From Acidipila sp. (GTDB lineage Bacteria > Acidobacteriota > Terriglobia > Acidiferrales > UBA7541), in the NCBI GenBank assembly GCA_010365215.1, contig JAAFGT010000001.1, positions 1-64,000 on the forward strand: a stretch of DNA of 64,000 nt, given 5' to 3'. Positions 1 to 64,000 of the stretch are shown in pieces (positions within the stretch are counted from its first letter, which is position 1; every line of letters starts with the position of its first letter). The notes beneath the pieces are model-generated. The model did no database searches. It was not told the DNA's origin and saw nothing but the letters and a program-made list of their open reading frames with translations. The position numbers were made by a program, and so were the translations under genes.

Positions 1-1
1 C

Positions 2-130
2 GCCCTCGCCCCCCTCCTCGATTCCGTCCGCATCTCCCCCAACGGCCCCACCCTCGAAGTCTCCCTCACCGCCAGCAACAACCAAATTCTCAACCTGATC
101 GAGCACGACGGCTTCGTTTCAAAACGGTAA
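2..130 (+). CDS. 3' end of an unidentified gene (partial)
   Basis: An open frame enters from the left edge and stops at a TAA at 128-130, giving the last 42 residues of a protein. It shows no hydrophobic segment and no motif that I recognise. The codons are GC-rich at third positions, as in the neighbouring genes, which is why I treat it as coding. The family cannot be named from this short tail. Confidence 0.4.
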   Translation, partial: ALAPLLDSVRISPNGPTLEVSLTASNNQILNLIEHDGFVSKR

Positions 131-689
131 TGCCACCCTCACCGGAACTGAACATCGAGTGTCCAGTTCGCCGGCTTACGGCCAAAATTCTGTTGTCGTG
201 GAATTTCGCGAAGCGTATCCTGGCCCGCTCAGGCGCTGTTCTTTCCCCCTGAGCCATATTTGTGCCGGCAAAACATCAGAAGCCGCAGAAGCTTCATACC
301 TGGCTCTTGTCTTTCCCCTCGGATCTGCACGGTAAGATCGACAGTCTGAGAACACGATGGAACCGCTGGTGGCTGTAACCGTGCCTAAAGCGCCGGTTTA
401 GATATATGAAATATCATACGAGCATTCCATATACTGGCCAACCGTTGGTCAATATATCTTACCTTCGACTCAATATTTCGTCGTAACTACTTGAAACAGC
501 GAGGCTTATAAAAGTTATATTGTGGTTAGATTGTGGAGATGTGATTGCACTTCTAGTGCGAGTCTAAGACTTTTTGCGTTGCGGGGGAGTTCCTTGATTT
601 CTGACATGGTTCTTATGTCGCCTGACTGTGGAGCACCTGCTCAGACCTCATCGCGCGCGTTTTTCTCTTCACCGAATTTCAATCAACTT
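131..689. other. Non-coding leader before TonB receptor gene
   Basis: No convincing gene is seen here. The stretch from about 400 to 520 is clearly AT-richer than its surroundings and carries several inverted repeats, as expected for a promoter region of the receptor gene that starts at 702. The open frame upstream of 702 is only a readthrough extension of that gene. Confidence 0.5.
436..450. promoter_or_regulatory. Palindrome, candidate operator upstream of TonB receptor
   Basis: GGCCAACCGTTGGTC is an odd-centred palindrome with arms CCAAC/GTTGG extended by two bases with one mismatch. It lies in the AT-rich stretch about 250 bp before the receptor start. A regulator site is an inference from symmetry and place only. 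Confidence 0.3.
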
Positions 690-701
690 GGAGGCAAAAC
701 A

Positions 702-3700
702 GTGAACTCAAAGCGTCTATACACTCTAGTGGTTGCAGCGTTGCTGGCCACCCTGAGCATCCTTCCGACGGTGGCCCGTGCGCAAGCAATCAGCGGCGAC
801 ATCGTGGGAACAGTAACGGATAAGTCCGGAGGAGCAATCCCCAACGCCACGGTAACCGCGGAAAACGTGGCCACCGGCGTCAAGGCTACCACCGCCGCGA
901 ACGATCACGGCGACTACCATTTCGGCAACCTCCCCATCGGGACGTACAACGTTCGCGCCAGCTCAGCCAACTTTGCCGACGCTACGGTTTCTAACGTTGT
1001 CGTGGAATTGAATAAGACCGTTACCACCCCTATCCTGATGCAGGTCGGCCAGCAGGTCACCACCATCGAAGTAACCGGTGCGCCGCCGCCGATCAATACG
1101 ACCTCTTCACAAATTGAGAACACTTTTAACGCCAGGCAGACCGCTGATTTGCCGAGCGCTTCGATTGGTCTGGGCGTGCTCAACCTCTCGCTTTTGCAGG
1201 CCGGCGTGGCATCGAGCGGCGGCGTGGGCGCCGGAACGGGCCCCTCAGTGGGCGGACAGCGTCCGCGTAACAACAACTTCACCATCGAAGGTGTGGACAA
1301 TAACAACAAGGGTGTGACCGGCCCTCTGGTGCAAGTGCCGAACGACGCGGTGGAAGAGTTCTCCATGCTCTCGAACCTGTACAGTCCTGAGTTCGGTCAC
1401 TCCACGGGCGGCCAGTTCAACCAAGTCGTGGTGTCGGGCACCAATAAATTCCATGGCAAGGCTTATGAATATTTCAATAACCGGAATTTGAATGCCATCG
1501 ACGAGCAGACGATTCAGAGCGGCCTGACATCCAATCCGCGATACGACTTCAACCGTATGGGCGGCCAGTTGGGCGGGCCGATTCTCAAGAACAAACTGTT
1601 CTTCTTCGGCAATTACGAATATGACCCGCTAGGTCAGGCCAGCACGGTGGCCGGCGGAACTTGCACTCCCACAGCGGCAGGTTATGCGACTCTCGCAGCC
1701 ATTACAGGACCTGCCATGCTTTCGGCCACCAACGTCGCGCAGTTGGCAAAGTACGGGACTGCTGCTCCGAGCGGTGGCAATTGCGGCAACGTAAACGCCA
1801 CCGATCCTGCGGGCTTTCCCAATGCAACAAGCAGCATATTTGTTACCAACCCTTCGCTGCCGCCAGCTTTAAACTTTTGCACTCCCCCAGCCGCGCCGGG
1901 AAGCTGCGGAACTGTACCGGGATTTACCGCCGTTGATGTGGGCACCCTACCCATCGCTGCGCCAAACTTCATCAACTACAAGTATCTGACCACTTCGATG
2001 GACTATGACTTCACGTCAAAAGACCAGCTGCGTGGGCGGTACATCTATAACAGCGCGGTGGGCGTTGACATCGCCTCGAACCTGCCCGCGTTCTTCACGC
2101 CTTCGCCGACCAAGTACCATCTCGTAACTCTCGCCGAGTACCACACTTTTAACTCGAGCGTCCAAAACGAGCTGAGGCTTGGCTACAACCGGTTCACCAA
2201 TATAACCAGCTCTGGAAATTTTGCTTATCCCGGACTGGACAGCTATCCCGACCTGATTTTCTTCGATCTCAACCTGCAGCTAGGGCCGGATCCAAACGGA
2301 CCCCAGTTCACAATTCAGAACCTGTATCAGGCAATCGACAACGTGAGTTGGGTTCGCGGGAACCACACCTTCAAGTTTGGGCTGGAAGGCCGTAAGTACA
2401 TCTCGCCGCAGTCATTTACGCAGCGTTCGCGTGGCGATTATAACTACAACACCACGGACCTTTTCCTCCATGACCTGAATCCGGACAACCTTTCCGAGCG
2501 CAGCTTGGGCAATCCGGTTTACTACGGCGACCAGATTGCAATCTACTCGTACATCAACGACAACTGGAAGATTCGTCCCAACCTGACCATCAACTTGGGT
2601 CTGCGGCATGAATACACGACCATTCCGACCGGCGAGCGGCTGCAGCAACTGAACAGCGCCGCCACTGTGCCCGGCTTGATCGACTTCAGCGAGCCCCGCG
2701 CGCCCAAGGCGAATTTCGCCCCGCGCGTTGGATTCGCCTGGTCGCCAGGCTCGAGCCAGACGACTTCGATTCGCGGAGGGTTCGGCCTGGGCTACGACGT
2801 TCTCTATGACAACATTGGTATTCTTTCGCTTCCCCCGCAGCTCAGTGGAACGATCGATAATCCGCAGCCTCCTGTAATCAACAATTTCCTCGCCAACGGC
2901 GGCATCTTGCCCGTTGCTGGCGGCATTCAGACGTTCGCGACCCTAACTGACCAGCGTAACAACACCGCCAACCACGTGGTCGTTGATCAAAAGAGCCCGG
3001 CGGCAGTGCAATGGACACTCGGCGTTCAGCATACGTTCGGTTCGAAATACACTCTCGAGGTTCGATACCTGGGGACTCACGGCTATCACCTTAATACGCA
3101 GTCGCGCATTAACGTGCAGCCGCGCACCGACGCCACGCACTTCCTGCCGACATTCCTGACGTTTCCGGGGCAGGCTACGCTCGACGCTCTCCCGAATGCA
3201 CTAAAGTGCCCGGTGGCTGGGTGCCCTGCTGGAATCACCAGCATCACCGCACAGCCAAGGATTATCCCGGCTTTTTCGGCTAACGACTTTGTAAACAATG
3301 TCGTACAGTTCACGCCGAACGGTAATTCGATCTACCACGGGCTCGCGGTTGAGTTTAAACGGCGGTTCTCGAACGGCCTGACATTCAACACGGCCTATAC
3401 CTGGAGCCACCTGATCGACGACAGCACGGCGGATTTCTTTACCACCGTGTTGACTCCACGCCGTCCGCAGGATTTTCAGAACCTGCATGCGGATCGCAGC
3501 ACGTCGGCCCTGGACCGGCGTCACCGGTTGTCCGTTTCGGCCATCTACGACGTGCCGTTCTTCAAGAACGGTAACTGGTTTGCGCGCAATCTGATCGGTA
3601 ACTGGTCGATTTTGCCTGCATATACTTTCCAGTCCCCGGAATTTGCGGACGTGCAGAGCGGTGCCGACGCCAACCTTAACGGCGACTCGGCGGGCGATCG

Positions 3701-4175
3701 CGCATTCGTCAACGGGGCAGGCGTTCCGGGCACCGGCACGGGCGTCACGGCTTTGAAAAACAGCGCTAACTTAGTGGTGGCTTACCAGGCAGTCGATCCC
3801 AAGGCGCAATACATTACGGCCGGGTCGGGTTCTTTGGCCTTTCCGACTGCTCCCATTAACGTCGCGAATGGAATTCTTCCCGTCGCTGGGCGGAATACCA
3901 TTGCCACACGTCGCACAAATAACTTCGATCTCGCGGTGGCAAAGAAGTTCAACATCACCGAGGGAATCCGATTCGAATTCCAAGCCCAAGCCCAAAACGT
4001 CCTCAACCACCCGCAGTCGCTTCCTGGGTTCCTAAACCGGGTAGATTCCATTGGGTTCACCGGGTCGGCGCAACGCAACGCCCTGGTGCCATCCAACGGG
4101 AGTTTCGGAAAATTCCAGGACGTGTTCTCCAGCAATTCGCGGATACTCCAGTTAGTATTTAAGTTTGTGTTCTAA
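702..4175 (+). CDS. TonB-dependent receptor, Oar-like (carboxypeptidase-regulatory-like domain)
   Basis: Outer-membrane receptor of 1157 residues. I chose GTG at 702 because GGAGG at 690-694 sits 7 bases before it and the protein then starts with a clean signal peptide (basic NSKR, hydrophobic core, cleavage after ARA at about residue 27). A longer in-frame start at 522 would bury this signal. Residues about 30-115 form a carboxypeptidase-regulatory-like beta-sandwich (GTVTDKSGGAIPNATV), followed by a plug (NNFTIEGVDNNN) and a long beta-barrel ending in an aromatic residue (FKFVF). These Oar/SusC-like receptors are very common in Acidobacteriota and import unknown, often carbohydrate or peptide, ligands with TonB energy. 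No partner gene lies directly beside it; the next genes converge on it. The ligand cannot be told. Confidence 0.9.
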   Translation: MNSKRLYTLVVAALLATLSILPTVARAQAISGDIVGTVTDKSGGAIPNATVTAENVATGVKATTAANDHGDYHFGNLPIGTYNVRASSANFADATVSNVVVELNKTVTTPILMQVGQQVTTIEVTGAPPPINTTSSQIENTFNARQTADLPSASIGLGVLNLSLLQAGVASSGGVGAGTGPSVGGQRPRNNNFTIEGVDNNNKGVTGPLVQVPNDAVEEFSMLSNLYSPEFGHSTGGQFNQVVVSGTNKFHGKAYEYFNNRNLNAIDEQTIQSGLTSNPRYDFNRMGGQLGGPILKNKLFFFGNYEYDPLGQASTVAGGTCTPTAAGYATLAAITGPAMLSATNVAQLAKYGTAAPSGGNCGNVNATDPAGFPNATSSIFVTNPSLPPALNFCTPPAAPGSCGTVPGFTAVDVGTLPIAAPNFINYKYLTTSMDYDFTSKDQLRGRYIYNSAVGVDIASNLPAFFTPSPTKYHLVTLAEYHTFNSSVQNELRLGYNRFTNITSSGNFAYPGLDSYPDLIFFDLNLQLGPDPNGPQFTIQNLYQAIDNVSWVRGNHTFKFGLEGRKYISPQSFTQRSRGDYNYNTTDLFLHDLNPDNLSERSLGNPVYYGDQIAIYSYINDNWKIRPNLTINLGLRHEYTTIPTGERLQQLNSAATVPGLIDFSEPRAPKANFAPRVGFAWSPGSSQTTSIRGGFGLGYDVLYDNIGILSLPPQLSGTIDNPQPPVINNFLANGGILPVAGGIQTFATLTDQRNNTANHVVVDQKSPAAVQWTLGVQHTFGSKYTLEVRYLGTHGYHLNTQSRINVQPRTDATHFLPTFLTFPGQATLDALPNALKCPVAGCPAGITSITAQPRIIPAFSANDFVNNVVQFTPNGNSIYHGLAVEFKRRFSNGLTFNTAYTWSHLIDDSTADFFTTVLTPRRPQDFQNLHADRSTSALDRRHRLSVSAIYDVPFFKNGNWFARNLIGNWSILPAYTFQSPEFADVQSGADANLNGDSAGDRAFVNGAGVPGTGTGVTALKNSANLVVAYQAVDPKAQYITAGSGSLAFPTAPINVANGILPVAGRNTIATRRTNNFDLAVAKKFNITEGIRFEFQAQAQNVLNHPQSLPGFLNRVDSIGFTGSAQRNALVPSNGSFGKFQDVFSSNSRILQLVFKFVF

Positions 4176-4203
4176 CTGATCGTTGCCGCGAATCACCGGG
4201 CCG

Positions 4204-4241
4204 GGACGCCGCAAGGCTTCCTTCTTTTTGCGGGGTCGTCC
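4204..4241. terminator. Hairpin between convergent genes
   Basis: GGACG-CCGCAA pairs with TTGCGG-CGTCC around a 13-base loop, with a 3-base bulge. It lies between the receptor stop at 4175 and the convergent pgl stop at 4269. There is no strong T tract on the plus side, so it is only a likely bidirectional terminator. Confidence 0.4.
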
Positions 4242-4268
4242 GGAATTTCGGGAGCTCGGCTGAGAAGC

Positions 4269-5075
4269 TCAGGAGATCAATAGGCTGGCTGCGGATTCGT
4301 CGACGAGAAAGACACGGCGGCCGTTGGGTACGGTGACCAGTTGCGCGGGGAGGGGAGGGTTGCGGGTTCCCTCGATGACGCTGCGGAGAGATTCCGCTTT
4401 GTCCGCCCCGGTCACAAGAAAAATTACCTCGCGCGCGGCATTCAGTATTGGCAGCGTTAAGCTCATGCGATGAGCTTGGAACTTTTCGACGTACGGCGTG
4501 ATCACCCAGTCAGAGGTCTGGCGCGGGTCCCCGCAACCGGGAAACAGGGCTCCGGGAAATAGCGATGCTGTGTGGCCATCGGGGCCCATGCCCAGAAAGA
4601 TGAGATCGAAGCAAGGGAAGCCCTCAAAATTCAGCGGAAGGTTTTGTCGAAGAGTGTCTTCGTAGTCTTTCGCGGCGCGATCGAGATCGGGCAGCTCAGC
4701 TTTCATGCGGTGAATATTTCCTGGCAGAATGGAAATATGCTGAAGCAGCTCGCGCTGCGCCATGCCGAAATTGCTATCGGGATGGTCCGGGGGAACGCAC
4801 CGCTCGTCGCTCCAGTAGAGATGCGTGCTGGCCCAATTAATCGACTGGCGAAATTCATCCGAAGCCAGCAGGCGAAAGAGCTGGGCAGGCGTGTTGCCGC
4901 CGGAGAGTGCGGCATGGAACATACCGTGGGTGGCGATGAAGCGGCCCGCCAATTTCACGAACTCTTGCGCCGCGGCCCGCGCCACGCCGGGCAGATCAGG
5001 ATAGACCAGGACTCCGGGCCGCACTTCACGCGGGCCGGGAAATGCGTTCGTGTTGTTCATTTGTGTGCCATTCAA
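4269..5075 (-). CDS. pgl: 6-phosphogluconolactonase
   Basis: Hydrolyses 6-phospho-D-glucono-1,5-lactone to 6-phosphogluconate, step two of the oxidative pentose phosphate pathway, in the cytosol. The 268-residue protein has the normal length of the DevB/SOL family. Visible family motifs are ALSGGNTP near residue 58, WSDERCVPPDHPDSNFG near 87-104 and LGMGPDGHTASLFPG near 160-175, the last being the phosphate- and active-site loop. It is the last gene of the leftward operon, 62 bp after glk. Two in-frame ATGs lie five codons apart; I keep the first, which is uncertain. Its grouping with zwf and gnd strongly supports the call. Confidence 0.93.
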   Translation of the reverse strand: MNGTQMNNTNAFPGPREVRPGVLVYPDLPGVARAAAQEFVKLAGRFIATHGMFHAALSGGNTPAQLFRLLASDEFRQSINWASTHLYWSDERCVPPDHPDSNFGMAQRELLQHISILPGNIHRMKAELPDLDRAAKDYEDTLRQNLPLNFEGFPCFDLIFLGMGPDGHTASLFPGALFPGCGDPRQTSDWVITPYVEKFQAHRMSLTLPILNAAREVIFLVTGADKAESLRSVIEGTRNPPLPAQLVTVPNGRRVFLVDESAASLLIS

Positions 5076-5137
5076 ACCGCGTCGTTCGCACCTGAGTCCT
5101 TGCCGGGGCTTTGCGCAGGAGTCTCTTCGGTTCCGGT

Positions 5138-6127
5138 TCAGGAGCCAATTCGATCTCGCAGCATCGCGCAGTGCGCGGCGCCACGCAACGCCGTCTTGCC
5201 GTTGAGAACCACGCGCACCGGCATGGATTCTAAAACCTGCTGCATCCGGCCCTTGGATAAAAATGCAGCAAGGAATTCTGTCCTCTGTAACCTCGGCAAA
5301 ATCTTGGGTGGAATCCCGCCGCCGAGATAGACGCCTCCGCGGGCCATGATTTTGAGCGCCAGATTTCCTGCTTCGGCGCCCAGGAGGCGCACAAAGAGAT
5401 CGAGGGCGCGTTCGCAGAGCTCACTTTTTCCGGCGAGCGCGGCTACGGCAATCAGTGCGGGTGGGTCGCCCTGTTTCATTTCCTCGGCCAGCCAGTGCGG
5501 CTCCAAGCCGCCTTTTTTGTCGCGAAGAAACTTATAGAGTTGGAAGAGTCCGGGGCCGGAGAGTACGCGCTCCCAGCTTACGTGATGGAACTGCGGACGT
5601 AGATAGCGCAGCAGTTCATCTTCGAGCTCGTCACTGGGAGCAAAGCTGGAGTGACCGCCTTCGGTGGCGAAGGGCTGATGCCGATGGCCGTCCCAGTAAA
5701 GTCCGCCTTGGCCGAGGCCTGTTCCAGGAGCGATGATTGCAGCGTTACCGGTGACCCGCGGGTCGCCGGCCTGGAGCACGGCAAAATCCGCGGCCGCAAG
5801 CGTTGCCAGGCCGTGCTCCAACGCTTCGACGTCGTTCACCAATACAACTGCGGAAATGCCAAGGCGCTCCGTCAGATTGGCTACATCGGCCGTCCAGGGA
5901 AGGTTAACGGCCTGCGAGCGGCCGTCGCGAACCGGTCCGGCGATACCGAATCCGGCGTGGGTGACCGGCAGATTCTTGGCGTTCAAAAACGCGGCAACGA
6001 TTTCTTCCAGGCTGGCGTATGCGGTGCTCGGGTAATCGGCTTCCGCCATCAGGCGCAGCGCGCCGCCCTCGCCGGTGAAGATGGCCAGCCGTGTGTGGGT
6101 CCCTCCGATGTCGCCTGCGAGGATCAT
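5138..6127 (-). CDS. glk: Glucokinase (ROK-unrelated, Glk family)
   Basis: Phosphorylates glucose with ATP to glucose 6-phosphate and so feeds the pathway encoded by its neighbours. At 329 residues it matches the E. coli Glk family in length. The N-terminus carries the phosphate loop LAGDIGGTHTRLA, then LVNDVEA with the catalytic Asp near residue 98-101, and APGTGLGQGGL near 132-142. The C-terminal part has GGVYLGGGIPPK, typical of this family. It lies 33 bp after zwf and 62 bp before pgl on the same strand. No ROK-family cysteine-rich zinc motif is seen, so I prefer Glk over ROK. Confidence 0.92.
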   Translation of the reverse strand: MILAGDIGGTHTRLAIFTGEGGALRLMAEADYPSTAYASLEEIVAAFLNAKNLPVTHAGFGIAGPVRDGRSQAVNLPWTADVANLTERLGISAVVLVNDVEALEHGLATLAAADFAVLQAGDPRVTGNAAIIAPGTGLGQGGLYWDGHRHQPFATEGGHSSFAPSDELEDELLRYLRPQFHHVSWERVLSGPGLFQLYKFLRDKKGGLEPHWLAEEMKQGDPPALIAVAALAGKSELCERALDLFVRLLGAEAGNLALKIMARGGVYLGGGIPPKILPRLQRTEFLAAFLSKGRMQQVLESMPVRVVLNGKTALRGAAHCAMLRDRIGS

Positions 6128-6160
6128 TCTTTGGTGGAATCGGTGATGGGGACGGACGGC

Positions 6161-7738
6161 TTAGGCTGAGTCCCGCCAGGCGCGGTGGTCGCGCGCGAGA
6201 AGCTTTTGGGCCTCTTCAGGTCCCCAGGTGCCGGCGGGATAGTTGGGGAAGTCACCGGCAGACTGGGCCTTCCACGCGTCGAGCACCGGTTGCACGACGG
6301 CCCAACTGGCCTCGACCATGTCGGCACGCTGGAACAGCGTGGCGTCGCCGATCATGCAGTCGTACAGCAATCGTTCGTAACCTGTGCTCGGCGTGCTTCC
6401 GAAGTAATCTTGGTATTTGAAATCCATGTTGACGGGACCGAGCCGCATGATCGAGCCAGGCACCTTGGCTTCGAAACGCAGAGAAATTCCTTCGTCCGGT
6501 TGAATGCGCAAGACCAGTTCGTTTGAACGCAGGGAAGCGATCTGCGTCTTGCGAAAAGGCACAAAAGGCGCGCATTTAAACTGGATAGCGATTTCGCTGA
6601 CGCGTTTGGGCAGGCGCTTCCCGGTCCTTAAATAAAAAGGGACGCCGGCCCAGCGCCAGTCGTCGATCGAGAGGGACAGCGCCACAAATGTTTCAGTGCT
6701 GGATTTCGACGCCACCTTAGGTTCCGCGCGATAGTCATCGACAGCGCGCCCTTCGATGCAGCCCTTTCCGTATTGTCCGCGGACGGCGCGGGTGGCGATG
6801 GTTTCCGGAGTAAACGATTGAATGGCTTGAAGGATTTTCGCCTGTTCGTTGTGCACGGCATCGGGCTCGAAAGAGATGGGCGGCTCCATGGCGGTAAGAG
6901 TAATCAGCTGAAGAATGTGGTTGGGCACCATGTCCCGCAGAGCGCCGGATTGTTCGTAATACTCGCCGCGCTGTTCCACGCCGAGTGTCTCGGCCACGGT
7001 GATCTGCACGTGGTCGATATACTGGCGATTCCAGACGGGCTCGAATATGCCGTTCGCAAAACGGAAAGCTAAAATATTTTGCACGGTTTCTTTGCCCAGA
7101 TAGTGGTCGATGCGATAGATCTGGTTTTCGCCAAGCACCTTTTTGACGTCGCGGTTGAGCGCGCGCGCGGAATCGAGGTCGTGGCCGAAGGGCTTCTCAT
7201 AAATCACGCGGCGCCACTTGGCGTTCTCCTGCGTCAATCCTGCGTTCGCAAGCTGCTGGGTGATATCGCCGAAATGCCCGGGCGCGGTGGCCAGGTAATG
7301 CAGATAATTTCCAGCAGTACCGTGCGCCTTATCTACGGTGTTGAGGAGTGTAGCGAGCTGTTGATACAGCGCAGTGTTTTGAACGTCCCCGGCGAGATAA
7401 TAGGAGCGCTCGCGAAACCAGTCAAGCAGCCTGGCATCAACTTTACCGGTGGAGAATTCCGTGAGGTCCTGGACAACTTTATTCTGGTAAACCTCTCTGT
7501 TGATGGCGGTGCGGCTGATGCCGATAATGGCGAACTCGCTGGGAAGTAGTTTCTCCGTGGCCAGGTTGTAAAGCGCCGGCAACAGCTTGCGTTTGGTCAG
7601 GTCGCCGTTTGCGCCGAAAATAATAATTGCGCAGGGGCCGGCGCGCTGAGCGGAAACGTCGGAGCTCGCGCTGCTGGCGGGCGAGGCGGTGTTTTCACTC
7701 GCGAAGCATGGATCGGCGGGTTCTGAGCGTTTGGTCAT
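6161..7738 (-). CDS. zwf: Glucose-6-phosphate 1-dehydrogenase
   Basis: Oxidises glucose 6-phosphate to 6-phosphogluconolactone and makes NADPH. The 525-residue protein starts at the ATG at 7738; the open frame runs on upstream but overlaps gnd and is not coding there. The nucleotide-binding motif GANGDLT is at residues 42-48, EKPFG at 181-185 and the substrate-binding signature RIDHYLGKE at 209-217, with the catalytic His in it. An extra Ser/Ala-rich stretch of about 30 residues precedes the Rossmann fold and has no known role. The gene follows gnd after 29 bp and precedes glk by 33 bp, so it is part of the pentose phosphate operon. Confidence 0.96.
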
Positions 7739-7767
7739 TCGTGCCCTTACCTTATCTCTGCAGGGAT

Positions 7768-8787
7768 TTACTTCTCGGGGGCGCGCTCGATATGCCCGCC
7801 GAACTGGAAGCGCATCGCGGACAAGAGCTTGGCGGCAAATTCGCCCTCGCCACGCGAGCTGAAGCGTTGATAAAGCGCAGCGCTTAAAACGGGAGCAGGA
7901 GAGGACTCGTCGATGGCGGCTTGCAACGTCCAGCGTCCTTCGCCGGAGTCGGACACGCGACCGGAAAACTTTGCCAGATCGGGCTGTTCGAATAGCGCGC
8001 CCGCGGTTAAATCCAGGAGCCATGATGCCACCACACTGCCACGCCGCCAGACTTCGCTGATATCGGCGAGATTGAAGTCGTACTGATAGTGCTCGGGATG
8101 GCGCAAGGGCGTGGTTTCGGCGTCGACGGTCTGCTTTCCTTTTCCCGCGTTGGCGTGCTTCAGAATATTAAATCCTTCGGCGTACGCGGCCATCAGGCCG
8201 TACTCAATTCCATTGTGCACCATTTTTACGAAGTGTCCGGCGCCTGGAGGGCCGCAGTGGAGGTAACCTTCCTCGGCGGTTCCGGCAGCCTTATCACGGC
8301 CAGGAGTTGGCGAGATGCTTCCGCGTCCCGGCGCAAGAGTCTTGAAGATGGAGTCGAGATGCTGAACCACGCCGGGCTCGCCGCCGATCATCTGGCAATA
8401 TCCGCGGTCGAGTCCCCAGACGCCGCCACTAGTGCCGACATCCACATAATGAATACCCAATGCTTGGAGCTCGTTGGCGCGCCGGATGTCGTCGATGTAG
8501 TAGGAGTTTCCGCCGTCGATGACGATGTCGTCGCGCCGCAGTTGAGCGGAGAGATCTTTGAGTGTGGTGTCCACAGCGGCAGCAGGCACCATCAACCAGA
8601 CGGCGCGGGGCGCAGTGAGCTTCCCAACAAATTCCTCCAGCGAGGCTGCTCCGGTGGCGCTTTCCTGCACGGACTGTTTTACGCTTTCCGCGTTTCTGTC
8701 GAAAACCACGCAGGTGTGGCCGCCGCGCAAAAGACGACGCACCATGTTGCCGCCCATCCTGCCCAGCCCGATCATTCCCAACTGCAT
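7768..8787 (-). CDS. gnd: 6-phosphogluconate dehydrogenase, decarboxylating, short type
   Basis: Converts 6-phosphogluconate to ribulose 5-phosphate and CO2 with reduction of NAD(P)+. The 339-residue length marks the short (YqeC/GndA-type) class, not the about 470-residue enteric form. It has the Rossmann motif GLGRMGGNM at residues 7-15, IDGGNSYY near 92, the substrate loop [12 protein letters not shown] near 118 and the catalytic stretch [16 protein letters not shown] near 183-198 with the Lys and Asn of the active site. It sits 42 bp after tal-pgi and 29 bp before zwf. Short-type enzymes often prefer NAD+, but the cofactor cannot be settled here. Confidence 0.95.
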
Positions 8788-8829
8788 ATGCGCTCCTTTT
8801 CTTGCTTCTCGCCAACGCTGCTATTACTG

Positions 8830-11748
8830 TTAGAGAAGCGACTCGCGAACGGCAGCCACAAGCTTCTCGAGTCCGGTCTTTACGTCAGCGCCCAGATGGA
8901 CACGCAGTGCGCGGCGTTGCCGCTCGATCAGGACTTCGAAATCGCCTCGTGCCTGGGCAGCTTTGACCGCACCGAAAGTGTACTTCTGTCCGGGAACGGG
9001 GAGATCGACAGCGTCCTGGCAAGTGATCTGCAGAAAGACGCCGGTATTGGGGCCGCCCTTGTAGGCCTGGCCGGTGGAATGCAGAAAGCGCGGACCGAAG
9101 CCGACACATGTAGCGACGTGTTTCTTATCACGCACCAAGTGGCGCAGAGATTGCAGAAGAGAGGCGTGCAGATCATTCATCTCCACGTAAGCCAGTGCGG
9201 CAAAGTAGTCGCCGGGCGTCAGGCGGTTTAAATGGGCGCGCAGGTAACTGACAACAGACTTCTTTTCGCCGGAAGCCTGGTCCAGCGCTGCGGTATTGCG
9301 CGGGTCGGTAAATAGCTGCATGCCGTCTTCGACGTATATTGCCGTCTCGGGAGGCAACGCGCCGGATTGTTCGTACTCCGTGGTGAGCTTTTTTGTGGCC
9401 AGCTTGCTGGCCTCGACGTCGGGTTGGTTGAAGGCGTTGATGCCTAGTATCGAGCCGGCAACGGCGGTGGCGATTTCCCACCGGAAGAATTCCTGCCCGA
9501 GGTCATACACCTGAGCGACGTTAATGCGCGCCACCGGTTGGCCGGCTTTTTCGAGCGCGGCCACGGCGGAATCTTGTTTTACGTCGGGAGCGGATTCCAG
9601 GCGCAGGTAGGCGAACAGGCGATCCTGTCCATACACTTCAGCCGTGCCAATCTCTTCGCCATCGACGGGCACGAGTCCTTTGCCTTCCTTGCCGGTCGAC
9701 TCAGCCAAAAGCTGCTCGAGCCAACCGCCCAGGCTGGAGATTGCGGGCGACGCGATGATGGTAACTTTATCGCGGCCATTGCGTCCCAGCACGCCCAGCA
9801 CCGTTCCCAGTAATACGCCGGGATTCTCCTTCGCGTCTACGGTTGTAGCGCAGGCATGGACCATTTCGTCGGTGCGCTCCAGGAAGCGGGCGGCGTCCAC
9901 GCCGGCAATGGCAGCGGGAACCATGCCAAAGTCAGACAGGGCGGAATAGCGTCCGCCGATGCTGGGAAGGCCAAAAAAGATATTCCGGAAGCGATCGGCC
10001 TCGGCGGTTTGCTGCAGCTTCGAGCCGGGATCAGTGATGGCAATAAAATGTTTGCTCGCTTCCGCGGCACCGACGGTTTGTTTAGCTCGCTCAAAAAAAT
10101 ACTGTTTGAAAATATTGGGCTCGAGCGTGCTGCCGGACTTGCTGGACACAATGAATAGCGTCCTGGCCAGGTCAATCTTGCTTTCTATCGTACGAATCTG
10201 CGCGGGATCGGTGGAATCGAGCACCAGAAGCTGCGGAAAGCCTTCAGCCTTTCCAAAGGTACGCTGAATTACGTCCGGGCAGAGGCTTGAGCCGCCCATG
10301 CCCAGCAGGAGTGCATGCGTGAATCCTGATTTTCGCGCGTCGTCAGCAACTGTTTTCAGGTGATCCGAATGGGCGCGTTCATCTTCGGTGACCCCGAGCC
10401 AGCCCAGCCAGTTGTTCTCGTCGGTGCCGGTCCACAACGAAGCATCCCGCTCCCAGAGGCGGCGCACATTTCGTTTGGCCTGCCACTCCTCGAGCGAGGC
10501 CTGCACTTGGGAATTGAGATCGCCCGGCAAGCTGAAGGTTTGACGGCTGACCACCGGGGGAATCGCTGCCACGCCTCGCTGATCCACGGCGGACAGCAGT
10601 TTGGCGAACGCATCGGCAAATAATTTAACACCCTCATCCACCAGCCTGGCGGTGACGTCTTTCATGGAAATGCCGGCGCGCTGCAGAGATTCCATCGTGC
10701 GGGCCGCGCCCGCAGCATCTTCCTCGAGGCTGGCACGCACGCGGCCATGTTCGCGGAACGCGTCCAGGGTAGCCGGCGGAATCGTGTCCACCGTGTCGGG
10801 GCCAACCAGCTCTTCGACGTAGAGCACGTCGCGATATTGCGCATTTTTTGTGCCGGTGCTGGCCCACAGCAGCCGCTGGGTTTGCGCGCCCTGGGCGGCC
10901 AAAGCTTCCCAGGCGGGACCGCTAAAAATCGCCTTGTAACGCTGGTAGGCAAGTTTTGCACTGGCGATGGCGACTTTGCCGAGCAGGCTGGTAAGAAGCG
11001 TACGGTCCGCGTCGGTAACAACCGCTTTTAACTTTTCTGCGATGAGGCTATCCACCAGGGTGTCGATGCGGCTGACAAAAAAACTGGCGACGCTGGCCAC
11101 GCGGCGGAGGTCGCCGCCCTGTTTCGCGAGCGTGGTGAGTCCGGCGATGTAGGCTTGGGCAACGCGTTCATAGGACTCGAGAGAGAAAAGCAGCGTGACA
11201 TTGATATTGATGCCTTCGCTGATGAGCTGCTCGATAGCGGGAATGCCTTCCGGTGTGGCCGGCACTTTAATCATCACATTTTCGCGACTCACCGTCTTCC
11301 ACAGGCGCCGCGCTTCTTCCACCGTGCGGGTGGTGTCGTGAGCAAGATCCGGAGAAACTTCCAGGCTCACGTATCCGTCACGACGCGCCGTGGACTTGTA
11401 GACTGAGCTCAGGACGCCGGCAGCGTCCTGAATATCCTGCACCGCCAAGGATTCGAACATGTCCTTACTGGCCAGAGTTCTATTTTTCCGCAGGGCTTCC
11501 AGAGCCGCGGAATAATCCGTACTGCCGGTGATAGCCTTTTCGAATATGGCGGGATTCGAGGTGACTCCGCGCAGGCCGTCGTCGTCAATCAGGCGTTTCA
11601 GCTCCCCGCTCGAAATCAGCCTGCGCCGGATATAGTCGAGCCATACGGACTGGCCATAGTCGTTCAGTTTTCTCAGCGGGTTCGCGGTTTTGCCAGTTAC
11701 GTTCGCTGTATCTCCCGCGCCCGAATTCAACTTCGGCGACGTGCTCAT
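8830..11748 (-). CDS. tal-pgi: Bifunctional transaldolase / glucose-6-phosphate isomerase fusion
   Basis: A 972-residue fusion. Residues 1 to about 375 are transaldolase: [13 protein letters not shown] at 61-73 and the Schiff-base Lys161 in MIKVPAT, with [11 protein letters not shown] further on. Residues about 385-972 are glucose-6-phosphate isomerase: [13 protein letters not shown] near 495, [13 protein letters not shown] near 555 and the C-terminal catalytic region. It links the non-oxidative pentose phosphate branch to glycolysis in one polypeptide. The start ATG at 11748 overlaps the rpiB stop (ATGA), which suggests translational coupling. Such fusions are known from several bacterial groups including acidobacteria, so the fusion is real and not a sequencing artefact; both halves keep their key residues. 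Confidence 0.95.
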
Positions 11749-12227
11749 GACTTGCGCTCCTTCCGCGGGTTCTCAATGGGGGCATAGCGCTGCTCAAGCG
11801 CCCGAATCTTGGCCACGCGGCGGAGGTGGCGCTCTTCTCCCGTGAATTCCGCGGCGAGGAAAGCACGGACCAGTTCGCGGGCCAGCTCGGAACCAATTAC
11901 GCGGGCTCCCAGCACCAGGACGTTCACATCGTCGTGTTCCACGCCTTGATGCGCCGAGTAGGTGTCGTGGCAAAGCCCGGCGCGAATCCCGGGAAGTTTA
12001 TTGGCCGCCACGGAGGCGCCTACTCCGCTGCCGCAAATCAGCACGCCGCGGCGGGCTTTCCCCTCGAGGATGCAGAAGCCGAGCGCGTCGGCAAAATCGG
12101 GATAATCGACCGGGGCGGTGCTGTTGGTGCCCACGTCGATGACCGAGTGGCCCAGCTCTTCGAGAAAGGGGATTAAAGATCGCTTTAAATCGAATCCGGC
12201 ATGATCGCAGCCTGTGACCACTCGCAC
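11745..12227 (-). CDS. rpiB: Ribose-5-phosphate isomerase B
   Basis: Interconverts ribose 5-phosphate and ribulose 5-phosphate. I start it at GTG 12227, because GGAGG lies just upstream at about 12,235-12,239 and the family begins right there ([14 protein letters not shown]); the longer open frame upstream is intergenic. The 160-residue protein has DYPDFAD, the catalytic Cys motif [15 protein letters not shown] and [19 protein letters not shown], all standard in RpiB/LacAB proteins. It is the first gene of the pentose phosphate operon and its stop overlaps the tal-pgi start by four bases. Confidence 0.93.
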
Positions 12228-12293
12228 CAGTTTACCTCCACTGCGTCGAAGACATTTGTGTGATGCCTTGTCCGGGCACACCGGCAATTTGCC

Positions 12294-12299
12294 AGTATA
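12294..12299 (-). promoter_or_regulatory. Possible -10 box of the pentose phosphate operon
   Basis: TATACT on the minus strand, 66 bases before the rpiB start, in the 248-bp gap that must hold the operon promoter. No good -35 box is found at 16-18 bases, so this is weak. Confidence 0.25.
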
Positions 12300-12475
12300 C
12301 CGCGACGGCGGCTTATTCTGGGCGTGCAAGGACGAAGCGGGAATTGCGAAAGGAATTGACCGCGAGTTGCCCTGCAACCCGGCGTTCGGCGAAACACCGC
12401 GGGGGGGCGGACGCGGGTGTAACTTCAAAACCCTTTTGGGGACGCGAGATGCCCGCCCTCAGGCTCAGCCATTGG

Positions 12476-13786
12476 TTACTTGAATTCGTTCTTTACTACC
12501 TGGCCGCCTTTCATGACGAACTTTACGCGCCCGAGCTCGGTGACGTCGGCCAAAGGATCGCCCGCAACGGCGACAATATCCGCAAACTTGCCTTTTTCGA
12601 TGGAACCGATGCGATCCTGCCAGCCCATCATTTCGGCATTTACGGAGGTGGCGGAGCGCAAAGCCTGCAGGGGAGTCATGCCATCCTTGACCATGTATTC
12701 GAATTCCTTCGTCTGTGTCCCGTGCGGGAACGGCCCCACGCCGGTTCCGAAGCCAATCTTCAACCCGCGCGAGATTGCGCGCCGGAAGCTTTCGTCGCGC
12801 ATGACCGCCAGGCTGTTTTTGCCCCCCGTGGCTTTGCGATCGGGCACGGTATAGAAAGCCAGGTGGTAGTGGTAAATCGTGGGAACCATGTAGATGCCTT
12901 TTTCAATCATCTTCTGCAAAGTGGCGTCGGGCAGCTCGATAGCGTGCTCGATGGTGTCTACGCCGGCTTCGACGCAGCGCGTGAGACCTTCGCCGCCGAA
13001 AGCGTGGCAGGAAACTTTGAGCCGGCGCGCGTGAGCTTCTTCGACGATGGCTTTGATCGTTTCGAGACTCAGAAGCGGAGTGTCAGAAAAATGGCCGTCC
13101 TGATCGAAGTGATATCTGCTTGCAGTCGCGCGAATCTTGATGACGTTGGCGCCGAAATGAAACTGCTCCCTGACCGCGCGGCGCGCTTCCTCAGGGGTAT
13201 CCACAGGCTGGTAGTCGGCAGGGAGCGTCAATTCGGGCGAGCCGCGCATGGCTTCGTCGGTGGAGGCGATGCCTCTGGTGGCTACCTGCATTCGCGGCCC
13301 CACGATCAGGCCCTCGTTGACGGCATTGCGCAGGTCGACGTCGGCGTACATGTTCCCGTGATTGCCCAGGTCGCGCAGCGTGGTGAAGCCCGCCAGAAGG
13401 TCGGCGCGGATATTGGCTGCGGCCACGAGCGTGCGGTACTCGCGTGTGGTGCGGGAAAATTCATCGCTGTGCGGGGTGATGAATTCCAGGGTGTCCTGCC
13501 CGGCGACGAAGATGTGAGTGTGGGCATCGATCAATCCCGGCAGCACGGTGGCCTGACTGAGGTCAATCACCTGCGCGCCGGAAGGAATCTGCACGCTATC
13601 GGCGGAGCCAGTTTGGGTGATGCGTTCGCCCTCGATGAGCACAACCTGCTTGGTGAGCAGATGATCCAGCTTTGGATCGAAAAGTTTTCCCGCGCGGATA
13701 GCGGTCACTTGGGGCGTCTGCGCGGGCAGATTGGGCGAGTAGACCAGGACGAAGAGCAAGATCCCGAGTAGAGAACGGCGGCTCAT
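12476..13786 (-). CDS. Exported metal-dependent amidohydrolase (imidazolonepropionase-like)
   Basis: A 436-residue member of the amidohydrolase superfamily. The N-terminus is a signal peptide (SRRSLLGILLFVLVYSPNLPAQ), so the enzyme probably works outside the cytoplasm. The metal site starts with GLIDAHTHIF near residue 78, followed by the Lys of NVIKIRATA near 215, CHAFGGEG near 260 and IEHAIEL near 278, and ends with the PLQALRSATSVNAEMMGW and GSIEKGKFADIVAVAGDPL stretch typical of the family. Substrates in this group include dipeptides such as Xaa-Pro and many amides; none can be assigned. It reads leftward and ends 248 bp before rpiB, with no clear link to the sugar operon. Confidence 0.85.
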   Translation of the reverse strand: MSRRSLLGILLFVLVYSPNLPAQTPQVTAIRAGKLFDPKLDHLLTKQVVLIEGERITQTGSADSVQIPSGAQVIDLSQATVLPGLIDAHTHIFVAGQDTLEFITPHSDEFSRTTREYRTLVAAANIRADLLAGFTTLRDLGNHGNMYADVDLRNAVNEGLIVGPRMQVATRGIASTDEAMRGSPELTLPADYQPVDTPEEARRAVREQFHFGANVIKIRATASRYHFDQDGHFSDTPLLSLETIKAIVEEAHARRLKVSCHAFGGEGLTRCVEAGVDTIEHAIELPDATLQKMIEKGIYMVPTIYHYHLAFYTVPDRKATGGKNSLAVMRDESFRRAISRGLKIGFGTGVGPFPHGTQTKEFEYMVKDGMTPLQALRSATSVNAEMMGWQDRIGSIEKGKFADIVAVAGDPLADVTELGRVKFVMKGGQVVKNEFK

Positions 13787-14021
13787 GCTAAATCCTCCGG
13801 GCAGATCAGACTTCCATTATTGAACTTCGTAATCGTCGTCCACGAAACGCCGTACGTGAATCAATGACTGGTGGGTACGGTCCAGCCGAGCTTAATGGAG
13901 AAGGATGGGCGGGACGTGAAGCCAAGATTAAAATACGTTCAACGTGGCAGCGAGTTCAAGTTGCTGGAAAAGGCGTGCCGCGCGAGAAGCGACACGCCCC
14001 CCAGTTGTTACAGGTCTTTCG

Positions 14022-17000
14022 TCAGAAGATAATTTTCAGCGCGAACTGGATCTGCCGCTCGGGAATGCTGGTCTTCTTCAACCTGCCTACGTTGGAGTTT
14101 AGCGATCCGTCTCCGTTGAAGATGTCCGTGCTGTCGGGAGTGATAGGGGAAGCAAACATGGGGTGATTCAGTATGTTGAAAACCTCGGCACGGAACTGCA
14201 CATTGAATTTCTCAGAAATCTTCCTGATGTAATTGTTCTTGAACACGGAGAAGTCCAGGTTTTTTACGCCCGGCGAGATCAATATGTTGCGCCCGGCGTT
14301 ACCACGGAGGTTGAAGCATCGCAGATCGCCTGGAGGGAGCGGGCCCCCGAAACTCGGAGGCGCGGGATCGCAATTCGCAGCAAAAAAGCCGGCGTCAGGC
14401 GCCAGCGGTACCTGGAAGCAGGAAGTCTTGATGTAGTTGTTGACGTTGCCGGGATTGGTCAGCGTCTTGCATCCGGGGGCGCCGGTAAGTTGAGGGAAGT
14501 CCCAATCGTCGCTGCTGAGTGTGCCGAGGGGGTCCGCACCGGTACCCCAACTGGCGGTGAACGGCGTGCCGTCGGCAGCGGTGAAGATCAGACCCAATTG
14601 CCATCCATTCAACACGAAGGAGAGCGGACCGGAAACGGATTTAGCGTAGGGAAGTTCCCAGGTTCCATTTAGGACCAAGGTACGCGCAACGTTAAAATCC
14701 GACAGCGCACGGCTCAATTTCGGGTCGAAATAATGCAGGCTGGCTATGGAATTCGCGAATGCATCGCCAGCGACCGTGGCCGAACTAGTGTCAATGCTCT
14801 TGCCCCAGGTGTAAACGCCTTGCACCTGAAAGCCGTGGCTCATGCGCTTGGACAACTGTAGCTCCAAGGCATCGTAATAGGAGCGTCCTTCATAGAACAT
14901 TCCGCGAACGGAGCCGAAGTTCTCATTGATGCGCGAGGGGGGATTCCCTGCGTTAGGGCCTGTAATTTCGTTTCCGTCGACGTCCACCTGTGGCCAGAGG
15001 TACCCGGCAGAAGTCAGCCTCGGGAGCACTAGGTCAGCATCGTCAACGCGGAAGGGTTGATGCACGCCGCGTGAGCCTACATAGGCGACCATGGCCGTGA
15101 GGTTCGTCATGAGTTGGTACTGCACGTTGAGATTCCACTGCATGACGTAATTGCGCTTGGGGTGCGGCTCGATAAATGTTTGGCGCAATTTATTTGCGGG
15201 GAGTGTGGCCGGGAGCCCGTCAAAAAAAGCGTTTGGCCTGGTGAAGCTTGATCTGCCAATCACGGTATACCCAAAGAAGGGAGTCGCCAGGGTGGTCAGG
15301 AGAGGGAACTGATAAGGCAGCGGCAAAACATCGAACAGACCAAAGCCGCCGCGGACAGCCATTTTTCCGTTGCGGAAGGGGTCCCAGGCAAAGCCGATGC
15401 GAGGCTCAAAATTCTTCAGTGTGGGGTTGTCGAAAAATGGGCTGCCGAGGTGAGGCGCGGCGTCAGTAATATTCCTTAGGTTGGCGAGTTTGCCGTGGAT
15501 TTCGGTCGGCACGGTGACCATTTCGTACCGCAAACCCAGGTTCAGGGTCACATTCGATTTCCAGCGCCAGTCGTCCTGCACATAGAGGCCCGCTAGGGTC
15601 TGGCGGAGATCGCGTGGGGACACGGTGCTGGGGATGCCCCCCTGGAACCGCTTGGGATTATTCGTCAGGAAATCCTGCAAACTGTTGAACTGCCAAATCC
15701 CGGCTGGATCGGATTTAGCGATTACCTGAAGCTGCATGCGCTCAGCCGCAACGCCGAACTTAATGGAATGAGCGCCTCTGCTCCAGAAGGCATCGTCGTA
15801 TCCCGCGAAGGTGTTCCAGTGGTAGATATAAGTTGGGAGCGCACCCACCCCGCCGGGCATGGGATCAAGTCCGGCGATGGATACAAAGCTCGCATGCTGG
15901 CCGGCAAAATTGGGGCCAGCCGCCAGAGAGGTATCGCCTGCCACCGGATTAATTGCCGACAAGCCCTGGTTGTTGTTGACGGCTTGATGGTTGTAGCCAA
16001 AGCGGACAGAATTTAGGAAGCTGGGAGTGAATCCGTGCGTCTCTTCTACTGCGACAATCTGCCTTGAAGTCACCGAAGTGAGCAAAGAATTGTTAAAACT
16101 GTCAGGAGAGGTGTAGGGCGCCTTGTCGTAGATGTAGGTGCCGAAGACGCTATCCTTGTCGGAGAATTTGTGGTCGATGCGGGTGGTCAAGAAGTTCTCG
16201 GTGACCGCTCGTTTAGCGGTAAAAGTGAACTGCGCCACATCGCCGTTGCCGATCACGTTGGTGGACGTCGGGAACAGCGGGAGATACTTTTGAACGTTGG
16301 AATCCACCATAACGGTAATTGGCAGGCCGGTGGTGCTGTCATGGATCATTCCCATTCGAGCCGCGTTCGAAGGCACGTTATCGAGTACCGGAATGCCCTT
16401 GGTCTGCCGGAGACCTTCGTAGTTGGCAAAGAAAAATGTGCGGTTCTTCAGAATGGGACCACCGAGTGAAGCTCCAAACTGGTTCTGCCGGAATGGCGCT
16501 TTGGGCAGGGCGGGATCTTCGAAGAAATTTCTTGCATCCAGCGCGCTATTGCGCAGGAACTCGTAAGCGCTGCCGTGAAAGCCATTGGTTCCCGAACGGG
16601 TGATGGCGTTGACCACGCCTCCCGAAGTCTTGCCGTATTCGGCCGAGTAGTTGCTGGTGAGGACGGAGAATTCCTGAATGGCATCCACGCCCATGTTTCC
16701 GCCCAGCACGCTGCCAGGTCCTCCGTTAGCGTAGTCGTTGACGCTGACGCCATCGATGCGATAGTTGTTTTGCTGCGGGCGGGCGCCGGAGATGGTCAAC
16801 TGCTGTCCGAAACCGCGATTGCCTCGATCGGCGCCTACGGCAAAGTCGGGCTGAGTATGAATGGCGTCGACGCCGGGCTGCAGGGTGGCCAAATCCGTCC
16901 AACTGCGGCCATTAAGCGGCAGTTCGCGGACGGTGGTGGAGTTGACGGTGGCGCTGATGTCCGAGCTGGTCACTTGGATGGCCGGGGCTTCCGTGTTCAC

Positions 17001-17384
17001 CTGGACGGTTTCGGAGACGTTGCCGACCTGCATGGAGAAATTCAAGGTCTGCTCGGTACCGACATTCAAAAGGACGCCAGGCCGCACTTCGGTGTTAAAT
17101 CCCGTGGCGGAAACGGTAACTTCATAGGTGCCCGGCTGGAGATTCGGCGCCGTGTAATAACCATCGGCGTTGGTGGGAAGCTCGCGAGTGATCCCCGTCG
17201 CAGAGTGCTTAATGGCCACCTGGGCCTTGGGGATTACCGCACCGCTTTTATCGCTGACCGTGCCCGAGAGCGCGGCGCCGGCAACTTGCGCGCTGACGTA
17301 AGCGGGCAACAGTAGCGCACAGAGCAATACGCTGAAAATGGCAAAGCAGGCAAACCAATGCTTAGAGCGTAATTCCGACCGCAT
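14022..17384 (-). CDS. TonB-dependent receptor, Oar-like
   Basis: Outer-membrane receptor of 1120 residues. The ATG at 17384 follows a strong GGGGAGG site and opens a signal peptide (SELRSKHWFACFAIFSVLL...YVSAQ). Then come the carboxypeptidase-regulatory-like domain (GTVSDKSGAVIPKAQVAI, about 35-120), a plug with ELPLNGRSWTDLATLQPG and NNYRIDGVSVNDYANGGPG, and a barrel ending in LKIIF. It lies 76 bp downstream of a histidine kinase gene on the same strand, so the order regulator-kinase-receptor may be one transcript and the receptor may be controlled by that two-component system. The ligand is unknown. Confidence 0.9.
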   Translation of the reverse strand: MRSELRSKHWFACFAIFSVLLCALLLPAYVSAQVAGAALSGTVSDKSGAVIPKAQVAIKHSATGITRELPTNADGYYTAPNLQPGTYEVTVSATGFNTEVRPGVLLNVGTEQTLNFSMQVGNVSETVQVNTEAPAIQVTSSDISATVNSTTVRELPLNGRSWTDLATLQPGVDAIHTQPDFAVGADRGNRGFGQQLTISGARPQQNNYRIDGVSVNDYANGGPGSVLGGNMGVDAIQEFSVLTSNYSAEYGKTSGGVVNAITRSGTNGFHGSAYEFLRNSALDARNFFEDPALPKAPFRQNQFGASLGGPILKNRTFFFANYEGLRQTKGIPVLDNVPSNAARMGMIHDSTTGLPITVMVDSNVQKYLPLFPTSTNVIGNGDVAQFTFTAKRAVTENFLTTRIDHKFSDKDSVFGTYIYDKAPYTSPDSFNNSLLTSVTSRQIVAVEETHGFTPSFLNSVRFGYNHQAVNNNQGLSAINPVAGDTSLAAGPNFAGQHASFVSIAGLDPMPGGVGALPTYIYHWNTFAGYDDAFWSRGAHSIKFGVAAERMQLQVIAKSDPAGIWQFNSLQDFLTNNPKRFQGGIPSTVSPRDLRQTLAGLYVQDDWRWKSNVTLNLGLRYEMVTVPTEIHGKLANLRNITDAAPHLGSPFFDNPTLKNFEPRIGFAWDPFRNGKMAVRGGFGLFDVLPLPYQFPLLTTLATPFFGYTVIGRSSFTRPNAFFDGLPATLPANKLRQTFIEPHPKRNYVMQWNLNVQYQLMTNLTAMVAYVGSRGVHQPFRVDDADLVLPRLTSAGYLWPQVDVDGNEITGPNAGNPPSRINENFGSVRGMFYEGRSYYDALELQLSKRMSHGFQVQGVYTWGKSIDTSSATVAGDAFANSIASLHYFDPKLSRALSDFNVARTLVLNGTWELPYAKSVSGPLSFVLNGWQLGLIFTAADGTPFTASWGTGADPLGTLSSDDWDFPQLTGAPGCKTLTNPGNVNNYIKTSCFQVPLAPDAGFFAANCDPAPPSFGGPLPPGDLRCFNLRGNAGRNILISPGVKNLDFSVFKNNYIRKISEKFNVQFRAEVFNILNHPMFASPITPDSTDIFNGDGSLNSNVGRLKKTSIPERQIQFALKIIF

Positions 17385-17460
17385 CAAACACCTCCCCGGT
17401 GTTGCTGCCGACGTTAGTCCCCTATCCGGCCCAAAAGATTGAACCAAGATTAATAGTTAT

Positions 17461-18885
17461 TTATGCGCTGTGCAAGCCACCAGAGCCGTTTCCCACGGGC
17501 TGTACCAGCGGAAGAGTTACCGTGAAGGTAGAGCCGCGGCCCGGAGCGCTCTGGCACTGGATGGAACCACCCTGCGACCGGGCAATGGCCTGCGCGATGG
17601 CCAGGCCAAGACCGCCACTCTGCGCTTCCCCCGCTTCCGGCTGGAGCACGCGATAGAACCGCTCAAAGATGCGCGACTGATGCTCGCTGGAAATCCCGCG
17701 ACCCTGGTCCTGGAACAGCGTTTTGACGACGCCGTTCTCCCTCATCATATCCACTCGCACACGGGTATGCGGAGGAGAATATTTCACAGCGTTTTCCAAA
17801 AAGATAAGAAAGAGCTGGCGGAGCAGGGTTTCATCGCCCCAGTAATCGACCTCGTCCTTGAGCGCGCGATCAATGGCGATGTCCTTGGCGCGCGCGCGCG
17901 GGGCCACCAGGACGCAGGCTTCTTCGACCACTTCGTTCAAGTAAACAGGCTCCTTGGTGATGCGCAATTGTCCGGCATCCGCCATGGAGAGGGTGAAGAG
18001 ACCTTCAATAATCAGCGTCAGCTTCTTCAGTTCGCCATCCATGATGCGCAGGGTTTTTTGGTATTCATCCACGCTGCGCGGGGCGGACAGCACCAACTCG
18101 GTCTCACCTTGCAGCACGGAGAGTGGAGTGCGAAGTTCGTGGGAAGCATCGGAGACGAATTGACGCATCTGGCGCAGAGCAGAATCGATTTGGGCAAACA
18201 GACGATTGAAAGTCTCCGCCAGGCGGCCGAGCTCATCCTGCGGGTGAGCCACCAGCAGGGGCGTCCAGAATTCCGGTTGGCCGGACTTTGTGGCGCGCTC
18301 GGACATTTGCGCCGCGTGAAGGGTAAGTGCGGAAACGGGCGCGAGGCTCCGGCCGGTGTACCATGCGGAGATCGCCGCGGTGACTAACAGGCTGAGAGGC
18401 AGCAGAAAAAGAATAATCCTGCCAAAACTTTCCAGCACGGCGTTGGTGCCGGCGGTGGGAATAGCGACGGCCTGCACGAACGTTTGATCGCCTCTCTGGA
18501 AGGGAATCAGGCCCAGGCGCAGCCGGCCGCGCGATGGGTCTTGAATGGTCCGGAAGGTCGCTTTCGATAGGTCCCAGCCCTGCGTGCGGAATTCAAGCGG
18601 GCGATTCTGGAGGTTAATCGATTGCTGCAGGACGTTGCCTGACGAATCAAGCAGCTCAAAATATCTATCGGGAAGATCGAGTTTATTGACGTCTTGCTCT
18701 ACATCATTTCTCATGAGATCCGCTACCAGCGGTTTTGACGTCTCCAGAAGCTGGCGATCCAATTGAACGCGGACTTCGCCTTTGAGAAGGAGATAAAAGC
18801 CCAGGTACGAGCAGGCCAGCAAGACACCGACCACGGCGGAGAACAGCACCATCATGCGAAAACGAAGAGAGCGCGGCCGCTTCAT
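17461..18885 (-). CDS. Membrane sensor histidine kinase
   Basis: A 474-residue kinase. Membrane segments are at about residues 11-34 and 156-176, enclosing a periplasmic sensor region of about 120 residues with no motif I know. A HAMP linker (about 177-235) leads to HisKA with FVSDASHELRTPLS and the phospho-accepting His249, then a HATPase domain with N box (LENAVKYSPP) and G boxes (DQGRGIS, GGLGLAIAQAIA). The overall layout is that of CusS/BaeS-type partners of OmpR regulators. Its start overlaps the end of the response regulator gene by four bases, and a TonB-dependent receptor gene follows after 76 bp. The stimulus is unknown. Confidence 0.93.
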   Translation of the reverse strand: MKRPRSLRFRMMVLFSAVVGVLLACSYLGFYLLLKGEVRVQLDRQLLETSKPLVADLMRNDVEQDVNKLDLPDRYFELLDSSGNVLQQSINLQNRPLEFRTQGWDLSKATFRTIQDPSRGRLRLGLIPFQRGDQTFVQAVAIPTAGTNAVLESFGRIILFLLPLSLLVTAAISAWYTGRSLAPVSALTLHAAQMSERATKSGQPEFWTPLLVAHPQDELGRLAETFNRLFAQIDSALRQMRQFVSDASHELRTPLSVLQGETELVLSAPRSVDEYQKTLRIMDGELKKLTLIIEGLFTLSMADAGQLRITKEPVYLNEVVEEACVLVAPRARAKDIAIDRALKDEVDYWGDETLLRQLFLIFLENAVKYSPPHTRVRVDMMRENGVVKTLFQDQGRGISSEHQSRIFERFYRVLQPEAGEAQSGGLGLAIAQAIARSQGGSIQCQSAPGRGSTFTVTLPLVQPVGNGSGGLHSA

Positions 18886-19556
18886 GCAATGGAACCGAGA
18901 CGGTAGCCCACGCCGCGAACGGTGTGAATGAGCTTGGTGCGGTGGTTGTGGTCGATTTTCTGGCGCAAGCGGTTGACGTAGACCTCGACCAGGTTGGTCT
19001 CGCTGTCAAAGTGGCTATCCCAGACGTGCTCGATGATCTCTGTGCGGCTGACCATTTCCGGGGCGCGCAGCAACAGAAACTCCAGGAAGGCAAATTCCTT
19101 GGTGGTTAGCGGGATGGCGCTGCTTCCGCGCTTGGCACGGCGGCGATGACGATCCAGCTCCAGATCAGCGTAATGCAGATTGGCGGAGGTCTTGTGGAAT
19201 CCGCGGCGGATTAGCGCGCGCACTCGAGCTTTGAGCTCGGCCAGGGCGAATGGCTTGATCAGGTAGTCGTCAGCGCCGGCATCCAGGCCTTCGACGCGTT
19301 GCTCGACCAGGCTGCGCGCGGTTAACATCAGGATTGGCGATTCGACGCCGGCCTGACGGAGTTCCCGGCAGACTTCGATGCCGCTGAGACCCGGCAGACG
19401 GACGTCCAGCAGAATAGCGTCATAGAGGGTATCAGTGCCCAACTCCAGTCCATGCTCCCCGGTTTCCGCCACATCCACCGCGTAGGCATTCTCGCGGAGG
19501 GCGCGGGCAATGAAACTGGCCACCTTGCGCTCGTCTTCAACCAACAATATCCGCAT
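18882..19556 (-). CDS. OmpR-family response regulator
   Basis: DNA-binding partner of the histidine kinase encoded next. The receiver (about 1-115) starts MRILLVEDERKVA and has the phospho-accepting Asp in AILLDVRLPGLSG and the Lys in DDYLIKPFA. The C-terminal winged helix (about 125-224) has TTKEFAFLEFLL and the recognition helix NLVEVYVNRLRQKID. I choose the ATG at 19556 and not a start three codons earlier, because a TATAAT box ends only 7 bases before it. That spacing suggests a leaderless mRNA. The gene overlaps the kinase gene by four bases, the usual sign of a coupled two-component pair. Confidence 0.93.
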   Translation of the reverse strand: MRILLVEDERKVASFIARALRENAYAVDVAETGEHGLELGTDTLYDAILLDVRLPGLSGIEVCRELRQAGVESPILMLTARSLVEQRVEGLDAGADDYLIKPFALAELKARVRALIRRGFHKTSANLHYADLELDRHRRRAKRGSSAIPLTTKEFAFLEFLLLRAPEMVSRTEIIEHVWDSHFDSETNLVEVYVNRLRQKIDHNHRTKLIHTVRGVGYRLGSIA

Positions 19557-19563
19557 GGAACAC

Positions 19564-19569
19564 ATTATA
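19564..19569 (-). promoter_or_regulatory. TATAAT -10 box placed for a leaderless transcript
   Basis: A perfect TATAAT on the minus strand ends 7 bases before the response regulator ATG, so transcription would start at or next to the start codon. The -35 candidate TGTAAC 16 bases upstream is poor. No ribosome binding site is present before the ATG, which fits. Confidence 0.45.
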
Positions 19570-19649
19570 GGCCGACCCGGGCGCGGTTACAGCAGAGATG
19601 TAAGCTGGGGCGGCTGATTGCGACATGCTGCTGATAGCCGCCGCTGATG

Positions 19650-20717
19650 CTAGCGCTGGCTTGCAAGGTGTTCAGCGATGGCATCGCCTACGTCTTTCGT
19701 TTTCGCCTTACCCCCGATATCCGGCGTCCGCGCCGCGGGATTTGCGAGGACGGCTTGAATGGCGGCTTCGATAGAGTCCGCCGCAGCTGTTTCACCAAGA
19801 TGCCGCAGCATGAGCGCGCCCGACCAGATCTGCCCAATCGGATTGGCGATGCCTTTGCCGGCGATGTCTGGCGCCGATCCGTGAACCGGCTCAAACATGG
19901 AAGGGTACTCTCGCTCGGGATTCAGATTGGCCGATGGAGCGATGCCTATGGAGCCGACGACGGCCGGGCCGAGGTCGGACAAAATGTCGCCGAACAGGTT
20001 GGAGCCGACCACCACATCGAACCAATCCGGATGGCGCACGAAATGCGCCGTGAGGATATCGATGTGATATTGGTCGGTGCGAACGTCAGGAAATTCCTTG
20101 GCGATGGCGGCAAAGCGTTCGTCCCAGAAGGGCATGGTAAAAATAATGCCGTTGGACTTGGTGGCGGAAGTCAGGTGGCTGCGGCGCTTGCGGGCCAGCG
20201 CGAAAGCGTAACGCATAATCCTGTCGCATCCGCGGCGAGTGAACACAGTCTGCTGGACGGCCAGCTCGTCTTCCGTGTTCTGGTAGAGCCGGCCGCCGAT
20301 ATCGGAATACTCGCCTTCGTTATTCTCGCGAACGATGCAGAAATCAATCTGCCCGGGCTCGAAATTCTTGATGGGCGGGTCGATGCCTTTGAATAAGCGG
20401 ACCGGGCGCAGATTGACGTACTGGCGGAAGTTGCGGCGGATAGGAATCAGCAATCCCCACAGAGAAACGTGATCGGGAACCCCGGGATGCCCGACGGCGC
20501 CGAGGAAGATAGCGTCGAACTTGCCGAGCTGCTCGATGCCATCCGCTGGCATCATGCGGCCGGTTTTGGCGTAAGTTTCGCAGCTCCAGTCGAAGTAATG
20601 CCAGGAGAATGTGGCTCCGAAGCGGCGGCCGGCGGCATCGACGGCACGCACGCCCTCGGGCACCACTTCTCGCCCGATTCCATCCCCTGCGATAACGGCG
20701 ATCTTGTGGGTTTTCAT
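19650..20717 (-). CDS. Tartrate / D-malate dehydrogenase-type (isopropylmalate dehydrogenase family)
   Basis: A 355-residue beta-decarboxylating dehydrogenase acting on a 2-hydroxy acid with NAD+ and a divalent metal. The ATG at 20717 opens with HKIAVIAGDGIGREVVPEGV. The stretch LGAVGHPGVPDHVSLWGLLIPIRRNF is typical of the TtuC/DmlA branch (tartrate dehydrogenase/decarboxylase, D-malate dehydrogenase) and not of LeuB. Substrate and metal residues appear in NLRPVR, ENNEGEYS, the catalytic TKSNG Lys and DVVVGSNLFGDILSD, and the nucleotide loop EPVHGSAPDIAGKGIANP. It is followed by an MFS gene on the same strand in the opposite direction of reading, and lies in a region with other hydroxy-acid genes. 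Tartrate or D-malate is the best guess. Confidence 0.85.
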   Translation of the reverse strand: MKTHKIAVIAGDGIGREVVPEGVRAVDAAGRRFGATFSWHYFDWSCETYAKTGRMMPADGIEQLGKFDAIFLGAVGHPGVPDHVSLWGLLIPIRRNFRQYVNLRPVRLFKGIDPPIKNFEPGQIDFCIVRENNEGEYSDIGGRLYQNTEDELAVQQTVFTRRGCDRIMRYAFALARKRRSHLTSATKSNGIIFTMPFWDERFAAIAKEFPDVRTDQYHIDILTAHFVRHPDWFDVVVGSNLFGDILSDLGPAVVGSIGIAPSANLNPEREYPSMFEPVHGSAPDIAGKGIANPIGQIWSGALMLRHLGETAAADSIEAAIQAVLANPAARTPDIGGKAKTKDVGDAIAEHLASQR

Positions 20718-20842
20718 AAACGGTTCAACTCGATTGTGATTTTCTGAATGCCAACAGTCCGCTGGCAATTGTGGATGAGTTTGTGCGGGCGGGCGAGGAG
20801 TAATTTATTAAAAACCGTTTATCCCCAAATGGAGAGGAAAAC

Positions 20843-22159
20843 TCAGGCGGGCAGGGACTTGCCCCGGGTCTCTTCGCCGAAGGGAATCAGCGCGAGTCCG
20901 AAGAGGAATGCGATAGAGGTCAAGGCCACGGGGATGCCGATGGTTTGGAAATGCCGAACTCCGGCGCCGACTAGAAACGTGATACCGGCGCCTGCGAAGC
21001 GGCCTACCGAAGTGGAAAAAGCGAAAGCGCTGGCGCGGCATTCGGTGCGATATTGCTCGGGCACCCACAGCGTGTACAGCGCAAAGTTCGCGCCACCCAC
21101 GCCGAGAAAAAACAGGCACACCATGAACCAGGGAAGCGCGTTCTGCTCCAGGTAGAAGATGTAGCCGAAGCCCACGGAAATGAAAACCAGCATCAGCGAA
21201 AAAAACACCGCCAGCGCCGCTCGCCGGCCGATGCGCTCCGCCAGAATTGGCGCGATGAGGCATCCCAGAATCGTTCCCACGGAGAGAATCATCGTGGCGT
21301 AGGAAGCCAATTGGGCCCGCTGCGGGACGCTGTAACCGGCACCCGCCGCGAGGAAGGTTACAGACGCGGGAACATAAACCGAGCCAGCCCACAGTCCAAT
21401 AATGGAGACCAGCATGTAAGCAGAATTTAGAACTGTGCGGCGCCGGTATTCCGGAGAAAAAAGGTAGAAGAAGGAACGCCGCGCGCCCCATTCCTTTTGT
21501 AGTTGGCCGCGCTTCTGCGACCAGCGGCTGGGTTCGCTGACCCCGTAATAGATGAGCACGACGAAAAGCGCCGGGAGCCCGCCTACCAGGAACATGGCCC
21601 GCCATCCATAACGATTGCCGATGAAGTAGTTGGCCAGCGCGGCAAGAAAAAAGCCGAAATAGTAGCCGGTATGCATCAATCCCGCGCCCATTTTTCGGCG
21701 ATCTTCCGGCCACTCCTCGGCGATGAAGGTGCCGCCCATGGACCACTCACCGCCAATGCCGATCCCCGCCAAGAGCCGGAAGACGGCGAGAGTCCAGACG
21801 GTGGTCGCCACTGCACTCAAAAGAGTGAACACGGAAAAGAAAAGTATGGTGATGGCCAGCGTGCGCACCCGGCCGAAACGGTCGGCGATGGGACCCCATA
21901 CGAGCGACAAGCCCCAGCCGACCAGGAAGAGGGCGAACAGCAGGCCGCCGTAGTAGCCAACATTGGCGGTGGTGGGCGCAATGCCTGAACGGGGCAGCAG
22001 ATCTTGCAAGGCGGGGACCAGAACCATGGCGTAGATGAAAGAATCCATGCCGTCGAGAGCCCATCCGCCCCATGCCGCCCAGAAACCGCGGATTTGGTTG
22101 CGGGTCAGCGGCGTGCGAGCGGAGTGAATCGGCGCGGATTCAAGATTTGCGCGAGCCAT
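20843..22159 (-). CDS. MFS transporter
   Basis: An integral inner-membrane carrier of about 438 residues with 12 predicted membrane helices. The loop between helices 2 and 3 carries the MFS signature GPIADRFGRVRTLA, and helix 4-5 has GIGGEWSMGGTFIAEEWPEDRRK, which is typical of the sugar/metabolite:H+ symporter branch. The second half has the matching ERIGRRAALA. I place the start at ATG 22159, just before the charged stretch and helix 1; there is no clear ribosome site, and an upstream TTG is possible. It lies 125 bp upstream of the dehydrogenase gene on the same strand, so it may import that enzyme's substrate. The substrate is not known. Confidence 0.85.
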   Translation of the reverse strand: MARANLESAPIHSARTPLTRNQIRGFWAAWGGWALDGMDSFIYAMVLVPALQDLLPRSGIAPTTANVGYYGGLLFALFLVGWGLSLVWGPIADRFGRVRTLAITILFFSVFTLLSAVATTVWTLAVFRLLAGIGIGGEWSMGGTFIAEEWPEDRRKMGAGLMHTGYYFGFFLAALANYFIGNRYGWRAMFLVGGLPALFVVLIYYGVSEPSRWSQKRGQLQKEWGARRSFFYLFSPEYRRRTVLNSAYMLVSIIGLWAGSVYVPASVTFLAAGAGYSVPQRAQLASYATMILSVGTILGCLIAPILAERIGRRAALAVFFSLMLVFISVGFGYIFYLEQNALPWFMVCLFFLGVGGANFALYTLWVPEQYRTECRASAFAFSTSVGRFAGAGITFLVGAGVRHFQTIGIPVALTSIAFLFGLALIPFGEETRGKSLPA

Positions 22160-22293
22160 CGGGAGGCATGGTACATGAAAGATGTTTCTGAAAGAAGTTT
22201 CTGAACGAAGGATGCCGCGCGCGATCGAGTTCAAGTCGAGTTAGAGTCCAGCTGTTCCGTGGCGTTTGTGATTGCTAATTCGATCGCGCCGGC

Positions 22294-22707
22294 TCAGCGG
22301 CGGCGAAGCGCGTCGATGCTCCACGGGCCGGGGCCAGCCGCGGAAAAGTAAAGCCACACAAAGCTGAAAAGGACGGCCGGAGTGCCGCCGTTGAGAACCG
22401 GCCAGAACCCTTTACCTGCGTGCCCCATGAAATAGGCCACAGCCATTTCGCCCGACAGCAGGAAAGCAACAGGGCGCGTGAACAAACCCACCAGCAGGAG
22501 CACGCCGCCCACCAACTCCAGGGCGCCGCCGAAACCCGGAAGCGAGTTGAGTGGCGCGGTGCCGCCGCCGGGCATGACGGCCGCAGGAAACGCGAGCAGC
22601 TTCGCTGAGCCGAACTGCGCGAAGAGGAATGCGGCAACGATGCGCAGGATGCTAAGGAAATATGGCGCCCAGGATTTCCAGCGCGCTAAAAGACTTGTGT
22701 CACTCAT
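22294..22707 (-). CDS. DoxX family membrane protein
   Basis: A 137-residue protein with four membrane helices and the DoxX pattern: RIVAAFLFAQFGSAKL in helix 1, LPGFGGALELVGGVLLLVGLFTRP in the middle and EMAVAYFMGH before the last helices. GGGGGAG lies 6 bases before the ATG. DoxX-like proteins are small quinone-linked or redox-related membrane proteins whose role is often unclear. It follows the alpha/beta hydrolase gene after 51 bp on the same strand and may be co-transcribed with it. Confidence 0.87.
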   Translation of the reverse strand: MSDTSLLARWKSWAPYFLSILRIVAAFLFAQFGSAKLLAFPAAVMPGGGTAPLNSLPGFGGALELVGGVLLLVGLFTRPVAFLLSGEMAVAYFMGHAGKGFWPVLNGGTPAVLFSFVWLYFSAAGPGPWSIDALRRR

Positions 22708-22758
22708 GGCTCTCCCCCATTTCGTGGCTAGACATTGTCGCTCCCAGGTTTATGCGCA

Positions 22759-23820
22759 CTACATCATGGGTTGTCTGGAGATAGCTTGGCCGGAGATAGC
22801 TTGGCTGGAGGGCGCATCGTGCTGCACGTCCGCGATAAATTTTCCGATAGCGGATACAACCTGCGCGGCCGGTTTCTCGCGCAAGACCATGGAGGCGTGC
22901 GTTGAATTGGCAATGACGATGGGTCCTTGACCGCGGCTCGACTTCGCGGCGATCGACGCAAGGTACTCGAGATAGCCTTTGCGCCATGCAATCACATCCT
23001 GGATTGTCTCCTTACCTTCGGGTCCACGCAACTCTGAGCTGGCCAGCATTAGCACCGGCAGATCGCCGAATTTCTGCACGTCCATGGTTTGCCATGCGGT
23101 CTTCGGCAGCGCGCCGTAATAGGCGACGGCTGTGCCGGGGGAAGAAGTGCGAGCCAGGCCGGCACGGTATTGCGCCAGTGCACCACCCTCGAAGCTCTTG
23201 CCGGTCAAATGGGATCCGAGTCGTGCCACGCCCAGGCCTCCGGCAACCCATGCGGCAACGCAAAATCGGTTGCAGGCCGGCAGGGCCATGGCTTGTTCGC
23301 GGGAGCCGTGGAAGTCCTCGAGCATATCCTTTGGGTTACCCGGCTCGAGTAGAACCAGGGCGGCGACGTCTTGTGGATGCTGCGAAGCGTAAATTTGCGC
23401 AAAGTTCGCGCCCAAGGAATGGCCTACGTAGACGAAGGGAGTTTTTATCTGTGCAGCGGCGACAATCTCGGAAAGTTCAGACGCAGCGGCCAGACCGTCG
23501 AAAGATTTTCCGCCGCCATCGCTCCACCCGAGCCCTGGTCTATCGAACGAGCAGACGCGGGCGAATTTTGCCAGAGCCGGCTGAATTCGGTACCAGTGTG
23601 TAGACCAGCCACCAAGTCCGGAATCCAGGACAATAGTGGTCGCCCCGCTACCGGCGCAGAGAACGTGAATCTGGCGGTTATCAACTACGACCATTCGCCC
23701 AGGCAGAGGCAGGTTGCGGCGATCGATGAGCGAGCCGATTTGCTGGTAGATGGCGCCAGCCAGAATGCAAACCAGCGCGAAAATTCCGATCCACTTAGCG
23801 ATACGCCAGATTATGGCCAT
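22759..23820 (-). CDS. Membrane-anchored alpha/beta hydrolase
   Basis: A 353-residue alpha/beta-fold hydrolase. Residues about 5-25 are one hydrophobic segment (WIGIFALVCILAGAIYQQIG), so the enzyme is probably anchored or exported. The oxyanion stretch LDSGLGGWSTHW, RPGLGWSD and the nucleophile elbow GHSLGANF (Ser in GxSxG, near residue 136) are present, with a likely catalytic His in NSTHASMV near residue 320. A GGAG lies 5 bases before the ATG. The last residues carry a short duplication (QAISGQAIS) from a 15-bp tandem repeat, outside the fold. The substrate is unknown. DoxX follows after 51 bp. Confidence 0.85.
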   Translation of the reverse strand: MAIIWRIAKWIGIFALVCILAGAIYQQIGSLIDRRNLPLPGRMVVVDNRQIHVLCAGSGATTIVLDSGLGGWSTHWYRIQPALAKFARVCSFDRPGLGWSDGGGKSFDGLAAASELSEIVAAAQIKTPFVYVGHSLGANFAQIYASQHPQDVAALVLLEPGNPKDMLEDFHGSREQAMALPACNRFCVAAWVAGGLGVARLGSHLTGKSFEGGALAQYRAGLARTSSPGTAVAYYGALPKTAWQTMDVQKFGDLPVLMLASSELRGPEGKETIQDVIAWRKGYLEYLASIAAKSSRGQGPIVIANSTHASMVLREKPAAQVVSAIGKFIADVQHDAPSSQAISGQAISRQPMM

Positions 23821-24026
23821 GGTTACTCCGGTACTTCGCGATGGACGCCTGGATCACGTGGATCGGCGAACGAACGAATCCACTCTGTCATAACGTTCTA
23901 CGACAAGCACGGTCAACAGGTTCCATCATGCCGGAGGGTCGCAGCAGGAGGCGGCACACGGATCACGCCGCGAAGTATCTTCTCTACGAGAAGTGTGGTG
24001 CGCTTAAAGAGCTTCGCACATCCCTG

Positions 24027-25082
24027 TCACTTGGGCGTTGACGGGCTCAGCGCTTGAGCCGTCGAACCAGTGGGCGCGATAGCGATGGCGATGCGCTTAG
24101 GAACGCGACCTACTTTCACGCGGCTTAGTTCGCGGCGGCCTTTTACATCGAAGATTGAAACGTCGTCGCTGTCGGTATTGCTTACCGCTGCAAGTTTTCC
24201 GTCGGGGGAGAAGACCACCCAGTTAGGGCCGTCGCCAGTGGGTAAATGCCCGGTAAATGTCTTCGACTTTAAATCATAGAAATAAATACCGTCGTCGAGC
24301 ATGCTGGTGACCCACAGCTCGCTTTCGTCGGGTGTAAGCGCCAAGCCGTGCGTGAGCGTGTCGGGCGTTTCAAACCGGCGAGGACGTGCCGGCCCGGGAT
24401 TTACGGACGGCATTTCCACGCGCTCGATCACTTTCTTGCCGGCAATGTCCACCACCTCAAAGCCGTGAAGATCGCTGACGGCCACATACATGGTGCGGCC
24501 ATCCCTGGAAAGAATGAACGGCCGGGTGCGGCCGCCCAAGGGAATGTGAGCGGAATAGTCCATTTTTTCGAAATCGACCACATCAATCTCGTGCCCGCCC
24601 ATGGAGCTGACAAACGTGTAGCGATTGCTTCCCATGTTCACGGAATTGTGGGGTTCCTTAATGGGGAGAACCTTGACAATTTTTTGTTGGGGCACATCGA
24701 TGATCGCGACACTGTCACCATCGCGGATGGGCACGGTGACATAGTGGCCATCCGGAGTGACTGCGCACTGGTTAGGCTTGCCCGGAAGCTTCACGGTACC
24801 AAGAATCTTGTCAGTCGTGGTGTCCGAAATGATCAGCGTGTGATCGACCTCACTCGTGGTAAAGAGGCGCCGGCCATCGGGCGTGAGTGCGACGCAGTGG
24901 ACGTCTTTACCGACGGGAATATCGCGAATAACCTTTAACGTAGCCAGATCGATGACGGATACGGCGTTACCCTTGCTATTGCCAACGTAGAGAAGCCAAT
25001 TGTCCGTAGCGGAGATCGCGGGCAAGCTCAAGACTAAAGAAAATGAAATGCTGAGGACAAGGTTGGCAAGTTTGCAGCGCAT
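24027..25082 (-). CDS. Secreted YVTN beta-propeller protein
   Basis: A 351-residue protein with a signal peptide (RCKLANLVLSISFSLVLSLPAISA) and seven or so beta-propeller blades of the YVTN/cytochrome-d1-like type. Recurrent blade text includes LLYVGNSKGNAVSVIDLATLK, CVALTPDGRRLFTT, VVFSPDGKLAAVSNTDSDDVSIFD and CAVTPDGHYVTVP. No haem or metal motif is visible. Such proteins bind partners at the cell surface or in the periplasm; many sit near transport genes. It stands alone between oppositely spaced neighbours, with the hydrolase gene starting 206 bp downstream. Confidence 0.85.
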   Translation of the reverse strand: MRCKLANLVLSISFSLVLSLPAISATDNWLLYVGNSKGNAVSVIDLATLKVIRDIPVGKDVHCVALTPDGRRLFTTSEVDHTLIISDTTTDKILGTVKLPGKPNQCAVTPDGHYVTVPIRDGDSVAIIDVPQQKIVKVLPIKEPHNSVNMGSNRYTFVSSMGGHEIDVVDFEKMDYSAHIPLGGRTRPFILSRDGRTMYVAVSDLHGFEVVDIAGKKVIERVEMPSVNPGPARPRRFETPDTLTHGLALTPDESELWVTSMLDDGIYFYDLKSKTFTGHLPTGDGPNWVVFSPDGKLAAVSNTDSDDVSIFDVKGRRELSRVKVGRVPKRIAIAIAPTGSTAQALSPSTPK

Positions 25083-25253
25083 GACCCGGACCGCCTTTTT
25101 CCGGTGTTTGTAAATTTAACCCGAAGCGCCCAATCGAACTTCCAGCGCTCGATCTGATTTCCAGCATACCTATGGGTATCCGTGGCAGTCAACGCAGGAG
25201 TTCTGAAGATTCACTGAAGTTGGCTTTAATTTAAACGAAAGGCACTCGAAACA

Positions 25254-26558
25254 CTAAACCGGCGCTGCCGGGCTTTCACGCCCTTGTCTGATGAATAGCA
25301 TGAGGATCGAGGACAGAAAGAGGCTGCCCACGAGATATAACATCCCGGCAGCAAAGGAGTGTGTGCGCGTCACAAGGAGTCCCATCATCATGGGTCCGAC
25401 GAACCCTCCCAGATTCCCTACTGAGTTGATTAGCCCGAAGCTGGCGGCGGCTGCTGACTCGCTCAGGAACTGTGTAGGGATCGGCCAGAAAGCGGGATGA
25501 AAGGCGAAGTAGCCCATGCCTACGAAAGTGAACATGGTGACGGACAAGGCGACGTTTGCGCGAAAAAGCACCGCCAGCAGAAGCGCGGCTCCGCAACAGA
25601 AGATGGCGATCGATGCATGCCAGCGGCGTTCGCGCGTTCGGTCGGAGTGCCAGCCGTTTATTTGCTGGCTCAGGAGTCCCGCCAAGTACGGCAAACCGGC
25701 CAGGAGGGTAACTTTGAAATCGGTGAGGCCGGAAAGGCGTTTCAGAATTGTCGGCAGCCAGAAGGAAATGCCGTAGCCGCCGGTGAGCGCGAAGAAATAG
25801 GCTACTGTCAGGAGCATGACGTCGCGGTGACGGAATGCCTCCCAAACGCTGAACTTACGCACCTCTTGCTTGGCTTGTTTCTCTTTGAGCAATTCTTCGG
25901 TGATCCACTCGCGCTCGTCGGGGGCCAGCCATTTCGCTTGGGTGGGCCAATCGGTGAGATAGAAGATGGTGACAATGCCGAAGACGATTGCGGGAATGCC
26001 TTCCAGAATAAACAGCCATCGCCAGCCCCGCATACCCAGCCAGCTAAGTCCTAGCATCCAGCCCGCCAAAGGCGAGCCAATGATAAAAGAGACCGGATAG
26101 GCGGCATAGAAAAAGGCAATTACCTTGGCGCGGTCTTCATACCGGAACCAGTGAGTGAGGTAGACGACGACGGCGGGGAAAAAACCGGCTTCCGCGGCGC
26201 CCACAAAGAAACGCACGGTATAAAATCCGTGAGCGGTGTGGATGAAACTCATCAGAACAGTGGCGATTCCCCAGGAAATCATGATGCGGGCGATCCACCG
26301 GCGAGCGCTCCAGCGCTCGGCAATTAAAGCTCCGGGTATTTCCAGCACGAAATATCCCAGAAAAAAAATGCCGGCGCCAAGGCCAACCACGCGGTCGTCA
26401 AAACCCAGGTCCTTGGGCATCTGCAGAGCGGCAGCGCCCACGTTCATACGATCAAGGAAATTGATAACGTAAAGAACGAACAGGTAGGGCATCAAGCGCC
26501 GCGCTATATGGCGGCGGGCGCGCTGCCCCACATCGGTAGCCGGGGTTTCAACGGCCAT
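25254..26558 (-). CDS. MFS transporter, anion:cation symporter family (tartrate/sugar-acid type)
   Basis: A 434-residue inner-membrane carrier with 12 helices. The first helix region PYLFVLYVINFLDRMNVGAAALQMPKDLG, the FFLGYFVLEIPGALIAERWSARRWIARIMISWG stretch and the cytoplasmic loop RVRFFVGAAEAGFFPAVVVYLTHWF are hallmarks of the ACS family, whose members import tartrate, glucarate, rhamnonate, 4-hydroxyphenylacetate and similar acids with protons. The context fits: an IlvD/Edd-type dehydratase, a D-2-hydroxyacid dehydrogenase and a tartrate-type dehydrogenase lie within 7 kb. A sugar acid or hydroxy acid is the likely cargo. The gene starts at ATG 26558 without a clear ribosome site. Confidence 0.88.
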   Translation of the reverse strand: MAVETPATDVGQRARRHIARRLMPYLFVLYVINFLDRMNVGAAALQMPKDLGFDDRVVGLGAGIFFLGYFVLEIPGALIAERWSARRWIARIMISWGIATVLMSFIHTAHGFYTVRFFVGAAEAGFFPAVVVYLTHWFRYEDRAKVIAFFYAAYPVSFIIGSPLAGWMLGLSWLGMRGWRWLFILEGIPAIVFGIVTIFYLTDWPTQAKWLAPDEREWITEELLKEKQAKQEVRKFSVWEAFRHRDVMLLTVAYFFALTGGYGISFWLPTILKRLSGLTDFKVTLLAGLPYLAGLLSQQINGWHSDRTRERRWHASIAIFCCGAALLLAVLFRANVALSVTMFTFVGMGYFAFHPAFWPIPTQFLSESAAAASFGLINSVGNLGGFVGPMMMGLLVTRTHSFAAGMLYLVGSLFLSSILMLFIRQGRESPAAPV

Positions 26559-26822
26559 AGGGAAGCAGGTCTAGCGGTAATAGATTTCCAGGCAGCAGTT
26601 TGACGGCAGAGAATTTCAACGTTGGTATTCCTCCGTTTTTCCGACGAACACCAGAGAAGCGGAAGCCCTGCGACAGCTTAGAGAGCCACAAGAGCAAAAG
26701 CAAATGCCTGCGAGCTGCCGTGTAGGCGAAGGGGTTGGGGCAAATTCTGAATTACGGGAAGTAAGTTAGAAGATGCAGGGGCGGCGCGAGCCGCGCCGCC
26801 TCTGCGGTGACGCTGAAAAAAT

Positions 26823-27908
26823 TTACTGCAGTGTTTCGTAAACCTGAACGGATGCGGACTTGGTTCCGTGATGTGGTACACCGACGTAGAACCGGTTGGT
26901 TTCCGGGACCAGAATTGCGGTCTTGGCGCGGAAAGACGTGGGCACATGTCCGACGCGCTCCAAGTGGTTGGCATCCCTGATTTCAAAGATGTCCGTGAAA
27001 CCGCTGCCGGCAAAATAGATGCGCTTCTGAGCGGAGCTGAAGGAAGCGTCATCCACCATCGCCGCAGCGGCTACGCTGGTGACCAGTTTCCCGGTATCCG
27101 AATCCAGAACGTAAAGCTTAGGGGGCGTGCGACCACCAACGTACAGGCGATGATTGGCCGCATCGTAGGAGATGGTGGTGAGGCCTTTGGCGCCTGGAAC
27201 GGGCCATGTGGCGACTACGGTGCGCTTCTGGCGGTCGATCACTTCGACGGTGCTCTTCCCGCGGACGTCAACGAAGATGCGGTTGCTCGAGGGATCGAAA
27301 GCCATCGCTTCCACGTCGTCGGAATCCATTTTGATTTCGCCGACCTTGGCGGATGACGTGGTGTCGATGATATCCAGATACGCCTCAGGAAGTTTGGCGT
27401 CCTTGCCGCCATCGACGACATAGAGATACTTGGTTGCTGGATCGTAACCGCTGGAGTCCGCGCCTTCCCGGACTTTTATCGTGCCGTTCGTCTTGTAGGT
27501 GGTCGTGTCGTACATCTTGACCTCGCCCAGGTCGCTATCTACCACGAAAAGCTTTTTCAGATCGCCCCGATAGAGGAGTGAATGGGGGGCCTTGACGTCG
27601 GTAATGGTGTGAATCAGTTTGTTGGAGGCGGTATCGAAAACCAGCACTTTCGAGTTTTCTTCGGCGGTAGAGAAAAGCCGCTTGCCTTCCAGGTCGATGG
27701 CAAAATGATCGAAATCGCCGTCTTTTAGATCGGGCAATGGAATGGTGGCCACCAACTTTACAGGCGCCTTTTCCATAGACTTGGCACTCTTGGCAGGAGC
27801 CATTTTGTGAGACTTGGCAGGCTTGGCAGGCGCTTCTTTCTGAGCCTTGGCAACTAGCGGAGCTCCCGCGAACAGTCCTGCGACGAACAAAATCTTAATT
27901 CTATTCAC
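26823..27908 (-). CDS. Secreted YncE-like beta-propeller protein
   Basis: A 361-residue exported propeller protein. I start it at GTG 27908, because GGAGG lies 5 bases upstream and the product then begins with a good signal peptide (NRIKILFVAGLFAGAPLVAKAQ); the ATG four codons earlier overlaps that ribosome site. After cleavage comes a Lys/Ala/Pro-rich linker (about residues 23-50), then propeller blades starting VATIPLPDLKDGDFDHFAIDLEGKRLF. A paralogue begins at 63,406, with the same blade text IPLPDLKGGDFDHFDVDL. Two GC-rich hairpins sit in the leader. The function is unknown; a signalling or binding role is likely. Confidence 0.85.
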   Translation of the reverse strand: MNRIKILFVAGLFAGAPLVAKAQKEAPAKPAKSHKMAPAKSAKSMEKAPVKLVATIPLPDLKDGDFDHFAIDLEGKRLFSTAEENSKVLVFDTASNKLIHTITDVKAPHSLLYRGDLKKLFVVDSDLGEVKMYDTTTYKTNGTIKVREGADSSGYDPATKYLYVVDGGKDAKLPEAYLDIIDTTSSAKVGEIKMDSDDVEAMAFDPSSNRIFVDVRGKSTVEVIDRQKRTVVATWPVPGAKGLTTISYDAANHRLYVGGRTPPKLYVLDSDTGKLVTSVAAAAMVDDASFSSAQKRIYFAGSGFTDIFEIRDANHLERVGHVPTSFRAKTAILVPETNRFYVGVPHHGTKSASVQVYETLQ

Positions 27909-27965
27909 CTTATCCTCCATTACTGAATTAATTGCGCGCTTAGACTTTGCTGGCGACGGACTCAG

Positions 27966-28008
27966 GGCCGGCCATTCCGGCCATCGGTCGCACCCGGAGC
28001 GGTGCGAC
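27966..28008 (-). promoter_or_regulatory. Two adjacent hairpins in the leader of the YncE-like gene
   Basis: GGCCGG/CCGGCC (27,966-27,982) and GTCGCACC/GGTGCGAC (27,987-28,008) are perfect stem-loops with 5- and 6-base loops, 58-100 bases before the start at 27,908. A third inverted repeat, TCGCGA/TCGCGA, is at 28,063-28,080. They could be an mRNA leader structure or protein sites. The rest of 28,081-28,230 has no feature beyond an AT-rich stretch. Confidence 0.35.
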
Positions 28009-28230
28009 GCAAAGCTGGCCGCCAGGCGGATACCCCACAAGGAGTCGTTCAATGCCAGTAAGTCGCGAATAGTATCGCGATAGCTACGCTCATGTACTTA
28101 ATTTTTTGTTAAACAATATTCAGGTTAAACGCCTTGGCCGACACGGAGGGCGGACGTAACTTTCACAAAGAGAAATCCAAACAAGTTCAATCGGCATGTT
28201 CGCTATGAGAAAAATCAGCCAGGCAAATCC

Positions 28231-29232
28231 CTACTCGGCGCGGAGTCTGCCATCCGCTACCAGACACGCAGCCGCAGGCGTGCCACCGTCGAAGACTGCG
28301 ACGATGGCCTGTGCGGCCAGCATGTTGCCGCGGGCCAATCCTTCGCGGCTGGCCCCGGCGACATGCGGCGTGACGACCACGTTAGGCAGCGACATCAGTT
28401 CATCGGCGACGGAACGCCAGGCAGCATCTTGCTCTCCCAAAAATACGTCGAGAGCAGCACCGCCAATTTTTCCTGCGCGCAACGCCTGCAATAAGGCCGC
28501 CTCATCGATGAGTCCGCCGCGCGCCGTATTGACCAGAATCGCCGTCTCCTTCATGCAAGCAAGCGCGGCCTGGTCGATTAGATTTCGCGAAGCTGGCGTC
28601 AGCGGCAAATGAAGACTGATGTAGTCGCTTTCCCTCAGGAGGAACGGCAGATCGACCAAGCGGACGCCGTTTGCAGCGGCGTAGGACTGGTCAGGGATCA
28701 CGTCGAAGGCCAAGATCGTCGCTTCAAATCCTTTTAGTCTTTGTGCCACAGCTCGTCCGATGCGGCCTAGTCCGACCAATCCCACAGTTTTCCGGTATAA
28801 CTCGGTGACCGGTTGTACTGACCAGTTGCCCGAGCGCATACGCTCCCGAAATTCAGAAATGCGTCTTGCCACAGCCAGCATTAACGCAATGGTGTGGTCC
28901 GCGACGGAAGGGCCGTTGCCGCCGGGAGCTATGGTCACTACGCGTCCCAGCTCCTTTGCTGCGGCTACGTCCACCTGATCGTAGCCCACCCCTCGCTTTG
29001 CAAGAACGAGGAGTTGCGGAAAGCTCGTGAGCATTTCGCGGGTGACCGGAGCGGTGCCCACGATCCAAGCATCGGCATCGCGAAGCAGTTCAAACATGCG
29101 CTCCTTGCTCAGGGTGGTGTCAGGGACGCCGGGACCCAGTCCTGGAAGAACAACTTTGCAGTTGTGGGATTTCAAGAAAGCGTTTGCCGCCTCATCAAAA
29201 AAGATAGCGGTTACCAGGACCGTACGATTCAT
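28231..29232 (-). CDS. D-2-hydroxyacid dehydrogenase (phosphoglycerate dehydrogenase-like)
   Basis: A 333-residue NAD(P)-dependent dehydrogenase of the SerA/glyoxylate reductase family. The Rossmann loop is TVGLVGLGRIGRAVAQRLKGF near residue 150, and the catalytic set is the Arg of NTARGGLIDEAAL, a Glu about 28 residues later and the His of VTPHVAGAS near 285. The protein lacks the ACT domain of biosynthetic SerA, so reduction or oxidation of a sugar-derived 2-hydroxy or 2-keto acid is more likely than serine synthesis. It is divergent from the IlvD/Edd-type dehydratase gene and shares a 308-bp promoter region with it. Both probably serve one sugar-acid route. Confidence 0.88.
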   Translation of the reverse strand: MNRTVLVTAIFFDEAANAFLKSHNCKVVLPGLGPGVPDTTLSKERMFELLRDADAWIVGTAPVTREMLTSFPQLLVLAKRGVGYDQVDVAAAKELGRVVTIAPGGNGPSVADHTIALMLAVARRISEFRERMRSGNWSVQPVTELYRKTVGLVGLGRIGRAVAQRLKGFEATILAFDVIPDQSYAAANGVRLVDLPFLLRESDYISLHLPLTPASRNLIDQAALACMKETAILVNTARGGLIDEAALLQALRAGKIGGAALDVFLGEQDAAWRSVADELMSLPNVVVTPHVAGASREGLARGNMLAAQAIVAVFDGGTPAAACLVADGRLRAE

Positions 29233-29540
29233 GTGCGTCTAACTTTTCATCCTTTTGAGAATGCGAAGGCAATTGTGTCTCTAAATCCATTCCCGTGATA
29301 GGGCAATGTTGAGGTAACGGCGGGTCCGACGGGCTGAAGTTTTGCTTAAAAAATATTCAGCACGGAAACCTTGACGGCGTGGTGAGGGCATCGCTACCAA
29401 GGGGTCACGACGAAGCGGCCGGCCCGTACAACTCTGAAGAGTTTCGGGTTAACATGCACCGTCGCCGCCTCAGCGAATGGTTTTTGCATCCAGCAACGCG
29501 CGACCGAGTGTACTGGCGGTACCTGATTTGTGGAGCGTGA
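29233..29540. promoter_or_regulatory. Divergent promoter region of hydroxyacid dehydrogenase and dehydratase genes
   Basis: No gene fits here. At 29,345-29,360 the text TTAAAAAATATTCAG differs by one base from TTAAACAATATTCAG at 28,109-28,123, upstream of the neighbouring propeller gene. A shared site for one regulator, perhaps the GntR protein encoded at 31.3-32.0 kb, is possible. Confidence 0.3.
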
Positions 29541-31250
29541 ATGCGCAGCAAAAATGACCTCGATAAAGGACTAACCGGCTACGGAGACGCGGATTTTGCG
29601 AGTTACCTGCGCAGATCCTTTGCCAAGTCGATGGGGTACTCGAGCGCGATGCTTGGCCGGCCAATTATCGGCATCGCGACTTCCGCCAGCGGATTCAATA
29701 ATTGCCATCGCATGACGCCGCAATTAGTGGAGGCGGTGAAGCGCGGAGTCATCGCAGCTGGCGGATTGCCCCTGGAATTTCCAACCATTTCTCTGGGAGA
29801 AGTTTTCCTGCATCCCACGAGCATGATGTTCCGGAATTTGATGTCCATGGATGTGGAAGAGATGATCCGGGCGCAGCCCATGAGCGCCGTCGTATTGATC
29901 GGCGGCTGCGACAAAACCGTGCCCGCGCAGGTCATGGGCGCGCTCTCGGCTGATGTTCCTGCGATTCAACTGGTCGCCGGGCCGATGATGACCGGGCGCT
30001 ATCACGCAGAGCGCCTCGGCGCTTGCACCGACTGCCGGAAATATTGGGGGCGGTACCGCGCAGAGGAAATCAGCGAATGCGAAATTGGGGAGATTGAACA
30101 CAATCTGGCGGTGACTGCAGGCACTTGCGCGGTGATGGGAACGGCGAGCACGATGGCTTGTCTGGTGGAAACTCTGGGGCTAAGTCTGCCGGGCGGCGCG
30201 GCGATTCCCGCGGTTCATGCAGACCGGCTTCGGCAAGGCGAAGCTACAGGTATGCGCGCGGTGGGTCTGGCGCAATCTGGAATACGGCCCACGCAGATCG
30301 TCACGCGAGAATCGCTGGAAAATGCCATACGCGTGCTGCTCGCCATCGGAGGATCGACGAATGGAGTGATTCATCTCGCGGCCATCGCGGGAAGAGTGGG
30401 CATCGACATTAGCCTGCGCGATGTGAACAGGCTGAGCGAGTCGACGCCGGTGCTGGTGAACTTAAAGCCAGTGGGCGAATATTACATGGAAGATTTTCAC
30501 GCGGCCGGAGGGATGCCGGCGGTGCTGCGCGGACTGAAACCGCTGCTGAACTTGAACTGTCTTACCGTAACGGGCGAGACGCTGGAAGAGCAACTGGCGC
30601 GCTGTCCGGAATTCGTCGATCGCCGTGTGATTCATTCGATGGAGGATCCCATCCGACGCAACGGAGGATTGCTGGCGCTTTTCGGTAATGTTGCGCCGAA
30701 TGGCGCAATACTCAAGTGTGCCGCGGCCGATGACCGGCTTTTCGAACATGGGGGACGCGCTGTGGTCTTCAAGGATTTGAATGATCTTGCGGCGCGCATT
30801 GATGATCCGCAGTTGGAGGTGTCGGCTGATAGCGTGCTGGTTTTACAAAACGCCGGATGCGTGGCGGCGGGCATGCCCGAAGCTGGGTATCTGCCCATTC
30901 CCGCGAAGCTGGCGCGCGCCGGAATTAAAGATATGGTGCGCATTTCCGATGCCCGCATGAGCGGCACCGCTTTTGGAACGATTATTCTGCATGTCTCTCC
31001 GGAATCGGCGATGGGAGGTCCCCTGGGCCTGGTTCGCACCGGTGATGAGATGAAGCTGAGCGTGCGAGAGCGGAGCATCGACGTGCTGGTCTCCGAACAG
31101 GACCTTCAAGCCCGGCGGCGAGAAATGCCGGCAACCCGGGTAAGGCCGACGCGAGGCTACGCCAAACTTTATGCGGATTCCGTTCTCGGACCGGAGTTTG
31201 GTTGCGACTTTAATTTCCTGCGGAAAGAAAGCGCTCGAGCTGCAAAGTGA
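29541..31250 (+). CDS. IlvD/Edd-family dehydratase, sugar-acid type
   Basis: A 569-residue iron-sulfur dehydratase. The three cluster ligands are Cys55 (NNCH), Cys123 (GGCDKTVPAQ) and Cys196 (GTCAVMGTASTMAC). The last motif, with MGTASTM, is the form seen in the arabonate/xylonate/gluconate dehydratase branch more than in the true dihydroxy-acid dehydratase of isoleucine-valine synthesis, which usually has CxxMxTANTM. GGAG lies 5 bases before ATG 29541. No ilv genes are near, while a hydroxyacid dehydrogenase, an ACS-family transporter and a GntR/FCD regulator are. I infer dehydration of an aldonic acid to a 2-keto-3-deoxy acid. A role as IlvD is the alternative. Confidence 0.88.
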   Translation: MRSKNDLDKGLTGYGDADFASYLRRSFAKSMGYSSAMLGRPIIGIATSASGFNNCHRMTPQLVEAVKRGVIAAGGLPLEFPTISLGEVFLHPTSMMFRNLMSMDVEEMIRAQPMSAVVLIGGCDKTVPAQVMGALSADVPAIQLVAGPMMTGRYHAERLGACTDCRKYWGRYRAEEISECEIGEIEHNLAVTAGTCAVMGTASTMACLVETLGLSLPGGAAIPAVHADRLRQGEATGMRAVGLAQSGIRPTQIVTRESLENAIRVLLAIGGSTNGVIHLAAIAGRVGIDISLRDVNRLSESTPVLVNLKPVGEYYMEDFHAAGGMPAVLRGLKPLLNLNCLTVTGETLEEQLARCPEFVDRRVIHSMEDPIRRNGGLLALFGNVAPNGAILKCAAADDRLFEHGGRAVVFKDLNDLAARIDDPQLEVSADSVLVLQNAGCVAAGMPEAGYLPIPAKLARAGIKDMVRISDARMSGTAFGTIILHVSPESAMGGPLGLVRTGDEMKLSVRERSIDVLVSEQDLQARRREMPATRVRPTRGYAKLYADSVLGPEFGCDFNFLRKESARAAK

Positions 31251-31278
31251 GCTTTGAGGAATGTCGAGATCTACGAAG

Positions 31279-32025
31279 TTAGCGGCGAGGGTTTGAGAAA
31301 CCGGTCAAGCCGAGGACTTTGTCCTTCGACTGCACGATGTGCTCGTACATGCGCAGTCGCGCACCTTTGGGATCGCGATCGTGAATGGTTTTCAGGATTT
31401 CGCGATGTTCGCGTGCCGGAGCCTCGCCGAAGTAGTCGATATCAATAGCCGCAAACATGATGCGTTCCATTTGACTACGCGACTCGCTGACTGCCTGGAC
31501 AAGCATCTGGTTGCGGGAGAGACGCGCGATGGTTGTGTGGAAGTCGGTATCCGCCTCGATGAAGCGCACACAGCTTTGCCGGTCTTCCGAGCTGCAGGTT
31601 ACGGCAGAAAGATCTGCGAGCTTGCGAAGCACTTCGGCGCTGCCCCCCTTGAACGCGGCGAGCTCAGCAGCCTCACATTCAACGGCGCAGCGGAATTCGT
31701 AGATATCGTTCAACACCTGCAAGGTAATTTGCGACACGAAATAGCCCCTGTTGGCCACGATGCGAAGGAGGCGCTCATTCTGCAAGCGGAGTGCGGCTTC
31801 TCGCACGGGGGTGCGGCTCGCCTTGTATCGATTTGCTAAATCCTTTTCGTTTAAGGATTCGCCGGGCTGGAAAACCCCGTGGATGATGTCGCGCCGGAAG
31901 GCGCGATAAACCTTTTCGCTAAGCGTCGCGGCGGCGCCCGCGCTACCCGGCCAGGGCGGCAGCAGCGGGGAAGCAGGAGCCAGGGGCTGCTGGTAAGTTT
32001 TCCGGCGGAACGCAGTCTTCGCCAA
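31279..32025 (-). CDS. GntR-family regulator with FCD domain
   Basis: A 248-residue DNA-binding repressor or activator. The winged helix covers about residues 35-100 (FRRDIIHGVFQPGESLNEKDLANRYKASRTPVREAALRL), and the all-helical FCD ligand domain follows with the metal-binding Asp and His residues in EADTDFHTTIARLSRN and EHREILKTIHDRD. FCD regulators usually sense organic acids or sugar acids, in line with the dehydratase gene that converges on it 29 bp away. The start is TTG at 32025 with GGGAGG a few bases before it. A promoter and a direct repeat upstream suggest autoregulation. Confidence 0.9.
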   Translation of the reverse strand: MAKTAFRRKTYQQPLAPASPLLPPWPGSAGAAATLSEKVYRAFRRDIIHGVFQPGESLNEKDLANRYKASRTPVREAALRLQNERLLRIVANRGYFVSQITLQVLNDIYEFRCAVECEAAELAAFKGGSAEVLRKLADLSAVTCSSEDRQSCVRFIEADTDFHTTIARLSRNQMLVQAVSESRSQMERIMFAAIDIDYFGEAPAREHREILKTIHDRDPKGARLRMYEHIVQSKDKVLGLTGFSNPRR

Positions 32026-32057
32026 AACGCCTCCCGTGTAAACGTCGATTAAAGAGC

Positions 32058-32086
32058 ATTCTTCACAATTAACGAGACCTTGTCAA
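32058..32086 (-). promoter_or_regulatory. Promoter of the GntR-family gene
   Basis: On the minus strand TTGACA (32,081-32,086) and AAGAAT (32,058-32,063) are separated by exactly 17 bases, and lie 33 bases before the TTG start at 32025. The -35 box is perfect; the -10 box matches four of six. Confidence 0.5.
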
Positions 32087-32088
32087 AT

Positions 32089-32105
32089 GCATACCATTAG
32101 CATAC
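32089..32105. promoter_or_regulatory. GCATAC direct repeat, candidate GntR operator
   Basis: GCATAC occurs at 32,089-32,094 and again at 32,100-32,105, one helical turn apart, right next to the -35 box of the GntR-family gene. The rest of 32,106-32,373 holds no gene; a TTGACA at 32,119-32,124 and another at about 32,309 could serve the receptor gene that starts at 32,374. Confidence 0.4.
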
Positions 32106-32373
32106 AAGAACCATTTTATTGACATGCCAGAATCTAATCGCGCTGCCATAGGAATGCGAGAGCAGTTCACACTCCATAGGGCGCTTATTAGAAAGCTCTT
32201 GAAATTCGTGTGGCCGCCAGGTTGGCGCGTTCTTATATTAGCCGCAGCGGTGCTTGGACGGCTTGGGTCTTGCAGTATGGGTGTTGGAAGGATATACCGG
32301 TGGAATGTACTTGACATACTACGGAAGTGGAGTGTAGCGTCCCAGTCAAATTGGGGCGGATCTGGAGGGGAAC

Positions 32374-35300
32374 ATGAAAAAGGCGAGTATTCTTGGATTG
32401 CTTTCCGCAGTCATATTTCTAATTTTCGTTTGCGCCCTGCCTTCCCCGGCTCAGTTGTCCCCGGGACGCATCACCGGCGTGGTCAGAGATACACAGGGCG
32501 GAGCTGTGGCGGGTGCGACGGTGCAGCTCTCAAATCCGTCCACAGGACTCGAGCGAACCGAAACGGCCGACGAGAACGGCGAGTTCAACTTTCCGGAACT
32601 CTCTCTCGGCACGTATCGCTTGACGGTCAGCAAGAGCGGCTTCCAAACCACGGTGGTGACGGACATCGTGACATCGCAAGGCGCGGTGAACACGGTCACG
32701 CCAACGCTTTCGGTCGGGACGGTAACCTCCGTAGTTGAGGTCTCGTCAGCTCCTCCTCTGCTGCAGACCGAAACCAACTCGGTCGGCGGCCAGCTCACCG
32801 AACAGCAGATTATTTCTCTTCCGATTGGCAACAGCGACTACACGCGATTGGCCTTGGTTCTTCCCGGCGTGACCCAAAACAGCAATTTTGCGTTTGCGCA
32901 GTACACGATCAACGGCTCCCGTTCCCGGTCGAACGGTTTCAACATCGATGGCGCCTCGGACACGGATCCCTCAACGTACCTGCCCTCGATCAACGAGGGA
33001 GGAAACTCGGCAACGGGCGCGACGCGCCTGCCGCTGGACGCGATTCAGGAAGTAAGCATCGTGAGCGCCGGCGGAGCGGACTCGGGACAAAATTCGGGAA
33101 GCGTGATGAATGTCATCGTCAAGAGCGGTACGAATCGGTTTCACGGCTCGGTGTACGAAATACACCGCGATGCCGCTCTGGATGCGGCAAACTTCTTCGA
33201 GAATCTTGCCGGCTTGCGGAAAGCTCCCTTTGTGTGGAATGAATTTGGAGGAACGGTCGGCGGCCCAATCTCGATTCCGCATCTCTATGATGGCAAAAAC
33301 CGCACCTTCTTTTTCGCGGGGTATGACGGCAGCCGGCTGCGGCTGGGAACCACGCTAACCGGGAACGCACCCACGTCGCAACAGATCAGCACCGCCACGG
33401 CCTTAGTCATCGCCAGCGGCAGAATGCCGAATCAGCTCGGTCTTAATATTCTTGGCTTATACTCATCCCTAAAGCTCTCCGGGCCGTTCGTTGCGGACAA
33501 TCGAGGCCGGCAAACGCCGAATAGTGAGATTTTTAAGATCGACCATAGGATCTCGGAATCCGATTCGCTCTCCGCGCGGTACTTTCACGGGTCGGGCGAG
33601 GATGAATTTCCGGGAGGCGGACCAGGCCCGGGCGGCGGCTCGCAGTTGGATCCGTGGTTCGGTGTGACGCCCACGGTTGCCGACAACTTTGCGATCAGCG
33701 CATTTCACATTTTCAATCCAAATCTACTTAACACGTTCCGCTTGGGCTGGAATCGTTTCTACCAGTTCCAGAAAGGACGGGACGCCACGGTAAATCCCGC
33801 GACGATCGGCTTCAATACGGGAGTCGGGCCGGAGAGCTTCGGTATTCCTGAAATCGATATCGGCGGTTCTGCTTCGGACCGTTTTTCAAACCTGGGTCTG
33901 CAAAACGGAGCGGGGGGACGCGTCGCCACCAGCTTCCAGGTGGCCGATGATTTAAGCTTCACTCGCGGCGCGCACGCGTTCAAGTTCGGGTTCAATTATC
34001 TACACGACTACTCGGACTATACGAATGCGGGCAGGCGCGGCCTCTTCTCATTCGACGGGTCACAATTGGGAAGCAGCCTGACCACCGATGGCGGATTGGC
34101 CGGTCTCGTTGACTTGATCGCGGGGCTACCCGCGGGTAACGGGCTGACGCAGATTACGCGCGTTGGCAGCGGCCGTTCGAACATCGATCAGAACGTCATC
34201 AGCGGTTTTGCGATGGATAACTACAAGATCACGCCCCAACTCACGCTGATTGCGGGGCTTCGCTACGATTTCTTTACTACGGTCAACGAATCACGCCGCC
34301 GGTTTTCCGTTTTCGATCCGGCTCAAGGACTTGTTTTCGCGTCGCAACTGCCGGGCGGCCATATTTACAATGCGCCGAAAGGCAATCTGGGGCCGCGTAT
34401 CGCCTTTGCATGGACGCCGCCATTCGCGATTATTCCTGGACGCCAAACGATCATTCGAGCCGGCTACGGCATTTATTACGACACGATGCCGCTGAACAAT
34501 TTTGCGGAAGGGCTCTCGCAGAATCCTATTGGCCCCACCGCAGGGTTCACCATCACACCCTCGACGCCGATACCCTTTGGAGTCGGCGTGGCGATATTTG
34601 GCACCGGCGCTCCGATGCCGCCCTTCAACATCTCCAGCGTCGAGCGGAATTTAAAGACTCCGAATACCCAAGTGTGGAACCTTAATATTCAGCAAGAGTT
34701 GAGCCAGAGGATCGTATTTCAACTTGGGTATGTCGGCAACCATAGCACTCACCAGCTACAACTCCTGGACATCAACCAGCCAACGCCCGGACCCAACAGC
34801 CAAGCCGCGGAACAGGCCCGGCGGCCGTTCAACGCGCAGTTTCCTAACTTCCGGCAAATTAATACCATTTCATCAAACGGCTGGGCCAACTACCATTCCC
34901 TGCAGGCCGTGCTGCGGTCGAATAACTTTCACCGGTTAACCATGCAGGTGTCATTTACCTGGTCACATAATCTGGACACCGCTTCCGAAGTGGAGGATTT
35001 TTTCGGAACGAGCGGATACGTCCCCCAGGATTCGAGGAACCTAAGGGGTGGATACGGTAATTCTGAATTCGATCAACGCCGCGCGTTGATTATCTCTTAC
35101 GTCTATGAAATTCCATCGCCGAAAATGCAGAACACATTCGGATACCTGCTACGGGACTGGCAGGTTTCCGGGACGACAACGATGCGCGATGGCTTAGCCA
35201 CTCCGCTGCTGACCTTCGGTGACGAAAGCGGAGTGGGCAATCAAAGCACGCGATTTGATTGCATCGGTCCGATTCACTACCAGTTGAAGGATTTCACTCA

Positions 35301-35613
35301 GCCCTATGCCTCGGTGAGCTCTTTTGCGGCTCCGCAGCCCGGTACATTTGGAAACTGCCCGCGCGATCCACTGGTCGCGCCGGGCTTGTATTCCTGGGAT
35401 ATCTCGATACAGAGAGCCTTTCGCATAGGCGAGCGCTTCAAATTTGAACTGAGGACCAGCTTCTTCAACGCTTTCAACCATCCGAACTTCGGAGAGCCGT
35501 CACCTGATCTGAGCACCAGGATCAGCGCAACCGCCGACGATGGCAGCTTCGATTCTCATTTCGGCGTGGGCGGGCCACGCAACATTCAATTCATGGGCAA
35601 GTTCTCCTGGTGA
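32374..35613 (+). CDS. TonB-dependent receptor, Oar-like
   Basis: Outer-membrane receptor of 1079 residues, with GGAGGGG 4 bases before the ATG. A signal peptide (KKASILGLLSAVIFLIFVCALPSPAQ) leads to a carboxypeptidase-regulatory-like domain (GVVRDTQGGAVAGATVQL, about 35-110), a plug (NGSRSRSNGFNIDGASDTDPS) and a barrel ending in MGKFSW. It diverges from the GntR-family gene and is followed after 68 bp by an M61 peptidase gene, so the two may be one transcript. The receptor could import the compound handled by the nearby sugar-acid genes, or peptides trimmed by the peptidase; the sequence does not decide. Confidence 0.9.
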   Translation: MKKASILGLLSAVIFLIFVCALPSPAQLSPGRITGVVRDTQGGAVAGATVQLSNPSTGLERTETADENGEFNFPELSLGTYRLTVSKSGFQTTVVTDIVTSQGAVNTVTPTLSVGTVTSVVEVSSAPPLLQTETNSVGGQLTEQQIISLPIGNSDYTRLALVLPGVTQNSNFAFAQYTINGSRSRSNGFNIDGASDTDPSTYLPSINEGGNSATGATRLPLDAIQEVSIVSAGGADSGQNSGSVMNVIVKSGTNRFHGSVYEIHRDAALDAANFFENLAGLRKAPFVWNEFGGTVGGPISIPHLYDGKNRTFFFAGYDGSRLRLGTTLTGNAPTSQQISTATALVIASGRMPNQLGLNILGLYSSLKLSGPFVADNRGRQTPNSEIFKIDHRISESDSLSARYFHGSGEDEFPGGGPGPGGGSQLDPWFGVTPTVADNFAISAFHIFNPNLLNTFRLGWNRFYQFQKGRDATVNPATIGFNTGVGPESFGIPEIDIGGSASDRFSNLGLQNGAGGRVATSFQVADDLSFTRGAHAFKFGFNYLHDYSDYTNAGRRGLFSFDGSQLGSSLTTDGGLAGLVDLIAGLPAGNGLTQITRVGSGRSNIDQNVISGFAMDNYKITPQLTLIAGLRYDFFTTVNESRRRFSVFDPAQGLVFASQLPGGHIYNAPKGNLGPRIAFAWTPPFAIIPGRQTIIRAGYGIYYDTMPLNNFAEGLSQNPIGPTAGFTITPSTPIPFGVGVAIFGTGAPMPPFNISSVERNLKTPNTQVWNLNIQQELSQRIVFQLGYVGNHSTHQLQLLDINQPTPGPNSQAAEQARRPFNAQFPNFRQINTISSNGWANYHSLQAVLRSNNFHRLTMQVSFTWSHNLDTASEVEDFFGTSGYVPQDSRNLRGGYGNSEFDQRRALIISYVYEIPSPKMQNTFGYLLRDWQVSGTTTMRDGLATPLLTFGDESGVGNQSTRFDCIGPIHYQLKDFTQPYASVSSFAAPQPGTFGNCPRDPLVAPGLYSWDISIQRAFRIGERFKFELRTSFFNAFNHPNFGEPSPDLSTRISATADDGSFDSHFGVGGPRNIQFMGKFSW

Positions 35614-35681
35614 CCAGGCCGGCGACCCCACGATTCCGTGCCACCGCGACAAGCGGGACCTTTCGAGGAGCAGGAGGACGC

Positions 35682-37595
35682 ATGGCCAACCGAGTTGGAA
35701 AATGCGCGGGCATATTAATCTTCGGCGTTGGTTTGGGCCTGACGGTTGGAAATCCCGCTCGGGCGGCTGAGGCTGCGCCTGGCCGGATCAAGATATCGGT
35801 GGATGCCACGCACGCGCCCCAGAGAATTCTCCACGCGAAACTCGAAATTCCTACGCGGCCTGGTCCGCTGACACTCTATTACCCGAAATGGATGCCTGCT
35901 GATCACTCTCCCGACGGCCCGATTTCGAATTTGGGAGGATTGCATTTCACCGCTGGCGGGAAGGAAATTGCCTGGCGTCAGGATTTGGTGGACATGTATG
36001 CGTTCAACCTTGACATTCCGGAAGGCGTAAAATCGGTCGACGTTTCTTTGGATTTTATGATCTCGGCCCCCGGGCCGACCATTGATTTCAGCGCGTCCGG
36101 CTCAGCAAAGTTGTTCATCTTGATGTGGAACCAGGTCGTGCTCTATCCGAAGGGTTGGCCGGCTGCCGAATTGGTTTTTGATCCAGCGCTGAGCTTGCCC
36201 CCGGGATGGAAATTCAACACATCCCTTCCCATCAAAAGCCAAGTTGCTAACACAATTGCGTTTTTGCCGGTGGCGCTCGATCTGCTGATCGATTCCCCGG
36301 TTCAGGCGGGCGAATTCGTGCGGGTCTTTCCGCTGAACTCCGACGCAAAACCAAAGCATGAAGTGGATGTGGTAGCGGATGACGCTTGGGCGCTGGATGT
36401 ACCGCCGGCATTGATCGCAAATTACACCCGGCTCGTCGCGGAAGCCGGCACACTCTATCAATCCCATCACTATCGCGATTACCACTTTCTGCTGACATTG
36501 AGTGACAACGTTTTGTTTCTCGGCCAGGAGCACCATGAGAGCAGCGACGACCGCGTGGCCGAACATACGTTAGCTGACCCGAATGCTCGTTTACTTGAGG
36601 CGGGTTTATTCCCACACGAATTTACGCATTCCTGGAATGGCCAGTACCGGCGGCCGGAGGGATTGGCGACGCCGGATTTTCAACAGCCCATGAAGGGCGA
36701 GCTCCTGTGGGTGTATGAGGGACTTACGGATTATCTGGGCACGGTACTGACGGCGCGCAGCGGGCTGCTGACGCCGGCGCAGACTCGCGATCAGATTGCA
36801 TTGACTGCTTCGACGATGGAGCATCGCGCCGGCCGTCGCTGGCGCTCGCTGCAAAACACGGCGAATGCCGCGCAGATCCTCTATTTCGCTCCGCAGGAGT
36901 GGGCGGCCTCGCGCAGAGGCACGGATTTCTATGCCGAGAGCGTGCTGATCTGGCTCGACGTGGACGCGACAATCCGGAAGCTCACGAGCGACCGCAAGTC
37001 GCTGGATGACTTTTGCCACGCGTTCTACGGACCGCCGGACGGCGAGCCTGTGGTCAAGACCTACAACTTCACCGATCTCGTCTCGACCTTAAATCAAATT
37101 GCTGCCCATGACTGGAGTTCGTTCTTTCGCGAACGGCTAGACTCGACCGATGCCGCCGCGCCATTGGGCGGAATCACGGGGGGCGGCTGGAAGCTCGTAT
37201 ATACGGATGATCCGAATGAGCTGCTTGCTGCGGGCGACGCAGAATCCAAAGGGGGCGACTTTACGTCCTCGATCGGAGTGCGGGTTAGAGGCGATGGAAC
37301 GGTAATCGATGCGATTCCGGGGATGCCCGGATTCGATAGCGGAGTCAGTCCTTACCTACGAATCGTTGCGGTTAACGGGAAGCAATTCTCCGTGGATGAA
37401 ATGAAAGGCGCGATTCGAGATTCAAAATCCCGGCCGGGCACGATTGAGCTTGTGACCACCAATACGGGGAGGCTGGAGACGCATGCAATCCGATACGAGG
37501 GCGGTAATCGTTATCCCCACTTGGAGCGAATCGAAGGCACCCCTGACTATCTCGATGAGATTTTGAAACCATTGACGCCGGTAAGCGCGCATTAG
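35682..37595 (+). CDS. M61-family metallopeptidase with PDZ domain
   Basis: A 637-residue zinc peptidase of the glycyl aminopeptidase family. GAGGAGCAGGAGG stands just before ATG 35682, and a signal peptide follows (about 1-29), so it acts in the periplasm or outside. Family features are the N-terminal beta domain, the zinc motif HEFTH at residues 312-316 with a third ligand Glu in YEGLTDYLG near 355, and a C-terminal PDZ domain (about 525-605). These enzymes trim Gly/Ala from peptide N-termini. It lies 68 bp downstream of the TonB receptor gene; I infer shared use of extracellular peptides. All catalytic residues are intact. Confidence 0.9.
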   Translation: MANRVGKCAGILIFGVGLGLTVGNPARAAEAAPGRIKISVDATHAPQRILHAKLEIPTRPGPLTLYYPKWMPADHSPDGPISNLGGLHFTAGGKEIAWRQDLVDMYAFNLDIPEGVKSVDVSLDFMISAPGPTIDFSASGSAKLFILMWNQVVLYPKGWPAAELVFDPALSLPPGWKFNTSLPIKSQVANTIAFLPVALDLLIDSPVQAGEFVRVFPLNSDAKPKHEVDVVADDAWALDVPPALIANYTRLVAEAGTLYQSHHYRDYHFLLTLSDNVLFLGQEHHESSDDRVAEHTLADPNARLLEAGLFPHEFTHSWNGQYRRPEGLATPDFQQPMKGELLWVYEGLTDYLGTVLTARSGLLTPAQTRDQIALTASTMEHRAGRRWRSLQNTANAAQILYFAPQEWAASRRGTDFYAESVLIWLDVDATIRKLTSDRKSLDDFCHAFYGPPDGEPVVKTYNFTDLVSTLNQIAAHDWSSFFRERLDSTDAAAPLGGITGGGWKLVYTDDPNELLAAGDAESKGGDFTSSIGVRVRGDGTVIDAIPGMPGFDSGVSPYLRIVAVNGKQFSVDEMKGAIRDSKSRPGTIELVTTNTGRLETHAIRYEGGNRYPHLERIEGTPDYLDEILKPLTPVSAH

Positions 37596-37611
37596 TGAAG
37601 CGGAAAGAATT

Positions 37612-38037
37612 TTACTCGCCGCCAATAGGCGTTTCCTGATTCAGGATGGCGACCCAGCGCTTACCCCGCTTAATCCATGTGGTGCATTCGATCACTGGGC
37701 TTGAGGGAAATGCTTTCCCACCTTGCTCGCCGTGACGCCGAGCTTCGTAGTAGAGAATCACCGTCGTCGCGTTAGGCATGAAGCCGCGCATGCTGCGTAT
37801 TTCGTAGCCGGAGATGGTGCGCTCATTCATCGTTGCCAGATATTGCGGTTGAAGGATGATTCCACTTTGAAAGATCATCACTGCATCCGGGGGAACCAGC
37901 TTTTCGAATTCCTTCGCCCTTCGCTGCTGAGCGACTCTCCAAACCCGGTGCTCGAGCCGAATCACGGTCTTGATGACCGCGGATTTCGAACGCGACTTGT
38001 TGCGGAGCGTGCTCGTGCCGTGGCCGCGAATCTTCAT
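37612..38037 (-). CDS. NTF2-like / DUF4440-type protein
   Basis: A 141-residue protein with GGGAGG 6 bases before its ATG. After a basic N-terminal tail of about 20 residues, the text VIRLEHRVWRVAQQRRAKEFEKLVPPDAVMIFQSGI and TTVILYYEARRHG...VIECTTWIKRGKRWVAILNQETP matches the cone-shaped NTF2/SnoaL/DUF4440 fold, used for small-molecule binding or as a helper domain. No catalytic set can be named. It converges on the M61 peptidase gene with only 16 bp between stops and diverges from the aminotransferase gene. Confidence 0.7.
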   Translation of the reverse strand: MKIRGHGTSTLRNKSRSKSAVIKTVIRLEHRVWRVAQQRRAKEFEKLVPPDAVMIFQSGIILQPQYLATMNERTISGYEIRSMRGFMPNATTVILYYEARRHGEQGGKAFPSSPVIECTTWIKRGKRWVAILNQETPIGGE

Positions 38038-38128
38038 TTTGGCCTCCCAGGGAGATCAGTGAGCGCGTGCTTTCGGTTTGCGTGTGACATTGCATTCGAC
38101 GAGCCATTTTTCTGCGGAGGTCAATAAC

Positions 38129-39286
38129 TTGCCCACCTGTACTGAGTTTGCATCCGTTCGCGCGCGTTTTCCTGTCTTCAAGAACAAAATCTATTTGAAC
38201 TCCTGCTCGCAGGGGGCGCTCAGCGACGCCGTCGAGGCGTCGCTGCTGCAGCACATTCGCAGCTGGCACGAAGACGGCTCGCCGTGGGAACGCTGGGTGG
38301 AGCAGTACGAGTCCGCGCGCGCTTCGTTTGCACGGTTCATCGGCGCCCAGCCCGACGAAGTGGCAATTGTACCGTGCGCGTCCACAGGAATCAGCGCGAT
38401 TGCGAGCGCGTTGAATTTTTCCGGCCAGCGGCGGAAAGTTGTCATGGGCGAGTTTGAATTCCCCACCATGGGGCAAATCTGGCTTGCCCAACAGTCTCGC
38501 GGCGCCGAAATTCAATTTGTCGCTGCGAAGGATGGCCGGATTCCAGCGAGTGCATACGCCGAGGCGATCGATGAGCGAACGCTGCTGGTTCCGCTGACGC
38601 ATGTCTGCTTCATGAATGGGGCGCGCTCCGATGTGCCGGCGATCACGAAGCTCGCCCGCGACCGCGGCGCCCTGACCATGCTCGACGATTACCAGGATTG
38701 CGGAACGCGTCCCGTTGACGTGAAAGCGCTCGACCTGGATTTTTACGTCAGCGGCGCGCTCAAATACATGCTCTGTCCATCGGGAGTAGCTTTTCTGTAT
38801 GTTCGCCCGGAATTAATTCGCTCGCTCACTCCGACGATCACAGGCTGGTTCGGCCAGCGGAACCCATTTGCTTTCGACGTGAAGCATTTCGACCCGGCCG
38901 TGACGGCGCGCCGCTTCGAATCGGGCTCTCCGCCGATCCCGCACGTCTACGCGGTGCCAGCGGCGCTCGAGCTGCTCGGCAGCGTTGGTTTTGATCGCAT
39001 CGCGGAGCACGTCGCCACCCTGGCGCAAGCTCTCCTGGCAGGGGCGCGGGAATTGAAGATTAAGATTAAGACCCCGGCAGATACCCGCGGGCCGCTCGTT
39101 GTGCTCCAAATGAAAAATTCCGAAGCAGCCGTGAAAAAACTCGCCTCTCACAATATTGTCGTCTCCAATCGCATGGACGGATTGCGCGTCTCTTTTCACC
39201 TTTACAACACGCTGGACGACGTCGGTGCCGTGCTCGAAGTGCTCCAAGAGAACCTCAACCTCACCGTGAGGGATTTAGGCGATTGA
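38129..39286 (+). CDS. Class V (PLP) aminotransferase, cysteine desulfurase-like
   Basis: A 385-residue PLP enzyme. I choose TTG 38129, because GGAGG at 38,116-38,120 is 8 bases upstream and the product then starts with the family N-terminus (EFASVRARFPVFKNKIYLNSCSQGAL). A start 51 bases earlier overlaps that site. PLP contacts appear in ASTGISAIASAL, LVPLTHVCFMNG, the DDYQDCG pair near residue 203 and the Schiff-base Lys in VSGALKYML near 223. The reaction may be a desulfurase, kynureninase-like or isopenicillin-N-epimerase-like one; Cys residues of a desulfurase active loop are not evident, so I leave it general. Confidence 0.87.
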   Translation: MPTCTEFASVRARFPVFKNKIYLNSCSQGALSDAVEASLLQHIRSWHEDGSPWERWVEQYESARASFARFIGAQPDEVAIVPCASTGISAIASALNFSGQRRKVVMGEFEFPTMGQIWLAQQSRGAEIQFVAAKDGRIPASAYAEAIDERTLLVPLTHVCFMNGARSDVPAITKLARDRGALTMLDDYQDCGTRPVDVKALDLDFYVSGALKYMLCPSGVAFLYVRPELIRSLTPTITGWFGQRNPFAFDVKHFDPAVTARRFESGSPPIPHVYAVPAALELLGSVGFDRIAEHVATLAQALLAGARELKIKIKTPADTRGPLVVLQMKNSEAAVKKLASHNIVVSNRMDGLRVSFHLYNTLDDVGAVLEVLQENLNLTVRDLGD

Positions 39287-39442
39287 TCAACTGCCTTATC
39301 GGCGCCAGCCACGCTGAGTGAGGCAGCACAATCTGCCAGTCGAACAGATTGGGAATTTTTATCAACTAGATGGGACTCCGGGAGTCGCCTTTGCTCAAGC
39401 CTCGAACTGCGTTCCGGCGGTTCCTGGAGGTGCTTGAAAGAA

Positions 39443-39488
39443 TGGCGCGCCCGGAGGGATTCGAACCCCCGACCCTCTGCTTAGAAGG
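39443..39488 (-). tRNA. 3' half of tRNA-Arg (TCT), integration footprint
   Basis: On the minus strand this is the 3' half of a tRNA-Arg: CTTCTAA anticodon loop (anticodon TCT), GCAGA anticodon 3' strand, variable loop, T arm GGGGG-TTCGAAT-CCCTC, acceptor CGGGCGC, discriminator G and encoded CCA. Upstream of the loop the match stops after one base, and the D arm and 5' acceptor strand are missing. Tyrosine integrases cross over in the anticodon arm and leave exactly such a 3' piece at the far end of an element. The intact tRNA would be expected to the right, but none is in the window. It is not a functional tRNA. Confidence 0.8.
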
Positions 39489-39500
39489 AAGTCGCAGGCC

Positions 39501-39670
39501 GATACCCCTTGTCGGTCGGTGATACCCGATTATGAGAATACGGCAACTTGTTGCCTGAGAGAATCCGCAGTGTCGGTCGGTGGTGGCCCTTGACGGTGTG
39601 AAAGTCCCTACAGTGCGAATTTGCAACGGACGGAGCTTGCAGTGAGCTTTAGGCGCTGTTTGGGCGCTGT
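39501..39670. repeat. Short direct repeats beside the tRNA half (candidate integrase arm sites)
   Basis: Three repeat families lie within 170 bp: GATACCC at 39,501 and 39,521, TGTCGGTCGGTG at 39,510-39,521 and 39,571-39,582, and GGCGCTGT at 39,652-39,659 and 39,663-39,670 (11 bp apart). Paired repeats beside an att core are what integrase arm sites look like. The rest of 39,287-40,012 shows no gene. Confidence 0.4.
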
Positions 39671-40012
39671 AAGCAGCGGACGCTTCGAGAACGTGCGCCG
39701 GTCTGCGGCGCACCGTGGAAGCCTGGGTATAGTGGATGGGCCTAATACCTGATGGTTCTCCTTTGTTCATGAGGGATAGCGGCACACAGGAAGTTTACGC
39801 GTTGGATTTCGACGCTCCCTAAATGATGTCCGACTGCCCGATCCAGTGATCACCGGTAGATCAAGCGTCGATCCCATGCCCAATGGGCGTTGCTCGCGGG
39901 GCGCACCATGCGCTGCCAGTAGAAGTGAATGGGTTGTTGTTGCGGATCGTATGCGGCGCCTGGAGGGCGACCGTCGTACAGGTTGGCACGCTCATATTGA
40001 AAATGCTCGGTC

Positions 40013-41281
40013 TTAGCGTTCGATTTCTAGCTCCGTCCCGGTTAATACGTCGCCCTTTGATGGTTGAGCGTCTTGGATGTTCCCTACCTGTTCTATTAAA
40101 TCCGATATTTCTAAACGAAGGTTTCCCGAGTTCGTGGCAAAAGCCAAACCCGTTTCGATATCAAGTACTCCACTGCGAATCAGTTTCTGGATCTCGCCAT
40201 CAAAATGCTGCATGCCTTCGTTTGATCCATCGTGCATCGCATCGGTCAGTGATTTGCCCTGGGACTCACCCTTCAACACATATTCCCGAGTCCGTAAGGT
40301 GGCTTTTAATATCTCGACGACAGCCACTCGTCCGGAGTCGTCCTTTCGAGGGAGCAGGCGCTGAGAAATAATATACCGAAATGATTTTGCGAATCGGTTG
40401 CGAATGGATTGCTGGTCACTCAAGGGAAACACGCCGATGATCCGGTCCAGGGTGGAAGATGCATCAATCGTGTGCAACGTGGAAAGCACCAGGTGGCCTG
40501 TCTCCGCCGCCTCCAGGGCGATCTCTATGGTCTCTTTGTCCCGCATTTCCCCGACAAGGATGACGTCCGGCGATTGTCGTAGGGCTGCACGCAGTGCAAG
40601 ATCGAATCGCGGCGTATCGCTATGAAGTTCCCGTTGATGGACGATTGATTTTTTGTGTTTATGCGTAAATTCAATCGGGTCCTCAATCGTCAAGATGTGG
40701 TGGGACTTCGTTTCATTTATCAGATTGACGATCGCCGCCAGCGTAGAAGACTTTCCTGATCCAGTCGGCCCAGTTACCAATACCATGCCGTTCTTTGTGT
40801 CCGCAATGTTAGCGATCTCACCCGGTAGATTTAGCGACGCCAAATCCGGGATAACCGTTGCGATAACCCGCATAACGATGGCGCAAGTCCCTCGTTGGGT
40901 GAACACATTCACTCGCAGCCTGGCCAGTTTCGGTACACTGTAGGACAGATCGCAGGAACCGACTTCCTTCAGCTTCTGCACTGCAAATTGGTTTGACCCG
41001 ATCAAGTCTCCCGCAATCCGCGCCGTATCTTCCGCACTAAGCGTCTCAATGCCTGGTACTCGAATCGGGACGAGCTCGCCATTTATCTTGACGTAGGGCT
41101 GGCATCCCGGCGATAGGAATAAATCATTCACCTGCTTCGACGCCAGTAGCATCCGCGAGACAATGAATTCTGTAGGCACCGCATCACACGATGTACTCAC
41201 GCTTGATTTCCCCTTGCCAACGCTGTGGGCCAGATTTTTTTCCGAAGTACACCCAGACGAGGCACTGATTCGCAGTCGCAT
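40013..41281 (-). CDS. PilT/PilU-type secretion ATPase, solitary
   Basis: A 422-residue hexameric AAA-like ATPase of the twitching-motility type. It has GPTGSGKS (Walker A, about 171-178), the Asp box ILTIEDPIEFTH, the Walker B region DVILVGEMRDKETI, the His box GHLVLSTLHTIDA, and the C-terminal LLPRKDDSGRVAVVEIL. The N-terminal domain has LASKQVNDLFLSPGCQPYVKINGELVPI. PilT retracts type IV pili from the cytoplasmic side. No other pilus genes are near, and the C-terminal tail is longer than usual by about 40 residues. The start is unclear; ATG 41281 is used, a GTG lies three codons upstream, and neither has a ribosome site. Confidence 0.88.
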   Translation of the reverse strand: MRLRISASSGCTSEKNLAHSVGKGKSSVSTSCDAVPTEFIVSRMLLASKQVNDLFLSPGCQPYVKINGELVPIRVPGIETLSAEDTARIAGDLIGSNQFAVQKLKEVGSCDLSYSVPKLARLRVNVFTQRGTCAIVMRVIATVIPDLASLNLPGEIANIADTKNGMVLVTGPTGSGKSSTLAAIVNLINETKSHHILTIEDPIEFTHKHKKSIVHQRELHSDTPRFDLALRAALRQSPDVILVGEMRDKETIEIALEAAETGHLVLSTLHTIDASSTLDRIIGVFPLSDQQSIRNRFAKSFRYIISQRLLPRKDDSGRVAVVEILKATLRTREYVLKGESQGKSLTDAMHDGSNEGMQHFDGEIQKLIRSGVLDIETGLAFATNSGNLRLEISDLIEQVGNIQDAQPSKGDVLTGTELEIER

Positions 41282-41666
41282 AAGTTTCACGGGTTATTCT
41301 GCATCTTGCAATGGATCATTGGTTTGGCCTTTCGGATAGGTCACCACCCACAAGAATTTCCTTGGGCGTGATCGTTCACTGCACCCGTGCCTGGCTGGGC
41401 ATGGCCTCGCAAGGGGGAGTCGCAGACTGGTACCAAAATGAAGGGGCTCCTTGGGTCCCGCAGCCAACTCCCGTCCCGATCTGAGAAGTTCTTTTAAGGT
41501 CGCTTCCCACCGATTTCGGGTGACGGGGCAATCGGAACTTATCGCCGGACGGGTCATAACTTCCGTATAGCCGACCACTTGTCCAAAACCTCGTTTCTCC
41601 GACAACTTCTCTTAAAGAACTGGCTTGATTGACTTGATTTCGGCTGCCACCTAAGATGTCCGCACC
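41282..41666. other. Intergenic, divergent genes
   Basis: This 385-bp stretch separates the PilT-type gene from the kinase gene. A minus-strand frame at 41,294-41,605 has no start signal, no domain and an unusual composition, so I do not call it a gene. No clear promoter was found. Confidence 0.4.
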
Positions 41667-44102
41667 GTGGCGGAAACCCCATCCCTGATTGGCCACACCG
41701 TCTCGCACTACCGCATCGTGGAGAAGCTCGGCGGCGGTGGGATGGGTGTGGTTTATAAAGCCGAGGACACGCGCCTCGACCGCTTTGTCGCTCTCAAATT
41801 CCTGCCCGACGACGTAGCCCGAGACGGCCAAGCCCTGGAGCGATTTCGCCGCGAAGCAAAGGCTGCCTCCGCGCTGAACCATCCGAACATCTGCACGATC
41901 TATGACATTGGAGAGGATGCCGGCAAAGCCTTCATCGCCATGGAGTATCTGGAAGGCATGACTTTAAAGCACGCCATCGCGGGCCGGCCTATGGAACTCG
42001 AAAACTTGCAGGACGTGGCCATTGAAGTGGCGGATGCACTGGATGCCGCCCACGCGCAAGGAATCGTTCACCGGGATATCAAGCCCGCCAACATTTTCGT
42101 GACCCGGCGAGGTCACGCCAAGATACTCGACTTCGGCCTGGCGAAAACCGCGGTCATGAACGATACGTTGGATGACGCCACGCTACCCACAAACGCAACT
42201 CGCGGGGTTAGCGAGGAACACCTGACCAGTCCCGGCACTGCGGTGGGCACCGTTGCCTACATGTCGCCCGAGCAGGCGCGGGCGAAGGAATTGGATGCAC
42301 GGAGCGACTTGTTTTCGTTCGGAACCGTCCTCTATGAGATGGCTACAGGCCAGTTGCCATTCCGCGGCGACAGTACAGCAACGATTTTTGAATCCATCCT
42401 GAACCGGCCACCTGCTCCAGCCGTGCGCCTGAATCCTGAAGTGCCGCCCAAGCTGGACGAGATCATCACCAAGGCTCTGGAGAAAGATCGCAATCTACGT
42501 TACCAGCACGCGGCCGATATGCGAACCGATTTGCAGCGGCTGAAACGGGACAGCGAATCCGGGAAATCAGCTGCCTCCCTGCCGGTGGCAACGCCGGGAA
42601 CTTCCGCCCGAAAATATTGGTTGGCGGCAGTGGTCGTCGTGTTAATCACGATGTCAGCCGCCGGGATCTGGTATTCCCGCGCCAGAGCCGGCGCATCGCA
42701 AATCGACTCCATTGCCGTGATTCCATTCGCCAACGTGGGCGGCAATTCCGACACCGATTTCCTCAGCGATGGCCTCAGCGAATCCTTGATCTCCAGCCTC
42801 GCCCACGTTCCCCTTTTGAAGGTGAAGTCCCGCAACTCCGTCTTCCGCTACAAGGGCAAAGAGCTTGACCTTCAGAAGGTCGGCAATGATTTGACCGTCG
42901 ATGCCTTGCTCACCGGCAGAGTGGTGCAGCGCGGGGACACCATCCAGGTTAGCGCTGAACTCACCAACGTCCGGGACAATACCGAAATCTGGGGCGAGCA
43001 TTATGAGCGCAAAGCTTCCGACATCATCTCCTTGCAGCAGCAAATCGCGGGCGATATTGTCGGAAAGCTTCGCTCCAAGTTGAGCGGGGCGGAAAAACAG
43101 CAGGTCACCAGGCAGGGCACACAGAACCCGGAAGCCTACCAGCTGTACGTAAAGGGTCGTTACTATTGGAATAAACGTACCAACGCCGATCTTAAGACGG
43201 CCATTTCGTACTTCAACCAGGCCATCGACAAAGATCCCGGTTACGCGCTGGCATACTCAGGACTGGCGGATGCCTATAGCGTGATGGGCGTTTTTGGCGG
43301 CGACCCTAATGACACTTACCCCAAGTCGAATGCTGCGGCGGAAAAAGCTCTGGAACTCGATCCCACACTCGCACGCGCATATGCGGACCTGGCTGCCAAC
43401 AAGATGGCATATGGCCGGGATTTTTCCGGCGGCGAAGCCGAGTTCAGAAAAGCTTTTGAGTTGGATCCCAGCGACGCCACCGCTCATCAATGGTTTGCCG
43501 AGAGTATCGCCTACATCGGTGGTCGGGTGCAGGAGTCGATCGCTGAGGCTAACCGGGCCCAGCAACTCGATCCGCTGTCGCCCATCATTGGAATGAACCA
43601 AGCGTGGGTTTACGCGTCCGCCCGCCAATTTGACAGGGCTATAGAAATCTGCAAGAAAGTTGTCGCCGACAATCCAACCTTTGGCAACGCGCACCTCGGC
43701 CTCGCACAGGCATATCGGAGCAAGCATGAATATCCCCAGACCATTCAAGAGTATAAAATCGCCGCTCAATTAGGGGCCGACAAGAATGGCACTGAGTTCG
43801 CCGCCGCCCTGGACTCGGGCTTTCGCTCTGGCGGATGGCCGGGTGCGCTGCGCAAGGCAATAGACGTCTCACTCGCGCAACGTAAGACTAACGCTGCTTT
43901 CGTTTCTCCTTACAAAATCGCACGGTTGTATGCCGATCTGGGTGACAAGAATCATGCGTTCGAGTGGCTCAACACCGCCTACCAGGAACACGAGCCCTTG
44001 GTGATCAGCCTTCGGACCGACTTCACAATGGATTCGCTGCGCTCCGATCCGCGCTATGCGGAACTAGTGCGCAAAATCGGTTTCCCGCAATCGTCACAGT
44101 GA
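41667..44102 (+). CDS. Ser/Thr protein kinase with TolB-like domain and TPR repeats
   Basis: An 811-residue membrane kinase. The kinase domain (about 15-285) is complete: [14 protein letters not shown] loop, Lys44 in [15 protein letters not shown] at 135-142, DFG at 155-157 and [25 protein letters not shown]. One membrane helix at about 312-333 follows. The outer part starts [14 protein letters not shown], a FlgO/TolB-like nucleotide-cyclase-associated domain (about 345-480), and then TPR repeats to the end ([39 protein letters not shown] and others). This layout is typical of acidobacterial kinase families. GTG 41667 is the only in-frame start that keeps the N-terminus. Targets are unknown. 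Confidence 0.92.
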
Positions 44103-44288
44103 CTGCGCTCTTCGCATAACTTCGCCTTCGCACTCGCGATTGCAGAAATCCGGGTAACGGCACAAACGAGCGGTTCCATAAACGGTCGCCAACGGTTCTG
44201 GGTGATTGACGAGGCGTCCGGCTAATGACTTTCGCAGGAGATAACCACACCATCTTCTTCGTGTCGGGCTGTGATTCGGGCATTCCTC

Positions 44289-44700
44289 ATGCCCATCGCC
44301 GCAGGAACTCGCTTCGGGCCCTACGAAATAATATCCGCTGCCGGTGTTGGCGGCATGGGCGAAGTTTATCGCGCCAAAGACACCCGCTTAGACCGCATCG
44401 TAGCGGTGAAGGTATTGCCCTCCGAGCTTGCCAATGATCCAGAGAAGCGGCAGCGGTTTGAACGAGAAGCACGATCTATCTCAACGCTTTCCCATCCTCA
44501 CATCTGCACATTGCACGACATTGGACAACAGGATGGAGTGGACTACCTGGTATTGGAATATCTGGAAGGCGAAACGCTGGAGAAGAAACTGGAAAAGGGT
44601 TCACTGCCCACTCCCGAAGTTCTGAAATATGCCATCGAGCTCGCGGACGCTTTGGATAAGGCCCACCGGCAAGGGATCATCCATCGGGACATCAAGCCTC
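44289..44700 (+). pseudogene. Ser/Thr protein kinase, truncated in the catalytic loop
   Basis: The first about 137 residues of a second kinase, with its ATP loop ([16 protein letters not shown]), the ATP Lys in IVAVKVLP and [18 protein letters not shown]. The frame breaks off exactly after HRDIKP: the expected Asn, the DFG motif and everything beyond are missing, and the next codons belong to a TonB-receptor tail. The protein would stop at 44,717. It starts 186 bp after the intact kinase gene and is a paralogue of it. It cannot be an active kinase; expression of a stub is possible but unlikely to matter. Confidence 0.85.
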
Positions 44701-44827
44701 AACCACCCGAACTTTAACTCCGCAGGGGAACGGATTTGCTAATCCGTCGTTGACGAGCGGCTGCCTCCTGACCGCCGTTGGCAGTCCGGGACGCAGCATC
44801 CGTTTCGGGATTACGCTGCGCTGGTAA
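44701..44827 (+). pseudogene. C-terminal tail of an Oar-like TonB receptor (frameshifted)
   Basis: Read as NHPNFNSAG, then with one G skipped in the GGGG at 44,725-44,728 as NGFANPSLTSG...GSPGRSIRFGITLRW and a TAA at 44,825. This is the usual last strand of an Oar-like receptor. It is joined directly to the kinase remnant at 44,700, so an illegitimate recombination joined two unrelated genes. Confidence 0.65.
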
Positions 44828-44847
44828 ATTGGTCGCTTAAGCAACGT

Positions 44848-45160
44848 CGGCGGGCTTTGCGCGAAGGATTGGAACAACTTTGCTCCGCGTCTCGGATTTG
44901 CCCGGGACGTGTTTGGCAATGGCAAGACTAGCCTGCGCGGCGGCTACTGGATCGGGTATGAGAGGAACTGCGGAAGCGTTGCATTTAACGTGATTCAGAA
45001 TCCGCCGGGGTTTCTGGTTGTTTCCTTGGTGGCTCCTGTTGATTCCCTCACTTCCGATCACCGTCAACAACTTTGGCCTCTGGAGCCCAAGGACTACCCA
45101 AAGCCAGCATGAGGAACGTGAATCCCCATCTCCGTACGGTTTGATGCGCGTCGGGCGAAG
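44848..45160 (+). pseudogene. Internal fragment of an Oar-like TonB receptor (several frameshifts)
   Basis: In one frame NNFAPRLGFARDVFGNGKTSLRGGY and NVIQNPPGF, then in a second frame IPSLPITVNNFGL, then in a third SMRNVNPHLRTV before a stop. All three pieces fit one continuous receptor barrel, so at least two frameshifts are needed. It lies after, not before, the C-terminal tail at 44,701-44,827, so the order is scrambled or two receptor copies were lost here. Confidence 0.7.
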
Positions 45161-45191
45161 AAATGGCATCCTAGCGGTGTTCGTGAAAATG

Positions 45192-45220
45192 AAAAGGGCT
45201 GCCTGTGTGAGCGCAGCCCT
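45192..45220 (-). terminator. Rho-independent terminator of the integrase operon
   Basis: Stem GGGCTGC/GCAGCCC with a 10-base loop; on the minus strand it is followed by TTTTCATTTT. It lies 15 bases after the integrase stop at 45,235 and ends the leftward integrase/zinc-ribbon transcript. Confidence 0.7.
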
Positions 45221-45234
45221 GTGTTGTGGTTCGT

Positions 45235-46332
45235 CTACTGCGGAAGCATCTTTGGAGCCATCGCCGTTTCGAGGCGCGAGAATGCGGAATCCACTGCGAC
45301 ATCGCTCGAATGGACATAGCGGGCTGAAACGCCGACGCTGCCATGTCCAGCAACCCGCATGAAGGTCCAAGTGTCTATCCCGCTCAAGCCCAAGCGCGTA
45401 AGGAAGCTATGTCGGATGCTATGAAGGCAGAATCTCCTCACCGGCTCTTGGTTATGCTCTTCCGCTTGTCCCTTGAGCACCTGAAACGTTGTGCGGAGTT
45501 GCCGTTTGAGGCTGTTCGGCTCCAGGTGGCCCGAGCGTGTCGGCGCGGGCCAGATCGGTCCTTCTTCGGGCATCCCCGCCGCCTTCCAGCGAGCTTCCAG
45601 TGTTTCGCGCACCCGGAGACTCATCGGAAGTTTTCGGCGTGCTGCCGCCGATTTGCCCTGCCGCACTTCCAAGAAGCCGTTTCTGCCGCTGAGCCAAGTA
45701 ATGTTGTGCCAGTCCAGTGAGAGACATTCCGACACTCGCAGGCCGGTGTCGAACAGTATCGCCCCCACGGAAGCCAGCGGTTCCGATGCTGCTGACAAAA
45801 ACTTCGCTTCCTCAATGGGCGAGACAACGCGGTCCCGGTGCTTCTCACCGCGCAGCAAGCTAATCCGGGGCGGGGAAGTGATTGCGCCCCATTCCGCCGC
45901 TAACCGCAAGAGCCGTCTCAGGACTCGCAGACAGCTATTCACGCTCGAAACCTGCAACCCCTCGCTCTGGCGATGCGCAGCGAAGCCCGCAATGTCTTCC
46001 CCGGTGATCTCATCCATAGGCTTAGAAGAAAGCTGAGCATAGTCCGCCAGCACTTTCAGGTTTGGCTTGTACCAGCGCAGCCACGTTGCCGGGGAAGTCC
46101 GCTCGAAGCGAGCTTTACACCACGGCTCGAAGCGGACCTTGATGAATTGCGCGAGTGTGGGTGCTGCTGGCCGTTCCTTAAAGCCGAATTTCTCAGCCTG
46201 TAGTCGTGCCTTGAATTGGTCCTCGAAGCCTTTTGCGTCCTTGCGGTTTCGTAGCTTTGTCGAGCATTGATACCGCCTGCCGTCGAGGTAGAAATCGCAC
46301 CAAAAGATTTCGCCCCTCTTCACGATTGCCAT
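45235..46332 (-). CDS. int: Tyrosine recombinase / phage-type integrase
   Basis: A 365-residue integrase. An N-terminal arm-binding-like part (VKRGEIFWCDFYLDGRRYQCSTKLRNRKDAKGFE, 1-50) leads to a SAM-like core-binding domain (about 60-155) and the catalytic domain (about 170-345). The catalytic set is Arg199 (DTGLRVSECLSLDW), Lys227, His304 and Arg307 (HSIRHSF), His330 (VAGHGS) and the nucleophile Tyr339 (ARYVH). It starts one base after the stop of the zinc-ribbon gene, so the two are one operon. It is the best candidate to move this module; whether it also made the tRNA-Arg footprint 6 kb to the left is open. Confidence 0.94.
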   Translation of the reverse strand: MAIVKRGEIFWCDFYLDGRRYQCSTKLRNRKDAKGFEDQFKARLQAEKFGFKERPAAPTLAQFIKVRFEPWCKARFERTSPATWLRWYKPNLKVLADYAQLSSKPMDEITGEDIAGFAAHRQSEGLQVSSVNSCLRVLRRLLRLAAEWGAITSPPRISLLRGEKHRDRVVSPIEEAKFLSAASEPLASVGAILFDTGLRVSECLSLDWHNITWLSGRNGFLEVRQGKSAAARRKLPMSLRVRETLEARWKAAGMPEEGPIWPAPTRSGHLEPNSLKRQLRTTFQVLKGQAEEHNQEPVRRFCLHSIRHSFLTRLGLSGIDTWTFMRVAGHGSVGVSARYVHSSDVAVDSAFSRLETAMAPKMLPQ

Positions 46333-46333
46333 G

Positions 46334-46987
46334 TTATTTCCCCCTCCTCGTCGGTTTCTTCTTTTTTAGTTTCTCTGCTCTTTTTTTCTTGCCTACCCTG
46401 TTCCACCAATCAAGCTTGGCTTGCCGCTGAAAAGTCGTCGCGCACTCTTTGCAACAGAATCTTGCACGGGGATCGGCGGCGATGAAAAAACGCGCCGGGC
46501 AGTCGGGATTGATACAAACCTTCGCGAACCGAGCCGACTTCAGTAGTTCATACAATGCGGCCTGGAAATCGTTCCTCGGTGCATACGTTAGACCGCCACG
46601 CTGCCAGTCCGCCCTGGAAAAAGCAGGCCCCTTGCTTTCATCGAAGGAGGTAAAAAGCAGAAGATCCAAGTCCTTGCAGGAACCACTCCACGCAGCCCGG
46701 GTAAGATCACGGAAAAGGCGAAACGTTTCATCTTCGGGCAGCTGTTCGATCGCAGCAAAACGATCGGGCGGGGGCGCATCTGGGAGCGGAGCGCCAGACG
46801 CGAGGTTCAGAGGGTCCACGATTTTTCTTTGAGCCATCGCAGGCCAGCCAGCCTTGAGAGCTTCATCCACGAATCCCGGATGAATTCTCAGGAAACGGGC
46901 GACGGCTTGCTTATCGTCACGTGTATTTGCAAAGTCCGCCAGAGCGGCAAGCCCCGGATTGCTTCTTGCTAGATTGGATTTCGTCAT
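46334..46987 (-). CDS. CGNR/ABATE-like zinc-ribbon protein
   Basis: A 217-residue protein that I would place near the CGNR zinc-finger family. The N-terminal part is helical and without motif. The C-terminal part has CINPDCPARFFIAADPRARFCCKECATTFQRQ (about 155-185), a CX4C...CX2C zinc knuckle, then a basic tail ending KKKRAEKLKKKKPTRRGK that could bind DNA or RNA. GAGG lies 10 bases before ATG 46987. It is co-transcribed with the integrase, so a role in control of the element is likely; this is inference. Its own promoter region is shared with the divergent excisionase-like gene. Confidence 0.75.
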   Translation of the reverse strand: MTKSNLARSNPGLAALADFANTRDDKQAVARFLRIHPGFVDEALKAGWPAMAQRKIVDPLNLASGAPLPDAPPPDRFAAIEQLPEDETFRLFRDLTRAAWSGSCKDLDLLLFTSFDESKGPAFSRADWQRGGLTYAPRNDFQAALYELLKSARFAKVCINPDCPARFFIAADPRARFCCKECATTFQRQAKLDWWNRVGKKKRAEKLKKKKPTRRGK

Positions 46988-47012
46988 CAGTCGTTTTCCT
47001 CAATGCTGGGTA

Positions 47013-47053
47013 CATTATCAGCTTGCTTTCTAGCACTCCATTACCTGATAATG
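47013..47053. promoter_or_regulatory. Symmetric divergent promoter/operator of the integrase module
   Basis: CATTATCAG (47,013-47,021) and CTGATAATG (47,045-47,053) are perfect inverted copies 23 bases apart. Each contains a GATAAT -10 box, one reading left to the zinc-ribbon/integrase operon (ATG at 46,987) and one reading right to the excisionase-like gene (ATG at 47,088). A protein that binds the repeat would cover both -10 boxes, so this looks like a two-way switch. On the plus side TTGCTT lies 18 bases before the -10 box. Confidence 0.55.
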
Positions 47054-47087
47054 CTCCTTAACGCAAGAGCAGTCAAGAGGCAAAAAC

Positions 47088-47309
47088 ATGAGCGACACGA
47101 ACGCCGAGATTCTTCGAGGCTACACCCTGAAAGAAGCGGCACGGGCAATCAGCATTTCCGAGAATACATTGCGTCTGCACATCAAACGTGGAAGCGCCGC
47201 TGCTATTCATTGCGGGAGGCGTGTCATCGTGCCAGGAGCGGAAGTGGCGCGGATTCTTCGGGAAGGTTTGCCGAGCTTGGCCACGGAGAAAGTTGGCTCG
47301 GTCCAGTAA
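47088..47309 (+). CDS. Excisionase-like helix-turn-helix protein
   Basis: A 73-residue MerR/excisionase-type DNA-binding protein: GYTLKEAARAISISENTLRLHIKRGSAAAIHCGRRVIVPGAEV has the helix-turn-helix plus wing of this family. An AGAGG site stands 7 bases before the ATG. It is the first gene of the rightward set, opposite the integrase operon, the normal place of a recombination directionality factor. It is followed after 4 bp by the primase-like gene. It is also the first candidate to bind the inverted repeat in its own promoter. Confidence 0.8.
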   Translation: MSDTNAEILRGYTLKEAARAISISENTLRLHIKRGSAAAIHCGRRVIVPGAEVARILREGLPSLATEKVGSVQ

Positions 47310-47313
47310 CGCC

Positions 47314-47859
47314 ATGCTGCCAGCGCAACAAATCGACGCCGTAAAAGCGCAGACGAACATCGTGCGCGTGATCGCTGAGCGCGTCTCACTGCGGAAGTCT
47401 GGAGCAAGTTTCGTCGGCCTGTGCCCTTTCCACGATGAGCATACGCCGAGTTTCCACGTCACTCCCGGCACGGGCCGCGCACACTGCTTCGGCTGCCAGT
47501 GGGACGGCGACGTGTTTGCATACCTTCAAGCAGCCGAGAAACTAAGCTTCCCCGAAGCCGTCCGCAAAGTCGCGGCGCTAACCGGAATCGCGCTGGACAA
47601 TCTTCCGGCACCCGAGGCCGAACGGCTGCGCGAGGAGAACCAGCTCGAACGTCGGCGAGCTGAAGCCTACTGTCACGCCGAGCGCAAACTCCTCCTGGAA
47701 TTGGCTGACGAACTAGATTGGTTGCGGAAGCTGCACCGCAAGGCTGACGAATGCATTACGGCGGGCCAGAAGCAAGAATTGGCGTGGGCGTCGCTTGAAT
47801 TTGTCGCTCACCAACTCCCACGCACCGATGCCGCCTATGTGATCGTCGCTCACAGTTGA
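47314..47859 (+). CDS. Mini-primase: CHC2 zinc-finger domain only
   Basis: A 181-residue protein whose first 100 residues match the DnaG zinc-binding domain: AVKAQTNIVRVIAERVSLRKSGASFVGLCPFHDEHTPSF and RAHCFGCQWDGDVFAYLQAAEKLSFPEAVRKVA, with the CX2H...CX2C zinc set. The TOPRIM catalytic domain of DnaG is absent; instead a charged helical stretch of about 80 residues follows and the gene stops at 47,859. Such CHC2-only proteins occur on integrative elements. ATG 47314 lies 4 bp after the excisionase-like gene; an upstream extension in the same frame overlaps that gene and is rejected. Confidence 0.85.
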   Translation: MLPAQQIDAVKAQTNIVRVIAERVSLRKSGASFVGLCPFHDEHTPSFHVTPGTGRAHCFGCQWDGDVFAYLQAAEKLSFPEAVRKVAALTGIALDNLPAPEAERLREENQLERRRAEAYCHAERKLLLELADELDWLRKLHRKADECITAGQKQELAWASLEFVAHQLPRTDAAYVIVAHS

Positions 47860-48024
47860 CCCGCTACAGACGCTACAAAGCCATGTTTTCAGCGGGTTGG
47901 AAGCAAAAAAGGTCGCTACTGAAAAAAAAGCCGTAGGGGTGCAAATAATGGGAAATCGTCAATATTTATGCGGGTTATAGCGGGCGTAGCGTTTGCGAGG
48001 CCGTTATAAGAGAGAGGGCAGGCC

Positions 48025-48372
48025 GTGTGCGATGAGAAAAAAATAATCGGTAAACCTTTTTTACCGGGCCAGAGTGGTAACCTTTCCGGGAGGCCGAAAC
48101 GGCGATTGGTCGATAAAGCCCTGGAGGTGCAACTCCTCACCAATGATTCGGAGAAGGCCACGCAGCTTGCGGCGGTGCTGCTGGAAAAGGCACTTAGGGG
48201 CAACTTGGATGCGGCCAAGTTAGTCCTTGATCGCGTCGAGGGCCGGGCCTTGCAGCGTACAGAGCTTTCTGGGCCAGACGCGGGACCACTGGCGTTCGCA
48301 AACATGACTGACGAACAACTCGACGCGAGAATCGACGAATTGGTATTGAAAAGGGCCGAGGAGGCAAAATGA
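48025..48372 (+). CDS. DUF5681-like small protein
   Basis: A 115-residue protein starting at GTG 48025 after a GAGAGGG site. Near the N-terminus KPFLPGQSGNLSGRPKRRL matches the short basic motif of the DUF5681 family, found on phages and mobile elements next to terminase or homing genes. The rest is helical. It overlaps the next gene by four bases. The 165-bp gap before it holds no gene. Its function is unknown. Confidence 0.7.
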   Translation: MCDEKKIIGKPFLPGQSGNLSGRPKRRLVDKALEVQLLTNDSEKATQLAAVLLEKALRGNLDAAKLVLDRVEGRALQRTELSGPDAGPLAFANMTDEQLDARIDELVLKRAEEAK

Positions 48373-48593
48373 CCGAGCAGGAAAGGTGGGAGCTTGCCAC
48401 ACTGCTGGAGGAGCGAACGCTTTCGAATTTTGAGCGGCGCAGACGTCGCTTCAATGCCGCCTCGCAGTCAGCGAGTTTCGCCACAGCGATAACGAAAGCG
48501 CGAAAGAAGTTGCCACTGACAGTCGATGAATACGTCTTGAGTCACGTAGGCTTCTTGCCCGGCGAAAAGCTTCCACCCAGGAAGAAGCTTTAA
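48369..48593 (+). CDS. Small hypothetical protein of the mobile module
   Basis: A 74-residue, strongly helical and charged protein whose ATG overlaps the stop of the DUF5681-like gene (ATGA). The text EQERWELATLLEERTLSNFERRRRRFNAASQSASF has no family I know. The overlap and the shared strand make it a real gene of the same transcript. It is the last recognisable gene of the module; the right end of the element is not visible. Confidence 0.55.
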   Translation: MTEQERWELATLLEERTLSNFERRRRRFNAASQSASFATAITKARKKLPLTVDEYVLSHVGFLPGEKLPPRKKL

Positions 48594-48764
48594 GAAACGG
48601 TGCGTAAGGCGGTAGGACTTCGCGATGATCGCTAATCCAAGTCTGACCAAAGTTATGGGAAATTGTCGCCTATCGACCTAGGCTTCGGATTGTAGAGGAA
48701 GTCGTGGAAGTGAAATCGTTCACGTAAGCCGACTGGACCAAAATTGTCTCCGAAACGCAAAATC

Positions 48765-49301
48765 ATGGGCCGACTTTCGATCATGGTCGGAAATACGGTA
48801 CAGATTGCTGGCGCTATAGTCGCTTGCCTTGCTCTTGCGGCAGCGCGATCTGCACACTCGGCCATAGGTGCTGTTTTCGCCATGGTCGTGGGATGGGTGC
48901 TCCTCTATTTCTGCTGCCATGCTATCGCCCATTGGGTTGTCGGACGATTACTTGGCATTCGCTTTGCATTCTACACAGTCGGTGGAACCGGGAATCCAGA
49001 GGGCTGGCCTGTTGGCCTCCGTTGGTTATTTGAACATCTCCCTTTTTTGGGAGTACACACGGACAAGGACTCCATGCAAATTGCCAGCCCGATTGCCAAA
49101 GGGATTATGTGGTCTGCGGGAGCGACGGCTTCCGCCGTTGTCCCTACCTTGGGCGCGCTTTGGGCATGGCGCTCCGGCGTGATTTGGAGCAAGTTGTTTT
49201 TACTGTTTGCGCTGTTTTGGGCGGTTGGCACGTTGGCGAGCAACTGGACGAGTCGCGGAGGAGACTATTCCAAGGCGCGACGAGCCCTCGGCAAATTATG
49301 A
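48765..49301 (+). CDS. Hypothetical membrane protein with HAIAH motif
   Basis: A 178-residue protein with about four hydrophobic segments (TVQIAGAIVACLALAAARS, AIGAVFAMVVGWVLLYFCCHAIAHWVVG, GATASAVVPTLGALWAW, SKLFLLFALFWAVGTLAS). The stretch CCHAIAHWVVGRLLGIRF resembles the HExxH membrane helix of M50 site-2 proteases, but the catalytic Glu is Ala, so zinc binding may remain while catalysis is doubtful. I start at ATG 48765; a TTG seven codons earlier is also possible. It has no clear partner: it sits between the mobile module and the Crp/Fnr gene. Confidence 0.6.
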   Translation: MGRLSIMVGNTVQIAGAIVACLALAAARSAHSAIGAVFAMVVGWVLLYFCCHAIAHWVVGRLLGIRFAFYTVGGTGNPEGWPVGLRWLFEHLPFLGVHTDKDSMQIASPIAKGIMWSAGATASAVVPTLGALWAWRSGVIWSKLFLLFALFWAVGTLASNWTSRGGDYSKARRALGKL

Positions 49302-49489
49302 GTGATCGCCTGGACCACAGATGACTATATAAACGCGAGCCAAGTACCTATTCCTAAGCTAGGCGGCTGCTTCTCCGAGCCACCGGCTACCAACCGTTTG
49401 GCAGTCTATTAACCAGTAAGCCACCATCTCTCATTCGGATGTTGCTTTGGTTAGTTAATACTGTCAGACCATGAGTAAGTGGTGGCGTT

Positions 49490-50182
49490 ATGAGAAGGTT
49501 CGCTACATCAAGCAAGATCGAAGCCAACACAAAATCCATGGGAAAGCCCGCTTTCGATGCGCAAGCGTTTCTCGATTCAGCCGGTGTAGCGAGAAAGGTT
49601 TTGGAGTATCGAAAATCCCAGTTGATCTACTCGCAAGGGGATCCCGCTACGAGTGTCATATATATTCAAAAGGGCGTTGTGAAGATCACTGTTGTCAACA
49701 CGGTTGGAAAAGAGGCCGTCGTGGCGATTCTGAGCGCCGGCGACTTTTTGGGCGAGGGATGCATGACGGGGCAGACGGCTTACATCGGGACAGCAACCAC
49801 GATGACATCCACGACTGTACTCACGATTGGGAAGAGTGAAATGATTCGCGTGATCCATGATGAACATGCGTTTTCCGACCGTTTCATCTCTCATTTGCTT
49901 GGACGAAACATCCGAATCGAGGAGGACTTGGTCGATCAGCTTTTCAACTCCACCGAGAAACGGCTGGCACGCACTTTATTGCTGCTGGCGCGCTACAGCA
50001 CACAAGATCAGCCGCAAAAGTTGCTCCCCAAAGTAACTCAGGAGATGCTGGCAGAGATGATTGGTGCGTCGCGCCCGCGGGTAAACTTCTTCATGAGCAA
50101 ATTCAAGAAACTGGGCTTTATTTCCTATAACCGCGGCTTGCATATTAACAATTCCCTTCTTCGTGTTGTCCTGCACGAGTAA
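49490..50182 (+). CDS. Crp/Fnr-family transcription regulator
   Basis: A 230-residue regulator. A cyclic-nucleotide-binding-like domain (about 30-140; QLIYSQGDPATSVIYIQKGVVKITVVNTVGKEAVVAILSAGDFLGEG) is followed by a dimer helix and a winged helix (KVTQEMLAEMIGASRPRVNFFMSKFKKLGFISYN). The cAMP-contact Arg-Ser pair of Crp is not seen and there are no Fnr cysteines, so the ligand is unknown. It converges on the leftward signalling cluster whose last gene ends 160 bp away. In this cluster a c-di-GMP-responsive role is conceivable, but nothing in the sequence proves it. Confidence 0.9.
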   Translation: MRRFATSSKIEANTKSMGKPAFDAQAFLDSAGVARKVLEYRKSQLIYSQGDPATSVIYIQKGVVKITVVNTVGKEAVVAILSAGDFLGEGCMTGQTAYIGTATTMTSTTVLTIGKSEMIRVIHDEHAFSDRFISHLLGRNIRIEEDLVDQLFNSTEKRLARTLLLLARYSTQDQPQKLLPKVTQEMLAEMIGASRPRVNFFMSKFKKLGFISYNRGLHINNSLLRVVLHE

Positions 50183-50342
50183 GCCCATATCAGGTGGTGC
50201 CAGAGCAGTCGGAAAGCGGTTAGGCTGTCGCCTAGACCCAGCGAATGATGTTCGTGGCACCTCCTCTCGCTGTCATTCAATTGAGGAGTTAATCCGTTCG
50301 GCATCGGGCGGAAAACGCTTTTTGGGGCAGGCCAATCGGCTT

Positions 50343-50732
50343 TTAGGCCAAGTTTACTGGATCGCGCGAAGGCAGCCAGCGTTGCAGGCTGGTGCGCAAG
50401 AGTACGAAATCCACGGGCTTCGCTATACAAGCTTTGCAGCCCGACTCGAGAATGCGTTCCCGGTCCGCTGGCATGGCTTGCGCGGTGACGGCGATGACAG
50501 GAACGAGTTGAAGTTCAGGCTCGTTGCTCATCCATTTAGCAAAACGCAAGCCATCGTCGGCGCCCAGTTGAACGTCTAGTAGAACTAGATCCGGACTGTG
50601 GTCGCGGACCGCCGCAAGACCAGTGTTCAAATCCTCGGCAACAACTACTTCATATCCCTCGCCCTCAAGCCAGTCACAAAGAAGCTCGCGGTTGAGAAAG
50701 CTATCTTCCAGAAGCAGGATTTGGTGTTTCAT
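50343..50732 (-). CDS. Stand-alone response regulator receiver
   Basis: A 129-residue single receiver. It starts at ATG 50732, which overlaps the stop of the hybrid kinase gene (ATGA). The acidic pocket is ILLLEDS, the phospho-accepting Asp is in DLVLLDVQLG, the Thr in IAVTAQA and the Lys in CIAKPVD; all are intact. With no output domain it works by protein contact, probably as the phosphate acceptor of the hybrid kinase just upstream. It ends the leftward cluster. Confidence 0.9.
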   Translation of the reverse strand: MKHQILLLEDSFLNRELLCDWLEGEGYEVVVAEDLNTGLAAVRDHSPDLVLLDVQLGADDGLRFAKWMSNEPELQLVPVIAVTAQAMPADRERILESGCKACIAKPVDFVLLRTSLQRWLPSRDPVNLA

Positions 50733-53302
50733 GCATTTTCCAGTTGGGGGGAGCCGAGGGCTTTCTTCACTTGATTGAGTAAGTCTTCTTTCCACGGCTG
50801 CTTCTTGTGCAGCAAGGCATCGACCTGCGTGCGAAGATACTTTTCTTCCTCTGATGTAATATCTTTATTGGTCAAGACGAAGACAGGCAGGTCGGCCGTC
50901 CGCGAATGTGCGCGCCATTCCGCGAGGAGTTCGAGCCCACCTGTTTCTGGCAGGAGCAAATCCAAAATGACCAGCTCTGGAAGAAATTCTTGGACGGCTT
51001 TGCGCGCCTCGGCACCGTCCCTCGCTGTCGTAACTGAATAGCCTTGGCTGCGTAGCAACTTGCAGATAACCTCGAGCGTGACGGTGTCGTCTTCAACCAC
51101 CAAAACCGATCGATTCAAAGGCGGCCGGACGATTCCTCCAAGACACCGTCTGATCGCTCCGGCGAGTTTATCCATCTCCACTGGCTTGACTAGGTACGCA
51201 TCCGCGCCGAGTGCCGCGCCTATCCCAGGCTGATCCACGACGCTGACAACTACGACAGGAATGAGTGCGGTTCGGGGGTTTCTTTTCAGTTGCAGAAGGA
51301 TCTCCCAACCATTGATAGGCTTCATCTGCAGTTCAAGCGTGACAGCATCGGGCTGCAGTCGAGAGGCCAGTTCTGTCGCAACCTCGGGTTGGTCGCAGAC
51401 ATCTACCTCGTAGCCAGCGCTCGTTAGGTAGGAACGGATTAGCTGTGCAGCGACGGGCTCATCGTCAATCACGAGTATGCGCATCGGCTTCGTTGCGGTG
51501 GGAGTGCTAGTCTCTTTCGCCGGCGAGATGGGGACACGGCTGCCAGCCGGCAGCTCGAAGAAGAAGCAACATCCCTTGCCAAGCTCGCTTTCCAGTCCCA
51601 AGATCCCTCCCTGCAACTCTACTAAGCGCTGCGTGATTGCGAGACCGAGTCCGGTACCTTCCGGTGCTTGACCGGACTGCAGCCGGTAGAATGCCTCGAA
51701 GATCCGCTTTTGCTGCTCGGGCGCTATGCCAGGCCCAGAATCTTGAATCTCAACGCGGACGCGCTCTCCGACAAGTCGAGCCGAAATTCGAATGCGTCCG
51801 CTGTTCGGCGTGAACTTGATAGCATTGCCAAGAAGGTTCATTAAAACTTGTTGGAAGCGGGTAGCGTCCGCCCAGACTGCAATATGTTTTTGAATTTCCG
51901 GTGAGAAGTGCTGCGACTTGTTGTCGGCTAAGGGTTGTAGGGCAGTGAGCACTTCGTTTACCGCGGCATCCACAGCGACAGACTCCCGCGCCAGTTCGAG
52001 ATGGCCTGCCGCGATTTTGGAGAGGTCGAGAATGTCGTTGATGAGTTTAAGCAAGTGCTTTCCGCCAATTTGAATGTTACGGAGATACCGTTCTTGGCGG
52101 GCGTTCAGCGTACCGTAGCGCTGGTCGCTCAGAAGCTCCGAAAAACCAAGAATGGCGGTAAGCGGGGTGCGGAGCTCATGACTCATCGTGGACAAGAACT
52201 GATCCTTGCACTTATTCGCGCGTTCGGCCTCGTCTTTGGCCCCAACAAGCTCTGCTTCAGTCCTCTTACTGTGGCTAATATTACGAAATACGACGACACC
52301 CCCGCGCAGATTACCCTGAGCATCGCGCAACGGACGTGCGGTTGCGCTACAGAAGATTCCCAGTTGGTGATTCTGTCGGCGCACAAAAAATTCAAAATCG
52401 GTCACTTCCTCTCCCCGCATCGCGCGAGTGAGAGGAATAGATTCGGTAGGTAAAGGAGTGACTTGATCCGGCAAGAACAGTCGGTATTTGGTCGACCATT
52501 GCTCCACTGGGATATCCAAACGCTGAACCCCCAAGATGTGCTCGGCAGCTTGGTTGAAACGCAGAAACCTGCCCTGAAGATCGGCAACGACGACGCCGTC
52601 ACCTATATGCTCAAGAATCGATTCGATTATTTCCGATTGGTCGCGCATGGCCGCTTCGGTCTTCTTTCGCTCGGTGATATCCTCAATGGCGCACACGATG
52701 CTGCCAGAGTCGTGTCCGAAACGGTCGACCTTTCGAGCGTTGATAAACATCGTCCTCTGTCCTAGCTTTGGCATTTGCTGAATAACCTCGAAATCCTCCG
52801 AACACTCGTTGGTGGGCAGGTTTTCCTCCAGAAGCGAGCGCAGGCGTGCGATATTCCATTGTCCGTCACCTATCTCGTACACAAAACGCCGTAGCGTGAC
52901 CTCGGGCGTAAGTTGGAAGTTACGATAAAACGCGCGGTTCGCGGTTCTCACCCGCAGGTCGGGGCCTAGCACCAAAAGCGGTTCTCGCATCGTGTTAAAC
53001 AGATTTTCCGCGTAGACGCGAGCCGATTTCTCCGCACATTCGGCCTGTTCGCAAGCGTATAAATTCCGGTTTGCCGACACAATGAGAATGACTACCAACA
53101 AAAACAAAAGGAACATCGCCAAGCTGGTGGTGCGCTCGGTGTTACGCAGCTCGATATCTGCACGCGTACTGCGTTCGCCCAGAATGGAATGCGTGGCATC
53201 GTCCAACTTCTTAAAGCTGCGGCGTTCGACAAAACCAAAGATTAAGAAAATGAGTACAACGATGTAGACTACAATCCTTTGTTTTTTCATCACCCATTTC
53301 AT
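50729..53302 (-). CDS. Hybrid sensor histidine kinase, PAS-PAS-HisKA-HATPase-REC-REC
   Basis: An 857-residue kinase. Two membrane helices (about 11-28 and 60-80) enclose a short outer part, then two PAS domains (about 100-215 and 225-350), HisKA (FLSTMSHELRTPLTAILGF, near 385), HATPase (NLLGNAIKFTP, DSGPGIAPEQ, GTGLGLAITQ) and two receivers (about 607-720 and 737-850). The first receiver has PDAVTLELQMKPINGW, with Glu where the phospho-accepting Asp should be; the second is intact (VILDLLLPE). Phosphate should therefore flow through the second receiver or to the lone receiver encoded just downstream. A second ATG four codons in is also possible. Confidence 0.92.
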   Translation of the reverse strand: MKWVMKKQRIVVYIVVLIFLIFGFVERRSFKKLDDATHSILGERSTRADIELRNTERTTSLAMFLLFLLVVILIVSANRNLYACEQAECAEKSARVYAENLFNTMREPLLVLGPDLRVRTANRAFYRNFQLTPEVTLRRFVYEIGDGQWNIARLRSLLEENLPTNECSEDFEVIQQMPKLGQRTMFINARKVDRFGHDSGSIVCAIEDITERKKTEAAMRDQSEIIESILEHIGDGVVVADLQGRFLRFNQAAEHILGVQRLDIPVEQWSTKYRLFLPDQVTPLPTESIPLTRAMRGEEVTDFEFFVRRQNHQLGIFCSATARPLRDAQGNLRGGVVVFRNISHSKRTEAELVGAKDEAERANKCKDQFLSTMSHELRTPLTAILGFSELLSDQRYGTLNARQERYLRNIQIGGKHLLKLINDILDLSKIAAGHLELARESVAVDAAVNEVLTALQPLADNKSQHFSPEIQKHIAVWADATRFQQVLMNLLGNAIKFTPNSGRIRISARLVGERVRVEIQDSGPGIAPEQQKRIFEAFYRLQSGQAPEGTGLGLAITQRLVELQGGILGLESELGKGCCFFFELPAGSRVPISPAKETSTPTATKPMRILVIDDEPVAAQLIRSYLTSAGYEVDVCDQPEVATELASRLQPDAVTLELQMKPINGWEILLQLKRNPRTALIPVVVVSVVDQPGIGAALGADAYLVKPVEMDKLAGAIRRCLGGIVRPPLNRSVLVVEDDTVTLEVICKLLRSQGYSVTTARDGAEARKAVQEFLPELVILDLLLPETGGLELLAEWRAHSRTADLPVFVLTNKDITSEEEKYLRTQVDALLHKKQPWKEDLLNQVKKALGSPQLENA

Positions 53303-53379
53303 GGCGACTTCCTTATCGGGGACTTAAACGCCCCAGGGCATAAATTCTTGTTCCGTGACAGACTCAAACCACTCATTTG

Positions 53380-54369
53380 TCAGGCCGCGTGCTCTACGGC
53401 GGCGGGCGCGCCATTAGTGAGGGCGATCTTGAATTCCTTTACCACGGCTGGGTCCCACCAACCGAGCATCACTTCGTCACGCATAATCCCAAACGCCTGC
53501 TCTTGCGGTAAAGCCTTGCGGTAGGGACGGTCCGTCGTCAGGGCGTCATATACGTCCACTGCGGAGAGGATGCGGGCGGTTAGCGGAATCCGGCCGCCTT
53601 TCAGGCCGTCGGGGTAACCTGATCCATCGAGTTTCTCGTGGTGGTGCCGGATAATCGGCAGAACATGGCGGAATGATTTTAAGGGCGAACAGATGCGTTC
53701 ACCAAAAACGGGATGCTGCCTCATGGTCACCCATTCTTCTGGGGATAGGGGCCCAGGCTTGAGTAAAATATGCTCGGGGACGGCCAACTTGCCTATGTCG
53801 TGAATGACGCCCGCACGGCGCAGCGCTACGCACAACTCTTCTTTCAGCCCCAGGCGCTTAGCGAGTGCGACTGAATACTTTGAGAGCCGGTCGCAGTGAC
53901 CGTGCGTATACGGGTCTTTGGCCTCGATGCTGAGCGCAAGGCTGAATAGCACCGTTTCAGCGTTTTCAAGTTCATCTGTGAATTGTTTGAGACGTAGGAG
54001 CGAGCGAACCCGAGCAAGCAATTCCTCCCTAACTACGGGCTTATTTAGGAAGTCGTCCGCCCCGCACTCGATTCCGCGAATGCGATCTTCCGTCTGGGAC
54101 AATCCTGTCACCAGCACCACCGGAATCAGTCGCGTTTCCGGATCGGATTTAAGAGATTTACATAATTCAAATCCCGTTAGCCGTGGCATCATGACGTCCA
54201 AGAGCGCCAAGTCCACCCGCTCGCCGCGCAGCCGAGCCAATGCTTGTTCACCGTCCTCCGCGGATATTACCCTGTAGTTTTCAAGTTCGAGGAACTCAGA
54301 GAGGATTTCACGGTTATGCTCGCTGTCATCAGCGACCAGGATCGTCGCGCCGACGATTTCTTTAAACAC
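53380..54369 (-). CDS. Response regulator with HD-GYP c-di-GMP phosphodiesterase
   Basis: A 329-residue protein. The receiver (about 1-125; ATILVADDSEHNREILSEFLELENY, Asp in LALLDVMMPRLTG, Lys in LNKPV) is complete. The HD-GYP domain (about 145-325) has HDIGKLAVPEHILLKPG, RQHPVFGERI and IRHHHEKLDGSGYPDG, the metal and GYP set of active c-di-GMP phosphodiesterases. The gene lies 77 bp upstream of the hybrid kinase gene, which may phosphorylate it. Its first 30 codons and leader are duplicated at 56,895-57,122. Confidence 0.93.
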   Translation of the reverse strand: MFKEIVGATILVADDSEHNREILSEFLELENYRVISAEDGEQALARLRGERVDLALLDVMMPRLTGFELCKSLKSDPETRLIPVVLVTGLSQTEDRIRGIECGADDFLNKPVVREELLARVRSLLRLKQFTDELENAETVLFSLALSIEAKDPYTHGHCDRLSKYSVALAKRLGLKEELCVALRRAGVIHDIGKLAVPEHILLKPGPLSPEEWVTMRQHPVFGERICSPLKSFRHVLPIIRHHHEKLDGSGYPDGLKGGRIPLTARILSAVDVYDALTTDRPYRKALPQEQAFGIMRDEVMLGWWDPAVVKEFKIALTNGAPAAVEHAA

Positions 54370-54493
54370 AGTTTAAGTCTCCTCGCTGCGAGAGGCGTCG
54401 CGGGGCCGGGCAGCCCAACTATCCTTGAGTACATCGGCTGAATTAGGACAAAGCTTTAGTAATTATTTGAAGGCACTCCCCATCTGATTCGGT
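54273..54493. repeat. Direct repeat, copy A (left flank of GGDEF-EAL gene)
   Basis: About 221 bp, nearly identical to copy B at 56,895-57,122 (scattered single changes and one 7-base gap). It contains the first codons of the REC-HD-GYP gene, its leader, and at its right end the last codons of the sigma-factor gene as a dead remnant (NQMGSAFK and a stop on the minus strand). The remaining 54,494-54,665 carries no gene. Confidence 0.85.
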
Positions 54494-54665
54494 TCACAGT
54501 CGAATTGCGGCAAATTTGACAGTCCATACCGCTCACGAGGCCGGGCTTTTTACGGGCGATTTTCAGCAGGAGTTTTGGCCGCTGGCTGGCTTCCCGTTTC
54601 GCAACGAACAATTTTTCAGATTTCTATTTTCCGGAGCAGAAATGCTTAGCCACGGAATATAAGCA

Positions 54666-56768
54666 TCAGTTCGGAAGACCCACCGATACTCCGGATTCGA
54701 GTAATTTGGCGAATTGGGGGGCGAGCATTGGCCGGCTGAAATAGTAGCCCTGCGCTTCATCACATCCATGGGCTTGCAGGAATGCAACTTGCTCGACTGT
54801 TTCCACGCCTTCAGCGATCACACGGTGTTTGAGGCTACCGCCCATATCGATAACCGCGCTGATGATGGTCGCGTCGCCTGTGTCGGCATCGATTTCTTGC
54901 ACAAACGACTTATCCACCTTAAGAGTGTCGATGGGAAACTGTCTAAGATAACTCAGGCTGGAGTAGCCGGTTCCAAAGTCATCGATTGCCAACCGGACTC
55001 CCAAAGCTTTCAATTTCCGGAGCACGGGAACAGTAAACTCGGCATGCCGCATGAGCACGCTTTCGGTAAGCTCAAGTTCGAGATACCGCGCTTCGAGATG
55101 GGTTTCCTCCAGAATCCTTTGCACTTCTTTCAGAAAATCGTCGTTCCGGAACTCTATCGACGAAACATTCACTGCAAGTTCGATGGGTCGCAAACCCGCA
55201 TCTTGCCACTCTTTTGCTTGCCTGCACGATTCGCGCATCACCCACTGACCAATGGGTACCATTAAGCCGCAATCCTCGGCAATTGAAACGAATTGAAGAG
55301 GGCCGATCAGTCCGCGCTCGGGATGTTGCCAGCGGACTAAGGCCTCGACTCCGGTAATCTCTCCAGTTTTAAGATTTATCTTCGGCTGGTAATGCATGAC
55401 GAATTCATTTCGCTCCAAAGCGCAGCGCAGGCTCCCTTCGAGCGATTGTCTTTCGACGGCCCGCAGATTCATATTTTTCTCGAAAAATTGATGGTTGTTC
55501 TTGCCCCTATCCTTGGCACAATACATTGCTAGGTCTGCGTTTTTGATCAGGATCTCGGCTTCCAATCCGTCGTCGGGATACGTCGTCACGCCGACGCTCG
55601 CCGTAATCTGGAGGTTGTGCTGATCGATTTCGTGCGGTGCGAGGAGCGTTTTTATAATTTTCTCAGCCTTTACACCCGCGTCGCCTGCGTGCGCAACTTC
55701 CGAAAGAAGCACCACGAATTCATCTCCACCCTGGCGGCTCACCGTATCGGAATTGCGTACGCAAGAGAGCAACCGCTTCGCAACTGATTGCAGTAACTTG
55801 TCCCCGGTGGCATGGCCTAATGAGTCGTTGATGTGCTTGAATCCATCCAGGTCCAGAAACAGCACCGCGACACGCGTTCCGTTGCGATCTGCTGTGGCAA
55901 TTGCTTGGCTAAGCCTGTCTCGCAGTAGCGTGCGATTGGGTAAATTCGTAAGAATATCGTGTTGCGCCAGATGGGACATCTCTGCTCCCATGGCCCTGGC
56001 CACTGACACATCGTGAAATACGATTACCGCTCCCTTTGCGTGCCCTCGAGAATCATGTATTGGCGCAGCGGAGTCTTCGATGGCAAATTCGGCCCCGTCG
56101 CGTCGAACCAGAATGCAGTGTGGCGTTAGTCCCACGGTTTTGTTTTTCACGATTGCCGTTTTCAAAGGACTTGGACACGGCCCGCGTGTACTTCCGTCGA
56201 TGATGACAAATACTTCGTTTACCGGCTTGCCGAGCGCCTGTTCCCGAGTCCAGCCCGTCAGTTTTTCCGCTACAACATTCAGATAAGTAACTTTCTCTTG
56301 GATATCCGTGCTCAGGACGGCGTCTCCGATGGAGTTGAGCGTCACTTGTGCGCGCTCTTTCTCTGTGAATAATGCTTCTTCCGCAGTCTTCCTTTCTGCC
56401 ATATTTCGTATAGCGCGCACCAGGGCGTAACGATCAATGTGATTTTCTAAAATGTAGTCTTTTGCGCCACGGCGTAGTGCCTCCAGCGCTATGCTTTCAT
56501 CTCCTACATCTCCCAGCATCAGGGTCGGTACGCTGGGTGCCGCGACGGTCAACTTGTCGAGCGTCTCAAGACCATGGCTGTCGGGTAACGACAGGTTAAA
56601 GAAAATGGCCCAAATCTCTTTTGAGTTCAGGCGTCCCATGCCTTCCGCAAGGGTTCTCACCCACTCACCTTCGAACGGACCATCCGTTGCATGGAGTAGC
56701 GCCTCTTGAAAAACCGCAGCATGCGCGCAATCGTTGTCGATCAGAAGTAATATTCGCGGTTTCGTCAT
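54666..56768 (-). CDS. REC-PAS-GGDEF-EAL protein (c-di-GMP turnover)
   Basis: A 700-residue protein. The receiver (about 1-125) has FFNLSLPDSHGLETL: Asn58 stands where the phospho-accepting Asp belongs, so it should not be phosphorylated normally. A PAS domain (about 140-260) follows. The GGDEF domain (about 275-435) has GGDEF and, five residues before it, the RxxD inhibitory site (RNSD). The EAL domain (about 450-695) has EALVRW, NVSS, ELTESVLM, IDDFGTGYSSL, LKVDKSFV and EGVET, the full phosphodiesterase set. Both making and breaking of c-di-GMP are thus possible. It starts 1 bp after a receiver remnant and is flanked by direct repeats. Confidence 0.93.
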   Translation of the reverse strand: MTKPRILLLIDNDCAHAAVFQEALLHATDGPFEGEWVRTLAEGMGRLNSKEIWAIFFNLSLPDSHGLETLDKLTVAAPSVPTLMLGDVGDESIALEALRRGAKDYILENHIDRYALVRAIRNMAERKTAEEALFTEKERAQVTLNSIGDAVLSTDIQEKVTYLNVVAEKLTGWTREQALGKPVNEVFVIIDGSTRGPCPSPLKTAIVKNKTVGLTPHCILVRRDGAEFAIEDSAAPIHDSRGHAKGAVIVFHDVSVARAMGAEMSHLAQHDILTNLPNRTLLRDRLSQAIATADRNGTRVAVLFLDLDGFKHINDSLGHATGDKLLQSVAKRLLSCVRNSDTVSRQGGDEFVVLLSEVAHAGDAGVKAEKIIKTLLAPHEIDQHNLQITASVGVTTYPDDGLEAEILIKNADLAMYCAKDRGKNNHQFFEKNMNLRAVERQSLEGSLRCALERNEFVMHYQPKINLKTGEITGVEALVRWQHPERGLIGPLQFVSIAEDCGLMVPIGQWVMRESCRQAKEWQDAGLRPIELAVNVSSIEFRNDDFLKEVQRILEETHLEARYLELELTESVLMRHAEFTVPVLRKLKALGVRLAIDDFGTGYSSLSYLRQFPIDTLKVDKSFVQEIDADTGDATIISAVIDMGGSLKHRVIAEGVETVEQVAFLQAHGCDEAQGYYFSRPMLAPQFAKLLESGVSVGLPN

Positions 56769-56769
56769 A

Positions 56770-56991
56770 TTAGGCCCTAACCGAACAGTGCACTTCTTTT
56801 AGCGCCCCTACTGTCCAAATTGTTACATTACTCGAAAGAGTAAATAGACTTTGTTCACGTCGAGACCGCTCGCATATTCCCGCGGAACTTGCCTTGTAGT
56901 TTTCAAGTTCGAGGAACTTAGAGAGGATTTCACGGTTATGCTCGCTGTCATCAGCGACCAGGATTGTCGCGTCGACGTTTTCTTTAGACAC
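56770..56991 (-). pseudogene. Truncated receiver (remnant of the REC-HD-GYP gene start)
   Basis: The first 30 or so residues (ATILVADDSEHNREILSKFLELENYK) are almost those of the REC-HD-GYP protein, then the text turns into unrelated residues and stops at 56,770. The phospho-accepting Asp, Thr and Lys are missing. It ends 1 bp before the ATG of the GGDEF-EAL gene (TAATATG), so translation of this stub may still feed ribosomes onto that gene. It belongs to copy B of the direct repeat. Confidence 0.75.
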
Positions 56992-57122
56992 AGTTTAAGT
57001 CTCCTCGCTGCGAGAGGCGTCGCGGGGCCGGGCAGCGCAACTGTCCTCCGCTTATGGAGTACGTCGGCTGAATTAGGTCGAAGCTTTAATAATTATTTGA
57101 AGGCACTCCCCATCTGATTCGA
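56895..57122. repeat. Direct repeat, copy B (right flank of GGDEF-EAL gene)
   Basis: About 228 bp, matching copy A at 54,273-54,493. It contains the start of the receiver remnant, the leader, and the live last codons and stop of the sigma-factor gene. Together the copies show that sigma gene and receiver gene were once neighbours and that the 2.4-kb segment between the copies was gained by duplication or recombination. Confidence 0.85.
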
Positions 57123-58118
57123 TTTAACGACATTTCTACGGACTGAGAGCTTTTGGGGCCTTTCATCTATCGAGGCAGGTGTATCTTGCCGAGGCGGCCA
57201 GCGTTTCAAGCCCTCACGTAGATGGTCGAGTTCCACGGGTTTCCGTTTTGAGACACCTATTTGCAGCTCGGGCGGATCCTTTCGCCGCTCGCAAGGGTTC
57301 GACCTTGCCGCCACGAGGAGCGAGCGGAGATGTACCATCGTCGACGAGTGAATCTGTGAAATGCGTGATTCTGACACGGACATTATCTGGCCAATCGCCT
57401 TCATTGAGAGTTCCCCAAAATAATACAGCTCCAGGATATGCTGTTTACTTTTTGGCAATTGATCAACGGCATCAGCCAGCCATCGCATTTTCTCTTTCTT
57501 GGCACAGAAGTGATAAGGATCCTCCTCGCCGTCGGTAAATAGTAGCGAGGAGAGTTCCTTCTCGGTCCCGTCCTCTCCGATTGCGATAACGTCCTGCAGA
57601 CTCTTGAGATTTAGCCCCCGCAGATCGCCCATTACACGCTGCAACTCTGTCAGAGAGATGGACATTTCGTCGGCGATTTCCTCTTCGGTGGGACTACGGC
57701 CCAACTGCGACCGAAGGCTGTTCTCTGCCCGCTGGATATCTCGGGCCTTCCGGCGCAGGTTCCTGGGACACCAATCTAGGGCGCGTAGTCCATCCAATAT
57801 CGCGCCACGAATTCGGAATTTCATGTACGTCTGAATCTGTACTTTTTTGTTTGGGTCAAATTTATTCAGTGCATCTATTAGGCCCACCACTCCCATTTGA
57901 TAAATATCCATGAACGCGACATGCGCTGGAAGACGCCCGTGAATTCGTCGCGCGATATATTGCACTTGCGGCAGCAAGGTCAGAAGAATCTGGTTACGCT
58001 CTTCTTGGGTTAGAAATACGAGGATATCCTCGTGCCGGCGATGAATCGCAAAGGATTTCTTTTTGTCGGTGGACTTCGGAATCTGTAGCGGGGAGACAGC
58101 AGAGACTGTCATGCTCAT
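57093..58118 (-). CDS. FliA-like (group 3) sigma-70 factor
   Basis: A 341-residue alternative sigma factor. ATG 58118 follows AGGAG after 7 bases. Region 2 is NQILLTLLPQVQYIARRIHGRLPAHVAFMDIYQMGVVGLIDALNKFDPN...YMKFRIRGAILDGLR, very like FliA/WhiG; region 3 has GRSPTEEEIADEMSISLTELQRV; region 4 is LPKSKQHILELYYFGELSMKAIGQIMSVSESRISQIHSS. A C-terminal tail of about 75 basic residues is longer than in FliA. No flagellar genes are near, so it may drive a stress, surface or type IV pilus programme. It heads the leftward c-di-GMP cluster. No anti-sigma gene is visible next to it. Confidence 0.92.
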   Translation of the reverse strand: MSMTVSAVSPLQIPKSTDKKKSFAIHRRHEDILVFLTQEERNQILLTLLPQVQYIARRIHGRLPAHVAFMDIYQMGVVGLIDALNKFDPNKKVQIQTYMKFRIRGAILDGLRALDWCPRNLRRKARDIQRAENSLRSQLGRSPTEEEIADEMSISLTELQRVMGDLRGLNLKSLQDVIAIGEDGTEKELSSLLFTDGEEDPYHFCAKKEKMRWLADAVDQLPKSKQHILELYYFGELSMKAIGQIMSVSESRISQIHSSTMVHLRSLLVAARSNPCERRKDPPELQIGVSKRKPVELDHLREGLKRWPPRQDTPASIDERPQKLSVRRNVVKSNQMGSAFK

Positions 58119-58621
58119 GTGAATACTCCTATGGGATGGACTCAAGTGCTCGACCCTTATAAATGACGGCGAACTTTCTCGCGTGTGTTGCGCGCCGATG
58201 CAAACGGTAGAGGGCAAAGGAAAGGTGATAGCTTCACATTTAAATTACTCATCGTGAATAGCAGCTGTGAACTTGATCTCTTGCCTGTTCCGCTTCCGCA
58301 CAATATAGAAACACTTGGCTCGGTGTATGTTCACAATGGTACTATTTACTATAAATTAGTAATGTCTAACGTAGTTGTTTCACACTTAGACTGTAAGTGT
58401 CACAATGGAACTGTAAGTTTCATAATGGAACTGTATTGGCGGGAGTTTCTCGAAGGGCAAAAGGGGCGTGGTTGGTTAGAGATTGGGCGGGGCGTGCTTG
58501 TATCCAGTGAAATGGACTCGTCGTCACGTCAGCACGATGCATCCAAGGCCATTAATATTCGCCAGCTCGGCATCACGTATTGCTGCCGCGCAAGAGACCA
58601 ATGAGTTTATTGCAGAAATCA
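58119..58621. other. AT-rich intergenic region before the sigma gene
   Basis: No gene is credible in these 503 bp; a plus-strand frame of 139 codons at 58,185-58,604 has AT-rich, unlike codon use and no start signal. The region must carry the sigma-factor promoter and contains the repeats listed at 58,330-58,435. Confidence 0.5.
58330..58435. repeat. Three copies of TCACAATGGAACTGTA-like repeat
   Basis: TCACAATGGTACTAT (58,331), TCACAATGGAACTGTA (58,400-58,415) and TCATAATGGAACTGTA (58,420-58,435); the last two are 20 bp apart. This may be a regulator site array or the decayed end of an IS21-type element, whose ends carry such multiple repeats. Confidence 0.45.
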
Positions 58622-60208
58622 CTAGTACTGCTTTTCTACTAGACCCCGCTCTGCGACTCCGGGATTCAATCCAACAAGGTAAGCCCGCGACGACGACGCC
58701 AGGTATAGTGCGAAATCCGATTGACCTCGTGCTCCGGACATTGTTGCCATCACTCTTCCGTTTGCACTGATAGAGAATGTCGCCGTCACGACTGTTGGAG
58801 GGGTCGGCAGAAGACCGGCATTTAAGTCCTGCAAACCATGTCCGGTTCCTGCCCCATCAATAGTAATCTGACTAACGACGTCCTGCTCCAAGCCTCCCGT
58901 GAGAATGCTATCCATAACGCCAAAGCGTCCATGAACTGAGCTGTCACCGAATGGCGCGCTTTGTTGCCCACTCATCTCCCCAATGGAAACCAGTGCGGGA
59001 TCACTGCTCATCAGGACTGCTTCGGTTTGCGAAATCATATAGAACAACAATGTGTAGCTAGTGGTGGGGCTAGTTAACGTGCCAGTTCCGCGACCCTGGG
59101 GCGACACAGTATATGCCCCTGTGAATGCGAGATTTCGAGTTACGTTAACCGTATCATTGTCGTCTCTCACCCCTGCTAATATGGTCCCTCTTCCGTCGGC
59201 CGTCAGCCTGCCAGCTGATGCGAAAGGGCCGCTAACGGTTTGTCCGCCAGCCCCGAACGCATAATCGCCAGAAAATGAAGAGATCGCGAACGGCGCCCCT
59301 TGTTGTGCGCGAGCGACGCCTGAGACAAAAGGTAGCGAGTCAAGTTCCACAAAAGTTAGCACCGAGCGAGAAATAACATAAAAGCTAAAGTGTGAAGTCG
59401 CGGACGACGTCGCGAGAATCGCTGTGCCCCGTCCATTGGGTGCCAATGTATATGTTCCCGCAAGCGGAAGATTCGGTTTAAAATCACCGTCGTTTTCGTC
59501 GATTACGCCCAACAAAGCACCTCGACCGTCGGCTGTTAAGATCCCGGTAGCCACATAGGAGCTACCGACTGCGCTAAAACCGTAAAAATTAATTACATAA
59601 GCGCCTGAAATCGCGGAGACGTTGAAGTCGGTTGGGGCTTGTTGGTTTATGCTTCCAGTGCCGCTGGCAAATGTGTCGAATTGAATGATCAGGGCACGAT
59701 TAACCGAAATGATGACAAACTGGAGATGAGACAGACCACGCGAGTTCGTAATTGTGGCGCTACCGCGACCGTCAGGTCCGATCGAGTATGTACCGTTGAA
59801 GACCTCATTCGTGAGGATGCCCGATATAGCGTTAGAATCCTCCACGCCTGAGTTAATGTTTCCATTCCCATCGCTTAAAAAAGTTCCGGCCAGCATAGCG
59901 GGCCCGCCGGTGTCCGTGCCCACGAACGAGAAAGCATACTGGCCCTTCAGGGATGCGTTCGAGAACGTTAAACCAGGAGTGCCGGCGCTTGCGCCGGTGC
60001 CATCGCCACAGGAAATCATAACCAACGCTAACAAGCTAATAAGCGCAACCGTAAGCAGGCAACTTAAGAATCCCAGACGCTGTAGAACCCGGGAAGCTCT
60101 GGCTACAAAATTGTGATTCAAAACCGACATAGGAGCAGATGTAGAATTGCGACGCATTAATGATATTTCGCCGAAAAGACTAGCCGGCCTACATAGAGAA
60201 TCGTTCAT
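58622..60208 (-). CDS. Lipoprotein with four internal repeats
   Basis: A 528-residue exported protein. GGAGA stands 9 bases before ATG 60208. After a basic N-terminus of about 45 residues a hydrophobic stretch ends in a lipobox (ALVMISC, Cys near residue 67), so it is probably a lipoprotein. The rest consists of four repeats of about 110 residues, each with a core like AGTFLSDGNGNINSGVEDSN...GTYSIGPDGRGSATI and a beta-rich second half. This kind of repeat protein is common in Acidobacteriota; the function is unknown. The unusually long N-terminus leaves room for a later start (ATG 60130). Confidence 0.8.
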   Translation of the reverse strand: MNDSLCRPASLFGEISLMRRNSTSAPMSVLNHNFVARASRVLQRLGFLSCLLTVALISLLALVMISCGDGTGASAGTPGLTFSNASLKGQYAFSFVGTDTGGPAMLAGTFLSDGNGNINSGVEDSNAISGILTNEVFNGTYSIGPDGRGSATITNSRGLSHLQFVIISVNRALIIQFDTFASGTGSINQQAPTDFNVSAISGAYVINFYGFSAVGSSYVATGILTADGRGALLGVIDENDGDFKPNLPLAGTYTLAPNGRGTAILATSSATSHFSFYVISRSVLTFVELDSLPFVSGVARAQQGAPFAISSFSGDYAFGAGGQTVSGPFASAGRLTADGRGTILAGVRDDNDTVNVTRNLAFTGAYTVSPQGRGTGTLTSPTTSYTLLFYMISQTEAVLMSSDPALVSIGEMSGQQSAPFGDSSVHGRFGVMDSILTGGLEQDVVSQITIDGAGTGHGLQDLNAGLLPTPPTVVTATFSISANGRVMATMSGARGQSDFALYLASSSRAYLVGLNPGVAERGLVEKQY

Positions 60209-60289
60209 TTTATTGTTCTCCGTTGCGTAGTTTCCTTACTAGCCGTCATATCGGGCGATACGAAGGGAAACATTAGCTAATATCCAGCG

Positions 60290-61214
60290 ATAATCTAGGC
60301 GAGGAAGGAAGAGTATGAAACCACGCGTAGATCGATCCCCGAAAGAGATGTGGCAGATCGTGCAGGAGGGCAAGGGCTACACGGCCACGCTGGTGGCAGC
60401 TACGTAGGCCATCAGCAGGTCGGATCTGTACTACTAGAAGCGGCCGCGATGCACCCGGGCTGACCGACCTACGACGAGCAGATCGTCGTCGCGTGCGCAG
60501 AGAAGTGGGCGTCTGGCTACCGGCGAGTGTCGTGGTGGCTGCAGCGGAAGAAAGGGTTGCCCGTGAATCGCAAGCGGGTGTTACGGGTGATGCGAGAACG
60601 TGGGCTGCTGGTGCGCTCTCGGCGTCTGCGCGCACGACGGAAGAAAGAGTGGGGACGCGTGGAAGCAGCCGAGCCGGATCAGGTCTGGCAGTTGGACATG
60701 ACCAAGATCTGGGCGGGTCCTGCAGTAGGTTGGGCGTACTTGGTGTGCGTGATCGACTGCCGCACGCGGGAGATCGTGGGATGGAATCTCTCGCATCGTT
60801 GCCGGACCGATGACGCGCTCGTACCAGTGGAGCAGGCCGTGCTCTCACGCCTGCCCGAGGGTAGCCGCCAGGCCAGCGTAACGTTGAGCACCGACAATGG
60901 CACGTAGTTCACTTCTTCCCGGTTCATCGAGACCCTGAACCGGCTAAGCATCACGCATCGGCGGACGGCGTATCATCACCCGGAAGGCAACCAGCTACAT
61001 CGAACGGTTCCATCGCGCCTTGAAAGAGGAAAAGTCTGGACGGCGGAGTATCGCGGTGTGGACGAAGCGAGAGCATCGATCGCTCGTTGGATCGAGGAGT
61101 ACAATCACGACCGCCCTCATCGCGGAGTCGGAAATCGCACTCCGCACGAGGCCTTCTTAACTTTCGCAGGTGTACTAAAAACGAGGCCCTGACTGTCTAA
61201 ATTGTGGGGAGCAC
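60290..61214 (+). pseudogene. Decayed IS3-family transposase and element
   Basis: A plus-strand transposase remnant: an OrfA-like start at 60,315 with several in-frame stops, then TYDEQIVVACAEKWASGYRRVSWWLQRKKGLPVNRKRVLRVMRERGLLVR, the rve core with DMTKIW (first Asp), STDNGT then a TAG at 60,906 (second Asp just before), and WIEEYNHDRPHRG with the Glu in another frame. At least two frameshifts and three stops make it dead. The right end is near 61,214 (TGACTGTCTAAATT...GGGGAGC); the left inverted repeat is not clear. The same right end recurs at 62,930-62,975. Confidence 0.85.
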
Positions 61215-61507
61215 TACAAGATCCCCCCAAATCGAGCGTTTTCGACCGAGAATTTCGGACTTACTCTCCTGATCTCCTAGCGGTGAGCGGCGCTACCCCG
61301 CCGCCCGTGCACCTGCCTCATATGTTGTTACCCTCAGGGCTTGCCTCAAGTCGGTTACACTTGCGGACGATGAAGTAATTGTGTGTATCAAAGATGCTGC
61401 CTGAATGAATCTGCGCCTCATAGGTTGATAGAAACAAGTGGAACTCGCCATGCAAACTTGTTTGGAGCAATTTCATCGACTGCCACTGGTAACGCGGAGG
61501 CTCGAAG
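61215..61507. other. Intergenic after the dead element
   Basis: No gene, promoter of good quality or repeat was recognised in this stretch. A minus-strand frame at 61,318-61,608 overlaps the receiver gene and has no domain. Confidence 0.4.
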
Positions 61508-61924
61508 ATGGGTAGTTTAGACCCTAAGAACACAACCACGGCGGACAAGGGGCCCCTAATCGTCACCGTGGATGACGACTCTATCAGTCTGCGGATCATC
61601 AGGAGCACCCTCGAAAAAAAAGGCTACGTTGTCAAAACCGCAACAAGCGGCGAAGAGGCACTCATGATGTTGCGCGAGATGGTTCCGGATATTCTGATCC
61701 TGGATGTGATGATGGAGGGGATGTCCGGTTACGATGTTTGTCACATCGCGAAGACGGACAAGAGACTGCAAGACGTTCCAGTGATTTTTCTAACTGGGAA
61801 GGATTCACCAACAGATTTCAAAACCGGACAGGAGCTGGGAGCTATTTTTTATCTCACGAAACCAGTCAGGCCGGACCGACTCCTGCAGGTAGTACGAATG
61901 TTGCGCCCGTCATCCATTGGGTGA
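61508..61924 (+). CDS. Stand-alone response regulator receiver
   Basis: A 138-residue single receiver, starting at ATG 61508 after GGAGG at about 61,497. IVTVDDDS gives the acidic pocket, DILILDVMMEGMSG the phospho-accepting Asp, FLTGKDS the Thr and YLTKPVRP the Lys; all are intact. It has no output domain and no kinase next to it. The nearest kinase is the hybrid enzyme at 50.7-53.3 kb. It lies between a dead IS and the solo end of a second copy, so it may have moved here. Confidence 0.9.
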   Translation: MGSLDPKNTTTADKGPLIVTVDDDSISLRIIRSTLEKKGYVVKTATSGEEALMMLREMVPDILILDVMMEGMSGYDVCHIAKTDKRLQDVPVIFLTGKDSPTDFKTGQELGAIFYLTKPVRPDRLLQVVRMLRPSSIG

Positions 61925-62037
61925 TTCTATATCTGCCTGCGGTCCGTATAAATTTTTAATTACTGAGTAACACGGTGCGAACGACAAGCTAGCCGCGAAA
62001 AAGCGCCCCAACTGGAACCGGCGCGGGTGGATTAATC

Positions 62038-62769
62038 TTGTCCGACCAAAAGATTAGCGCGACTTCCCATAGCTGGGGAGAATTACGTGCAGAGTTCCGT
62101 TTGCTGGCGAGTGAGCTACAAGGGGAAGGTCGATGGCTACGCGCTACGGCTGACTACAATTCTTTGCAAGGTACCCAGGAGCAGGGGGCTTATTGTCTCT
62201 TCCCCAGGGTGAAAGTGGAGTTTGGGTTGTGGAAGCTCAGCCAGGGTCCAAGTGAATATTTTCGGGAACGGTTTGAAATGCTGGCAACAACGGCGGGAAA
62301 CGGACTCGGACCGTCGCCACTAGAAGTAACGATGGTCGACTTTTGGCTTCACCGTGTTCTCCTCGACTTGCGAATTAGTCGCAAATGCCGCAATAGGCTT
62401 CTTCCTCGGTGCCATGGAATCAGCGACGTTTGCAGAGCTTCAGCACTTCTGTGCACACACCTTGAGAAGAGTGTTTCGGAAGCGGTTCCCCGCGGCTCGC
62501 CAGGTATTTCGAAATTGCCTGAGTCGACGGAAATGACGGACCGGGAGACCAAAATTTGGACCGTCATCCGTCGAGGGGCTATCGGGTTGGAATATTGTGG
62601 TCAGCTGGATGATGCATACATCCGACCTCGAACAACTGGAGCATGGGTTGGTTGCTCCATCGCTTATTCCGATGCTTACCGAGACGGTCAGCCATGGACT
62701 CAACGGATTCAGGAAGAGAAGTCGAAGATTAGACGAAAAGCGGAAAGAACAAAGCGAGCCGGATTGTAA
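62038..62769 (+). CDS. Hypothetical protein, unrecognised
   Basis: A 243-residue open frame starting at TTG 62038, with GGTGG about 7 bases before it. It is helical and charged throughout, with no signal or membrane segment. The middle (DFWLHRVLLDLRISRK...ISDVCRASALLCTHLEKSVSEA) and the end (GLEYCGQLDDAYIRPRTTGAW...PWTQRIQEEKSKIRRKAERTKRAGL) look like continuous protein and not a shadow, and no larger frame competes. I do not recognise a family. It lies between the lone receiver and the solo IS end. Its reality needs comparison with relatives. Confidence 0.5.
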   Translation: MSDQKISATSHSWGELRAEFRLLASELQGEGRWLRATADYNSLQGTQEQGAYCLFPRVKVEFGLWKLSQGPSEYFRERFEMLATTAGNGLGPSPLEVTMVDFWLHRVLLDLRISRKCRNRLLPRCHGISDVCRASALLCTHLEKSVSEAVPRGSPGISKLPESTEMTDRETKIWTVIRRGAIGLEYCGQLDDAYIRPRTTGAWVGCSIAYSDAYRDGQPWTQRIQEEKSKIRRKAERTKRAGL

Positions 62770-62894
62770 AATTAGGCTTCCAAACCTCTATAAAATTTGC
62801 AAGAACTTTTTCTTGCCGAGTGCCAGTTACTCGCTGCTTTGTCCAGCTAGTCCTTTGCGACACCGAGTTCCGCAAAACCAAGCTTGAAACCTGG

Positions 62895-62975
62895 CGGCAT
62901 CAAAGCTCTTCTTGAGTTTTGCAGTTAACCTAAAAAACGAGGCCCTGACTGTCTAAATTAGTGGGGAGCGCTACA
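62895..62975 (+). mobile_element. Solo right end of the IS3-type element (second copy)
   Basis: The text ACGAGGCCCTGACTGTCTAA and the following AATT...GGGGAGC...CTACA repeat the right end of the dead element at 61,175-61,214, in the same orientation, with diverged transposase C-terminal codons in front from about 62,895. The rest of this copy is lost. Confidence 0.75.
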
Positions 62976-63405
62976 GAATCCTGTCAAATGACTTGAGGGT
63001 TAGTACTGGGGTGAGGACGGCGCTTAGCGAAGGCACGAGCCCAAACTGAGCCACTACTTCGGCAAGCAATCATATATCTAGAAGCAATCCAAGAGGCGGA
63101 TGTCATGCAGATGTAATGGTAACCACTAAGGTTATGCTTTTGACTGAGTTCTTGCCATATGGCGGGGGTTGCGATAGTTCTTGTTTCAAGAGTCCCAGCA
63201 GCGGAGTACCCATGTTCAACGAATGACTCGGAATCGCGAGAAGCTATTCTATCTTGCCAAGGGAGTTCAGTTTTCTCTTCGACGAGGTGTGCTGCAATGA
63301 GAGTTTCAGAGCTGCAGGGCACGTAGATTGCTCGCGGGATCCTTGAAATCGGAGCTTTTCCGTTCACTGGCAATGGAGACCGTGGGCCCTACGGAGAAGA
63401 AGAAA
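62976..63405. other. Intergenic before the propeller gene
   Basis: A minus-strand frame of 129 codons (62,984-63,373) fills much of this stretch but shows no domain, no ribosome site and no relative, so I do not call it. The region probably carries the promoter of the gene at 63,406; no clear box was found. Confidence 0.35.
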
Positions 63406-64000
63406 ATGAAGAGATTCCTCGCTTTCTTAGTCGTGGCAACCGTTGTCTTTTTTGCCATCGCAGCTTCGGCTCAAAAGAAGCCGCCGCTGCGACTTTTGCA
63501 AACTATCCCGCTGCCGGACCTAAAGGGTGGTGATTTCGACCATTTTGATGTCGATCTCCCGGGCAACCGGATATTTCTAACGGCAGAAGAGAACAATGCA
63601 GTAGAGGTGTTTGACATACGAACCAACAAGCTGATTCATACTATTCGGGATGTGGATACACCTCATTCGTTACTCTATCTTTCCGCCCCCATGCAGCTTT
63701 GGGTTGTCAACGGGGGTGACGGGACACTCAAGGTTTTCGATGGCAGCACGTATTCCGTAGTCGAGACCCTAAAGCTAGCCATTGGCGCGGACTCAGCGGT
63801 CTACGATCCACCCAGGCACCTCCTCTACATCGCTACTGGCGGGGAAGAGGCAAAGATGGGCTTTTCTTTGATCAGTATCGTCGACACGAGTACTGGTAAG
63901 CGTGTGGGTGACATAAAGGTGGATTCAACTAATATCGAAAGCATGGCAATCGACAAAAACGGCGCAAGGCTATTTGCCAACATCAGAGACCGAAGTCGCG
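63406..64000 (+). CDS. Secreted YncE-like beta-propeller protein (5' part)
   Basis: The first 198 residues of an exported propeller protein that runs off the right edge. GGAGAAGAAGAAA stands before ATG 63406. A signal peptide (KRFLAFLVVATVVFFAIAASAQ) is followed by LLQTIPLPDLKGGDFDHFDVDLPGNRIFLTAEENNAVEVFD and further blades (TPHSLLYLSAPMQLWVVNGGDGTLKVFD). It is a clear paralogue of the protein encoded at 26,823-27,908, without that protein's Lys/Ala/Pro linker. The function is unknown. Confidence 0.88.
   Translation, partial: MKRFLAFLVVATVVFFAIAASAQKKPPLRLLQTIPLPDLKGGDFDHFDVDLPGNRIFLTAEENNAVEVFDIRTNKLIHTIRDVDTPHSLLYLSAPMQLWVVNGGDGTLKVFDGSTYSVVETLKLAIGADSAVYDPPRHLLYIATGGEEAKMGFSLISIVDTSTGKRVGDIKVDSTNIESMAIDKNGARLFANIRDRSR

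Follow-up and report, generated by a model that had tools for sequence, protein, structure and literature searches.

The DNA between two copies of a tRNA-Arg(TCT) sequence on contig C38 is very probably a tRNA genomic island of 36 kb, and both of its ends could be located. Fixing the two ends of this Acidobacteriota island reassigns ~25 kb of genes in the window (the whole 64,000-nucleotide stretch analyzed) from the chromosome to the island. The type is ordinary for tRNA islands, here in an Acidobacteriota genome, and the event is of a well-understood kind.

The left end was recognized from a piece of tRNA. The minus strand of 39443-39488 reads CCTTCTAAGCAGAGGGTCGGGGGTTCGAATCCCTCCGGGCGCGCCA, the 46 bases of a tRNA-Arg(TCT) 3' half running from the anticodon loop (TCT) to the CCA. 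ARAGORN found no complete tRNA in the 64-kb window, and a search with Rfam over 1.1 kb around the piece gave no match at the gathering threshold or at E 5; the piece is therefore a fragment and not a gene, in agreement with the preliminary description, which had read only a 3' half at this place. That description had further taken the half for the displaced end of an element extending to the right from 39.5 kb, with the intact tRNA lying outside the window, and had proposed searching the genome for an intact tRNA-Arg(TCT) carrying the same 46 bases. A genome-wide pattern search uncovered a second exact copy of the half on the same contig (C38:75518), and ARAGORN placed there an intact tRNA-Arg(TCT) (C38:75511-75587, minus strand, same orientation as the half). 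This is the sole intact tRNA-Arg(TCT) in the 4.12-Mb genome, and the window's right edge falls 11.5 kb short of it. The third exact pattern match, on contig 49, belongs to a tRNA-Arg(CCG) that has the 3' region alone in common. Had the intact copy lacked an element on its 3' side, this would have spoken against the proposal; what was found is a copy whose 3' side faces 36 kb of lower-G+C DNA ending at the half, so that the proposed direction, the position of the other end and the displaced nature of the half were all borne out.

The two copies share 48 consecutive identical bases (39441-39488 and C38:75509-75556), spanning the anticodon loop to 2 nt beyond the CCA. An identity of this length to the genome's only intact tRNA-Arg(TCT) is far beyond chance. 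Beyond 39488 the exact match ends, and seven of the next nine bases are the same in both (minus strand, GCGACTTCC versus GCGTCTGCC), which is expected of an attP core site mimicking the anticodon stem. The features of the left end are as follows.

38078-39286, plus strand: aminotransferase class V gene of the left chromosomal flank, the last host gene before the island (Pfam Aminotran_5, 1e-43)
39441-39488, minus strand: left attachment junction, the tRNA-Arg(TCT) 3' half plus 2 nt, a 48-bp exact direct repeat of C38:75509-75556
39489-39594, minus strand: arm between the core and the arm-site repeat, with no tRNA 5' half except the 7/9 agreement in the anticodon stem
39595-39614, plus strand: putative integrase arm-type site GGTGTGAAAGTCCCTACAGT, a 20-bp direct repeat with its second copy at C38:75448-75467

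The distance between the two tRNA copies is 36,068 bp. G+C content between them is 53.6%, while the other 139 kb of the contig have 58.0% (Mann-Whitney p 1e-6, 3-kb bins), with steps at both junctions. It amounts to 57-58% in the left flank, 56.7% at 42-48 kb and 51-55% in the cargo, the 42-48 kb stretch being closer to the host value than the 48-75 kb stretch. When the flanks are joined at the anticodon, one intact tRNA-Arg(TCT) results, and the predicted circle junction holds none. The assembly is a draft of 91 contigs, and both junctions lie on one contig of 175 kb.

The arrangement is that of the islands collected in Islander, where the crossover is centred on the anticodon in 2083 of 3919 islands, 3760 islands carry a 3' fragment versus 159 with a 5' fragment, and a 3' fragment has to be downstream of the tRNA gene (PMC4383910). 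Here too, the tRNA gene and the fragment are found on one replicon in the same orientation, the 3' fragment (39441-39488) is downstream of the minus-strand tRNA (75511-75587), the crossover is centred on the anticodon, and the 36,068 bp in between, within the 2-200 kb range, enclose a tyrosine integrase (45235-46332). The difference from the Islander islands (PMC4383910) is that this integrase lies 5.6 kb inside the fragment end and not beside the intact tRNA. An empty site was not found via the flank genes: the aminotransferase and MmgE/PrpD orthologues in the host's family have no tRNA within 1.5 kb, in other genera of the family neither was found adjoining a tRNA-Arg, and larger regions in the family genomes have no gene order in common with both flanks. 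A displaced 3' half of tRNA-Arg(TCT) was observed in another genus of the family (L167, G004:C45, ~323-373); it sits away from the intact copy of that genome, and its place and flanking genes are unlike those of the window. From this half, tRNA-Arg(TCT) is a repeated target.

The 20-bp repeat GGTGTGAAAGTCCCTACAGT lies just inside both island ends, as integrase arm sites do, which points to a putative arm site. No third copy was found in the 4.1-Mb genome with up to 2 mismatches, and a reading of the repeat as a dispersed insertion sequence was rejected, two genome copies being all there are. Measured to the anticodon centre, it lies 111 nt away at the left end and 85 nt at the right end. A 17/20 copy occurs immediately after the stop of an integrase gene in another genome (G024:C273), and 300 simulated sets never gave above 15/20. 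When the pattern was searched in 399 genomes of the class, matches with two mismatches were no commoner than those of a reversed-pattern control, and only the G024 match (one mismatch in 18) adjoins an integrase. The left arm also holds a 12-bp sequence, TGTCGGTCGGTG, twice (39510-39521 and 39571-39582, 61 bp apart), a pair of possible accessory-factor sites. Rfam gave no intron match, either at gathering or up to E 5, and two readings were rejected on this ground: that the tRNA anticodon loop had taken up a group I intron, and that 39.6 kb holds what is left of a group II intron.

The genes inside the island are the following.

40016-41290, minus strand: PilT-like type II/IV secretion ATPase (Pfam T2SSE, 8e-47)
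41667-44102, plus strand: Ser/Thr protein kinase with TPR repeats (Pfam Pkinase, 1.5e-50)
44271-44717, plus strand: truncated Ser/Thr kinase (Pfam Pkinase, positions 1-127 of 263 only)
45235-46332, minus strand: intact tyrosine recombinase (integrase) of 365 aa (Pfam Phage_integrase, 1.4e-15; PHROG integrase, 8e-39)
46334-46987, minus strand: gene upstream of the integrase (tblastn, 6e-11 to L186/L140)
47188-47859, plus strand: CHC2 zinc-finger (DnaG-like primase) gene (Pfam Zn_ribbon_DnaG, 2.7e-30; PHROG DNA primase, 4e-35)
48025-48372, plus strand: DUF5681 gene (Pfam, 2.7e-10)
48744-64000: cargo within the window, namely a Crp-like regulator, a hybrid histidine kinase, an HD-domain response regulator, a GGDEF-EAL protein, a sigma factor and a response regulator
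Past the window, to C38:75508: hybrid kinase, GGDEF, cytochrome c and CheB-CheR-kinase genes, the last of these (C38:71773-75171) being the last island gene before the right end

The 3' end of the integrase gene is directed at the left junction. The truncated kinase is a sign that the stretch between arm site and integrase has been rearranged; in 44271-45130 it is followed by what appears by eye to be a fragment of a TonB-dependent receptor, remains of rearrangement near the integrase. Among the island proteins searched with Pfam, no relaxase or type IV secretion genes were found, the PilT-like ATPase being the only related hit; with no conjugation genes among them, the island is probably not self-transmissible. 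In PADLOC the kinase was assigned to PD-T4-6, the CHC2 gene to DRT primases; both assignments were rejected as domain-level matches only.

In our model, an integrative element would have entered the anticodon loop of the sole tRNA-Arg(TCT) gene by site-specific recombination. With a copy of the tRNA 3' half present in its attP, an intact tRNA would have been rebuilt at the right end (C38:75511-75587), where it would retain the host promoter, and the original 3' half would have been pushed to the left end (39441-39488), with the 36,068 bp in between forming the island. A later rearrangement would have placed 5.6 kb (39.6-45.2 kb) between the integrase and the arm site. Two junctions, paired inner repeats, the G+C step and an intact integrase support the presence of an element, and both the integrase and its neighbor gene are homologous to those of elements at tRNA genes in other Acidobacteriota. 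We consider it somewhat probable that the 45.2-kb integrase made this insertion; its distance of 5.6 kb from the nearer end, as opposed to ~90-100 nt from the intact tRNA in relatives, stands against the assignment. From the direction of the integrase and the 111-nt spacing seen also in relatives, the left end is likely the integrase-proximal arm. The island may still be able to excise.

To place the integrase, relatives were collected. Those 41-55% identical to it were found in 89 genomes of the family and GTDB contigs, and IMG/VR adds two more; the named ones are Acidobacteriota, save one bin among the more distant ones. In alignment A1 the integrase is 50-51% identical to its relatives (55% to L183), with homology over the full length. 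R199, K227, R307, H330 and Y339, which we take to be the catalytic residues, are invariant in the alignment. The gene upstream of the integrase has a homolog at the same position in related elements (that of L191 scores zf-CGNR at 1.3e-5). In nearly all relatives, the integrase 3' end faces an intact tRNA ~90-100 nt away, and an arm-site-like pair (GGGCACA...GGGCACA) ends 69-76 nt from the tRNA. The window's arm-site sequence is unlike this pair of most relatives and is matched in G024 only.

Four relatives sit at tRNA-Arg(TCT). The tRNA has its 5' end toward the integrase in L182, L183, L186, L187, L188, L190 and L222, and its 3' end toward it in L184, L185, L189, L191-L195, L200 and L223. 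At its far end, L186 has the tRNA 5' half copied over 34 bp, and L191 and L185 have copies of the 3' half at theirs; each end of L186, and likewise of L191, bears a core repeat and an arm-site repeat, as in the window. The relatives with both ends bounded are only ~4.5-9 kb long, and the named relatives are metagenome assemblies in which many contigs break inside the element. In L185 (QHVI01000030.1), three direct copies of the tRNA-Pro(TGG) 3' half occur (2143-2192, 3991-4039, 11125-11174), which probably stem from the stacking of two elements in a single tRNA gene. The genome of the island itself holds, at a tRNA-Leu on another contig (G000:C91, L138, 311-1031), a GGTGTGGGT pair followed by the decayed C-terminus of an integrase of the same family; this is an old insertion.

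Arm site and anticodon centre are 110-112 nt apart in 15 of the 17 loci and 105 nt apart in the other two, in both polarity groups, whereas the distance from the arm site to the near tRNA end differs between the groups. The spacing is constant because the crossover takes place at the anticodon loop. At tRNA-Leu, the divergent integrases of L197, L199 and L202 depart from it (135, 137 and 89 nt). On the integrase tree, at least two changes of polarity are forced by well-supported branches and at least three are counted, and they occur also among tRNA-Arg(CCG) elements. The island shares with L182-L195, L222 and L223 an integrase of the same family, the anticodon crossover, the homologous upstream gene (in several of them), an arm-site repeat at both ends where both are seen, and the spacing at its left, integrase-side end, 111 nt; as the window's arm-site edge is defined by the extent of the repeat and not by a footprint, this fit to 110-112 nt is suggestive only. 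The far arms of three relatives measure 122-134 nt, versus 85 nt at the window's right end. The family layout with the integrase beside the intact tRNA is not found here, the integrase being 5.6 kb from the arm site and the junction at that end holding only the tRNA half. Relative to the integrase, the window tRNA is oriented like the four tRNA-Arg(TCT) relatives that mend the 5' half. The family relatives as a whole mend the tRNA, by its 5' or 3' half, on the integrase side, with a GGGCACA-pair arm site, whereas the window island mends the 3' half at the far end.

This far-end mending of the 3' half leaves two possibilities: a patch carried on the integrase-distal arm, or a lost maker integrase with the present one as a lodger. 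The second possibility, which we regard as somewhat unlikely, would have the same island made by an integrase since lost from the right end beside the intact tRNA, with the 45.2-kb integrase coming from a nested or leftover element. It would explain why the 45.2-kb integrase lies amid truncated genes with no arm site downstream of its stop and why the 42-48 kb stretch, at 56.7% G+C, resembles the host, and it would restore the usual layout for 3'-half elements, with the integrase beside the intact tRNA (L184, L185, L191-L195). Against it, tblastn detected no integrase remnant near the right end and no second integrase near either end, the 111 nt at the left fits an integrase-proximal arm where the 85 nt at the right does not, and the G024 arm site directly follows the integrase stop in an orientation that would make the window's left end integrase-proximal. 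We therefore moderately favor a patch on the integrase-distal arm. A fusion of two elements that shared tRNA-Arg(TCT) as their target, in which the inner junctions were lost and a single interval resulted, is unlikely: the G+C difference that separates the cargo from the integrase module (45.2-48.4 kb), the truncated kinase at 44.3-44.7 kb, the stacking precedent of L185 with its three tRNA-half copies and the small size of bounded relatives (~4.5-9 kb) are what it would account for, but neither the tRNA half nor the arm-site repeat occurs a third time within the interval.

Readings that dispense with an element fare worse against the junctions themselves. It is very improbable that the half is a tRNA pseudogene or a chance partial duplication of the tRNA gene; tRNA fragments do occur in genomes and no empty site was seen, but the gene is broken within the anticodon loop, the island rule holds for both orientation and side, an unrelated second repeat is present at both ends, and G+C steps at both. 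A draft of 91 contigs, compared with relatives that are themselves fragmented metagenome assemblies, might also have joined two places sharing a tRNA repeat, an error we hold to be most improbable here: 48 bp is little sequence to cause a misjoin, a single 175-kb contig carries the two junctions in a consistent order, and each coincides with a change in composition.

Returning to the patch on the integrase-distal arm, we give an even chance to a model in which the tRNA-mending patch of attP is independent of integrase recognition, one family working at ~110 nt being able to insert with the tRNA in either direction and to mend either half, and the window island representing a third arrangement. 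As a natural experiment, the comparison bears on the choice that tRNA-targeting integrases make between the two halves when one is replaced. Mending of the 5' half has been described for pTN3-like archaeal integrases and in rare bacterial cases (PMC8371274). Seven of the relatives are of this type, mending the 5' half and bringing a promoter-like box, whereas the window island mends the 3' half. With one family handling both halves at constant spacing, the 3' bias of the Islander collection may reflect the need for a tRNA promoter and not a property of the recombinase. In L183, L188, L190 and L222, a TATAAT-like box is found between the integrase stop and the tRNA 5' end, and from this motif the 5'-half-mending elements seem also to bring a tRNA promoter.
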